Assembly (NCBI GenBank): GCA_017632935.1
Contig: JAGBQJ010000049.1
Coordinates: 1-64,000, forward strand
Source: Bacteroidales bacterium
GTDB taxonomy: Bacteria > Bacteroidota > Bacteroidia > Bacteroidales > F082
Length of the DNA: 64,000 nt
Direction: 5' to 3'
Shown here: in pieces, positions 1 through 64,000 of the stretch
Layout: each line of letters begins with the position of its first letter
How positions within the stretch are numbered: position 1 is the first letter of the stretch
Made by a program: the position numbers and the translations under genes
The notes under the pieces: generated by a model
What the model was told of the DNA's origin: nothing
What the model saw: only the letters and a program-made list of their open reading frames with translations
The model's database searches: none

Positions 1-23
1 CAGCCGCATTCGGGAACGAATGA

Positions 24-94
24 TGTCGAGTGGTGTAATGGCAGCACTGCAGATTTTGGTTCTGCCTGTCAAGGTTCGAATCCTTGCTCGACAA
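24..94 (+). tRNA. tRNA-Gln, anticodon TTG
   Basis: A full cloverleaf can be folded by eye. The acceptor stem is TGTCGAG at 24-30 pairing with CTCGACA at 87-93, with discriminator A94. The anticodon stem is GCAGA (49-53) with TCTGC (61-65), and the seven-base loop TTTTGGT carries anticodon TTG at 56-58, which reads CAA glutamine codons. The T arm is CAAGG, loop TTCGAAT, CCTTG at 70-86. CCA is not encoded, as is common in Bacteroidota. A terminator-like hairpin follows. Confidence 0.95.
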
Positions 95-112
95 CTTAAG
101 GTGGAAGAAAAG

Positions 113-142
113 ACCTGCTACTTTGAGTAACAGGTTTTTTTG
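113..142 (+). terminator. Rho-independent terminator after tRNA-Gln
   Basis: ACCTG at 113-117 pairs with CAGGT at 131-135, with a further inner helix TACT/AGTA across a short loop, followed directly by a run of T. It would end the tRNA transcript before rimP. Confidence 0.75.
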
Positions 143-156
143 TTGTAAAAGCTAAG

Positions 157-183
157 CTCCCTGAGCCTGTCGAAGGGCCGACA
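157..183. repeat. CCTGAGCCTGTCGAAGG repeat, copy 1
   Basis: This holds CCCTGAGCCTGTCGAAGGG followed by CCGAC. Its near-exact reverse complement lies at 659-685, so rimP sits between inverted copies. Further copies are at 710-735 and 56241-56266. Similar short repeats are known to be scattered in many bacterial genomes; their role is not established. Confidence 0.8.
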
Positions 184-201
184 TAAAACATTGAAGACTA
201 A

Positions 202-657
202 ATGATAACAAAAGAACAAGTAACAACCCTCTGTGAAGAAGCCTTAGCCGGCACCGACCGCTACCTGGTGGAAGTGAAGGTGAAGCCCAACAACGTGATT
301 GAGGTCTATGTGGACTCAGACACGGCCGTCAACATCGACCACTGCGCCGAATTGAGCCGTTACATCAACGAAAAACTTGACCGCGATGTGGAGGACTACG
401 AGCTGAGTGTGCTTTCCTGGGGACTCTCGGGTGCCTTGAAGATGGACCGACAGTTGCAGAAATATGTGGGCAAGGACGTGGAAGTGAAGACAAAAGAAAC
501 GGGCAAGATGCAAGGCAAGTTGATAAGTGTCGATGCCGAGAAGGTGGAGTTTACCCCTGCGCCCAAGAAAACATCCAAGAAAAAACCTGTGGAAGAGACT
601 GGTAATCTGTTCTTTGAAAGAAATAAAGTGGAAATTAAACCAGCGATTATATTCTAA
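202..657 (+). CDS. rimP: Ribosome maturation factor RimP
   Basis: RimP assists late assembly of the 30S ribosomal subunit in the cytoplasm. The 151-residue product has the usual family length and two-part plan: an N-terminal alpha/beta domain (about 1-80, with the strand 'IEVYVDSD') and a C-terminal small beta-barrel (about 83-150, beginning near 'YVGKDVEVKTKE'). It heads the rimP-nusA-infB order found in most bacteria, which supports the call independently of the sequence. The start is the ATG at 202; no Shine-Dalgarno sequence is present, as expected for this phylum. Oddly, both flanks carry inverted copies of the same short repeat (157-183 and 659-685), so rimP and nusA are separated by about 120 bases rather than tightly coupled. 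Confidence 0.93.
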   Translation: MITKEQVTTLCEEALAGTDRYLVEVKVKPNNVIEVYVDSDTAVNIDHCAELSRYINEKLDRDVEDYELSVLSWGLSGALKMDRQLQKYVGKDVEVKTKETGKMQGKLISVDAEKVEFTPAPKKTSKKKPVEETGNLFFERNKVEIKPAIIF

Positions 658-658
658 G

Positions 659-685
659 GTCGGCCCTTCGACGGGCTCAGGGACC
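659..685. repeat. CCTGAGCCTGTCGAAGG repeat, copy 2, inverted
   Basis: GTCGGCCCTTCGACGGGCTCAGGGACC begins two bases after the rimP stop codon and is the reverse complement of copy 1 with about two mismatches. In the rimP-nusA transcript, copies 1 and 2 could pair with each other, and copies 2 and 3 could also pair. Confidence 0.8.
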
Positions 686-709
686 TTAACTCTTGCAAAA
701 AACAAGGGT

Positions 710-735
710 GCCTGAGCCTGTCGAAGGCCCCGAAC
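710..735. repeat. CCTGAGCCTGTCGAAGG repeat, copy 3
   Basis: GCCTGAGCCTGTCGAAGGCCCCG, in the same orientation as copy 1, lies in the rimP-nusA gap. Just downstream, 747-777 is A+T-rich with the unit CAATCAA repeated before the nusA start codon. Confidence 0.75.
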
Positions 736-777
736 CAACATTTCAACGATTAAACAATCAACAATCAACAATATAAA

Positions 778-2037
778 ATGGACAACTACAAATTAGTAGA
801 AACTTTTTCGGAATTCAAGGAATTCAAGAACATCGACCGCGAAGCCATGATGCGCATCATCGAGGATGTGTTCCGTGGCATGTTGAACAAGAAGTTTGAA
901 TGCGACACCGCCGACTTCATCGACATCATCGTGAATGTCGACAAGGGTGACTTCGAAATCTACCACAACCGCACTGTGGTTGAGGACAACGAACTGACTG
1001 ACCCGCTGCGCGAAATCAAGCTTTCGGATGCCATCAAGATTGAGCCCGACTTCGAGGTGGGTGAGGAAGTGAACGAGGAGCTGCGCATCGAGAGTTTTGG
1101 TCGCCGCGACATCCTCGCACTGCGCCAGAACCTCCAGACCAAAGTGTCGGAGTATGAGAAGGAAAATATCTTCCAGAAATACAAGGAGAAGGTCGGTGAG
1201 ATCATCACCGCCGAGGTCGCTCATGTGTGGAAACGCGAGATCGTGGTCGTCGACGACGAGAACATCGAACTGATTCTGCCCAAGGCGGAACAAATCCCGA
1301 ACGACATATATAAGAAAGGTGACACTATCCGCGCCATCGTGAAGAGCGTTGAGAGCGTTAACGGATCGCCGGTGATTACGCTTTCGCGCACTTCCGAAAT
1401 CTTCTTACAGCGCCTGCTCGAAGCTGAGGTGCCTGAGATTTACGACGGTCTCATCACCATCAAGAAGATTGTCCGCGAGCCTGGTCAGCGCGCCAAGATC
1501 GCTGTTGAGTCATACGACGACCGTATCGACCCCGTCGGCGCCTGTGTCGGCATGAAGGGAACGCGTATCCATGGCATCGTCCGCGAGCTGCGCAACGAGA
1601 ACATCGACGTCATCAACTGGACCACCAACCCGGTGCTGCTCATCTCACGTGCCCTTAGCCCGGCTAAGATCACGAACATCGTCCTGAGCAGCGACAATAC
1701 GATGGCCAACGTGTATATGGAGAACGACCAGATCAGCCTCGCCATCGGTAAGGGCGGTTACAACATCAAGCTCGCCGGCAAGCTGACGGGTTATGAGATT
1801 GACGTTTACCGCAACAGCGAGGCCGATAACGCTGAAGAAGATGTCGACCTTCAAGAGTTTGCCGATGAAATCGACCAGTGGGTCATCGACTCACTCGTCA
1901 AGATGGGTTGCGACACCGCCAAGGACGTGTTGTCGCACACGCCTGAAGAGGTGGCCTCGCGTGCCGACCTCGAAATTGAGACCGTCAAGGATGTGTTCCG
2001 TATCCTGAAGGCCGAGTTTGAACAAGATGCCGAATGA
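778..2037 (+). CDS. nusA: Transcription termination/antitermination protein NusA
   Basis: NusA binds RNA polymerase and the nascent transcript and modulates pausing, termination and antitermination. The 419-residue protein shows the expected order: an N-terminal polymerase-binding domain (about 1-135), an S1 RNA-binding domain (about 139-200), then paired KH domains (about 200-345), where 'GACVGMKGTRI' is the first KH signature and 'AIGKGGYNIKLA' the second. An acidic linker follows ('EEDVDLQEFADEID') and a C-terminal helical repeat-like segment up to 419. It lies between rimP and infB, 42 bases before infB, so it is almost certainly cotranscribed with infB. Length and architecture fit Bacteroidota NusA, which lacks the second long acidic repeat of Escherichia coli. 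Confidence 0.96.
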   Translation: MDNYKLVETFSEFKEFKNIDREAMMRIIEDVFRGMLNKKFECDTADFIDIIVNVDKGDFEIYHNRTVVEDNELTDPLREIKLSDAIKIEPDFEVGEEVNEELRIESFGRRDILALRQNLQTKVSEYEKENIFQKYKEKVGEIITAEVAHVWKREIVVVDDENIELILPKAEQIPNDIYKKGDTIRAIVKSVESVNGSPVITLSRTSEIFLQRLLEAEVPEIYDGLITIKKIVREPGQRAKIAVESYDDRIDPVGACVGMKGTRIHGIVRELRNENIDVINWTTNPVLLISRALSPAKITNIVLSSDNTMANVYMENDQISLAIGKGGYNIKLAGKLTGYEIDVYRNSEADNAEEDVDLQEFADEIDQWVIDSLVKMGCDTAKDVLSHTPEEVASRADLEIETVKDVFRILKAEFEQDAE

Positions 2038-2079
2038 TGCCAAGGCAAATAAATAAACGAGAAACAAAGAGAAGAAACT

Positions 2080-4956
2080 ATGTCCGAAGAAACTAATTTT
2101 TCAATTCGATTGTCGAAAGCGGCAAAAGAATTCAATGTGGGAAAGGACACCATCGTGGAATACCTGACCAAAAAGGGATTTCAGGTGGATCCCTCTCCCA
2201 ACACGAAGCTCACGGCAGACATGTATGCGCTGCTCGTGAAGGAATATCAGGGCGAGAAGGAAGTGAAGAACGAGGCCATGAAGTTGGGCAACCTCTCTTT
2301 CAAGGGTGGTAGTGTTTCCGTTGATTCGGCATTGCAATCGCAAAAACCCGTCGAAGAGGAAGAACACGAGGAAGTGATCATCCGCTCGACTACGATATCA
2401 TCGCCAACAAAGAAAACGGCCAAGACGACGACCGTTGCCGAGCCTGAAAAGGTTGAGGCCAAGGAAGAAACCCCAAAGCAAGAAGCCGAACAGAAGACTG
2501 AAAAGGCAGCGCCTGAGCAGAAGGATGACAACGCTACGGGCAGTTCGCTGAAGATTCTCGGCAAGATTGACCTAGAGCCCAAGAAGTCCGAAAAGCAAGA
2601 GAAAAAGAAAGAGAAGAAAGCCGACAAGCCTGCCCAACCACAGGAAAAGAAACAGGAGAAACCTCAACAGCAGAAGCCTGCTGAGAATAAGAAGGAAGAG
2701 CCTGTCAAGAAAGAGGAAGAGAAACCTGTGGAGCCGAGAGTCGTCAAGTTAGAGGCACCCAAACTGACGGGTCCTACCGTTTTGGGTACTATGGAACTGC
2801 CTGTTGAGAAGAAAGGCGGCAAGCCTGGCGAGTCGAAGAAAAAGAAACGTAAACGCATCATGGGCGGCAAGCCAGAAGGCTCTTCTGAGAATCCTACCGG
2901 ACCGAATGTGAACGCTGGCGGTAAGAAACAAGAAGGCGGCAAGCAGGGCAAGGGCCCGAAACCCGTCGACCAAAGCAAGAAGGGTCCGAAGGACAGCCCG
3001 AAGCTGAGCAAGAAAGACAAGAAAGGCAAACGCGAAGAAAAGCCTGAACTGAGCGAAGAGGAAATCTCGAAGCAGATTAAGGATACCTTGGCACGCCTTG
3101 CCCCTATGGGCAAGTCGAAGACTTCCAAGCACCGTCGCGAGAAGCGTCAGCAGGTGGCGGGCAACATGATGGAAGAGATGATGCGTCAAGAGGCAGACCA
3201 AAAAGTGCTGAAGGTGACCGAGTTCGTCACCGCCAACGAGTTGGCAACCATGATGAACGTGCCTGTGGTGAAGGTTATCGGCACCTGCATGAGCCTCGGT
3301 ATGCCGGTCTCTATCAACCAGCGTCTCGACGCTGAAGCCCTGACCGTGGTGGCTGAGGAGTTCGGGTTCCAGGTCGACTTCGTCAGTGCTGATGTGCAAG
3401 AAGCCATCGCTGAAACCGAAGAGGTTGACCATGAGGAAGACCTCGTGCCACGTGCTCCTGTCGTCACCGTCATGGGTCACGTCGACCATGGTAAAACCAA
3501 GCTCTTGGACTATATCCGTAACACCAACGTTGTGGCCGGTGAGGCAGGTGGTATCACCCAGCACATCGGTGCTTATGAGGTGACCACCGAGAGCGGCAAG
3601 AAGATCACCTTCTTGGATACGCCGGGTCACGAAGCCTTTACAGCCATGCGTGCCCGTGGTGCCAAGATTACCGACGTCGCCATCATCGTCATCGCTACAG
3701 ACGACAGCGTGATGCCGCAGACCGTCGAAGCCATCAACCATGCTCAAGCTGCTGGCGTGCCTATCGTCTTCGCCCTAAACAAGATCGATAAACCCACCGC
3801 CAACCCCGACAAGATTCGTGAACAACTGGCTAACATGAACATCCTTGTCGAAAGTTGGGGTGGTAAGTACCAAGACCAGGAGATTGCCGCTAAGATCGGT
3901 TTGAACGTCGACGCTCTGTTGGAAAAAGTGTTGCTTGAGGCCGAGCTCCTTGACCTGAAGGCCAACCCGAACCGTTTAGCCAAGGGTACGGTCATCGAAT
4001 CCGCTTTGGACAAGGGCCGTGGCTATGTGGCCAAGATTTTGGTACAGAACGGCACCTTGAAGATTGGCGACATGGTGTTGGCTGGCACCACCTTCGGTAA
4101 GGTGAAGGCCATGTTCGACGACCACAACCGTCCCGTCAAGGAGGCTGGTCCTTCCACACCGGTGCTGTTGCTCGGTCTGAACGGTGCTCCTATGCCAGGT
4201 GACGCCTTCAACGTAATGACCGATGAACGCGAGGTGAAAGCCATCGCCAACCGTCGTGAGCAGCTGCAACGCGAGCAGACGCGCCGCACCAGCCCGCACA
4301 TCACCTTGGACGAGATTGGCCGTCGTATCGCCATCGGCGACTTCAAGGAGCTCAACATCATCGTCAAGGCTGATGTCGACGGCTCCGTGGAGGCTCTGGC
4401 CGACAGCTTGCTGAAGCTCTCCACCGAGGAGGTGCAGGTCAACGTCATCCACAAGTCGGTAGGTGCCATCAGCGAGTCCGACGTTATGCTGGCTTCGGCA
4501 TCCAACGCCGTCATCGTTGGCTTCAACGTGCGTCCTACCGCACAGGCGCGTAAGATGGCTGAGAATGAGAAGATCGACATCCGTTTGTATTCCATCATCT
4601 ACACCGCCATCGAGGAAATCAAGGCCGCTATCGAAGGCATGTTGGCTCCCGACATCGAGGAGGTCGTCACTTGCAACCTCGAGATCCGCGAGACCTTCAA
4701 GATCAGCAAGGTCGGCACTATCGCCGGCTGTATGGTCTTGGACGGCAAGGTCACCCGCAACACCAAGATTCGTGTCATTCGCGATGGCATCGTTATCTAC
4801 ACGGGTGTGCTCGGTTCTTTGAAGCGTTACAAGGACGATGTCAAGGAAGTCAGTGCCGGCATGGACTGCGGCTTGAACATCGAGAACTTCAACGACATCA
4901 AGGTCGGCGACATCATCGAGGGCTATACCGAGAAGGAAGTTGCTAGGAAGTTGTAA
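2080..4956 (+). CDS. infB: Translation initiation factor IF-2
   Basis: IF-2 is the GTPase that brings initiator tRNA to the small ribosomal subunit. The 958-residue protein begins with an IF2 N-terminal helical motif ('[19 protein letters not shown]', about 10-30), followed by a long low-complexity tract rich in Lys, Glu, Pro and Gly (about 90-375) that is typical of large IF-2 forms and probably disordered. The G domain starts near 460 with the P-loop 'GHVDHGKT' at 466-473, then 'DTPGHEAF' and 'NKID'. Domains II, III and the tRNA-binding domain IV fill the rest. It ends the rimP-nusA-infB operon and is followed by a strong terminator at 4978-5020. The start is ATG 2080. Confidence 0.97.
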
Positions 4957-4977
4957 GCGATAGTTTATTGGATCTCA

Positions 4978-5020
4978 AAGCCTCGGCAATCTTTTCGGAC
5001 TGTCGAGGCTTTTTTTTTTG
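4978..5020 (+). terminator. Rho-independent terminator of the rimP-nusA-infB operon
   Basis: AAGCCTCG at 4978-4985 pairs with CGAGGCTT at 5004-5011, followed by an uninterrupted run of T up to 5019. This is a strong hairpin placed 21 bases after the infB stop codon. Confidence 0.9.
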
Positions 5021-5028
5021 TTTTTCTC

Positions 5029-5057
5029 TTGCAATATTTGAAAAAGTTGTATCTTTG
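5029..5057 (+). promoter_or_regulatory. Bacteroidota-type promoter upstream of the structured element
   Basis: A TAnnTTTG -7 box (TATCTTTG) lies at 5050-5057, with a TTG at 5029-5031 about 18 bases upstream in the -33 position. Transcription would start near 5063 and run through the nested hairpin at 5139-5263 toward the gene starting at 5350. The 4957-5349 gap of 393 bases therefore holds a terminator, this promoter and the hairpin; I see no open frame of note in it. Confidence 0.6.
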
Positions 5058-5138
5058 AGCCGTAAAATAAAAACCACTGCCAATGAATTAATAACTTCCT
5101 CTATACATATTTAATGAAATAGCGTAGCAAGAAGCTTG

Positions 5139-5263
5139 TGTCTTTGGAAAACTTCGACCCTTTCAAATTCACCACAAAGCAGTAATGCGACGCTCATGTG
5201 TTTAACACATGGGCTTTACTGTAATTAGTTGTGGTGATAGGCAGTCGAAGGCCTCCAAAGACA
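5139..5263 (+). ncRNA. Candidate structured RNA or hairpin element, family unknown
   Basis: Five nested helices stack along one axis: 5139-5148 with 5254-5263 (10 bp, perfect), 5152-5158 with 5244-5250 (7 bp, perfect), 5169-5177 with 5229-5237 (9 bp, perfect), 5180-5185 with 5216-5221 (6 bp), and 5192-5200 with 5206-5214 (9 bp with one G-T pair) closed by the loop TTTAA. Internal loops are asymmetric, which argues against a simple duplicated palindrome. A promoter lies 80 bases upstream and the next start codon 86 bases downstream, so it may be a leader RNA, a free small RNA or a small mobile hairpin element. I do not recognise a known family. The strand is inferred from the promoter. Confidence 0.55.
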
Positions 5264-5349
5264 TACTAAGAATAATGGTAAGTCCATGTTTTTTATTGCC
5301 CGCCCAGGAAGAATAAAAGTTGAAAACACAAAACATTAAATCTCTATAT

Positions 5350-6138
5350 ATGAAGAAATTTCTACTAATAACTATCCTAATCACCTTGTCCGTGCTAAGC
5401 TTCGGGCAGGAAGTCGAGACGGTGTCGGAACGGTTTCACTACCGGTACCTGAAAAAGGAAAAGTCCAAGGAGCAAATCCAAAAGGACAACGAAGAACGCC
5501 AACGCAACTGGCAGGAAGAACTCGCGGCCATGAAAGCCAACCTTGATGAAGGCCGAAAAGTCTCCGACAACGTGAAAATCGAAGTCCAGACGGATGTACA
5601 GGACAACAACCTCATCATCTCGGTGGCCTACGAGACCCTCGTGGTGGCCGATGCTGCCGATGACTACGCCCTCGGCAAATACACCATCCAGAACTCCAAC
5701 GCCTGCATGCTGATGTGCAACTTCCTGAAGGACAAGTTGGAGAACGACCTTCTTGATTATCTGAAAGAAGGCACCAAAGTGGATGTGAAGATCACAGGTG
5801 CCACCGACGGCACGCCTATCCGCACAAAGATTGCCTACAAGGGCGAGTACGGCGACTTCACCGACAAGCCCATCACCTTGAACGGCGCGCCAAACAACAT
5901 GACCGTGACACAAAAAACGGGCATCAAGACCAATGGACAGTTGGCTTTCCTGCGTACCCAAGGCGTGGAGCATTTCCTGAAAACCGAAGTGGTACCACTG
6001 AAGCATACGGAAAACAACTTCCAGAACTTTGCCGTGGAGAACAAGGAGAAAGGCGGTGGCTACCGCCGCGTCTCGGTGGAGATGACCATTCGTGGCGCCT
6101 TTACTGAAGTTGAATCCGAAAAAACCGAGAAGCCATGA
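5350..6138 (+). CDS. Secreted protein with divergent OmpA-like C-terminus
   Basis: The 262-residue product starts with a clear signal peptide (ending near 'LSVLSFGQ'), so ATG 5350 is preferred over an upstream in-frame TTG at 5320. A charged, probably helical segment follows (about 30-75). The C-terminal half has spaced features reminiscent of the OmpA/MotB fold: 'ITGATDGTP', then 'LAFLRTQGVEHFL', then 'GGYRRVSVEMTI', matching the usual order of a TD-containing strand, an R-containing helix and a final RRV strand. The family assignment is my inference; no close family is recognised. The stop overlaps the next start (ATGA at 6135-6138), so the two genes are coupled and the proteins may work together at the outer membrane or periplasm. 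Confidence 0.6.
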   Translation: MKKFLLITILITLSVLSFGQEVETVSERFHYRYLKKEKSKEQIQKDNEERQRNWQEELAAMKANLDEGRKVSDNVKIEVQTDVQDNNLIISVAYETLVVADAADDYALGKYTIQNSNACMLMCNFLKDKLENDLLDYLKEGTKVDVKITGATDGTPIRTKIAYKGEYGDFTDKPITLNGAPNNMTVTQKTGIKTNGQLAFLRTQGVEHFLKTEVVPLKHTENNFQNFAVENKEKGGGYRRVSVEMTIRGAFTEVESEKTEKP

Positions 6139-6989
6139 GGAAGTACTCCCTATTAATACTATGCCTTTTCGTAGGCTTGCAAATGGCTGTGGCACAGCAA
6201 GACAATGTGACCAACATCCGCGCCAAACAGGAAGACAAGATGGTGACGATTACGTACGACCTGAAAGCCCGCTCCGATGTGCGCCTGCTCATTTCCATTG
6301 ACGATGGGGAGCATTACACCGACACGATGAAGGTGACAGGCTTCGTCAACCGTGTGATTCCTGCAGGTAAGAACAAAACCATTCGTTGGAAGGCTTTTCA
6401 GGATTTGGGTTACGGCGATTATCCGCTGATTCGCTTCAAGTTCATCACGCAGGATCCTAAACCCGTCCAACCTGCACCGGTTGTGACTAACAAAAAGGGC
6501 ATGAAAACCTTCTTCACGGTCAATGGATCGTATGACAGCTCGGGTATCCCGATGGTGGGCTTCACGGTCGGACAGTACGACAAATTCGGCTGGTTTGTGA
6601 CCCTGATGACTGGCTTGGATTTCGACTACATGGGCTATCAAGTGGTTGACCATTGCAAAAGAGACGGTTACATCGGCGACATTCTTCCGTTCTACAATCC
6701 CGAAAGCAACAGTAAGATTAATGCGGTATCGGGCATGGTGGGTGGCATTATGCGGCTGAACGATGCCATCTATGCCAAGGCGGGCGTGGGTTACGGCATG
6801 CGTTCCGTGGCTTGGCAGCTTTGGGAAGGCGACTATGTGACCAACGACGGCTTTTCCGCCCATGGCGTGGATGTTGGCGCAGGATTGCTTTTCGACTTCA
6901 AGCCTTTTGTGCTTACGCTTGACGGCGTGACCACCAATTTCCATGTCTTCGAGGCTCGCTTGGGTCTTGGATTTAGATTTTCGAAATAA
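6135..6989 (+). CDS. Secreted protein: Ig-like domain plus small beta-barrel
   Basis: A signal peptide ends near 'LQMAVAQQ'. Residues about 25-110 form an Ig-like beta-sandwich of a kind common in Bacteroidales surface proteins, with the pattern 'VTITYDLKA', 'LLISIDDGEHY' and 'PAGKNKTIRWKA'. From about 125 to 284 the sequence alternates hydrophobic and glycine/aromatic residues ('VGFTVGQYDKFGWFV', 'AKAGVGYGMRSVAW', 'RLGLGFRF') and ends in a beta-strand, which suggests a small outer-membrane barrel. No enzymatic motif is seen. It overlaps the preceding gene by four bases and is 35 bases from the following lipoprotein gene. The function is unknown. Confidence 0.6.
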   Translation: MRKYSLLILCLFVGLQMAVAQQDNVTNIRAKQEDKMVTITYDLKARSDVRLLISIDDGEHYTDTMKVTGFVNRVIPAGKNKTIRWKAFQDLGYGDYPLIRFKFITQDPKPVQPAPVVTNKKGMKTFFTVNGSYDSSGIPMVGFTVGQYDKFGWFVTLMTGLDFDYMGYQVVDHCKRDGYIGDILPFYNPESNSKINAVSGMVGGIMRLNDAIYAKAGVGYGMRSVAWQLWEGDYVTNDGFSAHGVDVGAGLLFDFKPFVLTLDGVTTNFHVFEARLGLGFRFSK

Positions 6990-7024
6990 CTAAACCATTG
7001 AATAACAAATAAATAATTATCAAT

Positions 7025-9148
7025 ATGAAGAAACTAACCTTTATCATTATGGCGGCAATGCTCGCCATTGTGGGTTGCGGCAAGAAAGCCGAAGATGTCA
7101 ATGTGGAGCTAGTCACCGTGGAAAACGAGGTGAAGACCGTTGGCTCGACCCAAGCGTATTTTGAATGCGAGTTCGAATACCTCAACGAAATCACCAAAGC
7201 CTTGTTGGTCTATTGCGAAGACGACCAATTGAAGTATGCCCAGACATCGAAACTCGAATATGTCGACGGCAAATGGGTGACTCAGATGAATTACCTTGAA
7301 AAGAGCACCAAGTATTATTACAGGTATGAGTTCTACAACGGCTACAACCTGATGTGGACCGAGATTTTCGACTTCACCACCACCGACAAGCAAGAGAAAC
7401 CAACAGTGGAAACCGTTGGCGCTGACAACATTACGATGACCACGGCTACAGTGGAAGGCAACGTCACCAACGATGGCGGATCTGCCGTTACAGATCGCGG
7501 TATCTGCTACAGCATCTACGAGAATCCCACCTTGTCGGATTCGGTGCGCTTGGCAGGAACAGGCATCGGCCGTTATTACTGCGAGATGAGCAACCTCACT
7601 AACGCCACTACCTACTATATCCGTGCCTTTGCCACCAACAGCGAAGGAACGAGCTTCGGCGACGTGATTACTATCCGTACCGTTGAGCATCCCCTGTTGG
7701 CTACAGTGACTACGGACGAAGTATCCGACATTACCATCAATACGGCAGTCTGCGGCGGCAACGTTATTAACGATGGTTATGCCGAGATTACCGAAAGAGG
7801 TATCTGCTACGCCACGCACCAAGAGCCTACCGTCTTTGACTATAAAGTGGCTGGCGGCGAAGGCATGGGATTGTTCCAATGCCGCATGTCGGGCTTGGAG
7901 ATGATGACCACCTACTATGTACGTGCCTACGCCAAAAACAGCGAGGGCTATGCCTACGGCAATGAGGTGAGCTTCATGACGGCCGACGAAACCTATCTGC
8001 CCGAGGTGATTACCCACGAGGTGACCGACTTCAACCATTTCTATGCCATTGGCGGCGGTGAAGTGGTGGCCAACGGTGGCCTTGACATTATCCAACGTGG
8101 TATATGCTGGGGCACTTCGCATAATCCCACCATCAATGGGAATAAGTTGACGGCAGGCACAGGAATGGGAGAGTTTGAATGCCGTATCACTTATTTGTAC
8201 GGAAACACTACCTATTATGTCCGTGCATTTGCAGCCAACGAAGCGGGCTTAAAGTATGGTAACGAAGTGACTTTTACCACCTTGCCGCACCCGAACACCG
8301 CTCCTGAAGGTGCAATTCCTGCCTTGTTCTCGGTGAGCGAGACGCAACAAGTATTCTTCTCGAAAGGCAATCTGCAATACCAAGCCTCCACAGGCACTTG
8401 GCGTTTTGCTGATCACCAATGGGATTATGTTGGAGGTACTTATTATGGAGAAGAATACGGAACAGTATATGAAAATGGAATAAAGTGTGATAATTCTTTG
8501 ATTTCACAAAGCTATTCTGGTTGGATTGACCTCTTTGGATGGGCCACTTCGGGTTGGAATAACAATAACCATTATTATAGGCCTTGGGATACTGAGAATA
8601 CGGGGTGGACTGTGGATGGATATGGCTATGGTTATTGGGATGGTGAGTATTCCAACTATCCAATGACTGGTGATTATGCCAATATGGACTGGGGCGTATA
8701 TAATCCTATTAGCAATGGAGGTAATCAAGCCGGATTATGGAGGACTTTGGGCTCTTCTGAGTTTGATTATATTATTAACGGACGTCAGAATGCTCAATAT
8801 AAAAAATCTATTGGAATCGTAAATGGAATTAAAGGATTGATTGTTCTTCCTGATTCTTGGATTCTTCCAGATGGTATACATTTCTTGGGAAGCGCAAGTG
8901 ATTATGAAACTAATAGTTATAATCTAGTTGAATGGGAAGTGATGGAGAATGCGGGTGCTTTATTCGTTGTGACGGAAACAGGATATAGAATGATGAATGA
9001 TTATTATTTTGGAAGTGCTATGTATTGGGCTAATTCGAATTATTATTCTTCCTCTCCTGGTATGGCTCATGGTTTTGGAGAGTCTGGTGGTAGCTACGCA
9101 GATTCTAGATATAAAGGTTATTCCGTCCGTCTCATCCAAAACTACTAA
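7025..9148 (+). CDS. Surface lipoprotein with tandem Fn3-like repeats and a C-terminal lectin-like domain
   Basis: The 707-residue protein has a lipoprotein signal with Cys18 in 'AIVGCGKK'. An initial beta domain (about 25-120) is followed by three tandem repeats of roughly 95 residues (about 125-220, 221-318, 319-420), each with 'GGxVxxxG', 'RGICY/W' and 'YYVRAFA.N..G' motifs, resembling fibronectin type III modules. The C-terminal part (about 425-707) starts 'FSVSETQQVFFSKGNLQYQ' and ends 'GYSVRLIQNY'; the next gene carries a paralogous copy. Base composition falls sharply at about 8420 (17 of 60 bases are G+C in 8461-8520), while the Fn3 region is much richer, so the C-terminal domain looks recently joined. 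Probable adhesin or glycan-binding role; ligand unknown. Confidence 0.65.
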   Translation: MKKLTFIIMAAMLAIVGCGKKAEDVNVELVTVENEVKTVGSTQAYFECEFEYLNEITKALLVYCEDDQLKYAQTSKLEYVDGKWVTQMNYLEKSTKYYYRYEFYNGYNLMWTEIFDFTTTDKQEKPTVETVGADNITMTTATVEGNVTNDGGSAVTDRGICYSIYENPTLSDSVRLAGTGIGRYYCEMSNLTNATTYYIRAFATNSEGTSFGDVITIRTVEHPLLATVTTDEVSDITINTAVCGGNVINDGYAEITERGICYATHQEPTVFDYKVAGGEGMGLFQCRMSGLEMMTTYYVRAYAKNSEGYAYGNEVSFMTADETYLPEVITHEVTDFNHFYAIGGGEVVANGGLDIIQRGICWGTSHNPTINGNKLTAGTGMGEFECRITYLYGNTTYYVRAFAANEAGLKYGNEVTFTTLPHPNTAPEGAIPALFSVSETQQVFFSKGNLQYQASTGTWRFADHQWDYVGGTYYGEEYGTVYENGIKCDNSLISQSYSGWIDLFGWATSGWNNNNHYYRPWDTENTGWTVDGYGYGYWDGEYSNYPMTGDYANMDWGVYNPISNGGNQAGLWRTLGSSEFDYIINGRQNAQYKKSIGIVNGIKGLIVLPDSWILPDGIHFLGSASDYETNSYNLVEWEVMENAGALFVVTETGYRMMNDYYFGSAMYWANSNYYSSSPGMAHGFGESGGSYADSRYKGYSVRLIQNY

Positions 9149-9210
9149 ACCAAACCTTGAAAGCCGAGAGGGAGCTACATCCCTCTTGGCTTTCCTAATA
9201 TGAAAGCAAA

Positions 9211-10062
9211 ATGAAGAAAAAAGGTTTAATCATTGGAATGTGCCTGCTGCTTACGGCGTTTGTAGCTTGTAATAAGGAAAATGGCAACGAAAACGGAGGC
9301 GGCAACGAAGGCAACGAGCAGATAACAGAAGGCTGCCTCTCAGGTGTTTTCTCGGTGGGCAACGGCAAGACGGTGCGCTTCTCTCAAGGTAACTTGCAGT
9401 ATCAGGCATCAACGGACACTTGGCGTTTTGCAGAGCAGCAATACGATTGCATCGGCAACACCAACAGCAATATCAGCCTGTTTTATCAAGGTTGGGTGGA
9501 CTTGTTCGGCTGGGGTACCAGCGGCTACAACGACATCAAGCCTTGGCTTATCAATTATGATATGGAGCCTGTAAGCATCACTGGCACGAAATACGACTGG
9601 GGCTTGAATAATGCCATCTCCAACGGCGGCAACAAGGCGGGCTTGTGGCGTCTGCTCACCATAGATGAATGGGGGTATTTAGTCAACAGCCGCAGCGGCT
9701 CGCGTTTTGCCAAGGCCACCGTTAACAACATGCGCGGCCTCTTGCTCCTTCCCGATGGATGGAGCACCGTCACATACGCCTTAAACGCCATCAATGACGC
9801 GGAAGGCGGATACGAAAGCAACTATATCTCTGCAACCGATTGGAGCAACTTGTTGGAAGCCAACGGTGTGGTGTTTTTGCCTTGCGCAGGCATCCGCGAA
9901 GGCACAAATGTCAGCTATGTCAACGGCTTTGGTCGCTATTGGTCCTCGACCTATATCGAGAAAGCTCGTAGCCTCTACTTCCTCCAAGGCGACGTACGCC
10001 CCGAAGGAGCCGATTACCACTGGGGGTTGGCTGTTAGGTTGGTGCAGGATGCAAACAAATAG
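9211..10062 (+). CDS. Lipoprotein, paralogue of the C-terminal domain of its neighbour
   Basis: This 283-residue lipoprotein has Cys20 in 'TAFVACNKE' and a short Gly/Asn/Glu-rich linker, then one domain homologous to the C-terminal 280 residues of the preceding protein. Shared blocks include 'GNLQYQAST.TWRFA', 'GW.DLFGW.TSG.N', 'NAISNGGN.AGLWR', 'RGL.LLPD.W' and a final 'VRLVQ'. The fold resembles the formylglycine/C-type-lectin-like domains abundant in gut Bacteroidales. Unlike the neighbour, this copy has normal G+C, so the two arose by old duplication or separate acquisition rather than by recent copying. Its substrate is unknown, and no retroelement is nearby. Confidence 0.6.
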   Translation: MKKKGLIIGMCLLLTAFVACNKENGNENGGGNEGNEQITEGCLSGVFSVGNGKTVRFSQGNLQYQASTDTWRFAEQQYDCIGNTNSNISLFYQGWVDLFGWGTSGYNDIKPWLINYDMEPVSITGTKYDWGLNNAISNGGNKAGLWRLLTIDEWGYLVNSRSGSRFAKATVNNMRGLLLLPDGWSTVTYALNAINDAEGGYESNYISATDWSNLLEANGVVFLPCAGIREGTNVSYVNGFGRYWSSTYIEKARSLYFLQGDVRPEGADYHWGLAVRLVQDANK

Positions 10063-10094
10063 AATCAAATTATTAACAATTAACAATATCAACT

Positions 10095-13000
10095 ATGAAA
10101 AAATTATTTACCCTACTCTGCATGGTCCTGACTTGCGTTTATTGCCTCGCCCAGGACCGCAATAACGAAGACGAGGTGGTGAAGATTGACTGGTACAACC
10201 AGCACGCCACCAAAGAGGGCGAACTCATCGTGAAGTTTGCCGACCATACCATGCTGCGCCTGCAAAACGACGCGCGCGGCACGCTCCAAGCCACTGGCAT
10301 GAGCCGTGTGGATGCCCTGTTGCAGCGTTTCCCCGTGGCCAAGGCCGAACGCCTTTGCCCCAATGATAACCCCAACCGCCAACTGAAGACTTCCAAGTCC
10401 TACAACGGCCCCGACGTGGTAGAACGCGACTTGAGCCGCCTCTGCCGCTTCATCATGCAAGACCCCAGGCAGACTTACGAAATGATTGAAGCCTTGAAAG
10501 AATTGGACGAAGTGGAATTTGCTGAGCCTAACTACATGGCATTTGCTCTGGGAGAGGTCGATAATGCTTTTACATGTTTTGATGCTTTGAGCGGCAAGAG
10601 CGTCCCCGGCGGCGACGATCCCAAGAGTGGTGGCTACTTCAATACCTGGGCCTACACCCACGAGCCGATGTATCCCTTGCAATGGGGCCTTCAGGCGGTG
10701 AATCTTCCGCAGCTTTGGGCCTCCGACAACAACACCAACACTGATCGCGCTGTGATTGCCATCCTTGATACTGGCGTTGACATTGACCACCCCGACCTCG
10801 CCGCCAATATCTGGACCAACCCAGGCGAAAATGAAAACGGCTACGACGACGACAACAATGGCTTTGCCGATGACCTCCACGGCTGGGATTTCGTAAACCA
10901 GACCGCCGACATGCACGACTTTAACAGCCACGGCACCCACTGTGCAGGTATCGCTGCTGCTGTTGGTGATAACCATATTGGCATGACTGGTGCCAACCCT
11001 ATGGCCTACATTATGCCCGTGGCCGTGCTGCAGAGCAACGGTACTGGTGATATTGCCACTGTGATACAAGGCATTAACTACGCCAAAAACAATGGGGCTG
11101 ATGTGATTAGCATGAGTTTCGGTACTTATAGCTATTCTATTGCCTTGGAGCAAGCCCTTGCCCAAGCCTACCAAAACAGCGTGTTGGTGGCTGCTTCGGG
11201 TAATGATGGAAAACATATTGATCCGAGATGTTGCACTGATCTTACTCATTCCCAATGGGATCGTCCCATGTTCCCTGGGGCATTAACCTTCGTGTTTGGC
11301 GTGGAAGCCACACAGCAATTGCCGGGATTGTGCGGATATACTACTTGTTGGTCTAACATTGATTGTGATGGCCCCTCTTTCTCTCAATATGGAGAAGAGC
11401 AACTATACAATTACGAATTGCAAGCCCCTGGTGCGGGCGTCTATAGTGCCGTGCCAAATGGTAATTACCGCGCTTACAGCGGCACTTCCATGGCTGCTCC
11501 GTTGGTGGCGGGCGGCATCTCAGCCTTGCTTCACGCCAAGACCTATGCTTCGCAGGAAATGCTATGGGGAGACTTGATCAACACCGCCGGCAATCACGTG
11601 AACTTTAAGGCTTGTTTTGATGCTGGAGATGCTCCTGCACAACTGCAATTCGTAACTTTTGAAATGAACGACACCATTGCTGGTGACGGTGACTATCGTC
11701 CCGATGCTGGTGAAACCATTGATCTCTATCCCACCTTGCGTAGTACATGGGGCGCTACCGACAACATTTTGATGTGGCTGACCGTGGATGAATTTGAAAA
11801 CCCTGATATTGTGACATTCTTGGACACAGAACCAGTAGAGTTCGGTTGGAGCTTATCTGCATATGCCAAAAGCAAAGCTGTTAATCCCTTAAGAATAACA
11901 ATCAATCCTAATTGTATGGATGGACGTAACATCGAATTACTATTCCATGCATCTATATCGAACTCTTTAAATGAATTTGTTTTCCCGTTTTCGATAAATG
12001 TTGAAAGTGGAGTTGAACTGGGTGGAATAATTGATGACACGTTGACTTTATCTTCAAATTATCAATATATTGTTACAAGTAATCTTGGAATAACAAGTAA
12101 TGGCTTGCTAATAATAGAGCCAGGAACTACAATAAAATTCAAGGATCAGATGCAACTATCTAATTCTGGTAGAATAATAGCTGTAGGAGAACCTGATAAT
12201 ATGATTACATTTACAAAAACTGACCTTGGGACAGGTTGGAGAGGAATGTTATTAAATCGATATGATACTCTTGATTATTGTAGAATTGAATACATTATAC
12301 CTAATGGTAATAATGCGGCTGTTTCGGGAGCATATATTAAGAATTCAATAATCTCAGATTGTAAAACACTGTCGAATGGAGTTGTAAGGAATGCTCATGT
12401 GGCCAATAGTAATATTTTGAGAAACACATTCTACCAGTATGTAATTAGTAACATCGCGACTAACACTTTATATGGGAATTGTTACAATAATATTACAAGT
12501 AATCGTGATGTTGCGGGTGGTGGATATTGTGCTGGAGCTTTTCCTGTTGTTGGCTGTCAGGATATGTATTGTTATAACAATATTTTTTCGAATACTCCTA
12601 GTGATATGTATGCAATGAGTACAATGCCATTAGTTGTTCATATGAATTTATTACCATATTTGGGGAGTGGGGATGTTGATATTGTTCATGGTCATGTGTT
12701 TGATATATATAATCATGGCAATGATCCATATCTTGAAATATATAATACATTTGCAAGTGTTGATCTGTCAAATATTACCGAACAGCCGTTTTCAAATGCT
12801 CATGGTATAGTTTGGAAAATCAAAGTCAACGGCTACGATGCCCAAGATGAATTTGAGCAATTACCACCATTAGGCTGTGGTACTCATGAATTCAAGGTGT
12901 ATTTCAACCGTCCCATGGATACTTCCATTACACCTATGGTGGCTATGGGCGTGCGTCCGCCATATACCCAACATGCCATAGCAGAGAATGGCTCTTGGAA

Positions 13001-14306
13001 TGATGAAGGTACGATCTACACCGCTTACCTCACCATCAACGGCACTACGGCTACGGACGGCCTCAACCGCATCTATGTGGCCAACGCCAAGGACAATGAG
13101 CATTTCGAGATACCCATTGAGAATATGCGTTTCAATGTGCAAGTTTCCTCGGCCGGTTCATTAAGCAATGAGTTTATGGCCACACCTGGCCTTGGCAAGG
13201 TGGATCTGGAATGGAACAACAATGAAGTGGATTTCGAGGATTTTTTGGGCTACAATATGTATCGCTATGTGTATGATTCGGTGCTTACCAATTACCACTA
13301 CCAATCGGGCGTGGGCTATGTTTACGATACGGTTTGGATGCCTGTGGATTCCATCCAACTGAATACTTCGCTTATCCAAGACACTTTGTTTACTGATTAT
13401 GACGTGGTGCCTGGTCAGCGTTACTATTACTATTATAAGGTATTGCGCACCAACCTCACCGAGAGCGATGCTTCGCTCACCGTCACCACCGTGCCGCTCA
13501 CTTCGGTGCCTGGCGATGCCAACGGCAGCATGGCGGTCGATGTGGCTGACGTGGTGAGCCTCGTCAGCTATCTCACCAACGGCAACCCCCAGCCCTTCAT
13601 CTTCGAGGCGGCAGACGTGAATGGCGATGGCACCATCGACATTTTGGACATCGTGGGAGTCATCAATATCATCACTAACCGAGGCGGCCTTCCTGATGCC
13701 AAGCCTGTGGCCACGGCCTACTACAGCATCGAGGACGGCATCCTCTTCGTGGATACACCAGTCGAGTTAGGCGGCGTGCAGTTTGTGTTCAACAATATGG
13801 AAGGCCAATCGTTGGAAACCTTGCAAGCCTTGGATGGCTTCGAGCAGGTGAAGGCCGACGTGAGCGATGGCACGCTCTTCATGGCCTACAGCATGAGCGG
13901 CAAGCGCATTCCTGCTGGCAAGCACGCCTTGCTCCGCATTGGCGAAGGCCAAATCAACAGTGTAGCCTTCTCAGACCCCGAAGGCCACAATGTGCTGGCT
14001 ATCTTCCAAGGCACAGGCGTGGAGGAGTACGAAACCCTCTTCCTCGAGCAGCCTTACCCGAATCCCTTCAACGGCAACCTCACCATCCCCTTCATCATCG
14101 GCGACGAGCGGGCCAACAATGTGGTCTTCACCGTCACCAACATGATGGGCCAGGTGGTCTCGGTCATCGAACTCGGCTCACGTAGTAGAGGCGAGTATAA
14201 GTATGAATGGTCGCCCTCAGCCAACATGGCCACCGGCATCTACACGGTCTCCATGCAGGTCAACGGTCGTAATGTTCAACACGCTAAAGTGGTCTACGTA
14301 AAATGA
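10095..14306 (+). CDS. T9SS-exported subtilisin-like protease with dockerin
   Basis: A secreted serine protease of family S8, 1403 residues. After a signal peptide ('YCLAQ') and a prodomain (about 25-150) comes the catalytic domain (about 215-480), with Asp225 in 'AILDTGVDI', His279 in 'NSHGTHCAG' and Ser465 in 'SGTSMAAP', so the triad is intact. Next are a beta-sandwich, a right-handed beta-helix-like region (about 650-840, strongly A+T-rich DNA), an Fn3-like domain (about 1016-1130), a type I dockerin (about 1136-1196) with both calcium loops complete ('DANGSMAVDVAD', 'DVNGDGTIDILD'), a cohesin-like module (about 1200-1310) and a T9SS sorting domain (about 1320-1403, beginning 'PYPNPFNGNL'). 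The stop overlaps the next start as ATGA. The substrate cannot be told from sequence. Confidence 0.88.
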   Translation: MKKLFTLLCMVLTCVYCLAQDRNNEDEVVKIDWYNQHATKEGELIVKFADHTMLRLQNDARGTLQATGMSRVDALLQRFPVAKAERLCPNDNPNRQLKTSKSYNGPDVVERDLSRLCRFIMQDPRQTYEMIEALKELDEVEFAEPNYMAFALGEVDNAFTCFDALSGKSVPGGDDPKSGGYFNTWAYTHEPMYPLQWGLQAVNLPQLWASDNNTNTDRAVIAILDTGVDIDHPDLAANIWTNPGENENGYDDDNNGFADDLHGWDFVNQTADMHDFNSHGTHCAGIAAAVGDNHIGMTGANPMAYIMPVAVLQSNGTGDIATVIQGINYAKNNGADVISMSFGTYSYSIALEQALAQAYQNSVLVAASGNDGKHIDPRCCTDLTHSQWDRPMFPGALTFVFGVEATQQLPGLCGYTTCWSNIDCDGPSFSQYGEEQLYNYELQAPGAGVYSAVPNGNYRAYSGTSMAAPLVAGGISALLHAKTYASQEMLWGDLINTAGNHVNFKACFDAGDAPAQLQFVTFEMNDTIAGDGDYRPDAGETIDLYPTLRSTWGATDNILMWLTVDEFENPDIVTFLDTEPVEFGWSLSAYAKSKAVNPLRITINPNCMDGRNIELLFHASISNSLNEFVFPFSINVESGVELGGIIDDTLTLSSNYQYIVTSNLGITSNGLLIIEPGTTIKFKDQMQLSNSGRIIAVGEPDNMITFTKTDLGTGWRGMLLNRYDTLDYCRIEYIIPNGNNAAVSGAYIKNSIISDCKTLSNGVVRNAHVANSNILRNTFYQYVISNIATNTLYGNCYNNITSNRDVAGGGYCAGAFPVVGCQDMYCYNNIFSNTPSDMYAMSTMPLVVHMNLLPYLGSGDVDIVHGHVFDIYNHGNDPYLEIYNTFASVDLSNITEQPFSNAHGIVWKIKVNGYDAQDEFEQLPPLGCGTHEFKVYFNRPMDTSITPMVAMGVRPPYTQHAIAENGSWNDEGTIYTAYLTINGTTATDGLNRIYVANAKDNEHFEIPIENMRFNVQVSSAGSLSNEFMATPGLGKVDLEWNNNEVDFEDFLGYNMYRYVYDSVLTNYHYQSGVGYVYDTVWMPVDSIQLNTSLIQDTLFTDYDVVPGQRYYYYYKVLRTNLTESDASLTVTTVPLTSVPGDANGSMAVDVADVVSLVSYLTNGNPQPFIFEAADVNGDGTIDILDIVGVINIITNRGGLPDAKPVATAYYSIEDGILFVDTPVELGGVQFVFNNMEGQSLETLQALDGFEQVKADVSDGTLFMAYSMSGKRIPAGKHALLRIGEGQINSVAFSDPEGHNVLAIFQGTGVEEYETLFLEQPYPNPFNGNLTIPFIIGDERANNVVFTVTNMMGQVVSVIELGSRSRGEYKYEWSPSANMATGIYTVSMQVNGRNVQHAKVVYVK

Positions 14307-17300
14307 AACGCCTAGTATTAATCCTAATAATACTGCTCGGTGGGCTTGCGGCGAGGGCCGACAACATCGTTGTGGTCTCTTCGGCAAGCGGTCATCCGCA
14401 AGACGAAGTGACACTTCAAGTGTCCCTCGCTAACACCGACGCAGCTGTGGCTTTCCAAGCGGAAATTCCCTTGGGTAGCCAGCTGACCTACGTGGCAGGT
14501 TCCGTGGCTCTCAACCCTGGGCGCATCACCGACCATCAGGTGAGCGCAGCAGTGGTCAACGGCAGCCTGCGCATCTATGCCTATTCGCTAAACCTCACGC
14601 CTTTTGTGGGCAGCGAAGGTAACTTGCTCAGCTTTACCTTGAGACTCAAGAACGAGCCGGGCGACTTTGCCTTGGAACTGAACGAGACTAAGCTATCAGA
14701 TGCTTCAGGGAATGCCTTGCCTGTGACCACTAGCAACGGCATGGTAACTATCCTTTCGCCAAAGTTGCAAATCAACACGACAAGCATCAACTTTGGTCAT
14801 GTACCGATTTGGAGCGAGTACACTCAAAACGCTAGTGTGACAAATGTTGGTAACGAGCCGCTTACCATCACGGCCATCAACTTCAGTGATGCCGTGTTTA
14901 GCTGCCCGAGTTTCATGGAAACCACTTTGCAGCCAGGCAATAGCACGAGCTTCGCTTTCAAGTTTGCGCCGATGGTGAAAGGAGCGGTAACCGCCACGGC
15001 TACTGTCGCTTCCAACTCCATATTAGGCAACGGTATCATCAACTTGCAGGCCGATCCCTTCGCTGTTAACGAGATACACATTGGCTACGTCACGGGTTAT
15101 TGCGACAGTATCGTTGCGCTACCCATCAGCATGAACAACATGGAGGAAATCATCGGCTTGCAGATTGAGGCGTATCTCAATGACGCTTTGGAGTTTATAG
15201 ATTTCACCTTGAGCGACCGCAAGACTGACCATGTCGCGACGGGCATCGTCAGCGGAACTACTCTGCGACTGATGGCCTACTCGCCGTCTGGCTCTGCTTT
15301 TACTGGCGATGACGGTGTGATTGGTACGGTACGATTCCGCTTGCATGGGCAGTATGGCAACTACTATCTGAACCCCAGCAAAGCGGTGTTGGCCGATGCC
15401 AACGGTGAGAATGCCTTGTCTAACAAATACCAAGGCTATGTCACCGTCCGTAGCCCGAGAATCAACGGCAACAGCAGCTTAAGTTTCGGCTCGTCACCAG
15501 TCACCGAAACTGTCACCCGCGAGTATGTGGTACGCAACCAGGGTAACGCATCCATGCGGATAGACCAAGTTGTTTTTGACCAAACGGATTTTTCTGTTAT
15601 CGAGACCTTCCCGATAGTAGTGGAACAAGGAGCCACCACAATTTTGCATGTAAGCTACAACCGTGAACAAAAAGGCAATTATAGTGCCTTGATGAAGATT
15701 TACAGCAACGACCCGCAGAATGGCTTGAAGAACGTGACTTTATCAGGTAGCCGCTATGAGCCGAATAGTATCAGTCTAGTCACTGAAACAGTCTCAGCTG
15801 AAACGGTTACGCTTTCTGTGGACATGAGCAACTATTCTGGAATTGTGGCTTTACAAGCTGATTTTCAGTATCCTTACCAAGAGTTTTCATTGCAGCCCTC
15901 TGATTTTCAGTTGATGGGACGTTTTGCCAACCATTCAATTTATGCTCTGCCATCCAATGATTCAACATTTCGTATCCTTGTGCTTTCTATGCAGAATGAT
16001 CCAGTCGAAGGACACGATGGAGCGATACTGAAAATACTTCTGCATCCAATAGGAACACCTTTAGAGGAATATACGGCTACACTTTCCGAAATCGTACTCA
16101 GCGAAGCGGAAGGCGTAAATGTGTTCTCTGGCGAAGAAACATCAACGACTTTCTCTCTCACTACCACCCAAACAGCAGCAATGGCTTCTGGATGGAACTG
16201 GTGGTCCACTTACATTGAACAAAGCAATCTTGACGGACTGACAATACTTGAGAACAGCCTAGGACACAATGGCTTGACCATTAAGTCACAGAACGAGTTC
16301 GTGGACAACTACTACCAATATATGGACTACGATTATTGGTACGGCTCTTTGGAAGAAATCAACAACGAACAAGGGTATTTGGTAAATGTCACGAATGGTT
16401 GTGGCATCGCGATGGTGGGTGTCCCAGCCAATCCGGAAAATCATACAATTACTATCCAACCTAACTGGAACTGGATTGGCTATCCCGTTAATATACAACA
16501 AACTGTAGGAACAGCCATGGGAGGTTTTATCTCTGCGGGTGATGATGTGATCAAGAGTCAGACGGACTATGCCTTCTACTATGAGGGTTATGGATGGTAT
16601 CCCGATGATTTTATGCTAACTCCTGGCGCGGGATATAAATACCATTCCAACGCTTCGGAAAACAAAACTCTGACCTATTCCCGTGGGACTAGGGAAGTGA
16701 TTGACCATAAAATGCCAACTGACCAGTTTTTGGTATCCGATAGTCACATCTACGCTAACAATCTCAACGTGACTGCCATTGTAGTTGTTGATGATGTGGA
16801 GCAATATGACAAGCCTCTTATGTTGGGCGCTTTTGTCAATGGAATGTGCCGAGGTTGTACTAAACTTAGGTATTTTGAACCACTTGACCGTTATTATGCC
16901 ATGCTGACAGTTGCAGGTGAAAATGGTGAGAAAATCAAATTCGGCTATATGGATGCAGAAAACGGTAAGTGCAAAATGATTGCCGACGAAAGTGTCTCTT
17001 TTGTAACAGACGCCATCATCGGTAAGCTTGACAAACCTTTCGAGATACATTTCAACACAGATAACTCTGTTGACTCGAAACCTTTGTCCATTTATCCCAA
17101 TCCGATTGGTAAAAATATGTTATTCTGCATGGACATTCCGCAGATTGAAACCATAACAGAATTAACCATCACCAATGTATTTGGTGCTGTGGTGCGACTT
17201 GAGAGCGGATTAGTGGATACAAGAAGCATTAATGGGCCAATGTCTTCTGGCGTATATTTGGTCGAAGTTGTTACCTTGTCGGGCAACATCTATCATGGAA

Positions 17301-17317
17301 AACTGATTGTGAAATAG
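14303..17317 (+). CDS. T9SS-exported multi-cohesin-like surface protein
   Basis: The 1004-residue protein has a signal peptide and alternating modules. Cohesin-like modules lie at about 20-150, 254-383 and 488-615; each has the cohesin pattern of a '...D.VTL.V...N' start, a central 'G..G.L....LR/L' strand and a 'LSDASGNAL' or 'LADANGENAL' loop. Between them are two beta-sandwich domains of the HYDIN or choice-of-anchor-D type ('NTTSINFGHV', 'NSSLSFGSSP'). A tryptophan-rich module ('GWNWWSTYIE', from about 628) and another beta module (about 815-915, shared with the next gene) precede a T9SS sorting domain ('SIYPNPIG', about 928-1004). Translationally coupled to the dockerin-bearing subtilase, it is a plausible docking scaffold. 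The cohesin call is by pattern only. Confidence 0.7.
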   Translation: MKRLVLILIILLGGLAARADNIVVVSSASGHPQDEVTLQVSLANTDAAVAFQAEIPLGSQLTYVAGSVALNPGRITDHQVSAAVVNGSLRIYAYSLNLTPFVGSEGNLLSFTLRLKNEPGDFALELNETKLSDASGNALPVTTSNGMVTILSPKLQINTTSINFGHVPIWSEYTQNASVTNVGNEPLTITAINFSDAVFSCPSFMETTLQPGNSTSFAFKFAPMVKGAVTATATVASNSILGNGIINLQADPFAVNEIHIGYVTGYCDSIVALPISMNNMEEIIGLQIEAYLNDALEFIDFTLSDRKTDHVATGIVSGTTLRLMAYSPSGSAFTGDDGVIGTVRFRLHGQYGNYYLNPSKAVLADANGENALSNKYQGYVTVRSPRINGNSSLSFGSSPVTETVTREYVVRNQGNASMRIDQVVFDQTDFSVIETFPIVVEQGATTILHVSYNREQKGNYSALMKIYSNDPQNGLKNVTLSGSRYEPNSISLVTETVSAETVTLSVDMSNYSGIVALQADFQYPYQEFSLQPSDFQLMGRFANHSIYALPSNDSTFRILVLSMQNDPVEGHDGAILKILLHPIGTPLEEYTATLSEIVLSEAEGVNVFSGEETSTTFSLTTTQTAAMASGWNWWSTYIEQSNLDGLTILENSLGHNGLTIKSQNEFVDNYYQYMDYDYWYGSLEEINNEQGYLVNVTNGCGIAMVGVPANPENHTITIQPNWNWIGYPVNIQQTVGTAMGGFISAGDDVIKSQTDYAFYYEGYGWYPDDFMLTPGAGYKYHSNASENKTLTYSRGTREVIDHKMPTDQFLVSDSHIYANNLNVTAIVVVDDVEQYDKPLMLGAFVNGMCRGCTKLRYFEPLDRYYAMLTVAGENGEKIKFGYMDAENGKCKMIADESVSFVTDAIIGKLDKPFEIHFNTDNSVDSKPLSIYPNPIGKNMLFCMDIPQIETITELTITNVFGAVVRLESGLVDTRSINGPMSSGVYLVEVVTLSGNIYHGKLIVK

Positions 17318-17330
17318 AAATGAAAAAAAT

Positions 17331-18860
17331 ATGAAAAAGGTATTATTGATTTTGGCAAGTGTGCTCATCATGGGAATGACCATGGCACAACAAGGAAACC
17401 ATTGGTCGCCAATTCCTGGTACTCAGTACAGTATGACCGTAAAAGGTATCATTGTAATTGATGGAGTGGTGCAAAGTAACAATATGTTGGAAATCGGCGC
17501 ATTTTGCGGAGATGAATGTCGTGGTAGTCGTAAGGCTTCGCTTTTTCCTCCAACTGGCGATTATATCGTCACTTTGAACATCGTCAGCAACGTGGTCAGC
17601 GGAGAGATTATCACCTTCCGTATCTATGACCATAGTATCCAACAGGAGCTTGTTTTGGAAAGCCTCAGTACACTGACTTTCGTTGACAATTCTAATGCTG
17701 GTGATCCAACAAATTGGTTTCAGATAGCATTTGCCACGCCCTCTGTTACTTACACCCTGCCCATTACAGGTTACGGCAACAATACTGGCAACTACTACCT
17801 CATCGCTCCGCCGATAGATAATGTCGACCCATCCGAAATCGAAGGCATGACCACGGGTGACTTTGACCTTTATTATTTCGACCAAAGCGAGGAACTGGAA
17901 TGGCGCAACTACAAGGTCAACCCTTTTAACCTTGAATCAGGTAAAGGCTATCTCTATGCCCACAAGACCAATGTCACCCTTACTTTTACTGGTATGCCAT
18001 ACAATGGTGATGGAAAGGTGACGCTGAGAAAGACAGGTGGCCTGTCTTTCGAAGGCTGGAATCTTGTCGGCAATCCCTTCCCACAAGTCGCCACCATTGA
18101 CCGCGATTGCTATGTCATGAACGCCAATGGCACGGAAATCATTGCCAGCAAAACTAGGATTGTCAACCCTATGCAAGGCGTTTTCGTGATGGCCGCCTCA
18201 GACAACGAAAAGATGACCTTTGTTCCTCAAGGCAACACTGACACAAGGGCTAAAATCGTCCTCAATGTGTATAAGCAACGTGCAAGTACTATCGATCGGG
18301 CCATTATCCGATTCGAAGGCAACAGCACGCTGCCAAAGTTAATGCTCGACCCAGACAACACAAAACTCTACATACCGCAAGATGGCACCGACTACGCTGT
18401 GGCCGTCGTTGGCAACAATGGTATCACACCTGTCAGTTTCAAAGCACAAGAAGACGGTACCTATACCCTGAGTGTCGATGTCACCAGCCTTGATTTAGAC
18501 TATCTCCATCTTTTTGACAACAAAACTGGAACAGATGTCGACTTGCTACAAGTCCCGTCATACACTTTTGATGCTCAAACGACTGATTATGCAGAACGTT
18601 TCAATCTAACGTATGCAACGACTACAGGGGTCAGCGAGGGTGATAAACCTTTTGCCTATTATGCTGATGGGGAAATTCATCTCTTGGTTGAGACGTTTCA
18701 GGAAACGTCTCTACAGATTGTGGATATGCAAGGACGTGTGATCATGGTTTGTAGAGACGGTGTGCACACCATCTCTACCAGCGGAATGCCATCAGGCATA
18801 TATGTATTGCGCCTTGTCAACGGTACAGAAACAAAAGCCCAAAAAATAATAATCGAATAA
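17331..18860 (+). CDS. T9SS-exported protein, function unknown
   Basis: The 509-residue protein has a signal peptide ('GMTMAQQGN') and an N-terminal beta module (about 25-145, 'MLEIGAFCGDECRGSRKA') that matches the penultimate module of the preceding protein ('MLGAFVNGMCRGCTK'). A second region (about 150-430) contains 'GYLYAHKTNVTLTFTG' and 'GWNLVGNPFPQ', resembling the Trp-rich module next door. The C-terminal approximately 75 residues form a T9SS sorting domain ending 'KAQKIIIE'. Two palindromic repeats, at 18690-18711 and 18751-18778, lie inside the DNA for this sorting domain and keep it in frame. It starts 13 bases after the previous stop and belongs to the same operon. No catalytic motif is seen. 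Confidence 0.7.
   Translation: MKKVLLILASVLIMGMTMAQQGNHWSPIPGTQYSMTVKGIIVIDGVVQSNNMLEIGAFCGDECRGSRKASLFPPTGDYIVTLNIVSNVVSGEIITFRIYDHSIQQELVLESLSTLTFVDNSNAGDPTNWFQIAFATPSVTYTLPITGYGNNTGNYYLIAPPIDNVDPSEIEGMTTGDFDLYYFDQSEELEWRNYKVNPFNLESGKGYLYAHKTNVTLTFTGMPYNGDGKVTLRKTGGLSFEGWNLVGNPFPQVATIDRDCYVMNANGTEIIASKTRIVNPMQGVFVMAASDNEKMTFVPQGNTDTRAKIVLNVYKQRASTIDRAIIRFEGNSTLPKLMLDPDNTKLYIPQDGTDYAVAVVGNNGITPVSFKAQEDGTYTLSVDVTSLDLDYLHLFDNKTGTDVDLLQVPSYTFDAQTTDYAERFNLTYATTTGVSEGDKPFAYYADGEIHLLVETFQETSLQIVDMQGRVIMVCRDGVHTISTSGMPSGIYVLRLVNGTETKAQKIIIE
18690..18711. repeat. Palindrome of the GAGACG type inside coding sequence
   Basis: GAGACGTTTC at 18690-18699 and GAAACGTCTC at 18702-18711 form a perfect 10-bp inverted repeat around AG, followed by TACAG. 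It shares the GTAGAGACG-type end with 46784-46813 and lies within the T9SS sorting-domain codons. Confidence 0.8.
18751..18778. repeat. Second GTAGAGACG palindrome inside the same gene
   Basis: GTAGAGA at 18751-18757 pairs with TCTCTAC at 18772-18778, and GGTGTG/CACACC pairs inside, with one mismatch (C18758 against A18771). It is 39 bases after the first palindrome, in the same coding frame. Confidence 0.8.
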
Positions 18861-18871
18861 TACTGCATACG

Positions 18872-19171
18872 ATGAAAAAGATAGCATTAACGTTCGCCAT
18901 TGTTCTCGGCTTAGGCATGACAACTTTCGCTGGTCACAAAGAAGGCGGCCTGTTTAAACGTGGCGTCAGCGACGAAAAATACTACGGCATGGGCTATTTT
19001 AACAATGGCAGTCTAATCTTTAACCGTGAAAACACGACGCCTTTGCTTCCCGAACATAACGATCAATACAACAACGATGCCGATGAGACCACACCGCTTG
19101 GCACAGGTATCACCCTGCTTTTGGGTCTTGGTGGCGCTTATTTAGTCGCCAAGAAACGTAAAGAAGAATAA
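18872..19171 (+). CDS. Small exported protein with PLGTG-TM-KKRK tail
   Basis: The 99-residue protein has an N-terminal signal peptide ('GLGMTTFAGHK'), a short polar middle, and a C-terminal tripartite tail: the motif 'TPLGTG', a 15-residue hydrophobic glycine-rich segment ('LLLGLGGAYL'), and a basic end 'KKRKEE'. This layout resembles sorting tails recognised by exosortase- or sortase-like enzymes, though no such enzyme is in the window, and it could equally be a simple membrane anchor. It begins 11 bases after the preceding stop and closes the subtilase operon. I recognise no named family. The start is ATG 18872. Confidence 0.6.
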   Translation: MKKIALTFAIVLGLGMTTFAGHKEGGLFKRGVSDEKYYGMGYFNNGSLIFNRENTTPLLPEHNDQYNNDADETTPLGTGITLLLGLGGAYLVAKKRKEE

Positions 19172-19212
19172 TAAAGTTTCCCTTCGGGGAAGGGAATTTG
19201 CTCCGTAACGGC

Positions 19213-19268
19213 AAAGCGGTGGCTAGTGGTACCTACAATTCGTAGGCTCTACAAGCTGCCGCTTTTTT
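19213..19268 (+). terminator. Terminator after the T9SS cargo operon
   Basis: AAAGCGG at 19213-19219 pairs with CCGCTTT at 19259-19265, with inner AGC/GCT and CTAC/GTAG pairing, followed by T residues. A weaker hairpin TTCCCTTC/GAAGGGAA lies just upstream at about 19177-19195. From 19269 to 19459 I see only the promoter noted below. Confidence 0.65.
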
Positions 19269-19413
19269 ATATCCCTGCCATTAATTCTCTGCAAAAGATA
19301 CTTTTTATTAATCATTGAAAATCAGATTGACAAGTGGGTATTCCTTTTTCGGATTGGATATGATGACTTTGTATTTAACCGAAGTAAAATATTTCAATAT
19401 TTTTCAGTATGAT

Positions 19414-19435
19414 ATAGAATAATTTTCTATTTTTG
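19414..19435 (+). promoter_or_regulatory. Promoter with overlapping inverted repeat
   Basis: The -7 box TATTTTTG is at 19428-19435. It is overlapped by the inverted repeat ATAGAA (19414-19419) and TTCTAT (19425-19430), which could be an operator. It serves the ATPase gene starting at 19460. Confidence 0.5.
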
Positions 19436-19459
19436 CAAATCATACTTGATAATATTGTT

Positions 19460-20737
19460 ATGGATAAGCAAGTCATCAAAACCGTAATCGGCGAAAAGCA
19501 ACAGCAAGTTACCAAGACGAAACTACTGCAACGAGCAGAGGCGTTCGACGAACAATCCTGTTATGTGCTCATCGGTATTCGTCGTGCCGGAAAGTCATAC
19601 ACGCTCTATCAAGATATGCAAGCGAAGCTCACTACAGGAAGAGCCAAAGTTGAAGATTTCCTTTGTGTCAATTTCGAGGATGAGCGTATTGCTTCTATTC
19701 GAGCGGAGGAACTTGGCCTTCTGCTTGATGCCTATTGGGAGATGTACGACCAAAAACGTCCTTTCATCTATCTAGATGAAATCCAGAACATCACGGGGTG
19801 GGAGAAGTTCGCCCGTCGTCTTTCGGAATCAAAGCATCATGTTATGATAACGGGCAGTAATGCCAAGATGCTCAACCGCGAAATCACTTCCACACTTGGA
19901 GGAAGTTACATCCAGCGCAATATATATCCGTTCTCTTTTGCCGAATACCTAAGCTACCATGGCACCCAACTTGACAAGAATTGGGAGTTCCAACCTGAAA
20001 CACGGTTGGCGGTGGTGCGTCACTTCCAGGAATATTTCACCCATGGCGGGTTCGCCGAGTCGTTCGATAAAACCGACAAGCGCGAATGGCTTACCTCGCT
20101 CTATCAGAAAATTCTCATGGGCGACATTGTGGAGCGTAACAAAATCCGCAACCCTCGCATCTTTCGTCTGTTGGCCCGCAAGTTGGCTGATAGCGTGATG
20201 CAACCCACAACGCTGAAGCGATTGGAACATATTATCAAATCAACAGGCGATAGCATCAGCCCTACCGTATTGAAAGATTATCTTGAGTACATGGAAGATG
20301 CCTATCTCATCTTCTCCATTCCCAATCTTGTGTCACCGTTGACCGAACAGCAAACCATCGTGAAGCGCTACTTTGCCGACAATGGTATCCTTGCCCTATT
20401 CCTTATGGGAGGCGAAACGAAACTGTTGGAGAACCTAGTGGCCGTCCATTTGAACAAATTGTATCATAACACCCCGGAAGAACTACGGTTGTTCTATTAT
20501 AACAAAAGTGTTGAAGTGGACTTCTGTATACCAGAGGCCAATACAGCCATTCAGGTGTCATACAGCATCGACGATGTTGACACTTACGAGCGGGAAGTGG
20601 GGGGATTGGTGAAGTTCCTCAAGGCGTTCAAACAATACAAAGGTCTTGTCGTCACCTGGGACACTGAACGGCAAATAAAGGAGGAGGGTGTCAGTATAGA
20701 AATCGTTCCTGTATGGAAATGGCTCCTTTCTTGCTAG
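19460..20737 (+). CDS. AAA-type ATPase with DUF4143-like C-terminus
   Basis: The 425-residue cytoplasmic protein has an N-terminal P-loop domain: Walker A 'GIRRAGKSYTL', Walker B with 'RPFIYLDEIQNI', and the sensor stretch 'VMITGSNAKML'. The C-terminal half holds a winged-helix-like segment ('TLKRLEHIIKSTG', 'VLKDYLEYMEDAYL') and a nuclease-fold-like part ('LENLVAVHLNK', 'LFYYNKSVEVDFCI', 'IQVSYS') typical of the DUF4143 family. Such ATPases are very common in Bacteroidales, often as stand-alone accessory genes; their role is unsettled. ATG 19460 is chosen over an in-frame TTG at 19433 because the latter overlaps the promoter box. It stands alone, convergent with the next gene six bases away. 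Confidence 0.85.
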   Translation: MDKQVIKTVIGEKQQQVTKTKLLQRAEAFDEQSCYVLIGIRRAGKSYTLYQDMQAKLTTGRAKVEDFLCVNFEDERIASIRAEELGLLLDAYWEMYDQKRPFIYLDEIQNITGWEKFARRLSESKHHVMITGSNAKMLNREITSTLGGSYIQRNIYPFSFAEYLSYHGTQLDKNWEFQPETRLAVVRHFQEYFTHGGFAESFDKTDKREWLTSLYQKILMGDIVERNKIRNPRIFRLLARKLADSVMQPTTLKRLEHIIKSTGDSISPTVLKDYLEYMEDAYLIFSIPNLVSPLTEQQTIVKRYFADNGILALFLMGGETKLLENLVAVHLNKLYHNTPEELRLFYYNKSVEVDFCIPEANTAIQVSYSIDDVDTYEREVGGLVKFLKAFKQYKGLVVTWDTERQIKEEGVSIEIVPVWKWLLSC

Positions 20738-20742
20738 CGGCT

Positions 20743-23298
20743 CTATAATTTCGCCATCACCTTCAACAGCTGTTCGCCCAAGCCAATGGTGTAGCCCTGC
20801 TTCAAGAACACCACCTCGCTGTTGGCGTTGGCGATGACGAAGACGGGGCGGATGTCGGGGTTGAGGTGGAGACATTCAATGATTTCGTCACGCGTTGAGC
20901 CGTCATCGATGCCGTAGACTATGCCTTCGGGTAAGTCGTTGAAGTTCTTTAGCTTGAACTTGTCGTAGTCTTCTTGGCTGCTGAAGACGAAAATGATGGG
21001 TGTATCGCTGTTCTCAAAGTCCTTTCGGAAGGCGGCGATGTCCTGCATGGCGTGGGTGGTAGGCTCACTGCCCTGGTCCAGATAGCCGAGGATGAAATGG
21101 TCGTTTTTGAGCAACAACCTCGGGTTGCCGTCTTCGCCAGTCTCGGGATCGGTATAGTGGATGTCGGCATAGAAGCAGCCGATGACGTGGATGTCATGGT
21201 CGGCTTCGCGCAAGATGAGGTTCACCTGCGCGGTCTTGTCGGCCTGGATGTTGAAGAGCTCACTGTGGGTCAGGGCAGTGCCATCGTCCAGACGCGTACC
21301 TGCCGTGAGAATGTAATAGCCTTCGTCCAAGGGTGTGGGATGCTCGAAGGTGGAGAGCATCATGCCATCATCGATGCCCGGGTCTTTGGCGTCGTAGGCC
21401 AAGAGGCGGAAACTGTTGCCATCGAACTTCTTGATGCTGAAATGGGTGTAATACTTCGGGTCGGCCACGGAGGCGATGGGATAGTACTGGATGTCCAAAT
21501 AACCCACGGCGGCGCCGGCAGGTTCGGTGGCATCGAAGTCCACGTTGTTCCATTCCTTGCCAAAGTATTGCACGTTGCCGTTCACTGGGTTGATTTGTGC
21601 CGCGATGCCCAAGCTACGTGCCATACTGACGAAGAAGATGTCACGCGAGTGGCGGTCGGCTTTGCGGGCTTTCAACACACCCAGCGGCGAGATGGGATAA
21701 CGCTGGGGATTCAGGTTGTCGTCGGTTTTGATGTTGTTTTTCACCCAATCGACCAAAAGGGCAGGATTGTAGTGATATTGTTGACGTTCCGCCTCGGGGA
21801 AGAACTCGGTGAGGGTCTTGCGGTAAGGCACCAGCATCTCGTTGCTGACACGCGGACTGAGGATGTATTGCGCATAATGCTCTGGCGGCATCGAAATAAT
21901 GGATTGTTCCAAACCTGGTGTGTTATCGAAATGGTCTTTCAGTACCTCAAGGCTAACGTCGCGCAGGTCCTTGTCGGAGATGTTGCTGAGCAGTTCCACT
22001 GCCTTGGTTTCGTTGTTTTTGCTTTGGGCGTATTTGATGAAGTCGGCAATGGTTTGCCAGTTGCCCCAGGTCTTCTCTATAATGCTGCAGAGTTTCTTGT
22101 TGCCCGTGTTCATAATGACATCCCTATGGGCTTTTTGGCAATCGGCGATATAGACGTTACGCAGCGAGTCCTCGTAGGCCACTCGGCGGTCGTTCTCGGC
22201 ACGCATCTCTGCCGTGACTTCAGGTAAGACGCTGGTAGGTGCAGGCGGCACCATGTCGAACTCAAAGATGTCGTTCTGACCTTGCTCATGGTCAAGGGTG
22301 ATGGTGATGTTGTCTTTCTCGCCGGAGCGGAACACTTGGAAACCGAACTTGCCGGCCTTGGCGGCGTAGGCCATCATGCAGCCCAAACCGGCAGTGATCC
22401 AGGTCTGACCATTCTCGTCGGTGGTCTTGGTGACCACGGTACAGAACTCAGCGTAATTATAGATCTTGAACTCCACGGGCAGGTGGGCTTGCGGCTTGCC
22501 ATCGGCATCCACCACGGTGAATGTGGTCTTGGCGGTCTTGCCGTAGTTGTCCACCACGTTGATTTCGGTATAGTTGGCACTGCGGCTGATGACTTCCTCC
22601 GGACCGTCGTAGTCACCGAAGACGCGCGTGTGTAATAATAAGGTGCGTGAGGCGGGCTCGTTGAACCAGCCCAAGTCGAGCACGGGCTCGGGCTCGCAAG
22701 CACCGAGGAAGTGCCATTGGCCGTCCACCCAGGCCTCCACCCAGGCGTGGTTGTCGTCACAGTGGGCCCAGCGGGGTGTATAGACTTGTCTGGCGGGGAT
22801 GCCCACGGTGCGCAAGGCCGTCACCAGTAGCGTCGATTCCTCGCCGCAGCGTCCCCATGAGGTCTTGATGGTCGCCATAGGCGCGCTGGTGCGGCTGTCG
22901 CTACCCTTGTAGTTGACGTGTTCGTGGCACCAGTGGTTCACTTCGAGGACGGCGTCGTATAAAGAGAGGTCTTTCACACGGCTCTTCAGTTCCTCATAAT
23001 AAGTGGCTCTGAAGCGGTCGAGGTTCTCGTTGTTGACGCGCACGGGCACCACGAAATGCTTGAACTCACGCTCGAGGATGCTTTTGCCCCAAGGCATCTC
23101 CTCCTTGGCGAGGAAGGCATAGTGGATGCACTCGCGGTAGTAGTCCTCGGTATAGTCCACGCTGTCGCCGAGCGGCATATATTGGTATAGGAATTCCAAG
23201 GCCGCCTTTTCGTTGAACTTCTTGGGCTTGGCTTCTCCCGTGCAGCTCGAGAACAGCAGGGCGGTAAAAGTGATAAATGCTAATAAGGTGTTTTTCAT
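20743..23298 (-). CDS. Transglutaminase-like lipoprotein
   Basis: The 851-residue protein starts with a lipoprotein signal (Cys19 in 'LLFSSCTGE'); ATG 23298 is preferred because the longer frame would place 14 non-signal residues in front. A transglutaminase-like core lies at about 110-215, with Cys151 in 'WGRCGEESTLL' and His184 in 'DDNHAWVEAW'. The usual third residue, an Asp after a Trp, is not evident: the segment reads 'WHFLGACEPEPVLD', so an acidic neighbour may substitute or activity may be altered. Downstream are beta-rich domains, a second helical region (about 400-640) and a C-terminal stretch resembling a thioredoxin-like fold ('TPIIFVFSSQEDY'). Located at the cell surface or periplasm. 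A promoter box lies at 23316-23323. Confidence 0.75.
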   Translation of the reverse strand: MKNTLLAFITFTALLFSSCTGEAKPKKFNEKAALEFLYQYMPLGDSVDYTEDYYRECIHYAFLAKEEMPWGKSILEREFKHFVVPVRVNNENLDRFRATYYEELKSRVKDLSLYDAVLEVNHWCHEHVNYKGSDSRTSAPMATIKTSWGRCGEESTLLVTALRTVGIPARQVYTPRWAHCDDNHAWVEAWVDGQWHFLGACEPEPVLDLGWFNEPASRTLLLHTRVFGDYDGPEEVISRSANYTEINVVDNYGKTAKTTFTVVDADGKPQAHLPVEFKIYNYAEFCTVVTKTTDENGQTWITAGLGCMMAYAAKAGKFGFQVFRSGEKDNITITLDHEQGQNDIFEFDMVPPAPTSVLPEVTAEMRAENDRRVAYEDSLRNVYIADCQKAHRDVIMNTGNKKLCSIIEKTWGNWQTIADFIKYAQSKNNETKAVELLSNISDKDLRDVSLEVLKDHFDNTPGLEQSIISMPPEHYAQYILSPRVSNEMLVPYRKTLTEFFPEAERQQYHYNPALLVDWVKNNIKTDDNLNPQRYPISPLGVLKARKADRHSRDIFFVSMARSLGIAAQINPVNGNVQYFGKEWNNVDFDATEPAGAAVGYLDIQYYPIASVADPKYYTHFSIKKFDGNSFRLLAYDAKDPGIDDGMMLSTFEHPTPLDEGYYILTAGTRLDDGTALTHSELFNIQADKTAQVNLILREADHDIHVIGCFYADIHYTDPETGEDGNPRLLLKNDHFILGYLDQGSEPTTHAMQDIAAFRKDFENSDTPIIFVFSSQEDYDKFKLKNFNDLPEGIVYGIDDGSTRDEIIECLHLNPDIRPVFVIANANSEVVFLKQGYTIGLGEQLLKVMAKL

Positions 23299-23315
23299 AA
23301 TTTGAATAATGGATG

Positions 23316-23323
23316 CAAAATTA
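23316..23323 (-). promoter_or_regulatory. -7 box of the transglutaminase gene
   Basis: On the minus strand the sequence reads TAATTTTG, matching TAnnTTTG, 17 bases before the start codon and immediately after the parE stop codon. The gene can therefore be transcribed independently of parDE. Confidence 0.6.
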
Positions 23324-23620
23324 TTATAAATGTCTCTCAAAATCCATCCGTTCGTGAAGGATTCGGATGATTCTCGCTTTACCGTTCTTCAGTATCCGAT
23401 AGAAGATAATATGCCTTCCGGAGCGTAAACCTCGATACCCAACGCGTACTTCTTCATAAGACCGTCCAACAGAATTTGGGTCATCGGCAATGGAATCAAG
23501 CGATTGGATCAAATTGTGGAAATAGATGTCCGCTTGTTTCTCCGACCAAGTGTCAACGGTGTAATACCAAATCTTGCGAAGGTCATCCTGCGCCTTTTTG
23601 GAAAGGGTGTAGTTAGTCAT
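23324..23620 (-). CDS. parE: ParE-type toxin of the RelE/ParE superfamily
   Basis: The 98-residue protein has the ParE/RelE layout: a helical N-terminus ('LSKKAQDDLRKIWYYT', 'WSEKQADIYFHNLI') followed by beta-strands with 'GYRGLRSGRHIIFYRI' and 'ARIIRILHERMD'. The conserved arginines and the 'RILHERMD' end match the ParE subfamily, whose known members poison DNA gyrase; the target here is inferred from family. It overlaps the upstream antitoxin gene by eight bases, the classic antitoxin-first arrangement. Length is normal and there is no sign of damage. Confidence 0.9.
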   Translation of the reverse strand: MTNYTLSKKAQDDLRKIWYYTVDTWSEKQADIYFHNLIQSLDSIADDPNSVGRSYEEVRVGYRGLRSGRHIIFYRILKNGKARIIRILHERMDFERHL

Positions 23621-23864
23621 TGGCGCTCCGTTTAGCTTTCATTTCCAAAAGAAAAGCCTCGGGGTCAAAGTCCTCTACATCAGGGCTGGCCTCGCCTTCG
23701 TCCAAAGCGGCTCTAAGTGCGGCCAGGCGGGCTTCATCTTCTTCAAGACGACGAAGACCTTCCCGGATGACTTCGCTGGCATTGTTATATCTGCCACAAA
23801 GGATGCTGTTCCGAATGAATTCCTCATAATGAGGGCCTATGGATGCGGTTACTGTTCTGCTCAT
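23613..23864 (-). CDS. parD: ParD-type antitoxin
   Basis: The 83-residue protein has an N-terminal ribbon-helix-helix DNA-binding segment ('TVTASIGPHYEEFI', 'YNNASEVIREGLRRLEE') and an acidic C-terminal tail ('DEGEASPDVEDFDPEAFL') that would wrap the toxin. It precedes parE and overlaps it by eight bases. A palindrome overlapping its promoter (23890-23906) suggests autorepression by the ParD or ParDE complex, the known rule for this family. Confidence 0.9.
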   Translation of the reverse strand: MSRTVTASIGPHYEEFIRNSILCGRYNNASEVIREGLRRLEEDEARLAALRAALDEGEASPDVEDFDPEAFLLEMKAKRSAND

Positions 23865-23884
23865 AATGCTACGTTTTTACACTG

Positions 23885-23906
23885 CAAAAGTAAGAATATT
23901 TCTTAC
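23885..23906 (-). promoter_or_regulatory. parDE promoter and probable operator
   Basis: The minus strand reads TACTTTTG (-7 box) at 23885-23892. The perfect inverted repeat GTAAGAA-TAT-TTCTTAC at 23890-23906 overlaps its upstream edge, so a protein bound there would block transcription. Confidence 0.6.
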
Positions 23907-24018
23907 AATAAGTGAAAAAACTGTAAAAAAGTATGATAAAAGGTGGTAACCCTACCACCTTCTATCAAACATGTTGTTTTGAATGTCTCGCGTCCTACGT
24001 CTCGTAGTCCCGCGTCCA

Positions 24019-25170
24019 CTAAGCCATAAACTCTTCCAAAGAGGAAAACAATATCTCTTTCAGTTCCTCTTTGTGCTCAGGCGTGGTCTGCGTGAACAGG
24101 AAGCCCCAAATGCTCATGGCGGGGTTCATGATGTCGCGGGTCTCTAAAACGCCGTGGAAGTGCCGTTTGATGCGCTCGAAGTCCAAGGCACGGTTGGTGT
24201 CGTACGGCTTGTCCAAGACGATGAAGCTGAACACATCGTTCTCGATGCCGTCCCACATGGTGGCATAGTCGGGACGAATGCCCTCGAAATAGCACTGTAC
24301 AGGCAATAAGTGGCAGGTGTGGCGCGTCAGGTCGTTGAGGCACATGCCGGCGAAACGCAGTGGGTTGACCTCAATCGGGATGGCGCGACCCGTGTGCTTG
24401 TCGACGCGGAACTCCACGTGCATCGGGAAGTTCTTCAATCCGAGCACGCTGTTCAGGTCGATGCAGAACTGGTTGAAAGCCGGATAGTTGGCCTCGAAGA
24501 TCTGCTTGCTCATGCAGTAGAGACGGTCGCTTACGTCGGTCTCGTTCTTGAAGATATGGTGGAAGATGTTGATGATGTTGGGCTTGCCCTCGGCATCATA
24601 ATAGGCATCCACGGCATATTCCTCGCCTTCGATGAACTGCTCCAGCACGAAGTTCTCGCTGCGAACGACGGTCTCAGGGAACACGGCGCACTGCTTGGCG
24701 AAGTTGTGGTCGATGTCGTCTAAAGCGGCCTGCCATTCGGCTTTGTTGCGGACGATATACACGCCCACGCTGAGGAAGCCAACTGCGGGTTTCAGCACCA
24801 AAGGCAGCGGCAACTCGTCAGGGTTGAGGCTGCGCAAGGCTTTCATCTCCACCTCTTTGTAATAGAAGTCGGGATAGATCTGCTGGCAGATGCGACGGAA
24901 AGCGGCCTTGTCCTTAAGAATCTTGACCTTTTTCACCAGCTCCGACTCGGGCAGCTGGGCATAGAGCCACACCAAGGCGTTCTCGGAAACGGCATACAAT
25001 TGATGGCTTTGTTCGTATTTCTCGACGAAAGCCTTGTCGTCCAAGAGGTTGAGGCTGTGGCCTTGCTGTTTCAGCACCTCGGCCATGTCGTTGTGTAAAA
25101 CGGGAATCTGTTTCTCTTCCAAATACGCCACCAACGGGGCGGAAACGTATGGTTTTTCTAAAATGATCAC
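24019..25170 (-). CDS. ATP-grasp domain protein
   Basis: The 383-residue cytoplasmic protein has an ATP-grasp fold: a pre-ATP-grasp part (about 1-95), then 'LPLVLKPAVGFLSVGVYIV' with the nucleotide-binding Lys, 'FVLEQFIEGEEYAVDAYY' and 'MHVEFRVDKHTGRAIPIEVNPLRF', the metal-binding Glu/Asn segment. Enzymes of this type ligate a carboxylate to an amine or thiol through an acylphosphate; the substrates cannot be told. The start is a GTG at 25170; no ATG lies close by in frame. It follows purA by 51 A+T-rich bases on the same strand, but a functional link to purine synthesis is not evident. Confidence 0.75.
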   Translation of the reverse strand: MIILEKPYVSAPLVAYLEEKQIPVLHNDMAEVLKQQGHSLNLLDDKAFVEKYEQSHQLYAVSENALVWLYAQLPESELVKKVKILKDKAAFRRICQQIYPDFYYKEVEMKALRSLNPDELPLPLVLKPAVGFLSVGVYIVRNKAEWQAALDDIDHNFAKQCAVFPETVVRSENFVLEQFIEGEEYAVDAYYDAEGKPNIINIFHHIFKNETDVSDRLYCMSKQIFEANYPAFNQFCIDLNSVLGLKNFPMHVEFRVDKHTGRAIPIEVNPLRFAGMCLNDLTRHTCHLLPVQCYFEGIRPDYATMWDGIENDVFSFIVLDKPYDTNRALDFERIKRHFHGVLETRDIMNPAMSIWGFLFTQTTPEHKEELKEILFSSLEEFMA

Positions 25171-25221
25171 AATCTTAAATTTTAAATTTTGAATTTTGAA
25201 TTTTAAATTTCGAATTTTGAA
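25171..25221. repeat. A+T heptad-like low-complexity repeat
   Basis: The whole gap between purA and the ATP-grasp gene is a run of degenerate TTTTGAA/TTTTAAA units. A similar tract is at 39429-39462. Confidence 0.7.
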
Positions 25222-26499
25222 TTACCGAATAATATTCTGTGTCCTGTCGGGTCCGTACGAAACGAATTTGATCGGCACGCCGACATAATCCTCAATGAAT
25301 TTGATGTAATCCTCCAATTTTTGAGGAATGTTGCCTTTGATTTTCTGCTGCCAGCCAGGGATTTCGGTGTAGACAGGTTCCATCGTCTCAGTGCAGGCGG
25401 CGAAAGGCAGTTGCTTGGTCTCTTGTCCGTTGTAGCGGTAGGCGGTGGCGACTTTCACGGTCGCTAAGTCATCCATTACGTCTGATTTCATCATCATCAG
25501 GTCGGTGACGCCGCTGAGCATGACGGCAAATTTCAGTGCGGGCAGGTCGAGCCAGCCACAACGACGCGGACGACCAGTGGTGGCACCAAACTCGTGTCCG
25601 TTCTGGCGGAGCATTGCGCCCGTCTCGTCAAACAGCTCAGTGGGGAAGGGGCCTGTGCCCACGCGGGTGCAGTAGGCCTTGAAGATGCCGTACACCTTGC
25701 CCACGCGGCTCGGGGCGACACCCAATCCGGAGCAGACACCAGCCGCAATAACGTTCGATGAGGTTACGAAGGGATAGCTGCCGAAGTCCACGTCGAGCAT
25801 GGAGCCTTGGGCGCCTTCGGCCAGCACTTTCTTGCCGTTGTCAAGGGCTTCGTTGATGAAATATTCACCATCGACGAACTGGTATTGCTTCAGGTATTCG
25901 ATGCCTTCGAACCAGAGCTTCTCGTACTCGGCGAAGTCGAGGCCGTCTAGTTGGAAGCCCTGCATCTCGAAGCCGAGGCCGGCGATTTGTTGGAGATGGG
26001 CCTTCTTCAGGTTCTCGTATTTCTCGCGGAAGTCGGCGGAATTGATGTCGCCGATGCGTAAGCCTCTACGGGCGGTCTTGTCGGTATAGGTCGGGCCGAT
26101 GCCTTTCAGTGTGGTGCCGACTTTCATCTTACCCAACGCCTTCTCGTTGGCGGCATCCATGGCGCGATGGGTAGGCAGGATGAGATGGGCGCGGTTGGCA
26201 ATCATCAGAGTCTTGCGCAGGTCGAAGCCAGCTTCACGCAAGCCTTCTATCTCACCTTTTAATATATGCGGTTCGATGATGACGCCGTTGCCGATGAGGT
26301 TGATGCAGCCTGGTGTCAGCACACCCGAAGGGATGTTGTGTAACACAAACTTCCTGCCTTCAAATTCGATGGTATGCCCAGCATTGGGGCCGCCTTGGAA
26401 ACGGCAGACGATGTCATAATTTGGGGTGAGTGCATCGACCACCTTGCCTTTGCCTTCGTCGCCCCATTGTAAGCCGAGTAAGATATCTAATTTATTCAT
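25222..26499 (-). CDS. purA: Adenylosuccinate synthetase
   Basis: PurA joins IMP and aspartate using GTP, the first committed step to AMP. The 425-residue sequence has the N-terminal P-loop-like 'LQWGDEGKGKVVD', 'GGPNAGHTI', the switch segment 'TLKGIGPTYTDKTARRG', 'AEGAQGSMLDVDFG' and the C-terminal 'TTGRPRRCGWLD' and 'KFVSYGPDRTQ'. Length matches the family. ATG 26499 is chosen because the signature begins within ten residues of it; an in-frame TTG two codons upstream is less likely. Upstream lies a repeat-filled gap and then the Fur-family gene on the same strand. Confidence 0.97.
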   Translation of the reverse strand: MNKLDILLGLQWGDEGKGKVVDALTPNYDIVCRFQGGPNAGHTIEFEGRKFVLHNIPSGVLTPGCINLIGNGVIIEPHILKGEIEGLREAGFDLRKTLMIANRAHLILPTHRAMDAANEKALGKMKVGTTLKGIGPTYTDKTARRGLRIGDINSADFREKYENLKKAHLQQIAGLGFEMQGFQLDGLDFAEYEKLWFEGIEYLKQYQFVDGEYFINEALDNGKKVLAEGAQGSMLDVDFGSYPFVTSSNVIAAGVCSGLGVAPSRVGKVYGIFKAYCTRVGTGPFPTELFDETGAMLRQNGHEFGATTGRPRRCGWLDLPALKFAVMLSGVTDLMMMKSDVMDDLATVKVATAYRYNGQETKQLPFAACTETMEPVYTEIPGWQQKIKGNIPQKLEDYIKFIEDYVGVPIKFVSYGPDRTQNIIR

Positions 26500-26540
26500 T
26501 TTCAATTATATTTCAGTGTTGTTTTCTTGCTTGTTATTGT

Positions 26541-26660
26541 TTTTGGCTTTTGGCCTTTGGCTTCTGGCAGCTCTACCGCATTTAGGAGATTGCGGGTCAA
26601 GCCCGCAATGACGTACTCGGTTGAAGCTGCCAATAGCCAATAGCTAGAGGCCATTAGCCA
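26541..26660. repeat. Nested intergenic repeat: TTTGGC units around a GATTGCGGG hairpin
   Basis: Left arm 26545-26571 is built of TTTTGGC-type units ending GGCAGC; right arm 26627-26659 is the approximate inverse (GCTGCCAATAGCC and so on). Between them, ATTGCGGG (26589-26596) pairs with CCCGCAAT (26602-26609), followed by GACG. The pieces look like two repeat families, one inside the other. Confidence 0.65.
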
Positions 26661-27107
26661 TCAACCTTTCTTTTTATGTCCGTAAAAAATAAGTGAATGA
26701 TGCGTAATCTCAACACCTAACTGCTCTTCAATCGATCTTTGGATCTCTAGCAAACGCGGGTCACAGAACTCCATGACGGTCTCCGTCTCCAAGTCAATGA
26801 AATGGTCGTGCTGGCGGAACTTGTATGAGCGTTCGTATTGTGCACAGTTGTGTCCAAACTGGTGCTTGATGACAAGCCCGCAGTCCAGAAGTAGGTCGAT
26901 AGTGTTGTATAGTGTAGCCCTGCTGACGCGGTACTTGTTGTCTTTCATCTGGTTATACAGCGAGTCGATGTCGAAGTGCCCGTTAGTGGAGTAAATCTCC
27001 TTCAGTATGGCGAAACGCTCGGGAGTCTTGCGCAACTTCCTCCGCTGTAGGTAATCGATGAATAACTTCTTGACGGCCAGATAGGTATTGTCAAAAGAGT
27101 CTTTCAT
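26661..27107 (-). CDS. Fur-family metal-dependent regulator
   Basis: The 148-residue protein has the Fur fold: an N-terminal winged helix with 'RKTPERFAILKEIY' and the recognition helix segment 'YRVSRATLYNTIDLL', and a C-terminal dimerisation domain with the metal-ligand pattern 'HNCAQYERS' and 'RQHDHFIDLETETVMEFCD'. The CxxC pairs that hold structural zinc in many Fur and PerR proteins are absent. Which metal or signal it senses (iron, manganese, zinc or peroxide) cannot be decided from sequence. The promoter box is at 27131-27138, and an 18-bp perfect palindrome upstream (27162-27179) is a candidate operator, which would make it autoregulated. Confidence 0.88.
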   Translation of the reverse strand: MKDSFDNTYLAVKKLFIDYLQRRKLRKTPERFAILKEIYSTNGHFDIDSLYNQMKDNKYRVSRATLYNTIDLLLDCGLVIKHQFGHNCAQYERSYKFRQHDHFIDLETETVMEFCDPRLLEIQRSIEEQLGVEITHHSLIFYGHKKKG

Positions 27108-27130
27108 TTTTCTTACGTCATGATGAGGCG

Positions 27131-27138
27131 CAAAGATA
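27131..27138 (-). promoter_or_regulatory. -7 box of the Fur-family gene
   Basis: The minus strand reads TATCTTTG, 23 bases before the ATG at 27107. The expected -33 region falls near 27158-27161, right beside the palindrome at 27162-27179. Confidence 0.6.
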
Positions 27139-27161
27139 AGAAAACTTTTGAGACTGATTCT

Positions 27162-27179
27162 AAATAATGCGCATTATTT
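27162..27179. promoter_or_regulatory. 18-bp perfect palindrome, candidate operator
   Basis: AAATAATGC/GCATTATTT is fully self-complementary and ends one base before the rsh stop codon triplet. Its A+T-rich dyad form resembles Fur/PerR-type boxes. It could also help terminate rsh transcription, though its core is weak. Confidence 0.5.
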
Positions 27180-29372
27180 TTAATTGCTCTTGCGCACCAC
27201 TTTTTGGATCTCCTTCAGTTGGTTCAGTTTGGCGATGAGGTCGTCGAGTTCCTTGGTGTTGTGCACGTAGATGGATATGGCGGCTTCCACCACGTCCTGC
27301 TTGGCTTCCATGTGGAGCGAGTGCAGGTTGAGTTGCATCTCGTTGGAGAGCAGGTTGGTCATGCGGTTGAGCAGACCCTTGGTGTCCAAAGCCGTGATTT
27401 TCAACTCGGCGAGGAAAGCAATCTCGCTCTTGGGCTGCCATTTGGCCTTCACGATGTTGTTGCCGAACCGCGAAGAGAGTTGGATGGCCTTGGGGCAGTT
27501 GCTCCTGTGGATTTGCAGCGGTTCGCCAGGGAAGCTGAAAGCGATGACATCGTCGCCAGGGATGGGGTTGCAGCAGGTGGAGACGTTGAAGTCGAACTCG
27601 CCCGAGGTGGTGATGGACGGCGTCTCGTCCTTATCCTTGCTGCTGTTGCCCAAGAGGCCGAAGGTGATGTAACGCACAAAGCTACCGTTTGATTGTGGCT
27701 TCAGCACGCTGCGGATAAGGCGCTCGTCGATTTTGCCTATGGCCACATTGTAATAAAAATCAATGGTACTGGTCAATTTCTCGGCTGCCATCACTTCGTT
27801 GCGGTTGACTTTCGAGGGCTCCATGTCGAGTTTCTTCATGATAGCCTCGTACTTCTGTTCGCCTTCTTCGCGGAAAGTGCGGCGGTATTCCTTGATGCCG
27901 CTCTTGAGGCGCGACTTGGCCGTGGCCGTGGCGAGGAACTCGAACCATTTCTCTTGCGGGTGCTGCGACTCGGAGGTGATGATTTCCACTTGGTCACCCT
28001 TGGTGAGCTTGCGGTCGAGTTGCGCCAGCTGATTGTTGACGTTGGCCGCGATGCTGTGGTCGCCGATTTCGCTGTGGATATAATAGGCGAAGTCGAGCAC
28101 GGTGGAGCCTTTGGGCAAGGTGATCATCTTGCCTTGAGGCGTGAAGACGTAGATTTCGTCTGAAAAGAGGTCAAGTTTGAAGTTGTCGACGAACTCGATG
28201 GCGTTGTCCGACTCGCTGCCGATGAGGTTCTGGGCTTTCTTTAACCATTCGTCGAAGCCGCTTTCGGTCTTGTCGTCGTCGGTCTTGAACTTCCAGTAGG
28301 CACCGAAGCCCTTCTCGGCAATCTCCTCCATGCGTTGGCTGCGGATCTGCACTTCCACCCAGTTGCCGGTCTGGCCCATTACCACAGCGTGTAAGCTCTC
28401 GTAACCGTTGGCTTTCGGGAACGAGATCCAATCCTTCAGTTTCTTGGTGTAGGGACGGTAACAATTGGTGAGCACGGCATAGATTTTCCAACACTCCATG
28501 CGTTCCTGCTCTTTCGGACAGTCGGTAATGAGGCGGACGATGAAAGAACCATAGAGGTCTTCGAATGCCAACTCCTTGTCCATCATGCGTTTCCATACTG
28601 AGTTGACCGAGCGTTCCTTGATCTCGGCTCTGGCTTTGATGCCATTCTTTGCCAATTCGGCCTCTATTGGAGCAATGAAGTCGCGCAGTTCGCCCATGCG
28701 TTTGCCGCGCACATCATCCATGCGTTTGCGGATGTTGTAATAGATGGTGGGGTTGGTATATTTCAGCGACAGGTCTTCCAACTCGATTTCGATGGCATGG
28801 AGGCCGAGACGATAGGCGAGGGGCGCATAGATATAGGTGGTCTCCGAGGCGATCTTCAGCTGCTTGTGCTTGGGCATCGAGTCCAAGGTGCGCATGTTGT
28901 GGAGGCGGTCGGAGAGCTTGATGAGCACCACACGGATGTCGTACGACAGCGAAGAGATGACCTTCTTGAAGTTCTCGGCCTGAGCGCTCTCGGCGCCTTC
29001 CAGGTTTTCGAACTTGGTGAGGCCGTCCACCACGCGTGACACCTTCTCACCAAACATCTCGCGGATGTCATCGAGGGTGTATTTTGTGTCTTCCACCACG
29101 TCGTGCAGTAGCGCGCAGATGATGGAAGTGCGGCCCAGTCCTATGTCGGATGCGGCGATGGTGGCCACCTCAATGGGATGGTAGATATAAGGCTCACCCG
29201 AGCGGCGGCGTTGGTCCTTGTGGGCCTCCACGGCGAAGTAAAAAGCCTTGTTGACCATCTCGAGGTCAGCGGCTTCCTTGCGCGTCTGCCAAGCGTCGAG
29301 AAGGCGCTGGTGTCGTCGCTCGATTTCTTCTTTCTCTTCTTTGGAATAGGTGTCGGGTAAAATGGGCGTCAT
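27180..29372 (-). CDS. rsh: Bifunctional (p)ppGpp synthetase/hydrolase (RelA/SpoT homologue)
   Basis: The 730-residue protein makes and degrades the stringent-response alarmone (p)ppGpp. The order is: HD hydrolase domain (about 45-200) with 'ICALLHDVVEDTKY' intact; synthetase domain (about 235-370) with 'ERSVNSVWKRMMDK', 'YGSFIVRLI' and 'GYESLHAVVMG'; TGS domain (about 400-465, 'VFTPQGKMITLPKGSTVLDF'); a Cys/His-containing segment ('STCCNPIPGDDVIAF', 'IHRSNCPKA'); and a C-terminal ACT domain. Both catalytic domains look intact, so a long bifunctional Rsh is likely. ATG 29372 is preferred to an in-frame TTG two codons upstream. The promoter is divergent from the zinc-ribbon gene at 29511. Confidence 0.95.
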   Translation of the reverse strand: MTPILPDTYSKEEKEEIERRHQRLLDAWQTRKEAADLEMVNKAFYFAVEAHKDQRRRSGEPYIYHPIEVATIAASDIGLGRTSIICALLHDVVEDTKYTLDDIREMFGEKVSRVVDGLTKFENLEGAESAQAENFKKVISSLSYDIRVVLIKLSDRLHNMRTLDSMPKHKQLKIASETTYIYAPLAYRLGLHAIEIELEDLSLKYTNPTIYYNIRKRMDDVRGKRMGELRDFIAPIEAELAKNGIKARAEIKERSVNSVWKRMMDKELAFEDLYGSFIVRLITDCPKEQERMECWKIYAVLTNCYRPYTKKLKDWISFPKANGYESLHAVVMGQTGNWVEVQIRSQRMEEIAEKGFGAYWKFKTDDDKTESGFDEWLKKAQNLIGSESDNAIEFVDNFKLDLFSDEIYVFTPQGKMITLPKGSTVLDFAYYIHSEIGDHSIAANVNNQLAQLDRKLTKGDQVEIITSESQHPQEKWFEFLATATAKSRLKSGIKEYRRTFREEGEQKYEAIMKKLDMEPSKVNRNEVMAAEKLTSTIDFYYNVAIGKIDERLIRSVLKPQSNGSFVRYITFGLLGNSSKDKDETPSITTSGEFDFNVSTCCNPIPGDDVIAFSFPGEPLQIHRSNCPKAIQLSSRFGNNIVKAKWQPKSEIAFLAELKITALDTKGLLNRMTNLLSNEMQLNLHSLHMEAKQDVVEAAISIYVHNTKELDDLIAKLNQLKEIQKVVRKSN

Positions 29373-29395
29373 AGGCAATCTTCTTTTTCAGACCG

Positions 29396-29403
29396 CAAAA
29401 TTA
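29396..29403 (-). promoter_or_regulatory. -7 box of rsh
   Basis: The minus strand reads TAATTTTG, 23 bases before the start codon at 29372. Confidence 0.6.
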
Positions 29404-29477
29404 GGCATAATCCTTTGTTTGTTTGGCATTTTGTAGGGATTTTTTTTGATATCTTTAAGCTTTTCCGGAAAAAAGTG

Positions 29478-29485
29478 TACCTTTG
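29478..29485 (+). promoter_or_regulatory. -7 box of the zinc-ribbon gene
   Basis: TACCTTTG, with TTTA at 29454-29457 in the -33 position (20-base spacer). The start codon at 29511 lies 25 bases downstream. Confidence 0.6.
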
Positions 29486-29510
29486 CCCCAAATTCAATAC
29501 GATAAATTCT

Positions 29511-30005
29511 ATGAGCGGATACAAAAAATGCCCGTTTTGTGGCGAACAGATTCCTGAAGATGCCGTAAAGTGTATGTATTGCACGGCATGGCTGAACGAA
29601 CCACGTCCCTACCAAGCTCCTGGAAATGAAGGTGCTCCGGTGTATCAACAACCTGGGTATCAAGGAGCTGCGCCTATGGCTAATGTATATGTCAACGCAG
29701 TCCAACCTCAAGCAGCGGTAGCCCAGCCTCAAGTTGCAAAACGTAAAAACGGCATCGGGACCACAGGTCTCGTGTTTTCCATCCTCAGCTTGGTGTTCTG
29801 CTGGGTGCCCTTCCTCGATTTGCTGTTTTGGTTCCTTGGTTTCCTGTTCTCATTCATCGGCGTTTTCAAACGTCCCAAAGGCGTCGCCATCGCAGGCTTG
29901 GTTATCGCGGTAATCAGCTTGGTGGTCATCATCTGTCTTTGGGCTGCACTGGGAACGGCATTCCTAGAGTCCAGCATTTGGGACGACTTGCTTTATTCCT
30001 ATTGA
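29511..30005 (+). CDS. Zinc-ribbon membrane protein (DUF4190-like)
   Basis: The 164-residue protein has an N-terminal zinc ribbon with two Cys pairs ('[18 protein letters not shown]'), a Pro/Gln/Ala-rich linker (about 25-75) and a C-terminal membrane domain with two or three hydrophobic segments ('[16 protein letters not shown]', '[16 protein letters not shown]', '[20 protein letters not shown]'). This arrangement is common in Bacteroidales; the role is not known. ATG 29511 is chosen because the zinc ribbon begins a few residues later and the -7 box lies 25 bases upstream; longer in-frame starts would precede the promoter. It is a single gene in front of lepA. Confidence 0.75.
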
Positions 30006-30062
30006 TAAAAGCCGCCCATGCCTTTCATGCGTTTTTTCTGAGGCCGCAAACGAAAATTTTTC

Positions 30063-30070
30063 TATTTTTG
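30063..30070 (+). promoter_or_regulatory. -7 box of lepA, very close to the start codon
   Basis: TATTTTTG ends only eight bases before the lepA ATG at 30079. If the usual 4-8 base distance from box to transcription start holds, the leader would be about 0-5 nucleotides long. Confidence 0.5.
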
Positions 30071-30078
30071 CGGCCATA

Positions 30079-31866
30079 ATGAAAAACATCCGAAATTTCT
30101 GCATCATAGCCCATATCGACCATGGTAAATCTACCTTGGCCGATAGGCTTTTGGAACTCACCCATACGCTTAACGACAAGGAACTCGTCGACCAGGTGCT
30201 TGACGACATGGATCTTGAGCGCGAGCGCGGCATCACCATCAAGAGCCACGCCATCCAAATGAAATACAATTATAAGGGCGAGGAATACACCCTTAATCTC
30301 ATCGATACTCCCGGCCACGTCGACTTCTCCTACGAGGTGTCGCGCAGCATCGCTGCCTGCGAAGGTGCTTTGCTGGTGGTGGATGCCACGCAAGGCATTC
30401 AGGCCCAGACGATTGCTAACCTTTATTCTGCCCTCGAGCACGACCTCGAAATCATCCCCGTGATGAATAAAATTGACATGGAGAGTGCCATGGTCGACAT
30501 CGTGGAAGACCAGATGGTGGACCTCTTGGGCTGCGACCCGAGTGAGATCCTGAAGGTCAGCGCCCGTACGGGCGAAGGCGTGCCTGCTGTGCTTGACGCC
30601 ATCGTGGAGCGTATCCCCTGCCCGAAAGGCGACCCCGAAGCACCACTTCAAGCCCTCATCTTCGACTCGGTGTTCAACTCGTTCCGTGGCATCATCGCCT
30701 ATTTCCGTATTATGAACGGCACCATGCGCACCAATGACCTCGTCAAGTTTTTCGCCACAGGCAAGGAGTACCATGCCGACGAAATTGGTGTGTTGCAACT
30801 GAAGCAAGTGCCTAAAGATGTGCTTTGTGCGGGTGACGTGGGTTACATCATCTCGGGCATCAAGACCTCGAAGGAGGTCAAGGTGGGCGACACCATCACC
30901 CATGTCGAACGTCCCTGCGCCGAGCCGGTGGCGGGTTTTGAGAACGTCAAACCCATGCTGTTTGCGGGTATCTATCCCGTCGACGCAGACGACTATGAGG
31001 AGTTGCGTGCTTCGTTGGAGAAACTGCAACTCAACGACGCCTCCTTGGTTTGGGAGCCCGAATCGTCAGCAGCTCTTGGTTTCGGCTTCCGTTGCGGCTT
31101 CTTGGGTCTCTTGCACATGGAGATTGTGCAGGAACGCCTCGACCGTGAGTTCGACATGGATGTCATCACCACGGTACCCAACGTCTCGTTCAAATGTTTC
31201 AAAACCGACGGCGAGATGATTGAGGTGCACAACCCCAGCGGCCTGCCCGAGGTGACCAAGATTGACCATATCGAAGAGCCTTATATCCTCGCGCAGATTA
31301 TCTCGAAGAACGACTTCACCGGTCCCATCATGACGCTCTGCATCGACCGTCGTGGCGTGCTGAAGAACCAGGTCTACCTCTCCACCGACCGTGTGGAGCT
31401 GACCTTCCAGATGCCGTTGAGCGAGATTGTCTTCGACTTCTATGACAAACTGAAATCCATCTCGAAGGGCTATGCCTCCTTCGACTACCATATCGCTGGC
31501 TATCAGGATGCCGACTTGGTGAAACTGGACATCATGCTCAACGGTGAGTCCGTCGATGCCTTGTCTACTTTGATTCACCGTGGCCATGCCTACGAGTTCG
31601 GCCGTCGCATGTGCGAGAAACTGAAGGAATTGATCCCTCGTCACCAGTTCGATATTGCCATCCAGGCGGCCATCGGCGCGAAGATCATCGCCCGCGAGAC
31701 GGTGCGTCAGGTGCGTAAGGACGTGACGGCGAAGTGCTACGGCGGCGACGTCTCCCGTAAGCGCAAGCTGTTGGAGAAACAGAAAGCCGGCAAGAAACGT
31801 ATGCGTCAAATCGGCAATGTCGAAGTGCCGCAGTCGGCATTTCTGGCCGTTCTTAAACTCGATTGA
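30079..31866 (+). CDS. lepA: Elongation factor 4 (LepA)
   Basis: LepA is a ribosome-associated GTPase that affects translation under stress and ribosome assembly. The 595-residue protein matches the family length. It has G1 '[14 protein letters not shown]', '[12 protein letters not shown]', G4 'NKIDME', domain II, the EF-G-like domains III and V, and the LepA-specific C-terminal domain with '[19 protein letters not shown]'. The start is certain because '[17 protein letters not shown]' aligns with the conserved N-terminus. The promoter box lies unusually near the ATG. It is followed by 37 bases of CTCTAAA-type repeat and then dprA. Confidence 0.97.
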
Positions 31867-31868
31867 TC

Positions 31869-31903
31869 CATCTCTAAACTCTAAACTCTCAACTCTAAAC
31901 TAA
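31869..31903. repeat. CTCTAAA heptad tract before dprA
   Basis: Tandem degenerate CTCTAAA units fill the lepA-dprA gap and run up to the start codon. The same unit recurs at 42981-43013 and, inverted, at 39364-39385. Confidence 0.7.
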
Positions 31904-33001
31904 ATGCATCCCTTGCAATACCAAATAGCCCTAACCCTTCTCCCTGGTATCGGTGATATCAGCGGGAAGAAATTCGTGCAGTATTGCGGCAGCGCCGAGG
32001 CCATCTTCAAGGAGACGCGCAAGTCGCTGGAGAAGATCACAGGCATGCGTGAGGCATCCATCGACGCCATTTGCAAGCCCAAGGAATACCTGAAGAGGGC
32101 AGAGGAGGAGATCGCCTTCGTCGAGAAAAACGGTATACAGCCTTTGTTTTTCTTGGATGCTGACTATCCGCGCCGACTGTCACAATGCGATGATGCCCCG
32201 ATGATGCTGTATTACAAAGGCAAGGCTAACCTCAACGCCAACCGCGTGGTGGCCGTCGTTGGCACACGTAACATCACGGAATACGGCAAGGAGAACTGCA
32301 ATCAACTGGTGGAGGATTTGAAGGAGGACAACGTGTTGATTATAAGTGGTTTGGCATACGGTGTTGACACTTGTGCGCACAAGGCTTCCGTGAAACAAGG
32401 TATCCCGACAGTTGGGGTGATGGGTAGCGGCATGCAGCAGATTTATCCCGTTCCGAACAAGAAACTGGCCTCAGACATGATTGAACATGGCGGCGGTATT
32501 CTCACCGAGTGCATGAGCGGCACCTTGCCTGACCGCGAGAACTTCCCGCGTCGTAACCGCATCATCGCGGGCATGGCGGATGCCGTGGTCGTGATCGAGT
32601 CGGCGATGAAAGGCGGCTCGTTGATTACGGCCGACTTGGCCAACTCGTACAGCCGCGATGTGTTTGCCTATCCCGGCCGCGTGATGGACCTATACAGCCA
32701 AGGCTGCAACTACCTCATTCGCACCAACCGCGCCCACCTCATGGAGAGTGTGCTTAACCTGCGCTACATCATGCGCTGGGACTCGGAGTCGAAGACGGAG
32801 AAACAAACGGCCTTGTTCCGCGAGTTCACCGCCGAGGAAAAACTCATCATGGACTGCTTTGGCTCAAGTGCGGTCATCAACCTCGACGACATCATCGTGA
32901 AGACGGAACTGCCGACCACGAAGATAGCGGCTATCTTATTAACCTTGGAATTCGACGGCGTGCTGATGGCACTGCCAGGCAAAAGATACCAGAAATGTTA
33001 G
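31904..33001 (+). CDS. dprA: DNA-processing protein DprA
   Basis: DprA loads RecA on incoming single-stranded DNA during transformation and is also kept widely in non-competent species. The 365-residue protein has an N-terminal helix-hairpin-helix/SAM-like part (about 1-75), the Rossmann-like DprA core (about 80-290) with 'VVAVVGTRNITEYG', 'VLIISGLAYGVDTCAH', 'GVMGSGMQQIYP' and 'NFPRRNRIIAGMADAVVV', and a C-terminal winged-helix domain (about 305-365). The 3' end overlaps rsgA by seven bases. It has normal length. Confidence 0.95.
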   Translation: MHPLQYQIALTLLPGIGDISGKKFVQYCGSAEAIFKETRKSLEKITGMREASIDAICKPKEYLKRAEEEIAFVEKNGIQPLFFLDADYPRRLSQCDDAPMMLYYKGKANLNANRVVAVVGTRNITEYGKENCNQLVEDLKEDNVLIISGLAYGVDTCAHKASVKQGIPTVGVMGSGMQQIYPVPNKKLASDMIEHGGGILTECMSGTLPDRENFPRRNRIIAGMADAVVVIESAMKGGSLITADLANSYSRDVFAYPGRVMDLYSQGCNYLIRTNRAHLMESVLNLRYIMRWDSESKTEKQTALFREFTAEEKLIMDCFGSSAVINLDDIIVKTELPTTKIAAILLTLEFDGVLMALPGKRYQKC

Positions 33002-33933
33002 GCAAGGTCATCAAATCGACGGGCAGCTGGTACATCGTCCTTGACGAACAGGGACGGCAGTGGGAGTGTCGCCTGCGCGGCAAGATCCGCTTGGACGGCA
33101 TCCGCTCCACCAACCCCGTGGCGGTGGGCGACAACGTGCAGTTTGAGCAAGAGCCTGGCAAGGAGACCGGCGTCATCAAGAAGATTGAGCCGCGCGATAA
33201 TGTGATTGTCCGTCAGTCGGTCAACCTGAGCAAGGCCTCGCACATCATTGCCGCCAACGTTGACTTAGCCATCGTGGTGGCCACCATTGCGCAGCCGCGC
33301 ACCTCCACGGGTTTCATCGACCGTTTTCTGGTTACTGCCGAAGCCTATCACATCCCCGCTGCCTTGATTTTCAACAAGTGTGACCTTTACACCGACGAGC
33401 AAATAGGGGAGATGTGCGTGTTGATGGAATACTACCAAAGCCTCGGCTACACCTCATTCGGCGTCTCGGCCAAGACAGGCTTCCAAATCGACCAACTCAA
33501 AGCCTTGATGCAAGACAAGATTTGTCTGTTTTCGGGTCATTCTGGCGTGGGCAAGTCGGCCCTCGTGAATGCTCTCGATCCCTCGTTGAACGTTCGTATC
33601 GGCGCCATCTCCGACTATCATGAGAAAGGCAAGCACACGACCACCTTCGCCGAGATGCATCATCTTGACTTTGGTGCGTGGATTGTGGATACGCCTGGTA
33701 TTAAGGAGTTTGTGCTGTACGACCTTGAGAAAGAGACACTTGCACAGCGTTTCCCAGAGATGCGCAACCTGATGAGCGAGTGCCGTTTCGCCAACTGCAC
33801 CCATACCCATGAACCAGGTTGTGCGGTGAAGGAAGCCGTCGAGCGCGGCGACATCGCCGACTGGCGTTATGTGAATTACATCCGCATGATGACGGATGAG
33901 AGCCATGATTCAGTAAAAGAAGAAGGAATATGA
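32995..33933 (+). CDS. rsgA: Ribosome small subunit GTPase RsgA
   Basis: RsgA is a circularly permuted GTPase that checks maturation of the 30S subunit. The 312-residue protein has an N-terminal OB-fold (about 1-75), then permuted G motifs: G4 'FNKCDLY' comes before G1 'GHSGVGKSALVNAL', followed by the switch region and G3 'DTPGIKEF'. A C-terminal zinc finger is visible as 'ECRFANCTHTHEPGC'. It overlaps dprA at its start and nadK at its stop (ATGA), so the three genes are translationally coupled. Confidence 0.96.
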   Translation: MLGKVIKSTGSWYIVLDEQGRQWECRLRGKIRLDGIRSTNPVAVGDNVQFEQEPGKETGVIKKIEPRDNVIVRQSVNLSKASHIIAANVDLAIVVATIAQPRTSTGFIDRFLVTAEAYHIPAALIFNKCDLYTDEQIGEMCVLMEYYQSLGYTSFGVSAKTGFQIDQLKALMQDKICLFSGHSGVGKSALVNALDPSLNVRIGAISDYHEKGKHTTTFAEMHHLDFGAWIVDTPGIKEFVLYDLEKETLAQRFPEMRNLMSECRFANCTHTHEPGCAVKEAVERGDIADWRYVNYIRMMTDESHDSVKEEGI

Positions 33934-34802
33934 AAATCGCCTTATTTGGAAAGACCCTAGCCCCTGAGAACGGGGAATATATGCGACAGTTGTTCAAGGA
34001 GCTGGCCGACCATCAGGTTGAAATCCTTGTGTTCAAACCTTTCGCCGACATTGTCGCTGCCTACGTCCCCGAAGGCGTGCATTACAGCGTTTTCCAATCC
34101 CATGCCGACCTGAAGGCCGACCTGCTGTTTTCCATCGGCGGCGACGGCACTATCCTTGACACGGTGCCTTATGTTCTCGACACGGGCATTCCAGTGGTGG
34201 GTATCAACATGGGCCGTCTAGGTTTCCTCTCCAGCATCTCGAAAAACGAGATCACTATGGCGGTCAACAGTGTGCTCACTGGCGAGTACACCGTCGAGCA
34301 GCGTACGCTCCTGGAATTGGTCTCGCCCGAGAAGGTCTTCGATGATGTGAAATACGCCCTCAACGAGTTGAATGTCATCCGTAACCCTGAACATAGTTTG
34401 TTGGCCATCAAGGTGTTTGTCGACGATATCTACCTCAACACTTATTGGGGCGACGGCATCCTCTTGGCCACCCCGACGGGCTCCACTGCTTATTCGTTGA
34501 GTGCCGGCGGTCCCATCATTGCACCCAATGCGAAGAACTTCGTCATCACGCCTATCGCCACGCACAATCTCACCGTGCGCCCTGTCGTCATCCCCGACGA
34601 TAGCACCATCCGCATACAGGTGGAAGGCCGCGAGAAGAAGTTTGTGTTCAGCATGGACTCAAGGAGTTGTACCTTAGATACTTCCGTGCAGCTTGAGGTG
34701 CGCAAGGCGAGTTTCAGCCTCAACCTTGTCAGAATGCGTGGCGAGGACTTCTTCGGCACTATCCGCAACAAGTTGATGTGGGGAAAAGACAATAGAAATT
34801 GA
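33930..34802 (+). CDS. nadK: NAD kinase
   Basis: NadK phosphorylates NAD to NADP. The 290-residue protein carries the diagnostic 'SIGGDGTILDTV', the NE-type motif in 'ALNELNVIRN', and the glycine-rich 'GDGILLATPTGSTAYSLSAG' region (quoted to 20 residues), followed by 'TVRPVVIPDDS'. The length is typical. Its start overlaps the rsgA stop as ATGA. In Bacteroidales nadK commonly precedes the porG-uppS-bamA cluster, as here. Confidence 0.96.
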   Translation: MKIALFGKTLAPENGEYMRQLFKELADHQVEILVFKPFADIVAAYVPEGVHYSVFQSHADLKADLLFSIGGDGTILDTVPYVLDTGIPVVGINMGRLGFLSSISKNEITMAVNSVLTGEYTVEQRTLLELVSPEKVFDDVKYALNELNVIRNPEHSLLAIKVFVDDIYLNTYWGDGILLATPTGSTAYSLSAGGPIIAPNAKNFVITPIATHNLTVRPVVIPDDSTIRIQVEGREKKFVFSMDSRSCTLDTSVQLEVRKASFSLNLVRMRGEDFFGTIRNKLMWGKDNRN

Positions 34803-34830
34803 TTTCTGTCGTTTTCATTAGAAAAATTCG

Positions 34831-34838
34831 TAATTTTG
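34831..34838 (+). promoter_or_regulatory. -7 box of porG
   Basis: TAATTTTG ends 12 bases before the porG start codon, so the leader would again be very short. No good -33 element is seen at normal spacing. Confidence 0.5.
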
Positions 34839-34850
34839 CAGTTTTGAATT

Positions 34851-35942
34851 ATGGTAAGAAAACTTCGTTTTTTGTTGATAATGAGCTGCTTGGCTGTTTT
34901 TGTCCAAGCCAATGCCCAATTTGACGACCCCAAAACGCTGGAAATCGGTCCTCATGCTGGCCTGAGTTACTATATGGGTGACCTCAACCCGACCTTGCCT
35001 TTTGCCATGCCGCAGCTGGAATATGGCGGCGTGGTGCGTTACAACTACAACAATCGTTGGACTTTCCGTGCCGACTATTCCAATGTCACGGTGAAGGCCG
35101 ATGACAAAATCATTAAGTGGCGTCCTGAGCGCGAATTGAACTTCACGAGCAAGATACACGACCTCAGTTTTGTCGCGGAGTTCAACTTCCTGGAATATTA
35201 TACTGGCAACCCGAAAAAGAATGTCTCGCCTTACATCTTCGGCGGCATCTCCGTGTTCTATTACACGGCCTATGCCCAAGTCGCGGATACCTTGATTGAC
35301 CTCAGCGACCACCTGACGGAACCTGCTCCCACTGACCCAAAATGGTACGACAAAGCCTTTGGCAAGACCAGTCCCATCGGCATCTCCATTCCTTTCGGCA
35401 TGGGCGTGAAGTTCGCCCTTTCGAAACACATGGCTGCTACGGTGGAATGGCGCATGCAGAAGACTTTCACTGACTATCTTGACGATGTGGCCACTGTGTA
35501 TCCAGAGAAGAATGCAAGTTACGAGGATTTTCACGTTATTAAAGATTCAAATGGGAATATTATTATTGATCAAAGCTATGCCATGATTTATAACCTATCT
35601 GACCCATCGGCAACTCCCATAAAGACGCTGGTGGATCAGAATAATAATATTGCCTATCCGATTGTTGATGAGAACAAAAATATTATTTATCCCGTTGTTG
35701 TTAATAATACAATAGTTTATCCAAAATTAGATTCTAACGGGAATCAACTTGTTGATCTTAATGGAAATCCACTATATGGTGATGGTACCGATGGGAATCC
35801 AATGAAGGTGCCTACCTATTATCAAAGTGGCCAACAGCGGGGCAACTCAGCCTTCAACGATTGGTTTGGCATGTTTCGTGTTTCACTCACATGGAAATTC
35901 AACCTGCCCGATGGCAGAGGCTGTAACCTAAGCAAATTCTGA
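34851..35942 (+). CDS. porG: PorG-type T9SS outer-membrane protein with a long insertion
   Basis: A signal peptide ends at 'VQANAQFDD'. The body is an 8-stranded-type barrel with 'LEIGPHAGLSYYMGDLNP' near the N-terminus and a C-terminal strand 'FRVSLTWKFNLP', matching the DUF6089/PorG family. PorG is a component of the type IX secretion system associated with the PorK/PorN ring. The order porG-uppS-bamA-ompH-ompH supports this. Residues about 222-323 are an insertion with repeated 'D.N.N..YP' units ('NIAYPIVDENKNIIYPVV'), encoded by DNA of about 28% G+C (35641-35700) in a much richer gene. It probably forms a surface or periplasmic loop acquired separately. Confidence 0.75.
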   Translation: MVRKLRFLLIMSCLAVFVQANAQFDDPKTLEIGPHAGLSYYMGDLNPTLPFAMPQLEYGGVVRYNYNNRWTFRADYSNVTVKADDKIIKWRPERELNFTSKIHDLSFVAEFNFLEYYTGNPKKNVSPYIFGGISVFYYTAYAQVADTLIDLSDHLTEPAPTDPKWYDKAFGKTSPIGISIPFGMGVKFALSKHMAATVEWRMQKTFTDYLDDVATVYPEKNASYEDFHVIKDSNGNIIIDQSYAMIYNLSDPSATPIKTLVDQNNNIAYPIVDENKNIIYPVVVNNTIVYPKLDSNGNQLVDLNGNPLYGDGTDGNPMKVPTYYQSGQQRGNSAFNDWFGMFRVSLTWKFNLPDGRGCNLSKF

Positions 35943-35945
35943 CCT

Positions 35946-36704
35946 ATGGAACTGAAAGACCAACTGATGCAACAAATCGACCGCGAGCGTCTGCCGCAGC
36001 ACATCGCCATCATCATGGACGGCAACGGACGCTGGGCCAAGGAACGTGGCAAGCAACGCCTCTACGGACATCAAAGCGCCATACAGTCGGTGCGCGAGGT
36101 GAGCGAGGCCTCGGCCGAAGTCGGGGTGCCTTTCCTGACCTTGTACGCCTTCTCCACCGAGAACTGGAATCGTCCTTTTGCCGAAGTCACAGGACTGATG
36201 TCGCTGCTTGCCACGACCATCACGAAAGAGGTCGTGACGATGAACAAAAACAGCATCAAGTTGAATGCCATCGGCGACCTGAAGAGTCTGCCCAAATCCA
36301 ACTACGACCAGCTGATGCAGGCCATCGAAGACACGAGCCACAACACTCGCATGACCTTGACCTTGGCCTTGAGCTATTCTGGTCGTTGGGACCTGAAACA
36401 AGCCACGCAGCGCATGGCACAGGATGTGGCCGCAGGCAAACTGGCTCCCGAGGCCATCGACGACGCGACGATTTCGTCCTACCTCTCCACTTATAATATG
36501 CCTGACCCAGAGCTGCTTATCCGCACCAGCGGCGAGGAGCGTATCAGCAACTTCCTGCTGTGGCAGCTGGCTTATTCTGAACTGTATTTCACCCCAAAAT
36601 ATTGGCCCGACTTCCGCAAGGCCGACTTCTACGAGGCGATTTTGAACTACCAGCATCGGGAGCGCCGCTTCGGGAAGACCAGCGAGCAAATAACTACTAA
36701 ATGA
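35946..36704 (+). CDS. uppS: Isoprenyl transferase (undecaprenyl diphosphate synthase)
   Basis: UppS extends farnesyl diphosphate to the C55 lipid carrier used for peptidoglycan and LPS. The 252-residue protein has all cis-prenyltransferase motifs: 'IMDGNGRWAKERGKQR', 'LYAFSTENWNRP', 'ELLIRTSGEERISNFLLWQ' and 'YSELYFTPKYWPDF'. It begins three bases after porG and stops 15 bases before the chosen bamA start, so it is inside the envelope operon. Confidence 0.97.
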   Translation: MELKDQLMQQIDRERLPQHIAIIMDGNGRWAKERGKQRLYGHQSAIQSVREVSEASAEVGVPFLTLYAFSTENWNRPFAEVTGLMSLLATTITKEVVTMNKNSIKLNAIGDLKSLPKSNYDQLMQAIEDTSHNTRMTLTLALSYSGRWDLKQATQRMAQDVAAGKLAPEAIDDATISSYLSTYNMPDPELLIRTSGEERISNFLLWQLAYSELYFTPKYWPDFRKADFYEAILNYQHRERRFGKTSEQITTK

Positions 36705-36719
36705 TTGAATGATAATACT

Positions 36720-39365
36720 ATGCGATTGAGATATTTACCTATGATGCTGTTTCTTGTGGCGCTTCTGGGCTTCGGGAGCAGTGTTTTTGCCCAAGTCCAA
36801 GTCGGTGACGACCTTTCGGAGATCGACTACGCCCGTCCGCAGAAATACGAGATTGGCGGCGTGGTCGTCGAGGGTGCCAAGTACGTTGACGCTACGATGC
36901 TGAGCATGATTGCTGGCTTGAAGGTGGGCGAGACCATCTCCATCCCTGGCGATGAAATCTCCAATGGCATCAAGAAGATTTGGGACCAAGGTCTCTTTGA
37001 GGATGTGGCCATCAACGCCACCGATTTTGTGGGCAACAAGGTGTTCCTTCAAATCGTCATCAAGGAAAAACCGCGTGTGTCGAAGTTCTCGTTCAATGGC
37101 ATCAAGAAGAGCGAGGCCGACGACATCCGCAACAAAATCAACCTCTCGCGCGGCGACATCGCCACCGAACACTTAGTGACCAAGACCACCCGCATCATCG
37201 AGGATTTCTTCTACGAAAAGGGCTATCTCAACGTGGATATCGACATTGAACAGAAGCCCGACACCGTGCGCGAGAACTACATCGACATGGTCATCAATGT
37301 CAACAAGGGCGAAAAGGTGAAGATCGGGAAAATCAATTTGATTGGAAATGAAAACCTGTCCGACGGTCAGGTTTTGATGGCCATGAAGGAGACCAAGCAA
37401 CGTGGTCATTTCGACCCGCTCGACCCGCTCGGCCCGATGATTGTGAACACAGTCGCCGATGTGGTGACTCTGCATCCGCTTCGCGCCATCACGGGTGTGG
37501 AGACCTATTTTTATGAGAACTATCGCCCTCGTATCTTCAAGTCATCGAAATATATCGAGCCGAACTTCGATGCCGACAAGAAGCTCATCATCGACAAATA
37601 CAACGCCAAAGGCTATCGCGACGCGCGTATCGTCAGGGACTCGTTGTATCGTATCGATGACCGTAACCTGGGCATTGACCTCGTCATCGATGAAGGCAAC
37701 AAATACCACTACCGCAACATCTCTTGGACGGGCAACACCAAGTACACTGACGAGACCCTCAACTCCATCTTGGGCATCAAGAAGGGCGATGTATATAATA
37801 AGGAGTTGCTCGACAAGAACCTGAACTATAGCGAGACCAATCTCGACATCAGCTCGTTGTATATGGACGACGGCTACCTCTTCTTCCGTGTGGATCCCGT
37901 TGAAGTGGCTATAGAAAATGACTCCATCGACCTCGAAATCCGCATCACCGAAGGCAAGCAGGCGCGCATCAACAATATCACGTTGGCGGGAAATACCAAG
38001 ACTTACGACCATGTGGTGCTGCGTGAGCTTTACACCCGTCCAGGACAATTGTTCAGCCGTAGCGATGTGTTGCGCTCCGTGCGTGAGTTGGCCACTCTCG
38101 GTTTCTTCAACCAGGAGTCCATCAACCCCGATGTGCAGCCCAATCCCGCCGACAACACCGTTGACATTGGCTATACCGTGGAGGAGGCCGCTGCCGACCA
38201 GATCAGTTTCTCGGCTGGCTTTGCCGCCCAGATGCTGATGCTGCAGGCGGGCTTGCAGTTCTCCAACTTCTCGATGCGTAACATCTTCAACAAGAAGGCA
38301 TGGCGGCCTTTGCCGATGGGCGATGGACAGAAACTTGGTTTGAGCGTGAGCACCTTGGGCTCCCGTTACATCACTTATAGCATATCGTTTACTGAGCCTT
38401 GGCTGGGTGGCCGCAAGCCCAATTCGCTGACGGCTTCGTTCTATCAATCGTTCTTCACCAATGCGTATGAAAAGACGGATTCAAGATACGGTTGGTTCAA
38501 CACGACGGGTGCTACGGTTGGTTTGGGTCGCCGCTTGACATGGCCAGACGATTATTTCGCTTTGTATCAAGGTCTTAACTTCAAGCGTTACAGCCTGAAC
38601 AACTACCAGTCAGCATACTTAAACCTCGACGACGGCAACGGTAAGTTCAACCTCATCAGCTACAGCTTTGTGCTGTCGCGCAACTCGGTGAGTCAGCCAC
38701 TCTATCCGCGTAGCGGCTCAGAGTTCCAACTGGGACTTGAGATCACGCCGCCCTATTCGCTGTTTTCTAACAAAGACTACACCAGCCTCTCAGAGAACGA
38801 GAAATACAAGTGGATCGAGATGCACCGCTGGACTTTCAAGGCGGCTTGGTACACCGAACTCTACGAGAAACTCGTGATGATGACCCGTGTGCGCTTCGGC
38901 TATTTGGGCTTCTTCAACGACCAGATTGGCCCCACGCCCTTCCACCGTTATTTCCTCGGTGGCGACGGTTTGGCCAACTATTCCCTTGACAGTCGTGAAT
39001 TGGTGGGTATGCGTGGCTATGCCAACAACTCGCTCACTCCGGGCTTCTATAACGATTCCGGTACGGGCGGTAGCGGTGGTAACATCATGACGAAATACAC
39101 TTTGGAGCTGCGTTACCCGCTCTCGCTGAATCCTCAGGCCACCATCTATGCCTTGACCTTCTTGGAGGCTGGTAACTGCTGGCTTGGCTTCAAGGACTTC
39201 AACCCCTTCGAGGTGAAACGCTCGGCCGGTGTCGGCGTGCGCATCTACCTGCCCATGTTTGGCTTGCTTGGTCTCGACTGGGGCTACGGCTTCGACGACG
39301 TATACGGCACCACAGGCAATAACCATAGCCAGTTCCACTTTTCTATTGGTGGATCTATTGATTAG
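36720..39365 (+). CDS. bamA: Outer-membrane protein assembly factor BamA
   Basis: BamA inserts beta-barrel proteins into the outer membrane. The 881-residue protein has a signal peptide ('FGSSVFAQ'), five POTRA-type domains (about 45-450), including 'VVVEGAKYVDATML' and 'ITLAGNTKTYDHVVLRELY', and a C-terminal 16-stranded barrel with 'FTEPWLGGRKPNSL' and the 'GGDGLANYSLDSRELVGMRG' loop region. ATG 36720 is preferred over TTG 36705 because the signal peptide starts there. The last residues are 'FSIGGSID' rather than the usual aromatic terminal residue, a small oddity. It is followed by two OmpH/Skp genes, the standard context. Confidence 0.95.
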   Translation: MRLRYLPMMLFLVALLGFGSSVFAQVQVGDDLSEIDYARPQKYEIGGVVVEGAKYVDATMLSMIAGLKVGETISIPGDEISNGIKKIWDQGLFEDVAINATDFVGNKVFLQIVIKEKPRVSKFSFNGIKKSEADDIRNKINLSRGDIATEHLVTKTTRIIEDFFYEKGYLNVDIDIEQKPDTVRENYIDMVINVNKGEKVKIGKINLIGNENLSDGQVLMAMKETKQRGHFDPLDPLGPMIVNTVADVVTLHPLRAITGVETYFYENYRPRIFKSSKYIEPNFDADKKLIIDKYNAKGYRDARIVRDSLYRIDDRNLGIDLVIDEGNKYHYRNISWTGNTKYTDETLNSILGIKKGDVYNKELLDKNLNYSETNLDISSLYMDDGYLFFRVDPVEVAIENDSIDLEIRITEGKQARINNITLAGNTKTYDHVVLRELYTRPGQLFSRSDVLRSVRELATLGFFNQESINPDVQPNPADNTVDIGYTVEEAAADQISFSAGFAAQMLMLQAGLQFSNFSMRNIFNKKAWRPLPMGDGQKLGLSVSTLGSRYITYSISFTEPWLGGRKPNSLTASFYQSFFTNAYEKTDSRYGWFNTTGATVGLGRRLTWPDDYFALYQGLNFKRYSLNNYQSAYLNLDDGNGKFNLISYSFVLSRNSVSQPLYPRSGSEFQLGLEITPPYSLFSNKDYTSLSENEKYKWIEMHRWTFKAAWYTELYEKLVMMTRVRFGYLGFFNDQIGPTPFHRYFLGGDGLANYSLDSRELVGMRGYANNSLTPGFYNDSGTGGSGGNIMTKYTLELRYPLSLNPQATIYALTFLEAGNCWLGFKDFNPFEVKRSAGVGVRIYLPMFGLLGLDWGYGFDDVYGTTGNNHSQFHFSIGGSID

Positions 39366-39394
39366 TTGAGAGTTGAGAGTTTAGAGACGCTTTG

Positions 39395-39428
39395 CGTCAT
39401 TGCGAGGAGGAACGACGAAGCAATCCAG
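39395..39428. repeat. CGTCATTGCGAGGAGGAACGACGAAGCAATCCAG repeat
   Basis: A widely seen bacterial intergenic repeat. It is preceded by an inverted CTCTAAA-type tract (39364-39385) and followed by TTTGAATC units to 39462. The gap of 158 bases between bamA and ompH is mostly repeat. Other copies are at 41983-42062. The motif is quoted as a name; its positions are exact. Confidence 0.8.
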
Positions 39429-39523
39429 AAATTTTGAATCTTTGAATCTTTGAATTTTAAATCCGTTTTTGGAACGATTATTGATAAAGCAAACAGGAAA
39501 AACAATTAGAAACACTATAAACA

Positions 39524-40204
39524 ATGAAAGCATTTAAAACCTTGATCTTGACCGCTGCCTTGGTGTGTGGCGGCATTTTGACTGCCAATGCCCAGCTTGG
39601 CGGTGGACAGAAAATCGTCTATGTCGATTCGGAATACATCATGGAAAACATTCCCGAATATGGCGACGCTCAGGAAGAATTAAACGCTTTGTCAGACAAA
39701 TGGCAGAAGGAAGTGAAGGCCGTTTACGACAAGGTGTCGGAGATGTACAGCAAGTACCAGACCGAGATGCTGCTCCTTTCGGAAGACCAGAAACGTGCCC
39801 GTGAGCAGGCTATCGTCGACAAGGAACAGGAAGCCAAAAACCTTCAGATGCAGTATTTCGGCGCTGAAGGCCAACTCTATCAGAAACGTACCGAGCTCAT
39901 CCAGCCCATCCAGGAGAAGGTCTACACGGCCATGAAAGAAGTGGCTCAGACCAAAAACTACGCCTTCATCCTTGATTTGGCTTCGGGTACCTCGGTGCTC
40001 TATGCTAGCGACAAGAACGACATCAGCGACGACGTGCTCGATCAACTTGGCAATGTCATGCAGACCGTGCGCCGCGAAAACCGTCACAAGGGCAGCGCAG
40101 CCACGGCCACGGGCGGCAGCAAAGGCACCACTACAAGCACTAAAGGCAACACCGGTAGCAACCAATCCAACACCAAATCAGTGCCTGTGAAGACGAAGAA
40201 ATGA
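39524..40204 (+). CDS. ompH: OmpH/Skp family periplasmic chaperone, first copy
   Basis: The family holds unfolded outer-membrane proteins in the periplasm. The 226-residue protein has a signal peptide ('GILTANAQLGG'), a short beta strand 'KIVYVDSEYIMENIPEY', a long coiled-coil region (about 45-130), and 'QTKNYAFILDLASGTSVLYA' closing the body. A low-complexity Gly/Thr/Ser/Lys/Asn tail (about 185-226) is added at the C-terminus, absent from the second copy. It follows bamA after a repeat-filled gap. Confidence 0.9.
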   Translation: MKAFKTLILTAALVCGGILTANAQLGGGQKIVYVDSEYIMENIPEYGDAQEELNALSDKWQKEVKAVYDKVSEMYSKYQTEMLLLSEDQKRAREQAIVDKEQEAKNLQMQYFGAEGQLYQKRTELIQPIQEKVYTAMKEVAQTKNYAFILDLASGTSVLYASDKNDISDDVLDQLGNVMQTVRRENRHKGSAATATGGSKGTTTSTKGNTGSNQSNTKSVPVKTKK

Positions 40205-40234
40205 CGAATTAATCGGAAAGGAATGTAAATAATT

Positions 40235-40277
40235 GACTCACTTTGTTGAGTCTAATCCAAAGGATTTCGTATCTTTG
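40235..40277 (+). promoter_or_regulatory. Promoter of the second ompH with dyad
   Basis: The -7 box TATCTTTG is at 40270-40277. Upstream, GACTCA (40235-40240) and TGAGTC (40247-40252) form an inverted repeat containing TTTG/TTG at the -33 position (TTG 40246-40248, 21-base spacer), so a regulator could bind there. This gives the second copy its own promoter. Confidence 0.5.
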
Positions 40278-40326
40278 CGACTCGTTACACAAACTAAAGA
40301 AAGATAAATTATTAAAAGTCAATAAA

Positions 40327-40842
40327 ATGAAAAGAGTATTCAGAGTTTTGTTTCTGGGTGTCGCCCTCTTCGTGATGAGCGGAGTGGCCAATGCCCAAGT
40401 GAAGATTGCACACGTCAACACGGCTGAAGTTCTCGATGCCATGCCCGAAAAGGCCAAGGCAGAAAAGAGCCTTGAGAATTATTATGGTGAGTTGCAGAAG
40501 CAGCTTGAGACCATGGCCAAGGAGTATCAGACTAAGTTGCAGGACTACGAAGCCAACCAGGCTACCATGTCAAATCTGGTGAAGCAGTCGAAGGAAAAGG
40601 AAATCGTTGACCTTCAGACCCGTATCCAGCAGTTCCAAGTCAACGCTGAGGAAGAGTTCGCTGGCAAGCGCGCCGAGTTGCTGAAGCCTATGCTCGACAA
40701 GATCCAGAATGCCATCAACGCCGTGGGTAAGGAGAAGGGCTACACCTATATCCTCGATCTGGCCACGGGTGCCGCCGTCTATGTTGGCGACAGTGCCGTT
40801 GACTGCACCAAGGATGTGAAAGCCAAGTTGGGCATCAAATAA
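40327..40842 (+). CDS. ompH: OmpH/Skp family periplasmic chaperone, second copy
   Basis: The 171-residue paralogue has a signal peptide ('GVANAQVKIAHVN'), a strand 'IAHVNTAEVLDAMPE', a long coiled coil (about 45-125) and a closing segment 'KEKGYTYILDLATGAAVYV'. ATG 40327 is chosen because the signal peptide starts there and the promoter lies upstream. Tandem ompH genes after bamA are usual in Bacteroidales. A strong bidirectional terminator follows. Confidence 0.92.
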   Translation: MKRVFRVLFLGVALFVMSGVANAQVKIAHVNTAEVLDAMPEKAKAEKSLENYYGELQKQLETMAKEYQTKLQDYEANQATMSNLVKQSKEKEIVDLQTRIQQFQVNAEEEFAGKRAELLKPMLDKIQNAINAVGKEKGYTYILDLATGAAVYVGDSAVDCTKDVKAKLGIK

Positions 40843-40860
40843 GGTTAAGCTTATCTGAAT

Positions 40861-40890
40861 AGAAAAAGCCGACGTGAGTCGGCTTTTTCT
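40861..40890. terminator. Bidirectional terminator between ompH and the VOC gene
   Basis: AGAAAAAGCCGAC (40861-40873) and GTCGGCTTTTTCT (40878-40890) form a perfect 13-bp stem with loop GTGA. It has A and T runs on both sides and overlaps the stop codon of the convergent VOC gene. Confidence 0.9.
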
Positions 40891-41956
40891 ATTTTATGCT
40901 CTCACGCTTCACTTTGGCAAAGCGTAGCAGCTTGAGGATGCCCAAGGGCTTGCGGTCGTCTTTGTTGGCGAGGTTGAGGTAAAGTCCGAACTTCTTCGCG
41001 ATAGGGATTTTATAGGTCTCGACGAACTCGATGAGGGTGCCATCGGGGTCTTCCACGTAGGTGAAGTGACCATTGGCGTCGCCCATCCCGAAGTCGGCAC
41101 CGCTATCGCACACAAAAGGATGGCCCAAAGCCTCGGTCTCGGCTTTCACAGCGTCCATGTGACGCACGTCGAAGCAGAGGTGAATGTAGCCTGGGTCGCC
41201 CCAGTAACGGCCTTCATAAAGCTTTTTGCCTGGGGCGTCTACGCTTTGGATGAGCTCCAGATGCGAGGTGCCCATGATGCGGCTCAGCGGCCCTTCGATG
41301 GGCTTGGAGCGTTCCAAGATGACGCGTCGCAAAGTACTTTTGCCGCCTTCGAGGGCTTCCAGATCTTCGAATATGCCCGTTTGGTCAAAGACCACCTTGT
41401 CGTATTCCAGTAGTTGGGTATAGAAAGGGAGGGAACGCTCGATGTCGCTCACGCCGATGACGGCGCCGTTGGCACCGCCTGTGAGTTTCTTCTCGTCGAT
41501 GAAGACGTAGTCGTCCTGCTCGAGTTGGAACAGGTTGCCGTAGGGGTCTTTCATGAAAAATTCCTTCTGGCCGGCAGGCGAGGTCATCACGGGACTGATG
41601 ACGTCGAGGCCCTTATTAATAAAGGTGTTGTAGGCCGCCTCAATGTCAGGCGTCTTCACTTTGGCGATGAGGATGCCCAAGTCGCCGAGTTTGACGGGCT
41701 CTTTCAGGTAGTTGAGCTCACGTCCTTTAGGCTGCCAGATCTCGAAGCCGCCGCCGCCGCGGATGTTGACGGCGATGCCCGAACGACGGGGCTGGGGCTT
41801 GCCGCCCGTGTAGGGAAGCATACGCTCCGCCACGCCTTCGTCGTCGACAATCTTGACCTCGAAGCCGAAGTTGTCGTAATACCATTTCCAGGCCTCCACG
41901 AAGTCGTTGACTCCGATGCCCACTTGCTGTATGCCGCAGATGACTTTCTTGTTCAT
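40889..41956 (-). CDS. Two-domain VOC (glyoxalase-fold) protein
   Basis: The 355-residue cytoplasmic protein contains two vicinal-oxygen-chelate domains: the first (about 5-145, 'ICGIQQVGIGVNDFVEAW' ... 'FFMKDPYGNLFQLEQDD') and the second (about 155-310, 'NGAVIGVSDIERSLPFY' ... 'FTYVEDPDGTLIEFVETY'). Metal ligands of the His/Glu type are only partly evident ('MGTSHLELI', 'YIHLCFDV'). The reaction is unknown; relatives include dioxygenases, isomerases and lyases. ATG 41956 fits the domain start. It lies downstream of the SDR gene on the same strand, separated by a repeat pair at 41983-42062, and may belong to the same lipid-type pathway. Confidence 0.75.
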   Translation of the reverse strand: MNKKVICGIQQVGIGVNDFVEAWKWYYDNFGFEVKIVDDEGVAERMLPYTGGKPQPRRSGIAVNIRGGGGFEIWQPKGRELNYLKEPVKLGDLGILIAKVKTPDIEAAYNTFINKGLDVISPVMTSPAGQKEFFMKDPYGNLFQLEQDDYVFIDEKKLTGGANGAVIGVSDIERSLPFYTQLLEYDKVVFDQTGIFEDLEALEGGKSTLRRVILERSKPIEGPLSRIMGTSHLELIQSVDAPGKKLYEGRYWGDPGYIHLCFDVRHMDAVKAETEALGHPFVCDSGADFGMGDANGHFTYVEDPDGTLIEFVETYKIPIAKKFGLYLNLANKDDRKPLGILKLLRFAKVKRESIK

Positions 41957-41982
41957 AGTTGTTATGTTATTGTTGCCGCTTT

Positions 41983-42062
41983 GCGTCATTGCGAGGAGGA
42001 ACGACGAAGCAATCTAGACATGAAGTTTTTTCTGGATTGCCTCGCTTCGCTCGCAATGACGC
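41983..42062. repeat. Inverted pair of the CATTGCGAGGA repeat
   Basis: GCGTCATTGCGAGGAGGAACGACGAAGCAATCTAGA-type copy at 41983-42017 is followed by the inverted copy TGGATTGCCTCGCTTCGCTCGCAATGACG at 42034-42062, so the pair could fold as one hairpin between the SDR and VOC genes. The motifs are named by their consensus; only one arm is exact to 39395-39428. Confidence 0.8.
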
Positions 42063-42068
42063 TGCGCG

Positions 42069-42860
42069 TCATGTGGCTGAAATTTTTCTCGATAGTTTAT
42101 AATATAATGGTAAGCACCATTTGTGAATATATGCCATTAGTAATTCAGTTTTCCCGATGAGTTTACGGTGTTTCTGCCGTTTGATGGCCCGCACGGCGAT
42201 TTTGCCGCATTTGTCCACGTCGAGGCCGTTGGCTTGTCCTGCATCCATCTTGGCGTGGGCGGTGCCGTCGCCCATCAGTGCGCTCTTGCTGATTTGTGTG
42301 TTGATGCGTCCCGGGATGAGGAAGGTAACATTGATGTTGTCGTATTCCAATTCCAATGACTCGTAGAAACCGAACAAGGCATGCTTGGCGGCACAGTAGG
42401 CCGAACGCAGCGGGAAACCGAACAAGCCCGACAGGGAAGTGGTCACGCTGAACTGCACATGCTCTTTTGCTTTGATCATCTCTCCGAACTTCTTCACGAG
42501 GTAGACGCCGCTCATGAAGTCGATCTTCAGGATTTTCTCGTCGACGCTGAAATCGGTGTCGAGGGCTTTTTCACGCTGCGAGATGCCGGCGTTGAGCACG
42601 AAAAGGTCGATGCTGAGACCTTGCTCCATGACGTAGTCGTATAGGCGGTCGATGGAGGCGTAGTCATCGAGTTGGGTCTCGGTGGCCCAAGCCCTCACAC
42701 CGTATTGCTCGCATAGCGCCTTGGTCTTGTTGAGGTCGTCGATGCCGAGGCCTGTCAGCACGAGGTGGCAGCCGTCCTGCGCCAGGTGCAGGGCGATGCT
42801 CTGCCCGATGCCGGTACCGCCGCCCGTGACTAAGGCTGTTTTGTCTTTTAGTTGTAACAT
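42069..42860 (-). CDS. Short-chain dehydrogenase/reductase, lipid-type candidate
   Basis: The 263-residue NAD(P)-dependent oxidoreductase has the nucleotide motif 'TALVTGGGTGIGQS', the 'LNAGIS' strand and the catalytic set Ser142, Tyr155 and Lys159 ('SAYCAAKHALF'). The C-terminal tail 'LLMAYIHKWCLPLYYKL' is hydrophobic and basic, like membrane-associated SDRs that reduce lipid keto groups. It is divergent from an alpha-oxoamine synthase gene; in sphingolipid or sulfonolipid synthesis such a pair makes and then reduces the 3-keto base, so that role is inferred, not shown. ATG 42860 is used; the promoter box is at 42882-42889. Confidence 0.8.
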   Translation of the reverse strand: MLQLKDKTALVTGGGTGIGQSIALHLAQDGCHLVLTGLGIDDLNKTKALCEQYGVRAWATETQLDDYASIDRLYDYVMEQGLSIDLFVLNAGISQREKALDTDFSVDEKILKIDFMSGVYLVKKFGEMIKAKEHVQFSVTTSLSGLFGFPLRSAYCAAKHALFGFYESLELEYDNINVTFLIPGRINTQISKSALMGDGTAHAKMDAGQANGLDVDKCGKIAVRAIKRQKHRKLIGKTELLMAYIHKWCLPLYYKLSRKISAT

Positions 42861-42881
42861 AATGCTGTGTGAATGTGGCTG

Positions 42882-42889
42882 CAAAATTA
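42882..42889 (-). promoter_or_regulatory. -7 box of the SDR gene
   Basis: The minus strand reads TAATTTTG, 21 bases before the ATG at 42860. It is back-to-back with the promoter at 42929-42936. Confidence 0.6.
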
Positions 42890-42906
42890 AAAATAATTCC
42901 TTCATG

Positions 42907-42936
42907 TTGGGATAATCAATATATTTACTAATTTTG
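42907..42936 (+). promoter_or_regulatory. Promoter of the alpha-oxoamine synthase gene
   Basis: The -7 box TAATTTTG is at 42929-42936, with TTG at 42907-42909 exactly 19 bases upstream. The leader runs through a hairpin repeat to ATG 43018. Confidence 0.65.
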
Positions 42937-42946
42937 TCCCATCAAA

Positions 42947-42981
42947 TTGTAGCGGGCAGACACGTGGGTCTGCCCCTACAA
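42947..42981. repeat. TTGTAG...CTACAA hairpin repeat in a leader
   Basis: TTGTAG (42947-42952) pairs with CTACAA (42976-42981), and GGGCAGAC (42954-42961) with GTCTGCCC (42968-42975), around ACGTGG. Similar GGGCAGAC/GTCTGCCC elements are dispersed in many bacteria. It is followed by CTCTAAA heptads up to 43013. Confidence 0.75.
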
Positions 42982-43017
42982 CTCTAAACTCTAAACTTTA
43001 AACTCTAAACTAAAATA

Positions 43018-44277
43018 ATGGACATTTTTGAACGAATATCAAAGGATTCCGGTGGCCCGATTGGGCAATACCGTGAACGCGCCGACGGTTATTTTGCTTT
43101 TCCGCGTCTGGAAGGCGAGCTGGGACCGCGCATGACCTTCAACGGCAGGGAGGTGCTCTGCTGGAGCTTGAATAACTACTTGGGTTTGGCCAACCACCCC
43201 GAGATTCGTCGCGTGGATGCCGAAGCCGCCGCCAAATACGGCCTCGCCGCCCCCATGGGCGCCCGTATGATGACGGGTCACACACGAATGCATGAGCATT
43301 TCGAGCATGAGTTGGCCGACTTCGAGAAGAAGGAAGCCGCCTACCTGTTCAACTTCGGCTACCAGGGCATCGTTTCAACCATCGACACCCTGACCAGCCC
43401 CCACGATGTCATCGTCTACGACAACGAGGCCCATGCCTGCCTCTTGGACGGCATCCGCCTACACATCGGCAACAAGTACAAGTACCGCCACAACAACATG
43501 GAAGACCTCGAGAAGAAGCTGAAGGTTGCCACGGAGGTAGTGGCCAAGACGGGTGGCGGTATCCTCGTCATCACCGAGGGTGTGTATGGCATGACGGGCG
43601 CACTTGGCGACCTCGCTGGCATCGTGGCTCTGAAGAAGAAATACAGCTTCCGCATCCTCATCGACGACGCCCACGGCTTCGGCGTGATGGGCCCGACGGG
43701 ACGTGGTACCTCTGAGCACTTCGGCGTGATGGACGACATCGACATCTATATCGGTGCTTATGCCAAGGCCATGGCCATCATCGGTGGCTTTGTGGCTGGC
43801 CCGAAGTATGTCATTGAATACCTGCGTTATAACATGCGCTCACAGATGTATGCCAAGAGCCTGCCGCTGGCCATCGTGGAAGGCTGCGAGAAGCGTCTGG
43901 AGATCATCCGCAGTGCGGAGGGCGACGCCTTACGCAAGCAGCTGTGGACGGTGACCCGCGCCTTGCAGAAGGGCTTCCGTGACCTGGGCTTCGACATCGG
44001 TCCCGCCGAGGCTTGCGTGACGCCGGTGCACGTGCAGGGCGACGTGGTACAGGCCACTAACATCGCCATGGACCTGCGCGAGAACTACAGGATTTTCTGC
44101 TCGGTCATCACCTATCCCGTCATCCCGAAGGGCATGATCATCTTCCGTATCATCCCAACGGCGGCCCACACCATGGACGATGTCAACTACACGTTGAACG
44201 CCTTCGCTGAGGTGCGGCAGAAGCTCGACAAGGGCTTCTACGACGGAACTGAGGTCCCGAACATGAGAATCGAGTAA
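43018..44277 (+). CDS. Alpha-oxoamine synthase family PLP enzyme (serine palmitoyltransferase- or cysteate acyltransferase-like)
   Basis: The 419-residue cytoplasmic PLP enzyme condenses an amino acid with an acyl thioester in this family. It has 'NNYLGLANHPEIRRVDAEAA', 'GARMMTGHTRMHE', 'LIDDAHGFGVMGPTGRG' with the PLP-binding Asp/His, and the Schiff-base Lys250 in 'GAYAKAMAIIGGF'. It differs from the best-known Bacteroides serine palmitoyltransferase at the N-terminus ('MDIFERISKDSGGPIGQYRE') and belongs to a separate subgroup I recall as widespread in Bacteroidota. Candidates are serine palmitoyltransferase and the cysteate acyltransferase of sulfonolipid synthesis; glycine C-acetyltransferase is less likely next to a lipid-type SDR. 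A terminator and a MarR gene follow. Confidence 0.82.
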   Translation: MDIFERISKDSGGPIGQYRERADGYFAFPRLEGELGPRMTFNGREVLCWSLNNYLGLANHPEIRRVDAEAAAKYGLAAPMGARMMTGHTRMHEHFEHELADFEKKEAAYLFNFGYQGIVSTIDTLTSPHDVIVYDNEAHACLLDGIRLHIGNKYKYRHNNMEDLEKKLKVATEVVAKTGGGILVITEGVYGMTGALGDLAGIVALKKKYSFRILIDDAHGFGVMGPTGRGTSEHFGVMDDIDIYIGAYAKAMAIIGGFVAGPKYVIEYLRYNMRSQMYAKSLPLAIVEGCEKRLEIIRSAEGDALRKQLWTVTRALQKGFRDLGFDIGPAEACVTPVHVQGDVVQATNIAMDLRENYRIFCSVITYPVIPKGMIIFRIIPTAAHTMDDVNYTLNAFAEVRQKLDKGFYDGTEVPNMRIE

Positions 44278-44292
44278 TCATTTGAGACGTTC

Positions 44293-44325
44293 AAAAAAGA
44301 GCGACAGAAATGTTGCTCTTTTTTT
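44293..44325 (+). terminator. Terminator after the alpha-oxoamine synthase gene
   Basis: AAAAAAGAGC continues into GACA, pairing with TGTT and GCTCTTTTTTT: stem 44293-44306 with 44311-44324 around the loop GAAA, ending in a T run. Confidence 0.88.
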
Positions 44326-44364
44326 GCATATTTCAAATATTATCCTTTTTTTTGCATTTTCAAA
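44318..44364. repeat. Two direct CTTTTTTTGCAT(A)TTTCAAA repeats upstream of marR
   Basis: Copies at 44318-44337 and 44345-44364 share a T run, GCAT and TCAAA with a period of 27 bases. They precede the MarR gene and may be regulator-binding sites. ATTATCC (44339-44345) and GGATAAT (44387-44393) form a looser inverted pair around the second copy. Confidence 0.5.
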
Positions 44365-44393
44365 GAATGAGATAATCCCAAAAACAGGATAAT

Positions 44394-44840
44394 ATGATAC
44401 TTGTGAAACAAGTTGGCGTCTACGTCAACATCCTGAATTGCAGGCTTAAGAAGTACCTCGCCGAGGTGTTTAAGAAGAACGGTGTCAACCTGACGGGCGA
44501 GCAATACCTCGTCATGGACGCGCTGTGGAACGAAGGCACGCTCACCCAGCAGGCCATCGCCTTCATCATCCAAAAAGACAAGAACTCGGTGACGCAGTTC
44601 ATCGACAACTTGGAAAAGAAAGGTCTGGTCACCCGCTCGGTGGCCAAGGAAGACCGCCGCGTCAACAACATCGTGGTCACACCCGAGGGTTTGGCCCTGA
44701 AGGATTCCACCAAACAGTTGGCCATCGACACGATGAACCAGGCCCTTGAGGGCATCTCGGAGGATGACATACAGACGTTTGTCAGTGTGCTGAAAAAGGT
44801 GTGTGGCAACATCAGCGATTTTGGCACCAAAATTGGATAA
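44394..44840 (+). CDS. MarR-family transcriptional regulator
   Basis: The 148-residue protein has the MarR winged helix: 'LTGEQYLVMDALWNEGTLTQ' then 'IAFIIQKDKNSVTQFIDNLE' as the recognition helix and 'VTRSVAKEDRRVNNIVVTPEG' as the wing, flanked by N- and C-terminal dimerisation helices. MarR proteins usually repress adjacent genes and respond to small aromatic or lipid-like ligands. Here the neighbours are the lipid-type alpha-oxoamine synthase upstream and the polyphosphate operon downstream; either may be its target. Direct repeats precede it. The downstream promoter lies at the very end of this coding sequence. Confidence 0.9.
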   Translation: MILVKQVGVYVNILNCRLKKYLAEVFKKNGVNLTGEQYLVMDALWNEGTLTQQAIAFIIQKDKNSVTQFIDNLEKKGLVTRSVAKEDRRVNNIVVTPEGLALKDSTKQLAIDTMNQALEGISEDDIQTFVSVLKKVCGNISDFGTKIG

Positions 44841-44852
44841 TTTGTATCTTTG
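44820..44852 (+). promoter_or_regulatory. Promoter of the polyphosphate polymerase operon
   Basis: TTTG at 44820-44823 and TATCTTTG at 44845-44852 with a 21-base spacer. The -33 element lies inside the last codons of marR. The operon start codon is at 44867. Confidence 0.7.
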
Positions 44853-44866
44853 CAAACTCTAAACCG

Positions 44867-45586
44867 ATGACTATGAAGAAAACCATTCATTTATTACTGG
44901 CGTTTGTCGCGCTGGCCTTGCTGTTGCCTGCCTGCAATAAAGGTCCGGGCGAAGGCGGCACTGGCACTGTGCAAGGCTTGGTAAAACTGGTGCACCATCC
45001 CGACAACGACTACACCCTGACGCCCGACACCATGGCGGCCGCCAAGACCGATGTCTTCATCATCTATGGCGATGAAGCCTATTTCGGCGACGACGCGGAG
45101 ACCAACGCCGAAGGGCTGTATCAGTTTGAGTATCTGCGGCCTGGCGAATATAACGTGTTCGCCTACAGCACCTTGCCTTCGGGCGAGAAGGTGGCGGTGA
45201 GCGAGACGGTCGAGCTGCAACGTGGCGCGGTGGCGAAGGTGCCGACGCTTTATATCCACGACGGCAAGGCCTACGGCACGTCTATTGTGAAAGGCCGCGT
45301 GCATGCCGCCTATTACCACAACAGCAGCTACCGTGGCGAAGGCTGGGCCTGTGAGCATCGTGTCTACATCCGCCGCGTGGGCGAGGACATCCCCTTCGAC
45401 GACACCCGCGTGGGTCCCGACGGCTATTTCGCCTTCCAGAAGCTGCAACCCGGTGACTACGAGGTCTATACGGTGACGCAGAACTTCAACGAGGTGCCCG
45501 ACTTCGTCTTCCAGAACATCACGGTGGAGGAAGCGGGACAAATCTATGAACTTGAGGAGCAATTTGAAATTATTATCAATGTGTAA
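44867..45586 (+). CDS. Lipoprotein with two carboxypeptidase-regulatory-like domains
   Basis: The lipoprotein signal ends at 'LLLPACNKGPG'. Two beta-sandwich domains of the CarboxypepD_reg/SdrD-B type follow: the first (about 35-130) with 'AETNAEGLYQFEYLRPGEYNVF', here described by its key residues G, Y and F around 'LRPGEYNVF', and the second (about 140-235) with 'GPDGYFAFQKLQPGDYEVYT'. Such domains are usually structural or adhesive. ATG 44867 and ATG 44873 are both possible; the first is reported. It is the first gene of a five-gene operon with gaps of 4, 5, 12 and -4 bases. Its job beside a polyphosphate polymerase is unknown. Confidence 0.65.
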   Translation: MTMKKTIHLLLAFVALALLLPACNKGPGEGGTGTVQGLVKLVHHPDNDYTLTPDTMAAAKTDVFIIYGDEAYFGDDAETNAEGLYQFEYLRPGEYNVFAYSTLPSGEKVAVSETVELQRGAVAKVPTLYIHDGKAYGTSIVKGRVHAAYYHNSSYRGEGWACEHRVYIRRVGEDIPFDDTRVGPDGYFAFQKLQPGDYEVYTVTQNFNEVPDFVFQNITVEEAGQIYELEEQFEIIINV

Positions 45587-45590
45587 AACA

Positions 45591-46025
45591 ATGAAAATAA
45601 ATAAGTTATTTATAGTTTTGGCCTTTTTGGGCCTCAGTGTAGGCGCCTTCGCCCAGTCGGTTTCGGAGAGCACCATCGTCAAGCGCGAAAACCGCAAGGG
45701 CATGGTGCTGAAGGAGTGGAACACGGCGGCGGGCGACAAACGCGCCTTCCTTGACCGCGTGACGACCTACGACGAGATGGGCCGCAAGATTGAGGAAATC
45801 GAGTATGCCAGCTACGGACAGAAGTGGCGTATCGTGTTCGAATATCCCGCTAACAGCGACATCACCGCCAAGGTGCAGCGAGAAATCGAATACAACGACC
45901 GCGACAAGGTGACGCGCATTCGCAAGTACGAATACAACGACGACGGCTCGAAGAAACGCCAGCTCAACTACTATCCCAACGGCAAGCTGGAGTCGGTGAA
46001 GACCTTCGAATACGTCCCCAAATAA
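45591..46025 (+). CDS. Small secreted protein with YD/MORN-like strands
   Basis: The 144-residue product starts with a signal peptide ('LSVGAFAQSVSES') at ATG 45591, four bases after the preceding stop. The rest is built of short beta repeats of the form 'YDEMGRKIEEIEYA', 'YNDRDKVTRIRKYEYN' and 'YYPNGKLESVKTFEY', resembling the YD or MORN-type repeats of surface proteins. There are no catalytic motifs and the family is not recognised. The position in the operon suggests an envelope role with the polymerase and DUF4956 protein. Confidence 0.6.
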   Translation: MKINKLFIVLAFLGLSVGAFAQSVSESTIVKRENRKGMVLKEWNTAAGDKRAFLDRVTTYDEMGRKIEEIEYASYGQKWRIVFEYPANSDITAKVQREIEYNDRDKVTRIRKYEYNDDGSKKRQLNYYPNGKLESVKTFEYVPK

Positions 46026-46030
46026 GGCCC

Positions 46031-46825
46031 GTGGAGGAGATTCTCGACATAGTGCAAAGCATGAAGCCCATCACGCTTGATGAGATGAGCGCCGTGAAGT
46101 TGATGAACCGCATCGACACGAAATATGTGGTGACGGATTCGCAGCTGCGTGCTATTTTGTTGGGAATCAAGGATAACTATTACGCCCAAGAGGTGGAAGG
46201 CCACCGTCTGTCGCCCTACAGCACGGTGTATTACGACACGCCCGAGTTGACGATGTATCTCATTCACCACGACCGGCATCTGGTGCGTGACAAGGTGCGG
46301 GTGCGTACCTACGTCGACTCCCACTTGACCTTCTGCGAGGTGAAGCACAAGAACAACAAAGGGCGCACGAAGAAGAAACGTATCGAGGTGGAGCCCATCG
46401 CCAACATCACCGACAACCCCGAGGCTGCGGCTTTCTTGGCTGAGAGACAACCCTATCCGGTGGACAGCTTGAGCCCGCATCTGGTCACTATCTTCGACCG
46501 TTTCACTTTGGTGAACTACGACAAGACCGAGCGCCTCACCATCGACTGCAACCTGCATTTCGAGAACTTGCGCAGCGGCAACACTGCCTCGATGGGCAAC
46601 CTTGCCGTGATGGAACTCAAGCAGGACGGCCGCGCCCATTCCCTGCTGAAAGACGTGCTCTTTGAATTGAGAATCAGACCGTTCAAGGTCAGCAAATATT
46701 GCATCGGCACCTGCATGACCCGACCCGAGGTGAAACAGAACCGGTTTAAGAAGAAATTACGTAGAATTGAAAAATTAAAATCCTGTAGAGACGCAAAATT
46801 TTGCGTCTCTACAAACGACAATTAA
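46031..46825 (+). CDS. VTC-domain polyphosphate polymerase
   Basis: The 264-residue protein has the VTC tunnel fold: 'KLMNRIDTKYVVTDSQL', 'STVYYDTPEL', 'RDKVRVRTYVDS', the basic strand 'FCEVKHKNNKGRTKKKR', 'IFDRFTLVNYDKTERLTID' and 'NLAVMELKQDG'. In yeast Vtc4 such basic residues and the C-terminal Glu make polyphosphate from ATP; bacterial homologues are less studied. The start appears to be GTG 46031. The last codons are provided by a 30-bp palindromic repeat (46784-46813), giving the tail 'SCRDAKFCVST', so the C-terminus has been replaced or extended by repeat insertion. DUF4956 follows, the common partner. Confidence 0.82.
   Translation: MEEILDIVQSMKPITLDEMSAVKLMNRIDTKYVVTDSQLRAILLGIKDNYYAQEVEGHRLSPYSTVYYDTPELTMYLIHHDRHLVRDKVRVRTYVDSHLTFCEVKHKNNKGRTKKKRIEVEPIANITDNPEAAAFLAERQPYPVDSLSPHLVTIFDRFTLVNYDKTERLTIDCNLHFENLRSGNTASMGNLAVMELKQDGRAHSLLKDVLFELRIRPFKVSKYCIGTCMTRPEVKQNRFKKKLRRIEKLKSCRDAKFCVSTNDN
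46784..46813. repeat. 30-bp perfect palindrome, GTAGAGACG family
   Basis: TGTAGAGACGCAAAA (46784-46798) and TTTTGCGTCTCTACA (46799-46813) are exactly complementary. It lies inside the 3' end of the polyphosphate polymerase gene, ending ten bases before the stop codon. It is related to 18690-18711 and 18751-18778. Confidence 0.9.
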
Positions 46826-46837
46826 ATAATATTCAAT

Positions 46838-47605
46838 ATGTTACCCTTACAAATCAATCTGCAAGAAATCGACTATAGCATTGCGGCAGGGCAAGAAGAT
46901 GTCCCGCTCATGGACTCCACCATATTCAATGAATACGGTGGCGGTGTCTCGACGTTGGACTTCCTCGGCGTACCACTCTTCGATCCCCAGAGCCTGTGGA
47001 CAACCTTGATCCGCTTCGTGTTTAACTTCCTCGTCTGCTGGGTCATCATCCACTTCTTCTACTACAAGAAGGCTAACCGCAAGGACTATTACTTCACCTT
47101 CTTGATGTTCGCCGTGGTCATTTTCCTCATCATCTCGCTGATGGAGAACATGAATTTGAACATCGCCTATGCCTTGGGCCTTTTTGCCATCTTCGGCATG
47201 ATACGATACCGAACGGAGACTATCAAGATTCGCGAGATGACCTACCTCTTTGTGGTGATGGGACTGAGCATCGTCAACGGCATGGCACTCTCGACGAGCT
47301 ATTCCGAGCTGCTTTTGGTTAACCTTCTTACAGTGTTGATTATATGGTTATTAGATGGTACAAAGCTGCTAAAACACACGGCCACGAAGGTCATTCTCTA
47401 CGACCGCATCGAGAACACCAAACACGGCAAGGAAGCCGAACTGAAGGCCGACCTCATCGAACGCACGGGCTTGGACATCTCGAAGGTGGAGGTGGGGCAT
47501 ATCGACTACCTGCGCGACGTGGCGTTTGTCAAGGTGTATTATAAACCTATCGACGGTGAGGTGAATACGATTGACACGATTACCAAATTGAAGGATTTCG
47601 ATTGA
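46838..47605 (+). CDS. DUF4956 family membrane protein
   Basis: The 255-residue protein has four or so transmembrane segments: 'LIRFVFNFLVCWVIIHFFYY', 'YFTFLMFAVVIFLIISL', 'IAYALGLFAIFGMIRYRTE' and 'LLLVNLLTVLIIWLL', followed by a soluble C-terminal domain (about 175-255) with 'KVILYDRIENTKHG'. The 'FGMIRYRTETIKIREMTYLF' loop is characteristic. DUF4956 genes are repeatedly found beside VTC-domain polymerases, as here, 12 bases downstream. The function is unknown; a channel or assembly role for the polymer is a guess. Confidence 0.85.
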   Translation: MLPLQINLQEIDYSIAAGQEDVPLMDSTIFNEYGGGVSTLDFLGVPLFDPQSLWTTLIRFVFNFLVCWVIIHFFYYKKANRKDYYFTFLMFAVVIFLIISLMENMNLNIAYALGLFAIFGMIRYRTETIKIREMTYLFVVMGLSIVNGMALSTSYSELLLVNLLTVLIIWLLDGTKLLKHTATKVILYDRIENTKHGKEAELKADLIERTGLDISKVEVGHIDYLRDVAFVKVYYKPIDGEVNTIDTITKLKDFD

Positions 47606-48279
47606 AAAAGCTGCTAACCATAGTAATACTGTTGCTTTCGGTAAGTGCTTTCGCTCAAAGCGAGCGGACGACCGACTTAGGCGGCATCGTCTCGGCCGAG
47701 GCTGAGATGGGCTTGAGCGGGCCTTTTGGCTTGTCGGCAGAGGAGGAGCTGCGCTTCGACCACAACTGCACCCAGCTCGACCGTTGGCTCAACTCGGTAG
47801 GGGTGGACTACAGCTGCCTGCACAACCGCATGAACATCGGCCTCACCGCTGATTATGTCCGTCGTCACAACGACCGTGGCTATTACGAGAATCGTGGCCG
47901 TTTGGGCTTGCAAGTGACTTATACAGAGGAATATCGCCGTTTCAAATTCCAGGTGCGCAGCAAGGCTATGGGCACCTTCTTCGACGAGCGCACGGGCGAG
48001 CACCGCGTCAATCCGAGGCTGTATTGGCGCAACCGCCTGAAGGTGACCTACCAGCCCATGAACAGCCGCTTCAAATACGCCCTTTCCACCGAGCTCTTCT
48101 GGCTCACCAACGACCCAAAGAAAGCTGGTCTCGACAACCTGCGCACCGTGCTCTCTGTGGACTATCGTCTGGCACGACAATACACGCTTTCCGCCTTCGC
48201 CCGTATGGACAATGACCTCTGGGTAACGGAGCCTGTCGACAGGTATTATTTAGGCTTGACGCTGAAGGCGAAGTATTGA
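47602..48279 (+). CDS. DUF2490-like outer-membrane beta-barrel protein
   Basis: The 225-residue protein has a signal peptide from the first codon ('LLLSVSAFAQSER'), so the TTG at 47602 is taken as the start. It overlaps the preceding stop as TTGA, a coupling arrangement. The remainder alternates strands typical of a small outer-membrane barrel ('AEAEMGLSGPFGLSAEEELR', 'LRTVLSVDYRLARQYTL', 'RYYLGLTLKAKY') and matches the DUF2490 plan. It ends the polyphosphate operon; a terminator follows. Its role is unknown. Confidence 0.75.
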   Translation: MKKLLTIVILLLSVSAFAQSERTTDLGGIVSAEAEMGLSGPFGLSAEEELRFDHNCTQLDRWLNSVGVDYSCLHNRMNIGLTADYVRRHNDRGYYENRGRLGLQVTYTEEYRRFKFQVRSKAMGTFFDERTGEHRVNPRLYWRNRLKVTYQPMNSRFKYALSTELFWLTNDPKKAGLDNLRTVLSVDYRLARQYTLSAFARMDNDLWVTEPVDRYYLGLTLKAKY

Positions 48280-48312
48280 AATATCTGAAAACCAATTGTT
48301 TTTCATAAAAAC

Positions 48313-48343
48313 GTCATTTTTCTTTGGAAAATGACTTTTTTTT
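48313..48343 (+). terminator. Terminator of the polyphosphate operon
   Basis: GTCATTTT (48313-48320) pairs with AAAATGAC (48328-48335), followed by eight T residues. Confidence 0.88.
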
Positions 48344-48356
48344 CATGGTTTTTGTA

Positions 48357-48364
48357 TAGTTTTG
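48357..48364 (+). promoter_or_regulatory. -7 box of the alpha-2-macroglobulin gene
   Basis: TAGTTTTG matches TAnnTTTG, 28 bases before ATG 48393. Confidence 0.6.
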
Positions 48365-48392
48365 TACTCGGAATCCATCTAAATTTAATGAT

Positions 48393-51300
48393 ATGAGTAC
48401 AAAACAGATGAAAAAAATCTGCAGCATCGGCCTGTTGGCTGTGATGATGCTGCTTTGCTTCTTGCCCTCTTGCGGCAAGAAGGGAACAGGTGTGCAGAAC
48501 GCCTTCATTGAGCGTATCCAGCCCATCAATGAGGCCTTGCTGCCGCTGTTGGACAGCTACACCTCGGGTGTGATTGCCGCTGGCGAGCCCATCGTGGTGA
48601 GCTTCAAGAGCCCCGAGACGATGACAGCGAAGTATGGCGAGCCTATTTCCGCCAAAGCCTTCCAGTTCACGCCTGCCCTGAAAGGTAAGGCCTACTGGGT
48701 CGACGAAACCACCGTCGGCTTCCAGTACGACAACATCGACAAGGATCAGAGCTACGTTTGCAAGTTCCGCGTCTCCGACTTCGTGGACTGCGGCTCCGAC
48801 CAGATGCTTGAGTTCGGCTTCGGCGTGCGCCGCCAGAACTTCAGCCTCGTGGCCCAGCAGCCTATCTGCACATCGAACGAGACGATGGACTACAACCTGC
48901 GCATCGCCTTTGCCACTCCCGTCGACCAGGAGGAAGCCATCAAACTGTTCGATGATGCCTTCCGCAAGAGCCATCCCGTGGAGATGACCTATGCCGGAAA
49001 CAACATCTACGACTTCCTGGTTCAGAACTTCGAGCGCAAGAACGACAACTACGACGTGCATGTCGTCCTCGACGGCAAGGCCGTGGACTCGAAAGCCAAG
49101 ATGGAACGCGACCTGACAGTCTATGCCAAAAGCGTCTTCATCCCGTTGACTTTCGACGTCGACAAGAGCGCCGACCACGCCACGCTGTTCTTCAGCCAGC
49201 CGCTGAATGAATCGCAAAACCTTACGGGTTTCATCACCACCCACAGAAACCTTGGCTATAAGGCCGACGTCAAGGGGAACAAGATTGACTTCTATTTCGA
49301 CAAGAGCAACCTCTACAGATACCAGTTGGACGAGCTGACGATTGGCGTGAACAGCGGCATCCGCTCCGCCAACGGCATGTTACTCCAGGAGGACTATGAA
49401 TATGCTTTGGATTTGACTGAGGTGCAGCCACAGGTGCGCTGGACCGACGAGGGCGTCATCATCCCGAATGTGGATGAGACCACCGTCTATTTCGATGCCA
49501 TCTGCCTCAACGGGGTTACGCTGCGCATCGTCCGCATCTTCGACGACAACATCCTTTCGTTCCTGCAGGACAACGAGCTGACCGAGACCTACAACGTGCG
49601 CAAGGCGGGCCGCTTGGAGAAGAAAGTGCGTCTGGCCATCGACAATCCTTATCCCACCCAGTGGAAGACCTTCCCCATCGTGCTCTCCGATTACATCAAA
49701 GTGGAGCCAGGAGCCATGTATCAGCTGAGCCTCAACTTCGGTCCCGCCGACTACACCTTCGCCTCCGACGAGATGAAGACCGCCCTGACCGACAACAACG
49801 ACGAGAAGGAAGCCAGCTATTGGGACGGCGAGGCCTACGACTATAAGGAATACCGTTACGAAGGTGATTGGGGCGACCCCAACGGCTACTATTACTATAA
49901 CTATGTGGAGAAGAAGAAGAACATCGTCGTCAGTGACCTCGCCGTGACTGCCAAAATGGGTCGCAACGACTTGGTGGACGTCTTTGTTTTCAACATCTCC
50001 AATGCCCAACCCGCTTCGGGTGCCGAGGTGACGGCTTACAACTACCAGCGTCAGGAGCTGTGCAAGGGCACCGTCGACGGCAAAGGTCATGTGCAACTGC
50101 AATGCGCCAACCGTCCCGCCTTTGTGGTGGCTTCCGACAGAAAAGGCAGCAAGTCGGTCATCAAGCTGAGCGATGGCAACGCCTTGTCATACAGTCGCTT
50201 CAATGTTTCGGGTGAGCCCGTCGAGAAAGGCGTGACGGCCTTCGCCTACGCCAACCGTGGCGTGTGGCGTCCCGGCGACGAGCTGCAACTCAATCTCATG
50301 CTCAATGACATGGAATCATCGGTGCCGGATGACTATCCCGTCGTCCTCGAAGTGATTGACGCCAACGGTCGTCTCTATGCCAAGCAAGTGAATACCAAGC
50401 CTGTCAACGATATCTATTGCTTCACGGTGAAGACCAATGTTTCGGACGAGACGGGTCTGTGGACGGCTCGCTTCAAGGTGGGCACCAGCACCATCACCAA
50501 GAATCTCCGTGTGGAGACCGTGAAACCCAACCGTTTGGAAATCAAGATGGATTTGCCTGAAGTGGTGAGTCTGGCGCGCAACGAGCGTGTCGGCTTGAAC
50601 GCGAAATGGCTCAACGGCATGAAAGCCACCAACATGAAGGCTGAAGTCGACCTGATGCTTCGCGGCGGCGAGACTTCGTTCAAGAACTTTGACAAGTACA
50701 GCTTCGAGAACGAGACCAAAGGCTTTGATCCCCAAGAGGTTTCGCTCTTCAGCGGCCAGTTGGATGCCGAAGGCAACACGAGCGTGGGCTTCGGTCCTTT
50801 GGAGGATGTGTATGCCTCGCAGATGATGAACGCCACATACGTGGTGAAGGTCTTTGAGCAGGGTGGCGACTTCAGCATCGCCTCGTTCACTTCGAAGATT
50901 TCGCCTTACTCGCGTTATGTGGGCGTCGAGTTGCCCAAGACTTCGTCGAAATACGGCAGCTACTACGACACGGAAACGGATTGGAAGTTCAACATCGCGG
51001 TGGTCAACGAAAACGGCACGGCCTACAACTCCTCAGTCGCGCTGGAATATGCCCTCTACAAACTAGATTACTACTGGTGGTGGTCGAGCGAGGACTATTA
51101 CACACTGCAACGCTACGCCTCGGGTACCTACAAAGCACCATACGAGAATGGCAACCTGACATGCAACGGCACCACCTCGGTGACCTTCAACATCCCGAAC
51201 GAAAAGTGGGGTAGCTATCTCCTCGTCGTCAACGACAAGCAAGGCGGTCACACCTTCGCCAAGGTCATCAACTTTGACTGGGGCTATGGCCACTCTTCAA

Positions 51301-53903
51301 GCGCTTCGGGCGCTCCGGCACAACTCTCGATGAAGACCACTGCCGAGAGCTACGAGGTGGGCGAGAAGATGGTGGTAACCTTCCCCGCCAACGACAAGGC
51401 CAAGGCCCTTGTCACGGTGGAAGCCAACGACCGCGTGTTGCAGACCATGCTGGTGGAACACCTCGGTGAGGAAGGCAAGGTGGAAGTCACTGCCACCGAG
51501 GAGATGATCCCGAACGTCTACATCTATGTGGCGCTGATTCAGCCGCATGACGCCAAGAACGACCTGCCCATCCGCCTCTATGGCGTGGTGCCGGTGAAAG
51601 TGGAGAACAAGAAGCTGCAACTGCAGCCCAATATCCAAATCCCCGAGACGGCCAATACCAAGAAGAAGATTGACGTGAAGGTGAGCGAAGCCGCTGGACA
51701 GGCCATGACCTACACTCTGGCCATCGTCGACGAAGGCATCCTCGGCTTGACCAACTTCAAGACCCCGAATCCTTACGGCTACTTCAACAGCAAGCAAGCC
51801 CTGAGCGTACGCACTTGGGACAACTACGCTAACATCGTTGATGCGTTCAGCGGCGAGTTGGGCTCCGTCTACGCCATCGGTGGTGACGGTGTCATCAACC
51901 AGGAAGTCACTTTGGACAAGCGCTTCAAGGCCTATGCGGTCACATTGGGACCCTTCGAGCTGAAAGCTGGCGATGCCAATACCCACAGCTTTGAAGTGCC
52001 GCAATGCTCTGGTGCCCTGCGCTTCATGGTGGTGGCCAAGGGCAAAGGCAAGGCTTTCGGCGCCTCCGACAAGCGCATGACCGTAGTCGACCCGATCAAT
52101 CTCTATGCCTCGGCTCCGCGTGTGGTGGCTCCTGGCGATGAGCTCAACCTCAAGGTTCAGGTGCAGGCCCCGAATATGAAGAACAAGACCTTGACGGTGA
52201 AGTTCAACAACAAGAACCTTAACCCCGTGGGTGCTCTGCCGACCACTGTTGCTATTGACGGTAACGGCGAAGGCTTGGTGGTGGTCAGGACGACCATTCC
52301 CAAGACCTTGGGCAACGCCGAGCTGAACGTGTCGGTGACGGGTGACGGCTACACTGCCGAGTCGTCAACGCAGATGCCGATCCGTATGCCTTATGCCGAG
52401 CGTCGCAACACCATCACCAAGGACATCGAAGCCGGTCAGACGGTGACCGTGCCGTTCAACCTCGAAGGCATGGAAGGCACGCAGCAAGGCAAAATCACCG
52501 TGTCGTCGCTGCTGCCCGTCGACCTCTTCGGCCGCATCGACTACCTGATGGATTATCCTCACGGCTGCCTCGAACAGACCACCTCGAAGGCCTTCCCGCA
52601 GCTTTATCTGAACTATTTCGTCCAACTGGACGACAAGGAAAAGGCAGACATGAAGTACAACATCGAGTCGGCCATCACCAACCTGAAGTCGTACCAGAAG
52701 TCCGACAACTCGATGACCAACTGGCCTGGCGGACGGTACACCGACCCGTGGACCGAGATTTACGCGCTGCACTTCCTTGTTGAAGCCAACAAGCAAGGCT
52801 ACAACGTGCCGCAGTACTTCCTTGACGGTCTGCTGAACTATCAGGCTGACCGTGCCAAGCAGTGGAAGAACAACCCCGACTACAAGCAGGGTGAGACCAT
52901 CCAGGCCTACCGTCTCTTCGTGTTGGCTCTCGCTGGTAAGGCTGAGATGGGTGCCATGAACCGCTTCAAGGAAATCGAGATGAACTATGACCTCACCAAG
53001 GCTTTGGCTGCTGCCGCCTTTGCCCAGACGGGTAAGACCAGCATCGCACAAGGTCTGTTGCCCAATGTGGCTGGTGACCAAGCCATGTCGGACTACTACA
53101 CCTCGTTCGGTTCCAAGACCCGCGACCTTGCCTTCTTGACCTACGTCCAGATGCTCTGCGACGTTGACAAACAAACCGTGCAGAACAACGTCAACAACGT
53201 GTGCCGCATGATTAGTGGCGACCGTTGGATGGACACCCAGACGACGGCCTTCACGCTCTTCGTCTTAGGCAAGTACGCCGAGAAGATGAATGTGGCCAAC
53301 ACCAACCTCTCCGCCACCGTGAAGGTGAACGGCGAGGAGCGCACGCTGAACACCAACATGGCTTCGGTGGGCTTCGCTTATATGCCTAAGCTGGGCGCCA
53401 ACAGTGTCGAGATCAAGAACAACACCGACCAGAAGATGGTGGCCAACCTCTTCACCAAGACCTCGGTGGCCGAGTACGACATGAACGAAGGCGGCAACCT
53501 GATCAAGATGTCGGTGAACTACACCGACAAGAACGGTGCGCCTGTCAACTTGTCGGCCTTGAACGCTGGCACCGACCTGCGTGTGCAGATCACGGTGCAG
53601 AACCCGAGCGAGTGGCAAGTCACCGAGTTGGCACTGTCGTACTACCTGCCTTCGGGCTGGGAGCTGGTCAACGACCGCCTGATGGGCGACATGACCGGCA
53701 ACGAGGGCGCCAAGCACATGGACCTGCGTGACGACCGCGCCTACTTCTACTTCGACCTCTATCCTGGCGCGAAGAAGACCTTCAGCCTGAAGGCCAACGC
53801 CACCTACGAAGGTAACTACATGATCCCCGCCGTCCGTTGCGAGGATATGTATAATAACGAGATTTATTACCAGGTGCCGGCTCGTGGGTGTGTGGTGAAG
53901 TAA
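48393..53903 (+). CDS. Alpha-2-macroglobulin family lipoprotein
   Basis: The 1836-residue lipoprotein (lipobox Cys in 'CFLPSCGKKG') is a bacterial alpha-2-macroglobulin, a periplasmic or surface protease trap. It has N-terminal MG domains, 'RGVWRPGDELQLNLML' of the MG2-type domain, a bait region, the 'TLAIVDEGILGLTNFKTPNP' region of the A2M domain, and the thioester motif 'HGCLEQTTSKAF' with Cys1392, followed by the alpha-alpha toroid of the thioester domain. The thioester is intact, so covalent capture is possible. It is larger than E. coli YfhM (about 1650). ATG 48393 or 48414 may be used. The next gene is pbpC, the usual partner. Confidence 0.93.
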   Translation: MSTKQMKKICSIGLLAVMMLLCFLPSCGKKGTGVQNAFIERIQPINEALLPLLDSYTSGVIAAGEPIVVSFKSPETMTAKYGEPISAKAFQFTPALKGKAYWVDETTVGFQYDNIDKDQSYVCKFRVSDFVDCGSDQMLEFGFGVRRQNFSLVAQQPICTSNETMDYNLRIAFATPVDQEEAIKLFDDAFRKSHPVEMTYAGNNIYDFLVQNFERKNDNYDVHVVLDGKAVDSKAKMERDLTVYAKSVFIPLTFDVDKSADHATLFFSQPLNESQNLTGFITTHRNLGYKADVKGNKIDFYFDKSNLYRYQLDELTIGVNSGIRSANGMLLQEDYEYALDLTEVQPQVRWTDEGVIIPNVDETTVYFDAICLNGVTLRIVRIFDDNILSFLQDNELTETYNVRKAGRLEKKVRLAIDNPYPTQWKTFPIVLSDYIKVEPGAMYQLSLNFGPADYTFASDEMKTALTDNNDEKEASYWDGEAYDYKEYRYEGDWGDPNGYYYYNYVEKKKNIVVSDLAVTAKMGRNDLVDVFVFNISNAQPASGAEVTAYNYQRQELCKGTVDGKGHVQLQCANRPAFVVASDRKGSKSVIKLSDGNALSYSRFNVSGEPVEKGVTAFAYANRGVWRPGDELQLNLMLNDMESSVPDDYPVVLEVIDANGRLYAKQVNTKPVNDIYCFTVKTNVSDETGLWTARFKVGTSTITKNLRVETVKPNRLEIKMDLPEVVSLARNERVGLNAKWLNGMKATNMKAEVDLMLRGGETSFKNFDKYSFENETKGFDPQEVSLFSGQLDAEGNTSVGFGPLEDVYASQMMNATYVVKVFEQGGDFSIASFTSKISPYSRYVGVELPKTSSKYGSYYDTETDWKFNIAVVNENGTAYNSSVALEYALYKLDYYWWWSSEDYYTLQRYASGTYKAPYENGNLTCNGTTSVTFNIPNEKWGSYLLVVNDKQGGHTFAKVINFDWGYGHSSSASGAPAQLSMKTTAESYEVGEKMVVTFPANDKAKALVTVEANDRVLQTMLVEHLGEEGKVEVTATEEMIPNVYIYVALIQPHDAKNDLPIRLYGVVPVKVENKKLQLQPNIQIPETANTKKKIDVKVSEAAGQAMTYTLAIVDEGILGLTNFKTPNPYGYFNSKQALSVRTWDNYANIVDAFSGELGSVYAIGGDGVINQEVTLDKRFKAYAVTLGPFELKAGDANTHSFEVPQCSGALRFMVVAKGKGKAFGASDKRMTVVDPINLYASAPRVVAPGDELNLKVQVQAPNMKNKTLTVKFNNKNLNPVGALPTTVAIDGNGEGLVVVRTTIPKTLGNAELNVSVTGDGYTAESSTQMPIRMPYAERRNTITKDIEAGQTVTVPFNLEGMEGTQQGKITVSSLLPVDLFGRIDYLMDYPHGCLEQTTSKAFPQLYLNYFVQLDDKEKADMKYNIESAITNLKSYQKSDNSMTNWPGGRYTDPWTEIYALHFLVEANKQGYNVPQYFLDGLLNYQADRAKQWKNNPDYKQGETIQAYRLFVLALAGKAEMGAMNRFKEIEMNYDLTKALAAAAFAQTGKTSIAQGLLPNVAGDQAMSDYYTSFGSKTRDLAFLTYVQMLCDVDKQTVQNNVNNVCRMISGDRWMDTQTTAFTLFVLGKYAEKMNVANTNLSATVKVNGEERTLNTNMASVGFAYMPKLGANSVEIKNNTDQKMVANLFTKTSVAEYDMNEGGNLIKMSVNYTDKNGAPVNLSALNAGTDLRVQITVQNPSEWQVTELALSYYLPSGWELVNDRLMGDMTGNEGAKHMDLRDDRAYFYFDLYPGAKKTFSLKANATYEGNYMIPAVRCEDMYNNEIYYQVPARGCVVK

Positions 53904-53918
53904 ACTTCGAATGAAACG

Positions 53919-56234
53919 ATGAAATGGCTCGCAAGACATAAGAAAGCGAAAATCGCGATTTTGGCTCTTGCGGGCCTTTTCATTGCCTTTTTGTGCATTC
54001 CCGTGCCGAAGTTCGACAAGCCTTATTCGACGGTGTTGACGGCGAAAAACGGCGAGCTGCTCGGCGCGAAGATTGCAGACGACGGGCAATGGCGCTTCCC
54101 TGCTACCAACGACTATTCCCCGAAATACGTCGCCTGCCTCTTGGAATATGAAGACCGCTGGTTTTTCTTCCATCCAGGCTTCAACCCTGTGGCTTTCGTG
54201 AAGTCTTTCATCGACAACATGAAGGCGGGAGAGGTGGTCAGGGGCGGCAGTACCATCTCGATGCAGGTGGTGCGCATGTCGCGCGATAACCCGCCCCGCA
54301 CATACGCCGAGAAACTTTGGGAGGTCATCTTGGCCATGCGCTTGGAACTGCATTACTCCAAACGATCCATCCTTAATATGTATGCCGCCAATGCGCCCTT
54401 TGGAGGCAACGTGGTAGGTATCGACGCAGCTGCGTGGCGCTATTTCCACACCACGCCCGACAACCTGTCATGGGGCGAGGCAGCTACCCTTGCCGTGCTG
54501 CCCAATTCGCCGGCACTTATCCACCCAGGCCGTTCTCGCGACCGTTTGGAGCAGAAACGTGATGAGTTGCTGCGGCGCATGCCCAATGCCAAGGCATACA
54601 TCCCAAGACGGTTTCACGCGCCTAAACTCTCGGAGGAAGACGCAGAGCTGGCCATGATGGAGAACATCCCTGACAAGCCCTTCGACATGCCGATGTTGGC
54701 TTACCATTATCTCAGCGACCAGGACAAACACCATCACGGACAGCAAATCTCATCCACCCTTGATTATAATTTGCAACGTTCAGTGTTGGACATCATGCAC
54801 CGCCATCACGAGACCAATGTGATGAACAATATCGACAATGCAGCAGTGTATGTCGTTGATTATCTGAATGATGAAATCGTGGCCTATGTGGGCAACAACA
54901 GCGACGCCTCCGATGCGGCCATGGTCGACATGGTGAAGGCGCAACGCTCGACAGGTAGTATCCTGAAACCCTTCCTCTTTGCTGCTATGCTGGACGAGGG
55001 CACCTTGTTGCCCGAGATGATCCTGCCCGATGTGCCGATGAGTCTGGCGGGCTTCACGCCGAAGAACTACAGTGGTGAGTATTGGGGCGCGGTGCCTGCC
55101 GACAAAGCCTTGCAGAATTCACTCAACGCACCTTTCGTGCATCTGCTGCGTGAATACGGACAGCAGCGTTTCCACGGCTTGCTGAAGCAGCTGCCGCTCA
55201 AGGGCATCGTCTTCGATGCAGAGCATTACGGTCTGTCGCTCATCGTGGGTGGCGGCGAAGCATCACTTTATGACATCTCCAACGCCTACGCCAAGATGGG
55301 ACGCAAGCTGGCCGTGCATGTCAACGAGAGCTATGACGCGAAGGTGGACGAGAAGGAGTCTCCTTTCTCGGCTGAAGCCATCGCCGAGACCTTTAACGTG
55401 ATGAAAGGGTTGACGCGTCCCACGAGCCAGATAGGGTGGGGCGGTTTTGCTTCCTCGAAGCAGGTGGCTTGGAAGACGGGCACCAGCTTCGGTTTCAAGG
55501 ATGCCTGGGCGGTGGGCCTCACCGATCGTTATGTGGTGGGTGTCTGGGTGGGCAACTCCGACGGTGAGGGTCGTCCTGGACTGACGGGTGTGGGCGTGGC
55601 GGCACCTGTTCTGTTTGATGTGGTCGGCAAACTAAATGACAGCTACCGCTATCCCGCCAATACATCGGAGAGCATAGAGATTGAGGTCTGTGCCGAGTCG
55701 GGTTATCCCAAGTCGGAATACTGCCCGCATACCAAGAAAATCCGTGTGCCTAACGTGGAAAATCAGACGGGCGTGTGTCCCTATCATAAAAAGGTGTTTT
55801 TGGACGAGACGCGGCAGTTCCAGGTGCGTCCCGACTGCTATCCCGTCGACCAGAAATGCTATGAAGTGTATTATGTGTTGCCCCCTGTGATGGAGTGGTT
55901 TTATAAGAAGCATTCGCCTTTGTTCCGGCCTTTGCCTGCCTTCTATCCGGGCTGTGGTACGGCACATCCTGACGAGGTGATGGCTTTCGTCTATCCCAAG
56001 AGCGATGCCAAGGTGAGCATCCCCATCGGTATCCGAGGCGACCGCCAGCAGGTCATCTTCGAGATTGCCCACCGTAACCCGCAGAAGACTATCTATTGGA
56101 ATCTGAACGATGAGTTTCTCGGTGCTACCCGCCTCAACCACCAGATGCCCATTGACGTGGAGAAAGGCACCTACCGTCTCCGTTGCGTGGACGAAGACGG
56201 TGTGGAGTTGAATCGGAAGATAGTAGTGCAATAG
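53919..56234 (+). CDS. pbpC: Penicillin-binding protein 1C
   Basis: PbpC polymerises and may cross-link peptidoglycan strands. The 771-residue inner-membrane protein has one N-terminal transmembrane segment ('IAILALAGLFIAFLCIP'), the glycosyltransferase domain (about 60-220) with Glu78 in 'LEYEDRWFFFHPG' and 'GGSTISMQVVRM', the transpeptidase domain (about 280-560) with Ser347 and Lys350 in 'STGSILKPF' and 'KTGT' at 519-522, and the C-terminal PbpC-specific domain (about 680-771). It starts 16 bases after the alpha-2-macroglobulin gene; the pairing is conserved in Gram-negative bacteria and links wall repair with protease defence. Confidence 0.95.
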   Translation: MKWLARHKKAKIAILALAGLFIAFLCIPVPKFDKPYSTVLTAKNGELLGAKIADDGQWRFPATNDYSPKYVACLLEYEDRWFFFHPGFNPVAFVKSFIDNMKAGEVVRGGSTISMQVVRMSRDNPPRTYAEKLWEVILAMRLELHYSKRSILNMYAANAPFGGNVVGIDAAAWRYFHTTPDNLSWGEAATLAVLPNSPALIHPGRSRDRLEQKRDELLRRMPNAKAYIPRRFHAPKLSEEDAELAMMENIPDKPFDMPMLAYHYLSDQDKHHHGQQISSTLDYNLQRSVLDIMHRHHETNVMNNIDNAAVYVVDYLNDEIVAYVGNNSDASDAAMVDMVKAQRSTGSILKPFLFAAMLDEGTLLPEMILPDVPMSLAGFTPKNYSGEYWGAVPADKALQNSLNAPFVHLLREYGQQRFHGLLKQLPLKGIVFDAEHYGLSLIVGGGEASLYDISNAYAKMGRKLAVHVNESYDAKVDEKESPFSAEAIAETFNVMKGLTRPTSQIGWGGFASSKQVAWKTGTSFGFKDAWAVGLTDRYVVGVWVGNSDGEGRPGLTGVGVAAPVLFDVVGKLNDSYRYPANTSESIEIEVCAESGYPKSEYCPHTKKIRVPNVENQTGVCPYHKKVFLDETRQFQVRPDCYPVDQKCYEVYYVLPPVMEWFYKKHSPLFRPLPAFYPGCGTAHPDEVMAFVYPKSDAKVSIPIGIRGDRQQVIFEIAHRNPQKTIYWNLNDEFLGATRLNHQMPIDVEKGTYRLRCVDEDGVELNRKIVVQ

Positions 56235-56266
56235 CTCAGGCCCCTGAGCCTGTCGAAAGGCCGGAG
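56234..56266. repeat. CCTGAGCCTGTCGAA repeat, copy 4, with hairpin
   Basis: GCTCAGG (56234-56240) pairs with CCTGAGC (56243-56249), and CCCCTGAGCCTGTCGAAAGG continues to 56260. It lies in the short convergent gap between pbpC and kdsC and may act as a transcription barrier. Related copies are at 157, 659 and 710. Confidence 0.7.
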
Positions 56267-56271
56267 CACGC

Positions 56272-56793
56272 TTACCAGGCGTAAGCCTCAGCTGTCATCC
56301 ATTTCCCTTGTACTTTCAGCACGCGCTCGATGACATCGCGCACACAACCCTTGCCCCCGGGCCTCTCACTGACAAATTTGCTGATGGCCTTCACTTCGGG
56401 TGCGGCATCGTCGGGACAGGCTGGCAGACCCACACACTGCATCACGCGCAGGTCGGGGATGTCGTCGCCCATGAAGATGATTTCCTCGGGCTTCAATCCG
56501 TTCTCCTTCATGTAATCGTTGAGTTTCAGTACTTTGTCGGGGATGCCAGTGAACACGTTGGTCACGCCGAGGCTGTTCATACGGACGATGGTCGAGGGAC
56601 AGATGGCACCCGAAATCACGGCCACATGATAGCCCAACTTGGTGGCCAACTGCAGTGCATAGCCGTCCTTCACGTTGGTGGCGCGTAGGGGATGCCCTTC
56701 GAAGTCACAGAAGACGGTGCCGTCGGTCATCACGCCGTCGAAGTCGAAGATGAAGGTGGTGATAGGAGAGAAGAGGGAATCGATTTCGTTCAT
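56272..56793 (-). CDS. kdsC: KdsC-type HAD phosphatase
   Basis: KdsC removes phosphate from Kdo 8-phosphate in the LPS inner-core pathway. The 173-residue protein is a capless HAD with motif I 'FDFDGVMTDGTVF', motif II 'VAVISGA', motif III Lys in 'GIPDKVLKL' and motif IV 'IFMGDDIPDLRVM', and the length of the family. The C-terminal 'GGKGCVRDVIERVLK' matches KdsC, where the tail helps form the active site. It is divergent from rsfS; a -7 box lies at 56814-56821. Confidence 0.9.
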   Translation of the reverse strand: MNEIDSLFSPITTFIFDFDGVMTDGTVFCDFEGHPLRATNVKDGYALQLATKLGYHVAVISGAICPSTIVRMNSLGVTNVFTGIPDKVLKLNDYMKENGLKPEEIIFMGDDIPDLRVMQCVGLPACPDDAAPEVKAISKFVSERPGGKGCVRDVIERVLKVQGKWMTAEAYAW

Positions 56794-56813
56794 GGGACAT
56801 CGGTTTTATGGCA

Positions 56814-56821
56814 CAAAAATA
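56814..56821 (-). promoter_or_regulatory. -7 box of kdsC
   Basis: The minus strand reads TATTTTTG, with TTTG (CAAA at 56844-56847) about 22 bases upstream. It is 20 bases before the ATG at 56793. Confidence 0.6.
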
Positions 56822-56853
56822 AGGAAATTGCCGCTTGATAACGCAAAAATGCT

Positions 56854-56861
56854 TAAATTTG
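56854..56861 (+). promoter_or_regulatory. -7 box of rsfS
   Basis: TAAATTTG, 19 bases before the ATG at 56881. It lies back-to-back with the kdsC promoter, with its start region overlapping the kdsC -33 box. Confidence 0.55.
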
Positions 56862-56880
56862 CGCCCTATTTTATGCAATT

Positions 56881-57258
56881 ATGAGAATCAGACATCAAAA
56901 CGATAATGTGGAAGCCATCGTGGCCGCGACGATAGAGGCCATGGAAGCCGTGAAAGGCAAGGAGATTGTTACCTTGGATTTGCGCGAAATCACCACCGCA
57001 GTGACGGACTATTTTGTCATTTGTCACGCGCCTTCGAAGACGCAGGTGGATGCCATCGCCGACAAGGTGGAGGAATTGGTTTTTGAAAAGACGAAAAGCA
57101 AGCCCTACCATGTGGAGGGTCGCGACAATACGGAATGGATTTTGATAGACTTCGTGGATGTCGTTGTTCATGTGTTCTTGGAATCGGCACGTGGCTATTA
57201 CAAACTGGAAGAGCTTTGGGCCGACGCCGAAAGAATCGTGAAAGCGGCTGAAGATTAA
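56881..57258 (+). CDS. rsfS: Ribosome silencing factor RsfS
   Basis: RsfS binds ribosomal protein L14 and blocks subunit joining under low nutrients. The 125-residue protein has the family signature 'LDLREITTAVTDYFVICHA', then 'QVDAIADKVEEL', 'VEGRDNTEWILIDFVDVVVH' and 'YYKLEELWADAERI'. The ATG at 56881 is chosen for length. Gene order rsfS-ftsH is usual in Bacteroidota, and ftsH follows 24 bases on. Confidence 0.95.
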   Translation: MRIRHQNDNVEAIVAATIEAMEAVKGKEIVTLDLREITTAVTDYFVICHAPSKTQVDAIADKVEELVFEKTKSKPYHVEGRDNTEWILIDFVDVVVHVFLESARGYYKLEELWADAERIVKAAED

Positions 57259-57282
57259 TCTTTTCAAAATCAAGATTTTACA

Positions 57283-59316
57283 ATGGAGAATAACGAGAAT
57301 AAAGGGCTCGGCAACAATCCTAACCGACCCAACCAACCGAATCAAAAGCCCAACGGCAAGAGACGGTTCAGCTTGATGTGGATCTATGCCATTTTGGCAA
57401 TCGTCCTCATCGCAGTGAATTTCTTATGGAAGGATTCCAGTGCACCTCGAGAGGACATCAATCAAGGTAAGCTTATCGAGCTTTTGGAGAAGCAGCAGGT
57501 GGAGCGCATCGACTTGGTCAACAAGAATGAGGCTGAGATATTTCTGAATCAAAAAGGCTTGTCGGAGCATTTCCCTGAGGTGACCCCTGGCGTGGACGGC
57601 ACCACTTCGGCGCCGAGCTATATTTATAAAATTGGATCACTTGAACGTTTTGAGGAAATGGTGGAAACCGTGCAGAAGGAAAAAGGAATTGCTAACCCGG
57701 TGTATATCAATAATGTGGAGCGCAAGAGCTGGCTTTCCGACTTCTTGATTGGCTGGCTGCCTTTCATCATTCTGATTGTGGTTTGGATCGTCATCATGCG
57801 TGGCATGGGCCGTGGTATTGGTGGAGGAGGCGGTGCCGGCTCGATTTTCAATATCGGCAAGTCACGCGCCCAACTTTACGACAAGAACACTAGCGTCAAC
57901 GTGACCTTCAAGGATGTGGCAGGTTTGGAAGAAGCCAAAGTCGAGATTATGGAGGTCGTCGATTTCCTGAAAAACCCCGAGAAATACACCAAATTGGGCG
58001 GCAAGATTCCGAAGGGCGTGCTGCTGGTAGGCCCTCCCGGAACGGGTAAGACCCTGCTGGCCAAGTCGGTGGCAGGCGAAGCCAATGTGCCTTTTTTCAG
58101 CCTTTCGGGCTCCGACTTTGTGGAGATGTTCGTCGGCGTGGGTGCCTCACGCGTCCGCGACCTGTTTAACAACGCCAAGTCGAAGGCACCGTGCATCATC
58201 TTCATCGATGAAATCGACGCCATCGGTCGTGCCCGTGGCAAGAGTGCCATTACGGGTGGTAACGACGAGCGCGAAAGTACACTGAATCAGTTGCTTACTG
58301 AGATGGATGGCTTTGGCACCAACTCGGGCGTCATCGTGTTGGCTGCCACCAACCGCGCTGATATCCTCGACAAGGCTCTGCTCCGTGCTGGCCGCTTCGA
58401 TCGCCAAATTTATGTTGAGTTGCCTGACATTGTGGGTCGTAGAGAAATCTTCGAGGTGCACATGCGCGGCTTGAAGCTTGCCGACGATGTTGACAAGGAG
58501 TTCTTGGCCAAGCAAACGCCGGGCTTCTCGGGTGCCGACATCGCTAATGTGTGCAACGAGGCCGCACTGATGGCCGCCCGCAAGGGTAAGGAAATGATTG
58601 ACAAGCAGGACTTCCTCGATGCCGTCGATCGCATTATCGGAGGTCTTGAGAAAAAGAATAAGATCATCACCGCTGATGAGAAGAAGGTTATCGCCTTCCA
58701 CGAGGCAGGTCACGCCACGACGAGTTGGCTGCTGCAATATGCCCATCCGTTAGTGAAGGTGACCATTGTGCCGCGTGGCAACTCGCTCGGCGCAGCTTGG
58801 TATCTACCAGAGGAACGCCAAATTACCACCAAGGAACAGATGTACCACGAGATGGTTGCCACTTTGGGCGGTCGCGCCGCCGAGCAGGTGGTCTTTGGGC
58901 AAATTTCCACTGGTGCTTTGTCCGACCTCGAAAAGGTGACCAAACAGGCCTTCGCCATGGTGACTTATTACGGCTTGGACGATGAAATCGGCAACAGAAG
59001 CTACTACGACTCGACGGGTCAGCAGGACTACAGCCTGACGAAGCCTTACAGCGAGAAGACGGCCGAGACCATCGACCAACAGGTGAGCAAAATCATTGAG
59101 AAAGCCTATCAAGAGGCCATCTCCATCCTGACGCAGCATCGCGATGGTTTGACCGAATTGGCCAACAAACTCATCGACAAGGAAGTCATCTTTGGCGAGG
59201 ATTTGGAAAACATCTTTGGCAAGCGTCCCTGGGGCAACTCGGAAGACGAGAAGCTGAAAAACGCTGCCTTGAAAGCGGCTGAAAAAGAAACAGAAGACCG
59301 ACCTGAAAACGCATAA
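57283..59316 (+). CDS. ftsH: ATP-dependent zinc metalloprotease FtsH
   Basis: FtsH is the inner-membrane AAA protease that degrades damaged or unneeded membrane and soluble proteins. The 677-residue protein has two transmembrane segments (about 32-50 and 165-182) around a periplasmic domain, an AAA module with Walker A 'GPPGTGKT' at 250-257, '[12 protein letters not shown]' and 'RPGRFDRQ'-type arginine finger ('RAGRFDRQI'), and the zinc site 'HEAGH' at 473-477. The N-terminal 25 residues are Asn/Pro-rich. It is cotranscribed with rsfS and the LUD protein gene. Confidence 0.97.
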
Positions 59317-59320
59317 CGCC

Positions 59321-59995
59321 ATGGCTTGGGACAACAAAGGAGAAAACACGGATGCCACCTTTAAGGAGCAGATGCTGGCCAAGGTGCGAAACGCCCTCAT
59401 TGAGCGTCAGGAAGCCTTGTTCAAGGACATTGACAAGCGCACAGAGACTTGGGTGCCCATCAAGGAGGAGGACGGCACGGCCATCACCTTCGTGCAGAAT
59501 TTCAAGGAGCATGGCGGTATCTTTATCTATCTCGAGAGCGAGGCTGAGTTTGCTGAGTGCATCAAGCAGCTGGCTCCCGAAAATGGCTGGGAACCGTTGT
59601 GGTGCACCAGTCCGAAGATGAAGCAGATGCTGAGCAAATATGCTATTCCTTTCACGGAAAGCAAGGAGCGCGAACCCAAGCAGAAACTGGTCAGCCTGAC
59701 GGGTTGCGAGTGCTTGGTGGCACAAACGGGCAGCATCGTCCTCTCTGACGCACAGACGCTTACCCGTGAGGCTTACGCTTTGCCTGACATCTTGTTGGTG
59801 TATGCCACCACCGACCAAATCGTCCCAGGTATGCGCACGGCTTTTCAGACCGTGAAGCGCAAGTACGCCAAAAACAAACCTTCGCAGTTGACCATCATAA
59901 CAGGGCCAAGCCGCAGCACCGACATCGAACAGACCTTGGTCATTGGTGCCAGTGGCATCCGTCAGGTGGCAGTGTTTTTGGTGGATGAGGAATAA
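59321..59995 (+). CDS. LUD domain (LutC/YkgG-type) protein
   Basis: The 224-residue protein belongs to the LUD/LutC family, in which LutC is a subunit of an iron-sulfur lactate oxidation complex. The family-like blocks are 'VSLTGCECLVAQTGSIVLSD', 'LPDILLVYATTDQIVPGM' and 'LTIITGPSRSTDIEQTLVIG', with a final 'GIRQVAVFLVDEE'. No LutA or LutB partners are present; instead it follows ftsH by four bases, an arrangement I recall in other Bacteroidota. So it probably acts outside lactate use, but its role is unknown. Confidence 0.85.
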   Translation: MAWDNKGENTDATFKEQMLAKVRNALIERQEALFKDIDKRTETWVPIKEEDGTAITFVQNFKEHGGIFIYLESEAEFAECIKQLAPENGWEPLWCTSPKMKQMLSKYAIPFTESKEREPKQKLVSLTGCECLVAQTGSIVLSDAQTLTREAYALPDILLVYATTDQIVPGMRTAFQTVKRKYAKNKPSQLTIITGPSRSTDIEQTLVIGASGIRQVAVFLVDEE

Positions 59996-60082
59996 TTGAA
60001 AAATTTAAAATAAAACGGAAAAAATTTGTTTGAAACAAAATTTATCCGTATTATTGCTGCGTGTATCAACTCAAGACGTGCT

Positions 60083-61108
60083 ATGAAAAGAATCTTTATC
60101 ATCTTTTGTTTGCCAATAGCAGCGTTGTTTTTCTCCTGCTCAACCGACATCGACCTTTATGCCGATTACCAAGAGAAACCTGTCATATACGGCGTCCTTG
60201 ATTCCAACGCTGATACCAATTTTATCAAGATTACCCGTACCTTTTTTGTGCAGCAGGATGCCTATCAGGTAGCTGCCAACCCAGATTCAAGCAACTATCC
60301 GGGCAAGTTGGATGTCCGATTGATTGAGTTTTGCAATGGTGATTCCATACGTGAGATTATTCTCGATACCATCACCATCCATAACAAGGAGCAAGGTGTC
60401 TTCTATGCGCCTCACCAAAAGCTCTACTACACCACCGAACGCTTGGGCATGAACACCAAGAAAGATAAATACAGCTATCGGCTACGGGTCGTGCTTCCCA
60501 ATCGTGTTTTGACTACACAAGCCAAAATGGTGGGCAGCAGCTCTTTCGATGTGCAAAGCTTGGGATTGAATTTCTCGAAAGAGTATTTCGGCACGAGGCG
60601 ATCATTCCTGTTCCGTCCGGCCACTAATGCAGGTATCTATCACGTGACCATTGCATTCACTTTTTTGGAGCAGCGTACACCCGATGCCGACTCTGTGCCA
60701 AAGACGATGTATTGGGATAAGGGCTATTATCTCGAAGGCGATCTTGCCAACTCCATGGATGAGGGTTGCTATGTCTTTAAATACCGCCCTGAAGAGTTTT
60801 ATGCGCATTTGGCCGAATTTGTTGGTGGCGACACGGTTTCGGGAGTGCGGCGTTTGCTTACCGATTATCCTACTGAGGTCATTATTGAAGCCGCCGGCGA
60901 GAATCTGAGGCAGTACATCTACCTCAATGACCCTGCAAACGGCATCGCGGCTGGCGACAACGAGTTCTCCCTCATCGACGACGGCTATGGTGTGTTTTCG
61001 TCAAGGATGATTGTGCGGCATTACGTTCGTCTGGGTGGCGAAACGGTGCCCGACCTGTTGGCCATGACCAACTGGGGGTTTAAATTTATTGGTGGACCGC
61101 CTAGATAG
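60083..61108 (+). CDS. DUF4249-like lipoprotein
   Basis: The 341-residue lipoprotein (Cys18 in 'ALFFSCSTDIDLY') has the short N-terminal motif 'KPVIYGVLDSNADTNFIKIT' and an all-beta body, matching the DUF4249 plan of Bacteroidota lipoproteins that are often encoded near TonB-dependent receptors; none is near here. ATG 60083 is chosen because the lipoprotein signal begins there. The upstream 87 bases contain an imperfect dyad, AAATTTGTTT...AACAAAATTT (60022-60043). The function is unknown. Confidence 0.65.
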   Translation: MKRIFIIFCLPIAALFFSCSTDIDLYADYQEKPVIYGVLDSNADTNFIKITRTFFVQQDAYQVAANPDSSNYPGKLDVRLIEFCNGDSIREIILDTITIHNKEQGVFYAPHQKLYYTTERLGMNTKKDKYSYRLRVVLPNRVLTTQAKMVGSSSFDVQSLGLNFSKEYFGTRRSFLFRPATNAGIYHVTIAFTFLEQRTPDADSVPKTMYWDKGYYLEGDLANSMDEGCYVFKYRPEEFYAHLAEFVGGDTVSGVRRLLTDYPTEVIIEAAGENLRQYIYLNDPANGIAAGDNEFSLIDDGYGVFSSRMIVRHYVRLGGETVPDLLAMTNWGFKFIGGPPR

Positions 61109-61133
61109 GCTTGTGGGTCAAGGTCCTTTGGTT

Positions 61134-62099
61134 TTACTTTAGTTGATTAATTATAGCCTCAATCGAGACCCCTTCGGCTTCAGCAGTATAATTCCTAATA
61201 ATACGATGCCGCAAAATCGGGATGGCAACGCGTTGAACGTCCTCGATGTCGGGCGAGTATTTGCCCGTCAGCAGGGCGTTGGCTTTGGCACCGATGATGA
61301 GGTATTGTGAGGCACGCGGACCGGCGCCCCAGCTGAGATAACGGTTGGCCCATTCATGGGCTTTCTCCGTGTGAGGACGGGTCTTCGCAACCAGATTCAC
61401 CGCATATTCATACACATTGTCAGGCACGGGTACGCGGCGCACCAGTTGCTGGAAATACAGGATTTCTTCAGGCGACAGCACGGCGTTTACCTCAGTCACG
61501 TTGCCCACGGTGGTACTCTTCACGATGTCAATCTCCTCGTCATAAGAAGGATAGTCGAGCATGAGGTTGAACATGAAGCGGTCCAACTGAGCCTCAGGCA
61601 GGGGATAGGTGCCTTCCTGCTCGATGGGATTCTGCGTGGCCAGCACGAAGAACGGCTCCTGCAGCTTGTAGGTCTTGCCCGACACGGTGATGCTCTTCTC
61701 CTGCATGGCTTCGAGCAGCGCGGCTTGCGTCTTGGGCGGGGTACGGTTGATTTCGTCGGCCAGGACGATGTTGGCGAACACGGGACCTTTGATGAACTTG
61801 AACTGCCGCGACTCGTCCAAAATCTCGGTGCCCACGATGTCGGAAGGCATCAGGTCGGGGGTGAACTGGATACGGCTGAAGCTTAAACCCAAGGCTTTTC
61901 CTATAGTGTTGACCAACAGGGTTTTGGCCAAGCCAGGCACGCCCACGAGCAGCACATGGCCTTGGCAGAAGATGGACAGGATAGTGTTGTGGATGATGTC
62001 ATGCTGTCCGACGATGACTTTACCGATTTCCTTGCGGAGGGTCTCATATTTCTCGACCAGTGCCTTGGCACCGTCGACATCTGAAGCGTAGTTTGTCAT
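61134..62099 (-). CDS. MoxR-family AAA ATPase
   Basis: The 321-residue ATPase has Walker A 'LLVGVPGLAKTLLVNTIG', Walker B 'NIVLADEINRTPPKTQAALL', sensor 1 'FFVLATQNPIEQEGTYPLP' and the arginine-finger region 'AQLDRFMFNLMLDYP', then a lid domain (about 230-321). MoxR ATPases act as chaperones, usually with von Willebrand-factor-A proteins downstream; none is seen on this side, where a convergent gene lies. Its start overlaps the surA stop as ATGA, so the two are coupled. Confidence 0.92.
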   Translation of the reverse strand: MTNYASDVDGAKALVEKYETLRKEIGKVIVGQHDIIHNTILSIFCQGHVLLVGVPGLAKTLLVNTIGKALGLSFSRIQFTPDLMPSDIVGTEILDESRQFKFIKGPVFANIVLADEINRTPPKTQAALLEAMQEKSITVSGKTYKLQEPFFVLATQNPIEQEGTYPLPEAQLDRFMFNLMLDYPSYDEEIDIVKSTTVGNVTEVNAVLSPEEILYFQQLVRRVPVPDNVYEYAVNLVAKTRPHTEKAHEWANRYLSWGAGPRASQYLIIGAKANALLTGKYSPDIEDVQRVAIPILRHRIIRNYTAEAEGVSIEAIINQLK

Positions 62100-63475
62100 T
62101 GAAATTTCCAATCGTAATAAAAATCATAGTCTTTGTATGCCTCGTCCAAGCGGATGTAGGCTTTGGCGGCCTTGTTACCCACCCACTTGCCGATGGCTTC
62201 TTGACGTTTCTTGGCTAGTGCCCAGCTTTGTATGAGGCTGTAGTCTTCCTTCAGGTTGGCTTGATGGGCTTCGGTCTTCCGCTTGACCATGACGAGGCGG
62301 AAAGCGTCGTTGTTTTCGTTGGTGGTCATCGGCACAGCATCACTAACTTCGCCCACTTCGAGGCGGCTGATGACGAATGCCAGGTTTTTGTACTCGGCAT
62401 AGTATTCTTCAAGCTCTTTCATGTCTTGCAGACTAAGCCAGTTACCGCCTGTGGCGGCATTGCTGAGGTAGCCGCCGTTGCTCTTCGAGTCGTCGTCGCT
62501 GTATTTCTTGCAGGCTTCCTCAAAGGTCATGTCGCCGTTGCGGATGAACTGGGCTACCGAGTCGAGTTGGAGCTGGGCTTTTTCCAAAGCTTCAACAGGC
62601 ACTTTGGCCTTTAACAGGATATGGCGGCAGTTGACGGTCTCGCCGCGACGCTCAATCAGTTGGATGATATGGAAGCCATGTTCGCTCTCCACCACATCCG
62701 AGATTTCGCCGTCCCTGAGGTTGAAAGCGACGTTCTCGAATTCCGGGACATACACACCTTTGCCAGCAAAACCAAGTTCGCCGCCTTGACGGGCCGAGCC
62801 TGGGTCTTCGGAATAGAGCACCGCCATGGTGGCGAAGCTGCTCTCGCCTTCGAGGATACGTTTGCGGATCTGGTAAAGGCGGTCTTTCACTTGCAACTTC
62901 TCATCAATGCTAACGGGAGGGCGTTTCACAATCTGTACGATCTCGTAACTGGGTTGTATGGTCGGCAGGCTGTCCTTGGGAATCTCGCGGAAGAAGTCTT
63001 TCACCTCTTGCGGTGTCACCATCACATTCTCCATGATCTTGGCCTGCACCTGCTCTTGCAGCATGTTGTCTTTCGAAGCCTGTCGCACTTCATCCTTGAT
63101 TTCCGACATGGTCTTGCCGAACATAGATTCCATCTTCTCCTGCGAGCCGAAACGGCTGACAAGGATCTGTATTCTTTTGTTCAACTCGGCATCCACTTGC
63201 TCGTCGGTGACGGTGATACTGTCCATTTCGGCCTGGTTAAGCATAAGCTTTTGAAGCAGTAGCTCTTCCAAGATGCGGGCCCGCACTTCCTTGCCGGTAC
63301 CTTCCGCCATGCCTTGCATGCGGTATTGGATGTATTGGTTCTCGATGTCGGATTGCAGGATGATGTTCTTTCCGACCACGGCCACCACCTTGTCAATGAC
63401 TTGGGGCTGTGTTTTTTGCGCAAAGGCTGACAGGGTCAGCAGCAAGAGTGCTATGATAATGGAGTTGCGTTTCAT
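62096..63475 (-). CDS. surA: SurA-type periplasmic chaperone/peptidyl-prolyl isomerase
   Basis: SurA guides unfolded outer-membrane proteins to BamA. The 459-residue protein has a signal peptide ('LLTLSAFAQKTQ'), the SurA N-terminal helical domain ('VIDKVVAVVGKNIILQSDIE', about 25-170), two parvulin domains (about 175-285 and 290-400: 'YSEDPGSARQGGELGFAGKG' and 'YSDDDSKSNGGYLSN') and a C-terminal helical segment. Length and order match the family. It is translationally coupled to the MoxR gene downstream and follows a second isomerase gene 15 bases upstream. Confidence 0.92.
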   Translation of the reverse strand: MKRNSIIIALLLLTLSAFAQKTQPQVIDKVVAVVGKNIILQSDIENQYIQYRMQGMAEGTGKEVRARILEELLLQKLMLNQAEMDSITVTDEQVDAELNKRIQILVSRFGSQEKMESMFGKTMSEIKDEVRQASKDNMLQEQVQAKIMENVMVTPQEVKDFFREIPKDSLPTIQPSYEIVQIVKRPPVSIDEKLQVKDRLYQIRKRILEGESSFATMAVLYSEDPGSARQGGELGFAGKGVYVPEFENVAFNLRDGEISDVVESEHGFHIIQLIERRGETVNCRHILLKAKVPVEALEKAQLQLDSVAQFIRNGDMTFEEACKKYSDDDSKSNGGYLSNAATGGNWLSLQDMKELEEYYAEYKNLAFVISRLEVGEVSDAVPMTTNENNDAFRLVMVKRKTEAHQANLKEDYSLIQSWALAKKRQEAIGKWVGNKAAKAYIRLDEAYKDYDFYYDWKFQ

Positions 63476-63490
63476 TGTTTCCGTTCTGTT

Positions 63491-64000
63491 TTATTCGTTT
63501 TCAATTGTAGAGGAGCCTACATAGACTTCAAAAGCATGGTCTTTCTTCGCCTTTTCGTAAAGCGCGGTCTTCATTTGTTCAATCAAAGCCTGTTTGCGTT
63601 GGGCAAGGATGACGCTCTTAATGTTGTCGCGCACCATCTCGATGGGAGAGGTACTCTCTTCTAAAAGATAGTCTACGAAGCGCACCATATAGGTGTAGCC
63701 GTTCACATCGAAGCTGACGAACTTGTTCTTTTTCAGGAAGATCTCCGCATTGAAGATTTGTATCGGGATGATGTTGGTCAGCTCGTCAAGGCGCATCCAT
63801 TGGTCCACGTCGACAAAACTCTTCGCGGCGTAATAGGTGGCTTGGATGTCGATGTTTTGCAGCATCAGGGTGTCGGGGTCGTTCAGCAGTTTCTTGAAGT
63901 CAGGTTTCTGCTTGCAGTCCTCGTCGAGGATGACGTAGACAACGCGCACCATGGTATTGCGCAGTTGGAAGTCTTCCTTGTTCTGTTCATAGTATTCGGC
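63491..64000 (-). CDS. Second SurA/PpiC-like isomerase-chaperone, partial
   Basis: The reading frame enters from beyond the window end and stays open through 64000, so only the C-terminal 169 residues are visible; an internal Met at 63952 is not the start because coding sequence continues ('EYYEQNKEDFQLRNTMVRVV'). The segment has 'YYEQNKEDF', 'VRVVYVILDEDCKQKPDF' and a final helical part with 'IKSVILAQRKQALIEQMK', resembling the C-terminal region of Bacteroidota SurA-like proteins encoded beside surA. No complete parvulin domain can be seen in this piece. It lies 15 bases before the surA start. Confidence 0.7.
   Translation of the reverse strand, partial: AEYYEQNKEDFQLRNTMVRVVYVILDEDCKQKPDFKKLLNDPDTLMLQNIDIQATYYAAKSFVDVDQWMRLDELTNIIPIQIFNAEIFLKKNKFVSFDVNGYTYMVRFVDYLLEESTSPIEMVRDNIKSVILAQRKQALIEQMKTALYEKAKKDHAFEVYVGSSTIENE

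Follow-up and report, generated by a model that had tools for sequence, protein, structure and literature searches.

Introduction

In the clostridial cellulosome, which contains dockerin and cohesin modules, proteases are accessory parts of fibre-degrading complexes; the available text of PMC12484212 gives as examples an S8 peptidase of C. thermocellum that bears a double dockerin and an R. flavefaciens cysteine peptidase that bears an X-dockerin. The precedents closest to a protein-degrading complex are both predictions. The cellulosome-like complex of Candidatus Stygibacter (Cloacimonadota) has been proposed to degrade proteins and other polymers (PMC8542988, accessible part), and the planctosome of Nemodlikiaceae (Planctomycetes) is a hypothetical cohesin-dockerin complex for polypeptide degradation (PMC6461901, accessible part).

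Dockerins have also been recorded in rumen Bacteroidetes. According to the accessible part of PMC7260996, the dockerin-bearing MAGs hold no recognisable cohesin, and their dockerins may either serve no bona fide cellulosome or have cohesins that are too distant to be recognised; the role of the dockerin has been called undefined (PMC7480376, accessible part). Some bins of Bacteroidetes and Firmicutes have already been reported to contain cohesin domains; several carry tandems of two to four, including bin 136, which is listed as a dockerin-rich Bacteroidetes bin (PMC6071333, accessible part). In the available text of these three surveys, no class of dockerin gene is tied to a neighbouring cohesin gene, and no protease pair is named.

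Here we describe a locus within a 64,000-nucleotide stretch of DNA from a Bacteroidales bacterium with relatives among the Bacteroidales of the gut (the window), in which the gene of a dockerin-bearing subtilase (P1) is directly followed by the gene of a triple-cohesin protein (P2). With the rumen surveys the locus shares dockerins in the same broad group. It resembles the Stygibacter system, in which dockerins are found on S8 and C25 (gingipain-like) peptidases and a non-catalytic multi-cohesin scaffold has a T9SS-type C-terminal domain; however, that system belongs to another phylum, its 3,755-aa scaffold carries CBM2/CBM3, its cargo includes glycoside hydrolases, and no two-gene unit is described in the available text. 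The planctosome differs in its M12B and M14 peptidases, adaptor and lamin-tail anchoring protein, with no mention of T9SS or a subtilase in the text available. In contrast to the clostridial cellulosome, no dockerin protein other than the protease was found, no CBM was recognised in the scaffold, and both proteins carry T9SS sorting domains. Our searches of the open-access literature, as far as its text was available, found no description of a subtilase/triple-cohesin pair in Bacteroidales.

Architecture of the locus

The four genes of the locus and their modules are as follows (positions in the window).

10095..14306, + strand: P1, 1403 aa, secreted subtilase with dockerin, cohesin-like module X and T9SS sorting domain
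10749..11600, + strand: P1 subtilase (S8) domain, aa 219-502, triad D225/H281/S465, Peptidase_S8 E 3.4e-44
13509..13673, + strand: P1 type I dockerin, aa 1139-1193, two calcium loops, PF00404 E 1.1e-7
13704..14009, + strand: P1 module X, diverged cohesin relative (hhalign to cohesin profile), directly after the dockerin
14055..14294, + strand: P1 T9SS type A sorting domain, aa 1321-1400, TIGR04183 26.1 bits (cut-off 23)
14303..17317, + strand: P2, 1004 aa, triple-cohesin scaffold with T9SS sorting domain, overlapping P1 by ATGA
14360..14755, + strand: P2 cohesin 1, PF00963 19.4 bits alone (fragment 14357-14758), 156.5 bits with profile A2, which was trained on cohesin 1
14759..15019, + strand: P2 ASH/choice-of-anchor-D domain 1
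15065..15457, + strand: P2 cohesin 2, PF00963 19.5 bits alone (fragment 15065-15412)
15458..15760, + strand: P2 ASH/choice-of-anchor-D domain 2
15761..16138, + strand: P2 cohesin 3, most diverged of the three, PF00963 15.5 bits alone (fragment 15740-16135)
16139..16717, + strand: P2 C-terminal region, shared with many exported proteins of the genus and, less strongly, with some from a few other genera
17090..17314, + strand: P2 T9SS type A sorting domain, TIGR04183 31.4 bits
17331..18860, + strand: P3, accessory exported protein with T9SS sorting domain, TIGR04183 37.1 bits (cut-off 23), 13-nt gap after P2
18872..19171, + strand: P4, accessory 99-aa protein of a genus-specific multicopy family, 11-nt gap after P3

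The Asp-His-Ser triad of P1, placed by motif, lies within the S8 domain, and the dockerin exceeds the PF00404 cut-off (32.4 vs 22.9 bits) with two F-hand calcium loops. In the dockerin alignment the calcium ligand positions are conserved, and all 25 rows have V/I at position 10 of repeat 1 and L at position 11 of repeat 2, which are recognition positions. The initial annotation, made from the letters of the window, had proposed an intact triad and a complete type I dockerin in P1, a next gene overlapping by four bases (the ATGA at 14303) with three cohesin-like modules, and a sorting domain on each protein; all of these readings hold.

The cohesins were assigned as follows. The whole of P2 passes the curated PF00963 cut-off of 24.1 (38.6 bits, E 1.5e-9), whereas every single module falls under it (15.5-19.5 bits); at E 0.001, PF00963 detected no cohesin in the genome. 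PF00963 matches 16 of the 23 orthologous three-module segments at E 3e-5, so it would be an overstatement to say that these cohesins escape Pfam. The score of the whole protein and these orthologous matches, with the PDB matches given next, also answer the test proposed in the initial annotation, that the beta modules should score as cohesins. A profile of the P2 cohesins matched 22 PDB sequences (E up to 10), 16 of them named cohesin or scaffoldin, four belonging to NagJ (construct 2w1n is described as cohesin plus FnIII) and two unrelated, so that 20 of the 22 hold cohesins; cohesins fill the first eight places (E up to 0.011), headed by 5n5p_A (4.8e-5). Mean pairwise identity is lower for cohesin 3 (0.27) than for cohesins 1 and 2 (0.36 and 0.40). 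The structure model of the three-cohesin part of P2 is confident (pLDDT 93.3, pTM 0.56), but Foldseek ranked long Ig/ASH chains first and a cohesin dyad at position 50. Because such multi-Ig chains dominate, a whole-model Foldseek search is not discriminating, and this model leaves the cohesin fold unsettled.

Export and genomic context

The sorting domains of P1, P2 and P3 all score above the TIGR04183 cut-off for T9SS type A substrates, and the T9SS apparatus is present in the genome, as judged by SprA, the component searched (SprA_N, E 7.7e-165). The cut-off was also passed by 3 of 10 scaffolds of other lineages and by the scaffold of locus L093; a sorting domain was recognised in none of six Prevotella-type proteins, and in genome G002 the P2 reading frame stops at 795 aa, ahead of any sorting domain. 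The proposed export by T9SS is thus supported in this genus, but the sorting domain is not recognised in every relative.

In the genome assembly (62 contigs, 92 per cent complete), P1 is the only dockerin found, both with PF00404 at E 0.001 and with a second profile, and the three cohesins detected at E 1e-6 with a profile built here are all in P2. A large cellulosome in this genome was rejected, because only one dockerin was found. As in a canonical cellulosome, P2 is a scaffoldin-type protein with repeated cohesins (three); the several different dockerin enzymes of such a complex (one dockerin found, genome 92 per cent complete) and its carbohydrate-active cargo and scaffoldin CBM were not seen, as P1 is an S8 peptidase and Pfam at E 1 matched no CBM family in either protein.

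The two genes that follow P2 lie, as first noted, within 15 bases of their predecessors. Their proposed export stands for P3, by its sorting domain; P4 was not recognised as a T9SS substrate in the NCBIfam search, where its sole match near a cut-off was LPXTG_anchor (16.2 vs 15.9 bits). Inspection by eye shows a signal-like N-terminus in P4 and, at the C-terminal end, a hydrophobic stretch that carries a basic tail. The P4 family is matched in 12 of 13 genomes of the genus (ten copies in this genome, which is counted among them) and in none of eight others. Both genes follow the P1-P2 pair at two of the three other same-genus loci fetched, and outside the genus none of the matches listed to P3 or P4 lies beside the pair. 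We therefore rejected P3 and P4 as members of the complex and regard them as lineage-specific genes outside the conserved unit, since the P4 family is genus-specific and multicopy and both are patchy beside the pair.

Module X of P1

The cohesin-like module attributed to P1 in the initial annotation proved to be a relative of cohesins in profile-profile comparison (hhalign against cohesin profile A5: probability 96.1, E 3.1e-9; reversed control, probability 0.1), but it lacks a Pfam match. The window copy has no match in Pfam, none of 25 X rows matches Cohesin at E 0.1, and X does not reach the curated PF00963 cut-off, its kinship being seen by hhalign only. When X was used in a PDB profile search, the matches were weak and all belonged to one unrelated protein family. 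X as an ordinary Pfam cohesin is unsupported on these grounds. In a Foldseek search with a confident model of the dockerin, X and sorting domain (pLDDT 90.2, pTM 0.65), the top match was a cohesin-FnIII tandem (E 1.3e-8), with low TM-scores (0.22/0.25) and many FnIII and Ig proteins below it. In 24 of the 30 subtilase-type dockerin genes, profile searches place X behind the dockerin. In length X falls short of the P2 cohesins, and the R..H motif that these share is, by eye, missing from it. More likely, X is a shortened cohesin relative that supports or caps the dockerin rather than serving as a fourth socket.

Conservation of the gene pair

A profile of the dockerin-bearing end of P1 retrieved dockerins and gingipain sorting domains. 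We kept 80 loci, picked by the dockerin-X-sorting-domain end and not by cohesins. They contain 30 subtilase-type dockerin genes, five of which end at a contig edge. At all 25 that could be evaluated, a cohesin gene occurs in the same run, within 378 nt in 23 cases and with three cohesins in 22. Of the other dockerin genes, 22 of 76 have a cohesin gene in their run (contig-edge genes included). Absence of the neighbour in related genomes, which the initial annotation had named as a sign against its reading, was seen at none of these 25 genes but was encountered in one genus outside the 80 loci (G058 and G172), where P1 has a dockerin and X, a GH92 gene takes the place of the scaffold and the survey shows no cohesin match; in this lineage dockerin position 11 differs in both repeats. 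A hidden diverged scaffold was considered there and rejected, the gene being a GH92 enzyme in G058 and starting near-identically in G172.

Among 295 genomes of the order, listed dockerin matches occur in 19, cohesins in 22 and both in 16 (Fisher one-sided 6.5e-19, the genomes not being independent). Cohesins without a listed dockerin match were seen in six genomes (G112, G170, G177, G267, G270 and G326), and G087 has a dockerin match and, in the survey, no cohesins. Cohesin-type modules were found in 28 of 32 dockerin-bearing genomes with the profile built here, a count that may in part reflect modules on dockerin proteins and not scaffolds; PF00963 gave 25, and either profile 31. The distances of P1 and P2 are correlated over 23 pairs (r 0.79; none of 2000 permutations as high). 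Within the genus of the window the pair is patchy: a search for P1 at E 1e-30 matched 3 of the 35 other genomes. P1 is the centre of each of the three further P1-P2 loci of the genus, as it is in the window.

Adjacency and co-inheritance of P1 and P2 are also compatible with other joint functions.

Several relatives have larger variants. Locus L093 combines three tandem dockerin subtilases with one triple-cohesin gene. In G083 a scaffold of at least ten cohesins adjoins six dockerin genes, among them two gingipain-like (C25) genes and one subtilase (S8). A dockerin gene of G038 bears a C25 peptidase, and in G173 an M6 peptidase with a dockerin lies beside a cohesin gene. The Prevotella-type loci have a second tier, the scaffold carrying a dockerin of its own. 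In L091, from a record labelled Cloacimonadota, a triple-cohesin gene comes immediately after a P1-type gene that is truncated by the start of the contig.

A putative protease complex and its alternatives

That the two genes stay together in many related bacteria suggests cell-surface protease clusters, and P1 and P2 probably form a minimal, protease-only, cellulosome-like surface complex. Its modules, the pairing of the genes and the conservation of that pairing are observed; we infer its binding, stoichiometry, surface location and substrate as follows. P1 and P2 would enter the periplasm via their signal peptides and, in view of their sorting domains and of the SprA/Sov channel that the genome encodes, would cross the outer membrane through the T9SS; the calcium-loaded P1 dockerin would then plug into the P2 cohesins, so that one scaffold may hold up to three copies of one subtilase, which would digest proteins jointly. 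Such a complex would be homotypic, with one enzyme multiplied rather than many mixed, because P1 is the only dockerin and P2 has the only clear cohesins found in the genome. The cellulosome-like surface complex around a protease put forward at the outset is in this form supported, with conserved pairing, but as a dedicated protease pair and not as a fibre-degrading cellulosome.

The dockerin could instead bind X, either in cis or in trans as chains of P1, with P2 being a co-expressed surface protein that has another partner. The regular position of X after the dockerin, its kinship with cohesins, the confident model of this end of P1 and the retention of dockerin and X without a scaffold in G058 and G172 all speak for this, but X is shorter than the P2 cohesins and by eye has no R..H motif, and the cohesin gene at every evaluable subtilase-type dockerin gene would go unexplained, as would the G083 locus, where six dockerin genes adjoin ten or more cohesins; we consider this reading unlikely. 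The P2 modules might also be adhesion or structural domains with a cohesin fold that bind no dockerin, the linkage arising because P1 processes P2 or other surface proteins. To our knowledge, the cohesin domains of TMEM132 have no dockerin partner. Their occurrence in these adhesion molecules (PMC6030884, accessible part), the weak Pfam matches of single P2 modules and the resemblance of the three-cohesin model to long Ig/ASH chains fit such a role, which nevertheless turns the regular partner dockerin, the three-plus-three arrangement of L093, the G083 scaffold by six dockerin genes and the two-tier Prevotella-type layout into coincidences and appears improbable.

A true multi-enzyme cellulosome, with two genes in the window and the rest in missing parts of the genome, would be compatible with an assembly of 62 contigs that is 92 per cent complete and with the many dockerin genes of some relatives. 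We regard it as very improbable, as two different profiles find one dockerin in the whole assembly, and P1 is central both to the locus in the window and to the other three P1-P2 loci of the genus.

Extending the reading of P1 and P2 as a protease complex, we tentatively propose, at somewhat less than even confidence, a homotypic peptidosome, i.e. one T9SS-exported subtilase on a dedicated triple-cohesin scaffold, as the basic dockerin-cohesin system of Bacteroidales. It might be the source of the larger gingipain/subtilase scaffolds and of the two-tier Prevotella-type assemblies, and might explain a defined share of orphan dockerins.

Biological significance

These observations address the published puzzle of dockerins in rumen Bacteroidetes without recognisable cohesins, and provide a concrete answer for one dockerin class, whose partner is usually the next gene. 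The two-gene unit is small enough for reconstitution and structure solution. If the predicted binding is true, a clustered-enzyme machine that has been discussed mainly for plant fibre would serve the digestion of proteins at the cell surface.

Organization of the P1–P2 locus

The locus comprises four genes:

10095..14306 (+), P1, subtilase with dockerin, 1403 aa
14303..17317 (+), P2, triple-cohesin scaffold, 1004 aa
17331..18860 (+), P3, starting 13 nt after P2
18872..19171 (+), P4, starting 11 nt after P3

P1 has a signal-like N-terminus (judged by eye) and is composed of a subtilase domain (Peptidase_S8, E 3.4e-44), a middle region of approx. 520 aa, a dockerin (E 1.1e-7), a module designated X and a T9SS sorting domain. 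The initial annotation had described an intact catalytic triad, a type I dockerin, sorting domains on both P1 and P2, and a 4-base overlap of the two genes, and all of these were found (triad D225/H281/S465; overlap ATGA). P2 has the order cohesin-ASH-cohesin-ASH-cohesin, followed by a genus-common region and the sorting domain. The C-terminal part of P2 (16139-17317) is a region common to many exported proteins across the genus, and therefore the triple-cohesin core, which is conserved, seems to have been joined to an end specific to the lineage.

Two lipoprotein-like genes (7025-10062), with a C-terminal domain common to both (by eye), lie directly upstream and end 32 nt before P1; no match to them was found in the stretches around P1 in three relatives (G002, G005 and G025). 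P4 is a member of a genus-specific multicopy family (10 matches in its own genome). The proteins of this family have ~100 aa, begin in a signal-like way and end in a PLGTG-hydrophobic-basic tail resembling a sorting signal; at locus L075, a 93-aa gene with a P4-like tail (by eye) follows the pair. At 48393-56234, a gene for a bacterial alpha-2-macroglobulin (protease trap) adjoins that of a bifunctional penicillin-binding protein.

Cohesin identity of the P2 modules, and the cohesin-like module X

The cohesin-like modules of P2, originally assigned by pattern, were upheld by profile searches: the whole protein scored 38.6 bits against Pfam Cohesin (PF00963; cut-off 24.1). Taken singly, the modules scored 19.4, 19.5 and 15.5 bits, and a PF00963 search of the window's genome at E 0.001 gave zero matches. 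A profile (A2) was built from 28 modules, supplied by five genes of P2 type and by two larger scaffold genes in genome G038. Of the 22 PDB sequences that it matched at E up to 10, 16 are named cohesin or scaffoldin, and the remaining six are four NagJ entries (construct 2w1n being described as cohesin plus FnIII) and two unrelated proteins. Every one of the best eight matches (E up to 0.011) is a cohesin. PF00963 at E 3e-5 matched 16 of 23 three-module segments, and the ASH family matched all 23. With the predicted three-cohesin model of P2 (pLDDT 93.3), the top Foldseek matches were long Ig/ASH chains, and a cohesin dyad came at rank 50.

No Pfam match was found for the window's module X, nor any Cohesin match among 25 rows of this module. 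A first hhalign run of X against cohesins gave a probability of 84, and comparison with a second cohesin profile, A5, gave 96.1 (E 3.1e-9). Because A5 holds some modules that follow dockerins, comparison with P2 cohesins 1-3 alone is cleaner; this gave 86.8 to 97.1 (97.1 with cohesin 3). The controls (reversed X, ASH 1 and the sorting domain) did not exceed 7.1 against the cohesin profiles. Module X is thus apparently related to cohesins. The predicted structure of the dockerin-X-sorting-domain end (pLDDT 90.2, pTM 0.65) had a cohesin-FnIII tandem as its top Foldseek match.

Conservation of the pair

In the window's own genome (62 contigs, 92 per cent complete), PF00404 detected one dockerin, that of P1, and the cohesin profile at E 1e-6 detected three modules, all within P2. 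Of the 53 matches to a 25-row dockerin-X-sorting-domain profile (E up to 1), a single one was full; the other 52 start at profile position 157 or later (X end or sorting domain). SprA/Sov is present.

P1 was detected at E 1e-30 in 7 of 60 genomes, own included: within the genus in 3 of 35 others (G002, G005, G025), and outside it in G038, G056 and G058, of other families. P2 adjoins P1 in all three same-genus relatives; in G002 its frame stops at 795 aa, without the sorting domain. Among the matches listed, other same-genus rows of the P2 search match its C-terminal part, one (in G004) extending back to residue 442. A triple-cohesin gene of G056 adjoins the gene of a protein that has the dockerin-X-sorting-domain end on a different body, and in G038 a protein with this end precedes two scaffolds, one of eight cohesins and one of five.

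Across 295 genomes of the order, which are related to one another, dockerins occurred in 19, cohesins (E 1e-6) in 22 and both in 16 (Fisher one-sided 6.5e-19), dockerins in this survey being counted among the matches listed. The profiles contain rows from four surveyed genomes (G000, G038, G056 and G058), without which the counts are 15, 19 and 13 of 291. Dockerins without cohesins were found in G058, G172 and G087, and cohesins without dockerins in G112, G170, G177, G267, G270 and G326. Some genomes occur both in the survey and among the named loci: G352, G331, G339 and G342 have the same coordinates as G038, G083, G306 and G286, respectively.

A contig scan with the dockerin-X-sorting-domain end of P1 kept 80 of at least 149 relatives as loci. 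These contain at least 30 subtilase-type dockerin genes (matching the P1 catalytic or middle region); module X was detected by profile in 24 of 30, and five lie at a contig edge (L083, L090, L094, L098, L144; at most 176 nt remaining). The initial annotation had proposed a survey of gene order in relatives, and this confirmed the pairing: all 25 non-edge genes, not all of them independent (L079 is close to L081 and L072 to L074, and L071 is apparently the G025 locus), have a same-strand cohesin gene in the same run. The distance is at most 378 nt in 23 cases; the other two, in L093, are separated from it by sibling dockerin subtilases. In 22 of the 25 cases the cohesin gene encodes three cohesins, the exceptions being L076 (two before the contig end), L105 (four) and L092 (one, then a three-cohesin gene), and it lies upstream in L077. 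Of the 76 other dockerin genes of these loci, a group that takes in dockerin-bearing scaffold genes and in which any contig-edge genes were kept, 22 lie no more than 500 nt from a cohesin gene. In 23 pairs, the P1 distances correlate with the P2 distances (r 0.79, a value reached by 0 of 2000 permutations), as shared ancestry alone would also produce.

Locus L078, from a record labelled Clostridium sp., carries a Bacteroidales-type pair whose dockerin end shows 44 per cent identity, so this label may be wrong. In four loci labelled Zixiibacteriota (L123, L138, L139, L149) there are dockerin genes, and no cohesin gene was found in the stretch with the profile used.

Variant layouts and a lineage without the scaffold

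In L093, one triple-cohesin gene follows three tandem dockerin subtilases. The triple-cohesin gene of six Prevotella-type loci (L085-L088, L097, L105) itself encodes a dockerin, a weak one in L088, and the next gene has one cohesin in five loci and two in L086; the layout is two-tier, e.g. L097:6599-14045, running from dockerin subtilase to dockerin-bearing triple-cohesin gene to the gene with one or two cohesins. G083 (L165, L166) has six consecutive dockerin-X genes, of which the first is truncated by the start of the contig. They precede a scaffold gene with at least 10 cohesins, which extends as far as the end of its contig; five of the dockerin-X proteins were scanned, revealing a C25 peptidase (gingipain-like) in two and S8 in one. 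A C25 dockerin protein of G038 is not on the contig of its scaffolds, and in G173 an M6-type dockerin protein adjoins a cohesin gene. In further dockerin proteins nothing but fn3, carboxypeptidase-regulatory, CUB or InlB-type repeats was recognised; the cargo is therefore not all peptidase.

G058 and G172, of one genus, keep the P1 orthologue, with a GH92 enzyme downstream, and the order survey with the cohesin profile found no cohesin in them, which shows that P1 can persist without the scaffold. Position 11 of their dockerins is E in repeat 1 and T in repeat 2, both of which we take to be recognition positions of type I dockerins; 25 aligned dockerin rows have A/L/S/N/I at the former and L, in all, at the latter. 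These changes, a single event, fit a loss of constraint.

Cohesins in dockerin-bearing Bacteroidetes

The accessible part of one report on Bacteroidetes MAGs (PMC7260996) describes dockerins and no recognisable cohesins, leaving two options open. According to the accessible part of another (PMC6071333), some Bacteroidetes bins do contain cohesins, and the puzzle is thus not universal. Our sample was the 32 genomes behind the dockerin loci of the contig scan. A5, which contains rows from some of them, matched in 28 (274 matches), not all of which are scaffold sockets, since A5 also contains cohesin-like modules following dockerins. PF00963 matched in 25 (76 matches; 23 genomes pass its cut-off), and only G360 had neither. 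In the 17 genomes contributing no A5 row, A5 matched in 13 and PF00963 in 11. PF00963 matches unseen by A5 in G330, G335 and G358 indicate more than one cohesin type.

Proposed function and relation to known systems

The link to T9SS, as predicted from sorting domains, is firm for the window only. In ten scaffolds of other lineages, the domain scored over the cut-off in three and under it in two; that of the L093 scaffold passes Pfam's cut-off, and none was recognised in the six Prevotella-type proteins.

A cellulosome-like complex had been suggested for the pair. The mode of assembly would indeed be cellulosome-like, but P1–P2 is without the varied dockerin enzymes and the carbohydrate cargo of a cellulosome. 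The two nearest descriptions are a Stygibacter complex of Cloacimonadota (PMC8542988), itself a prediction, and the planctosome of Planctomycetes (PMC6461901), both presented without biochemistry in the accessible text. We infer that P1 and P2 would both be exported by T9SS and that, at the surface, the P1 dockerin would bind the P2 cohesins to form a putatively proteolytic cluster of up to three subtilases.
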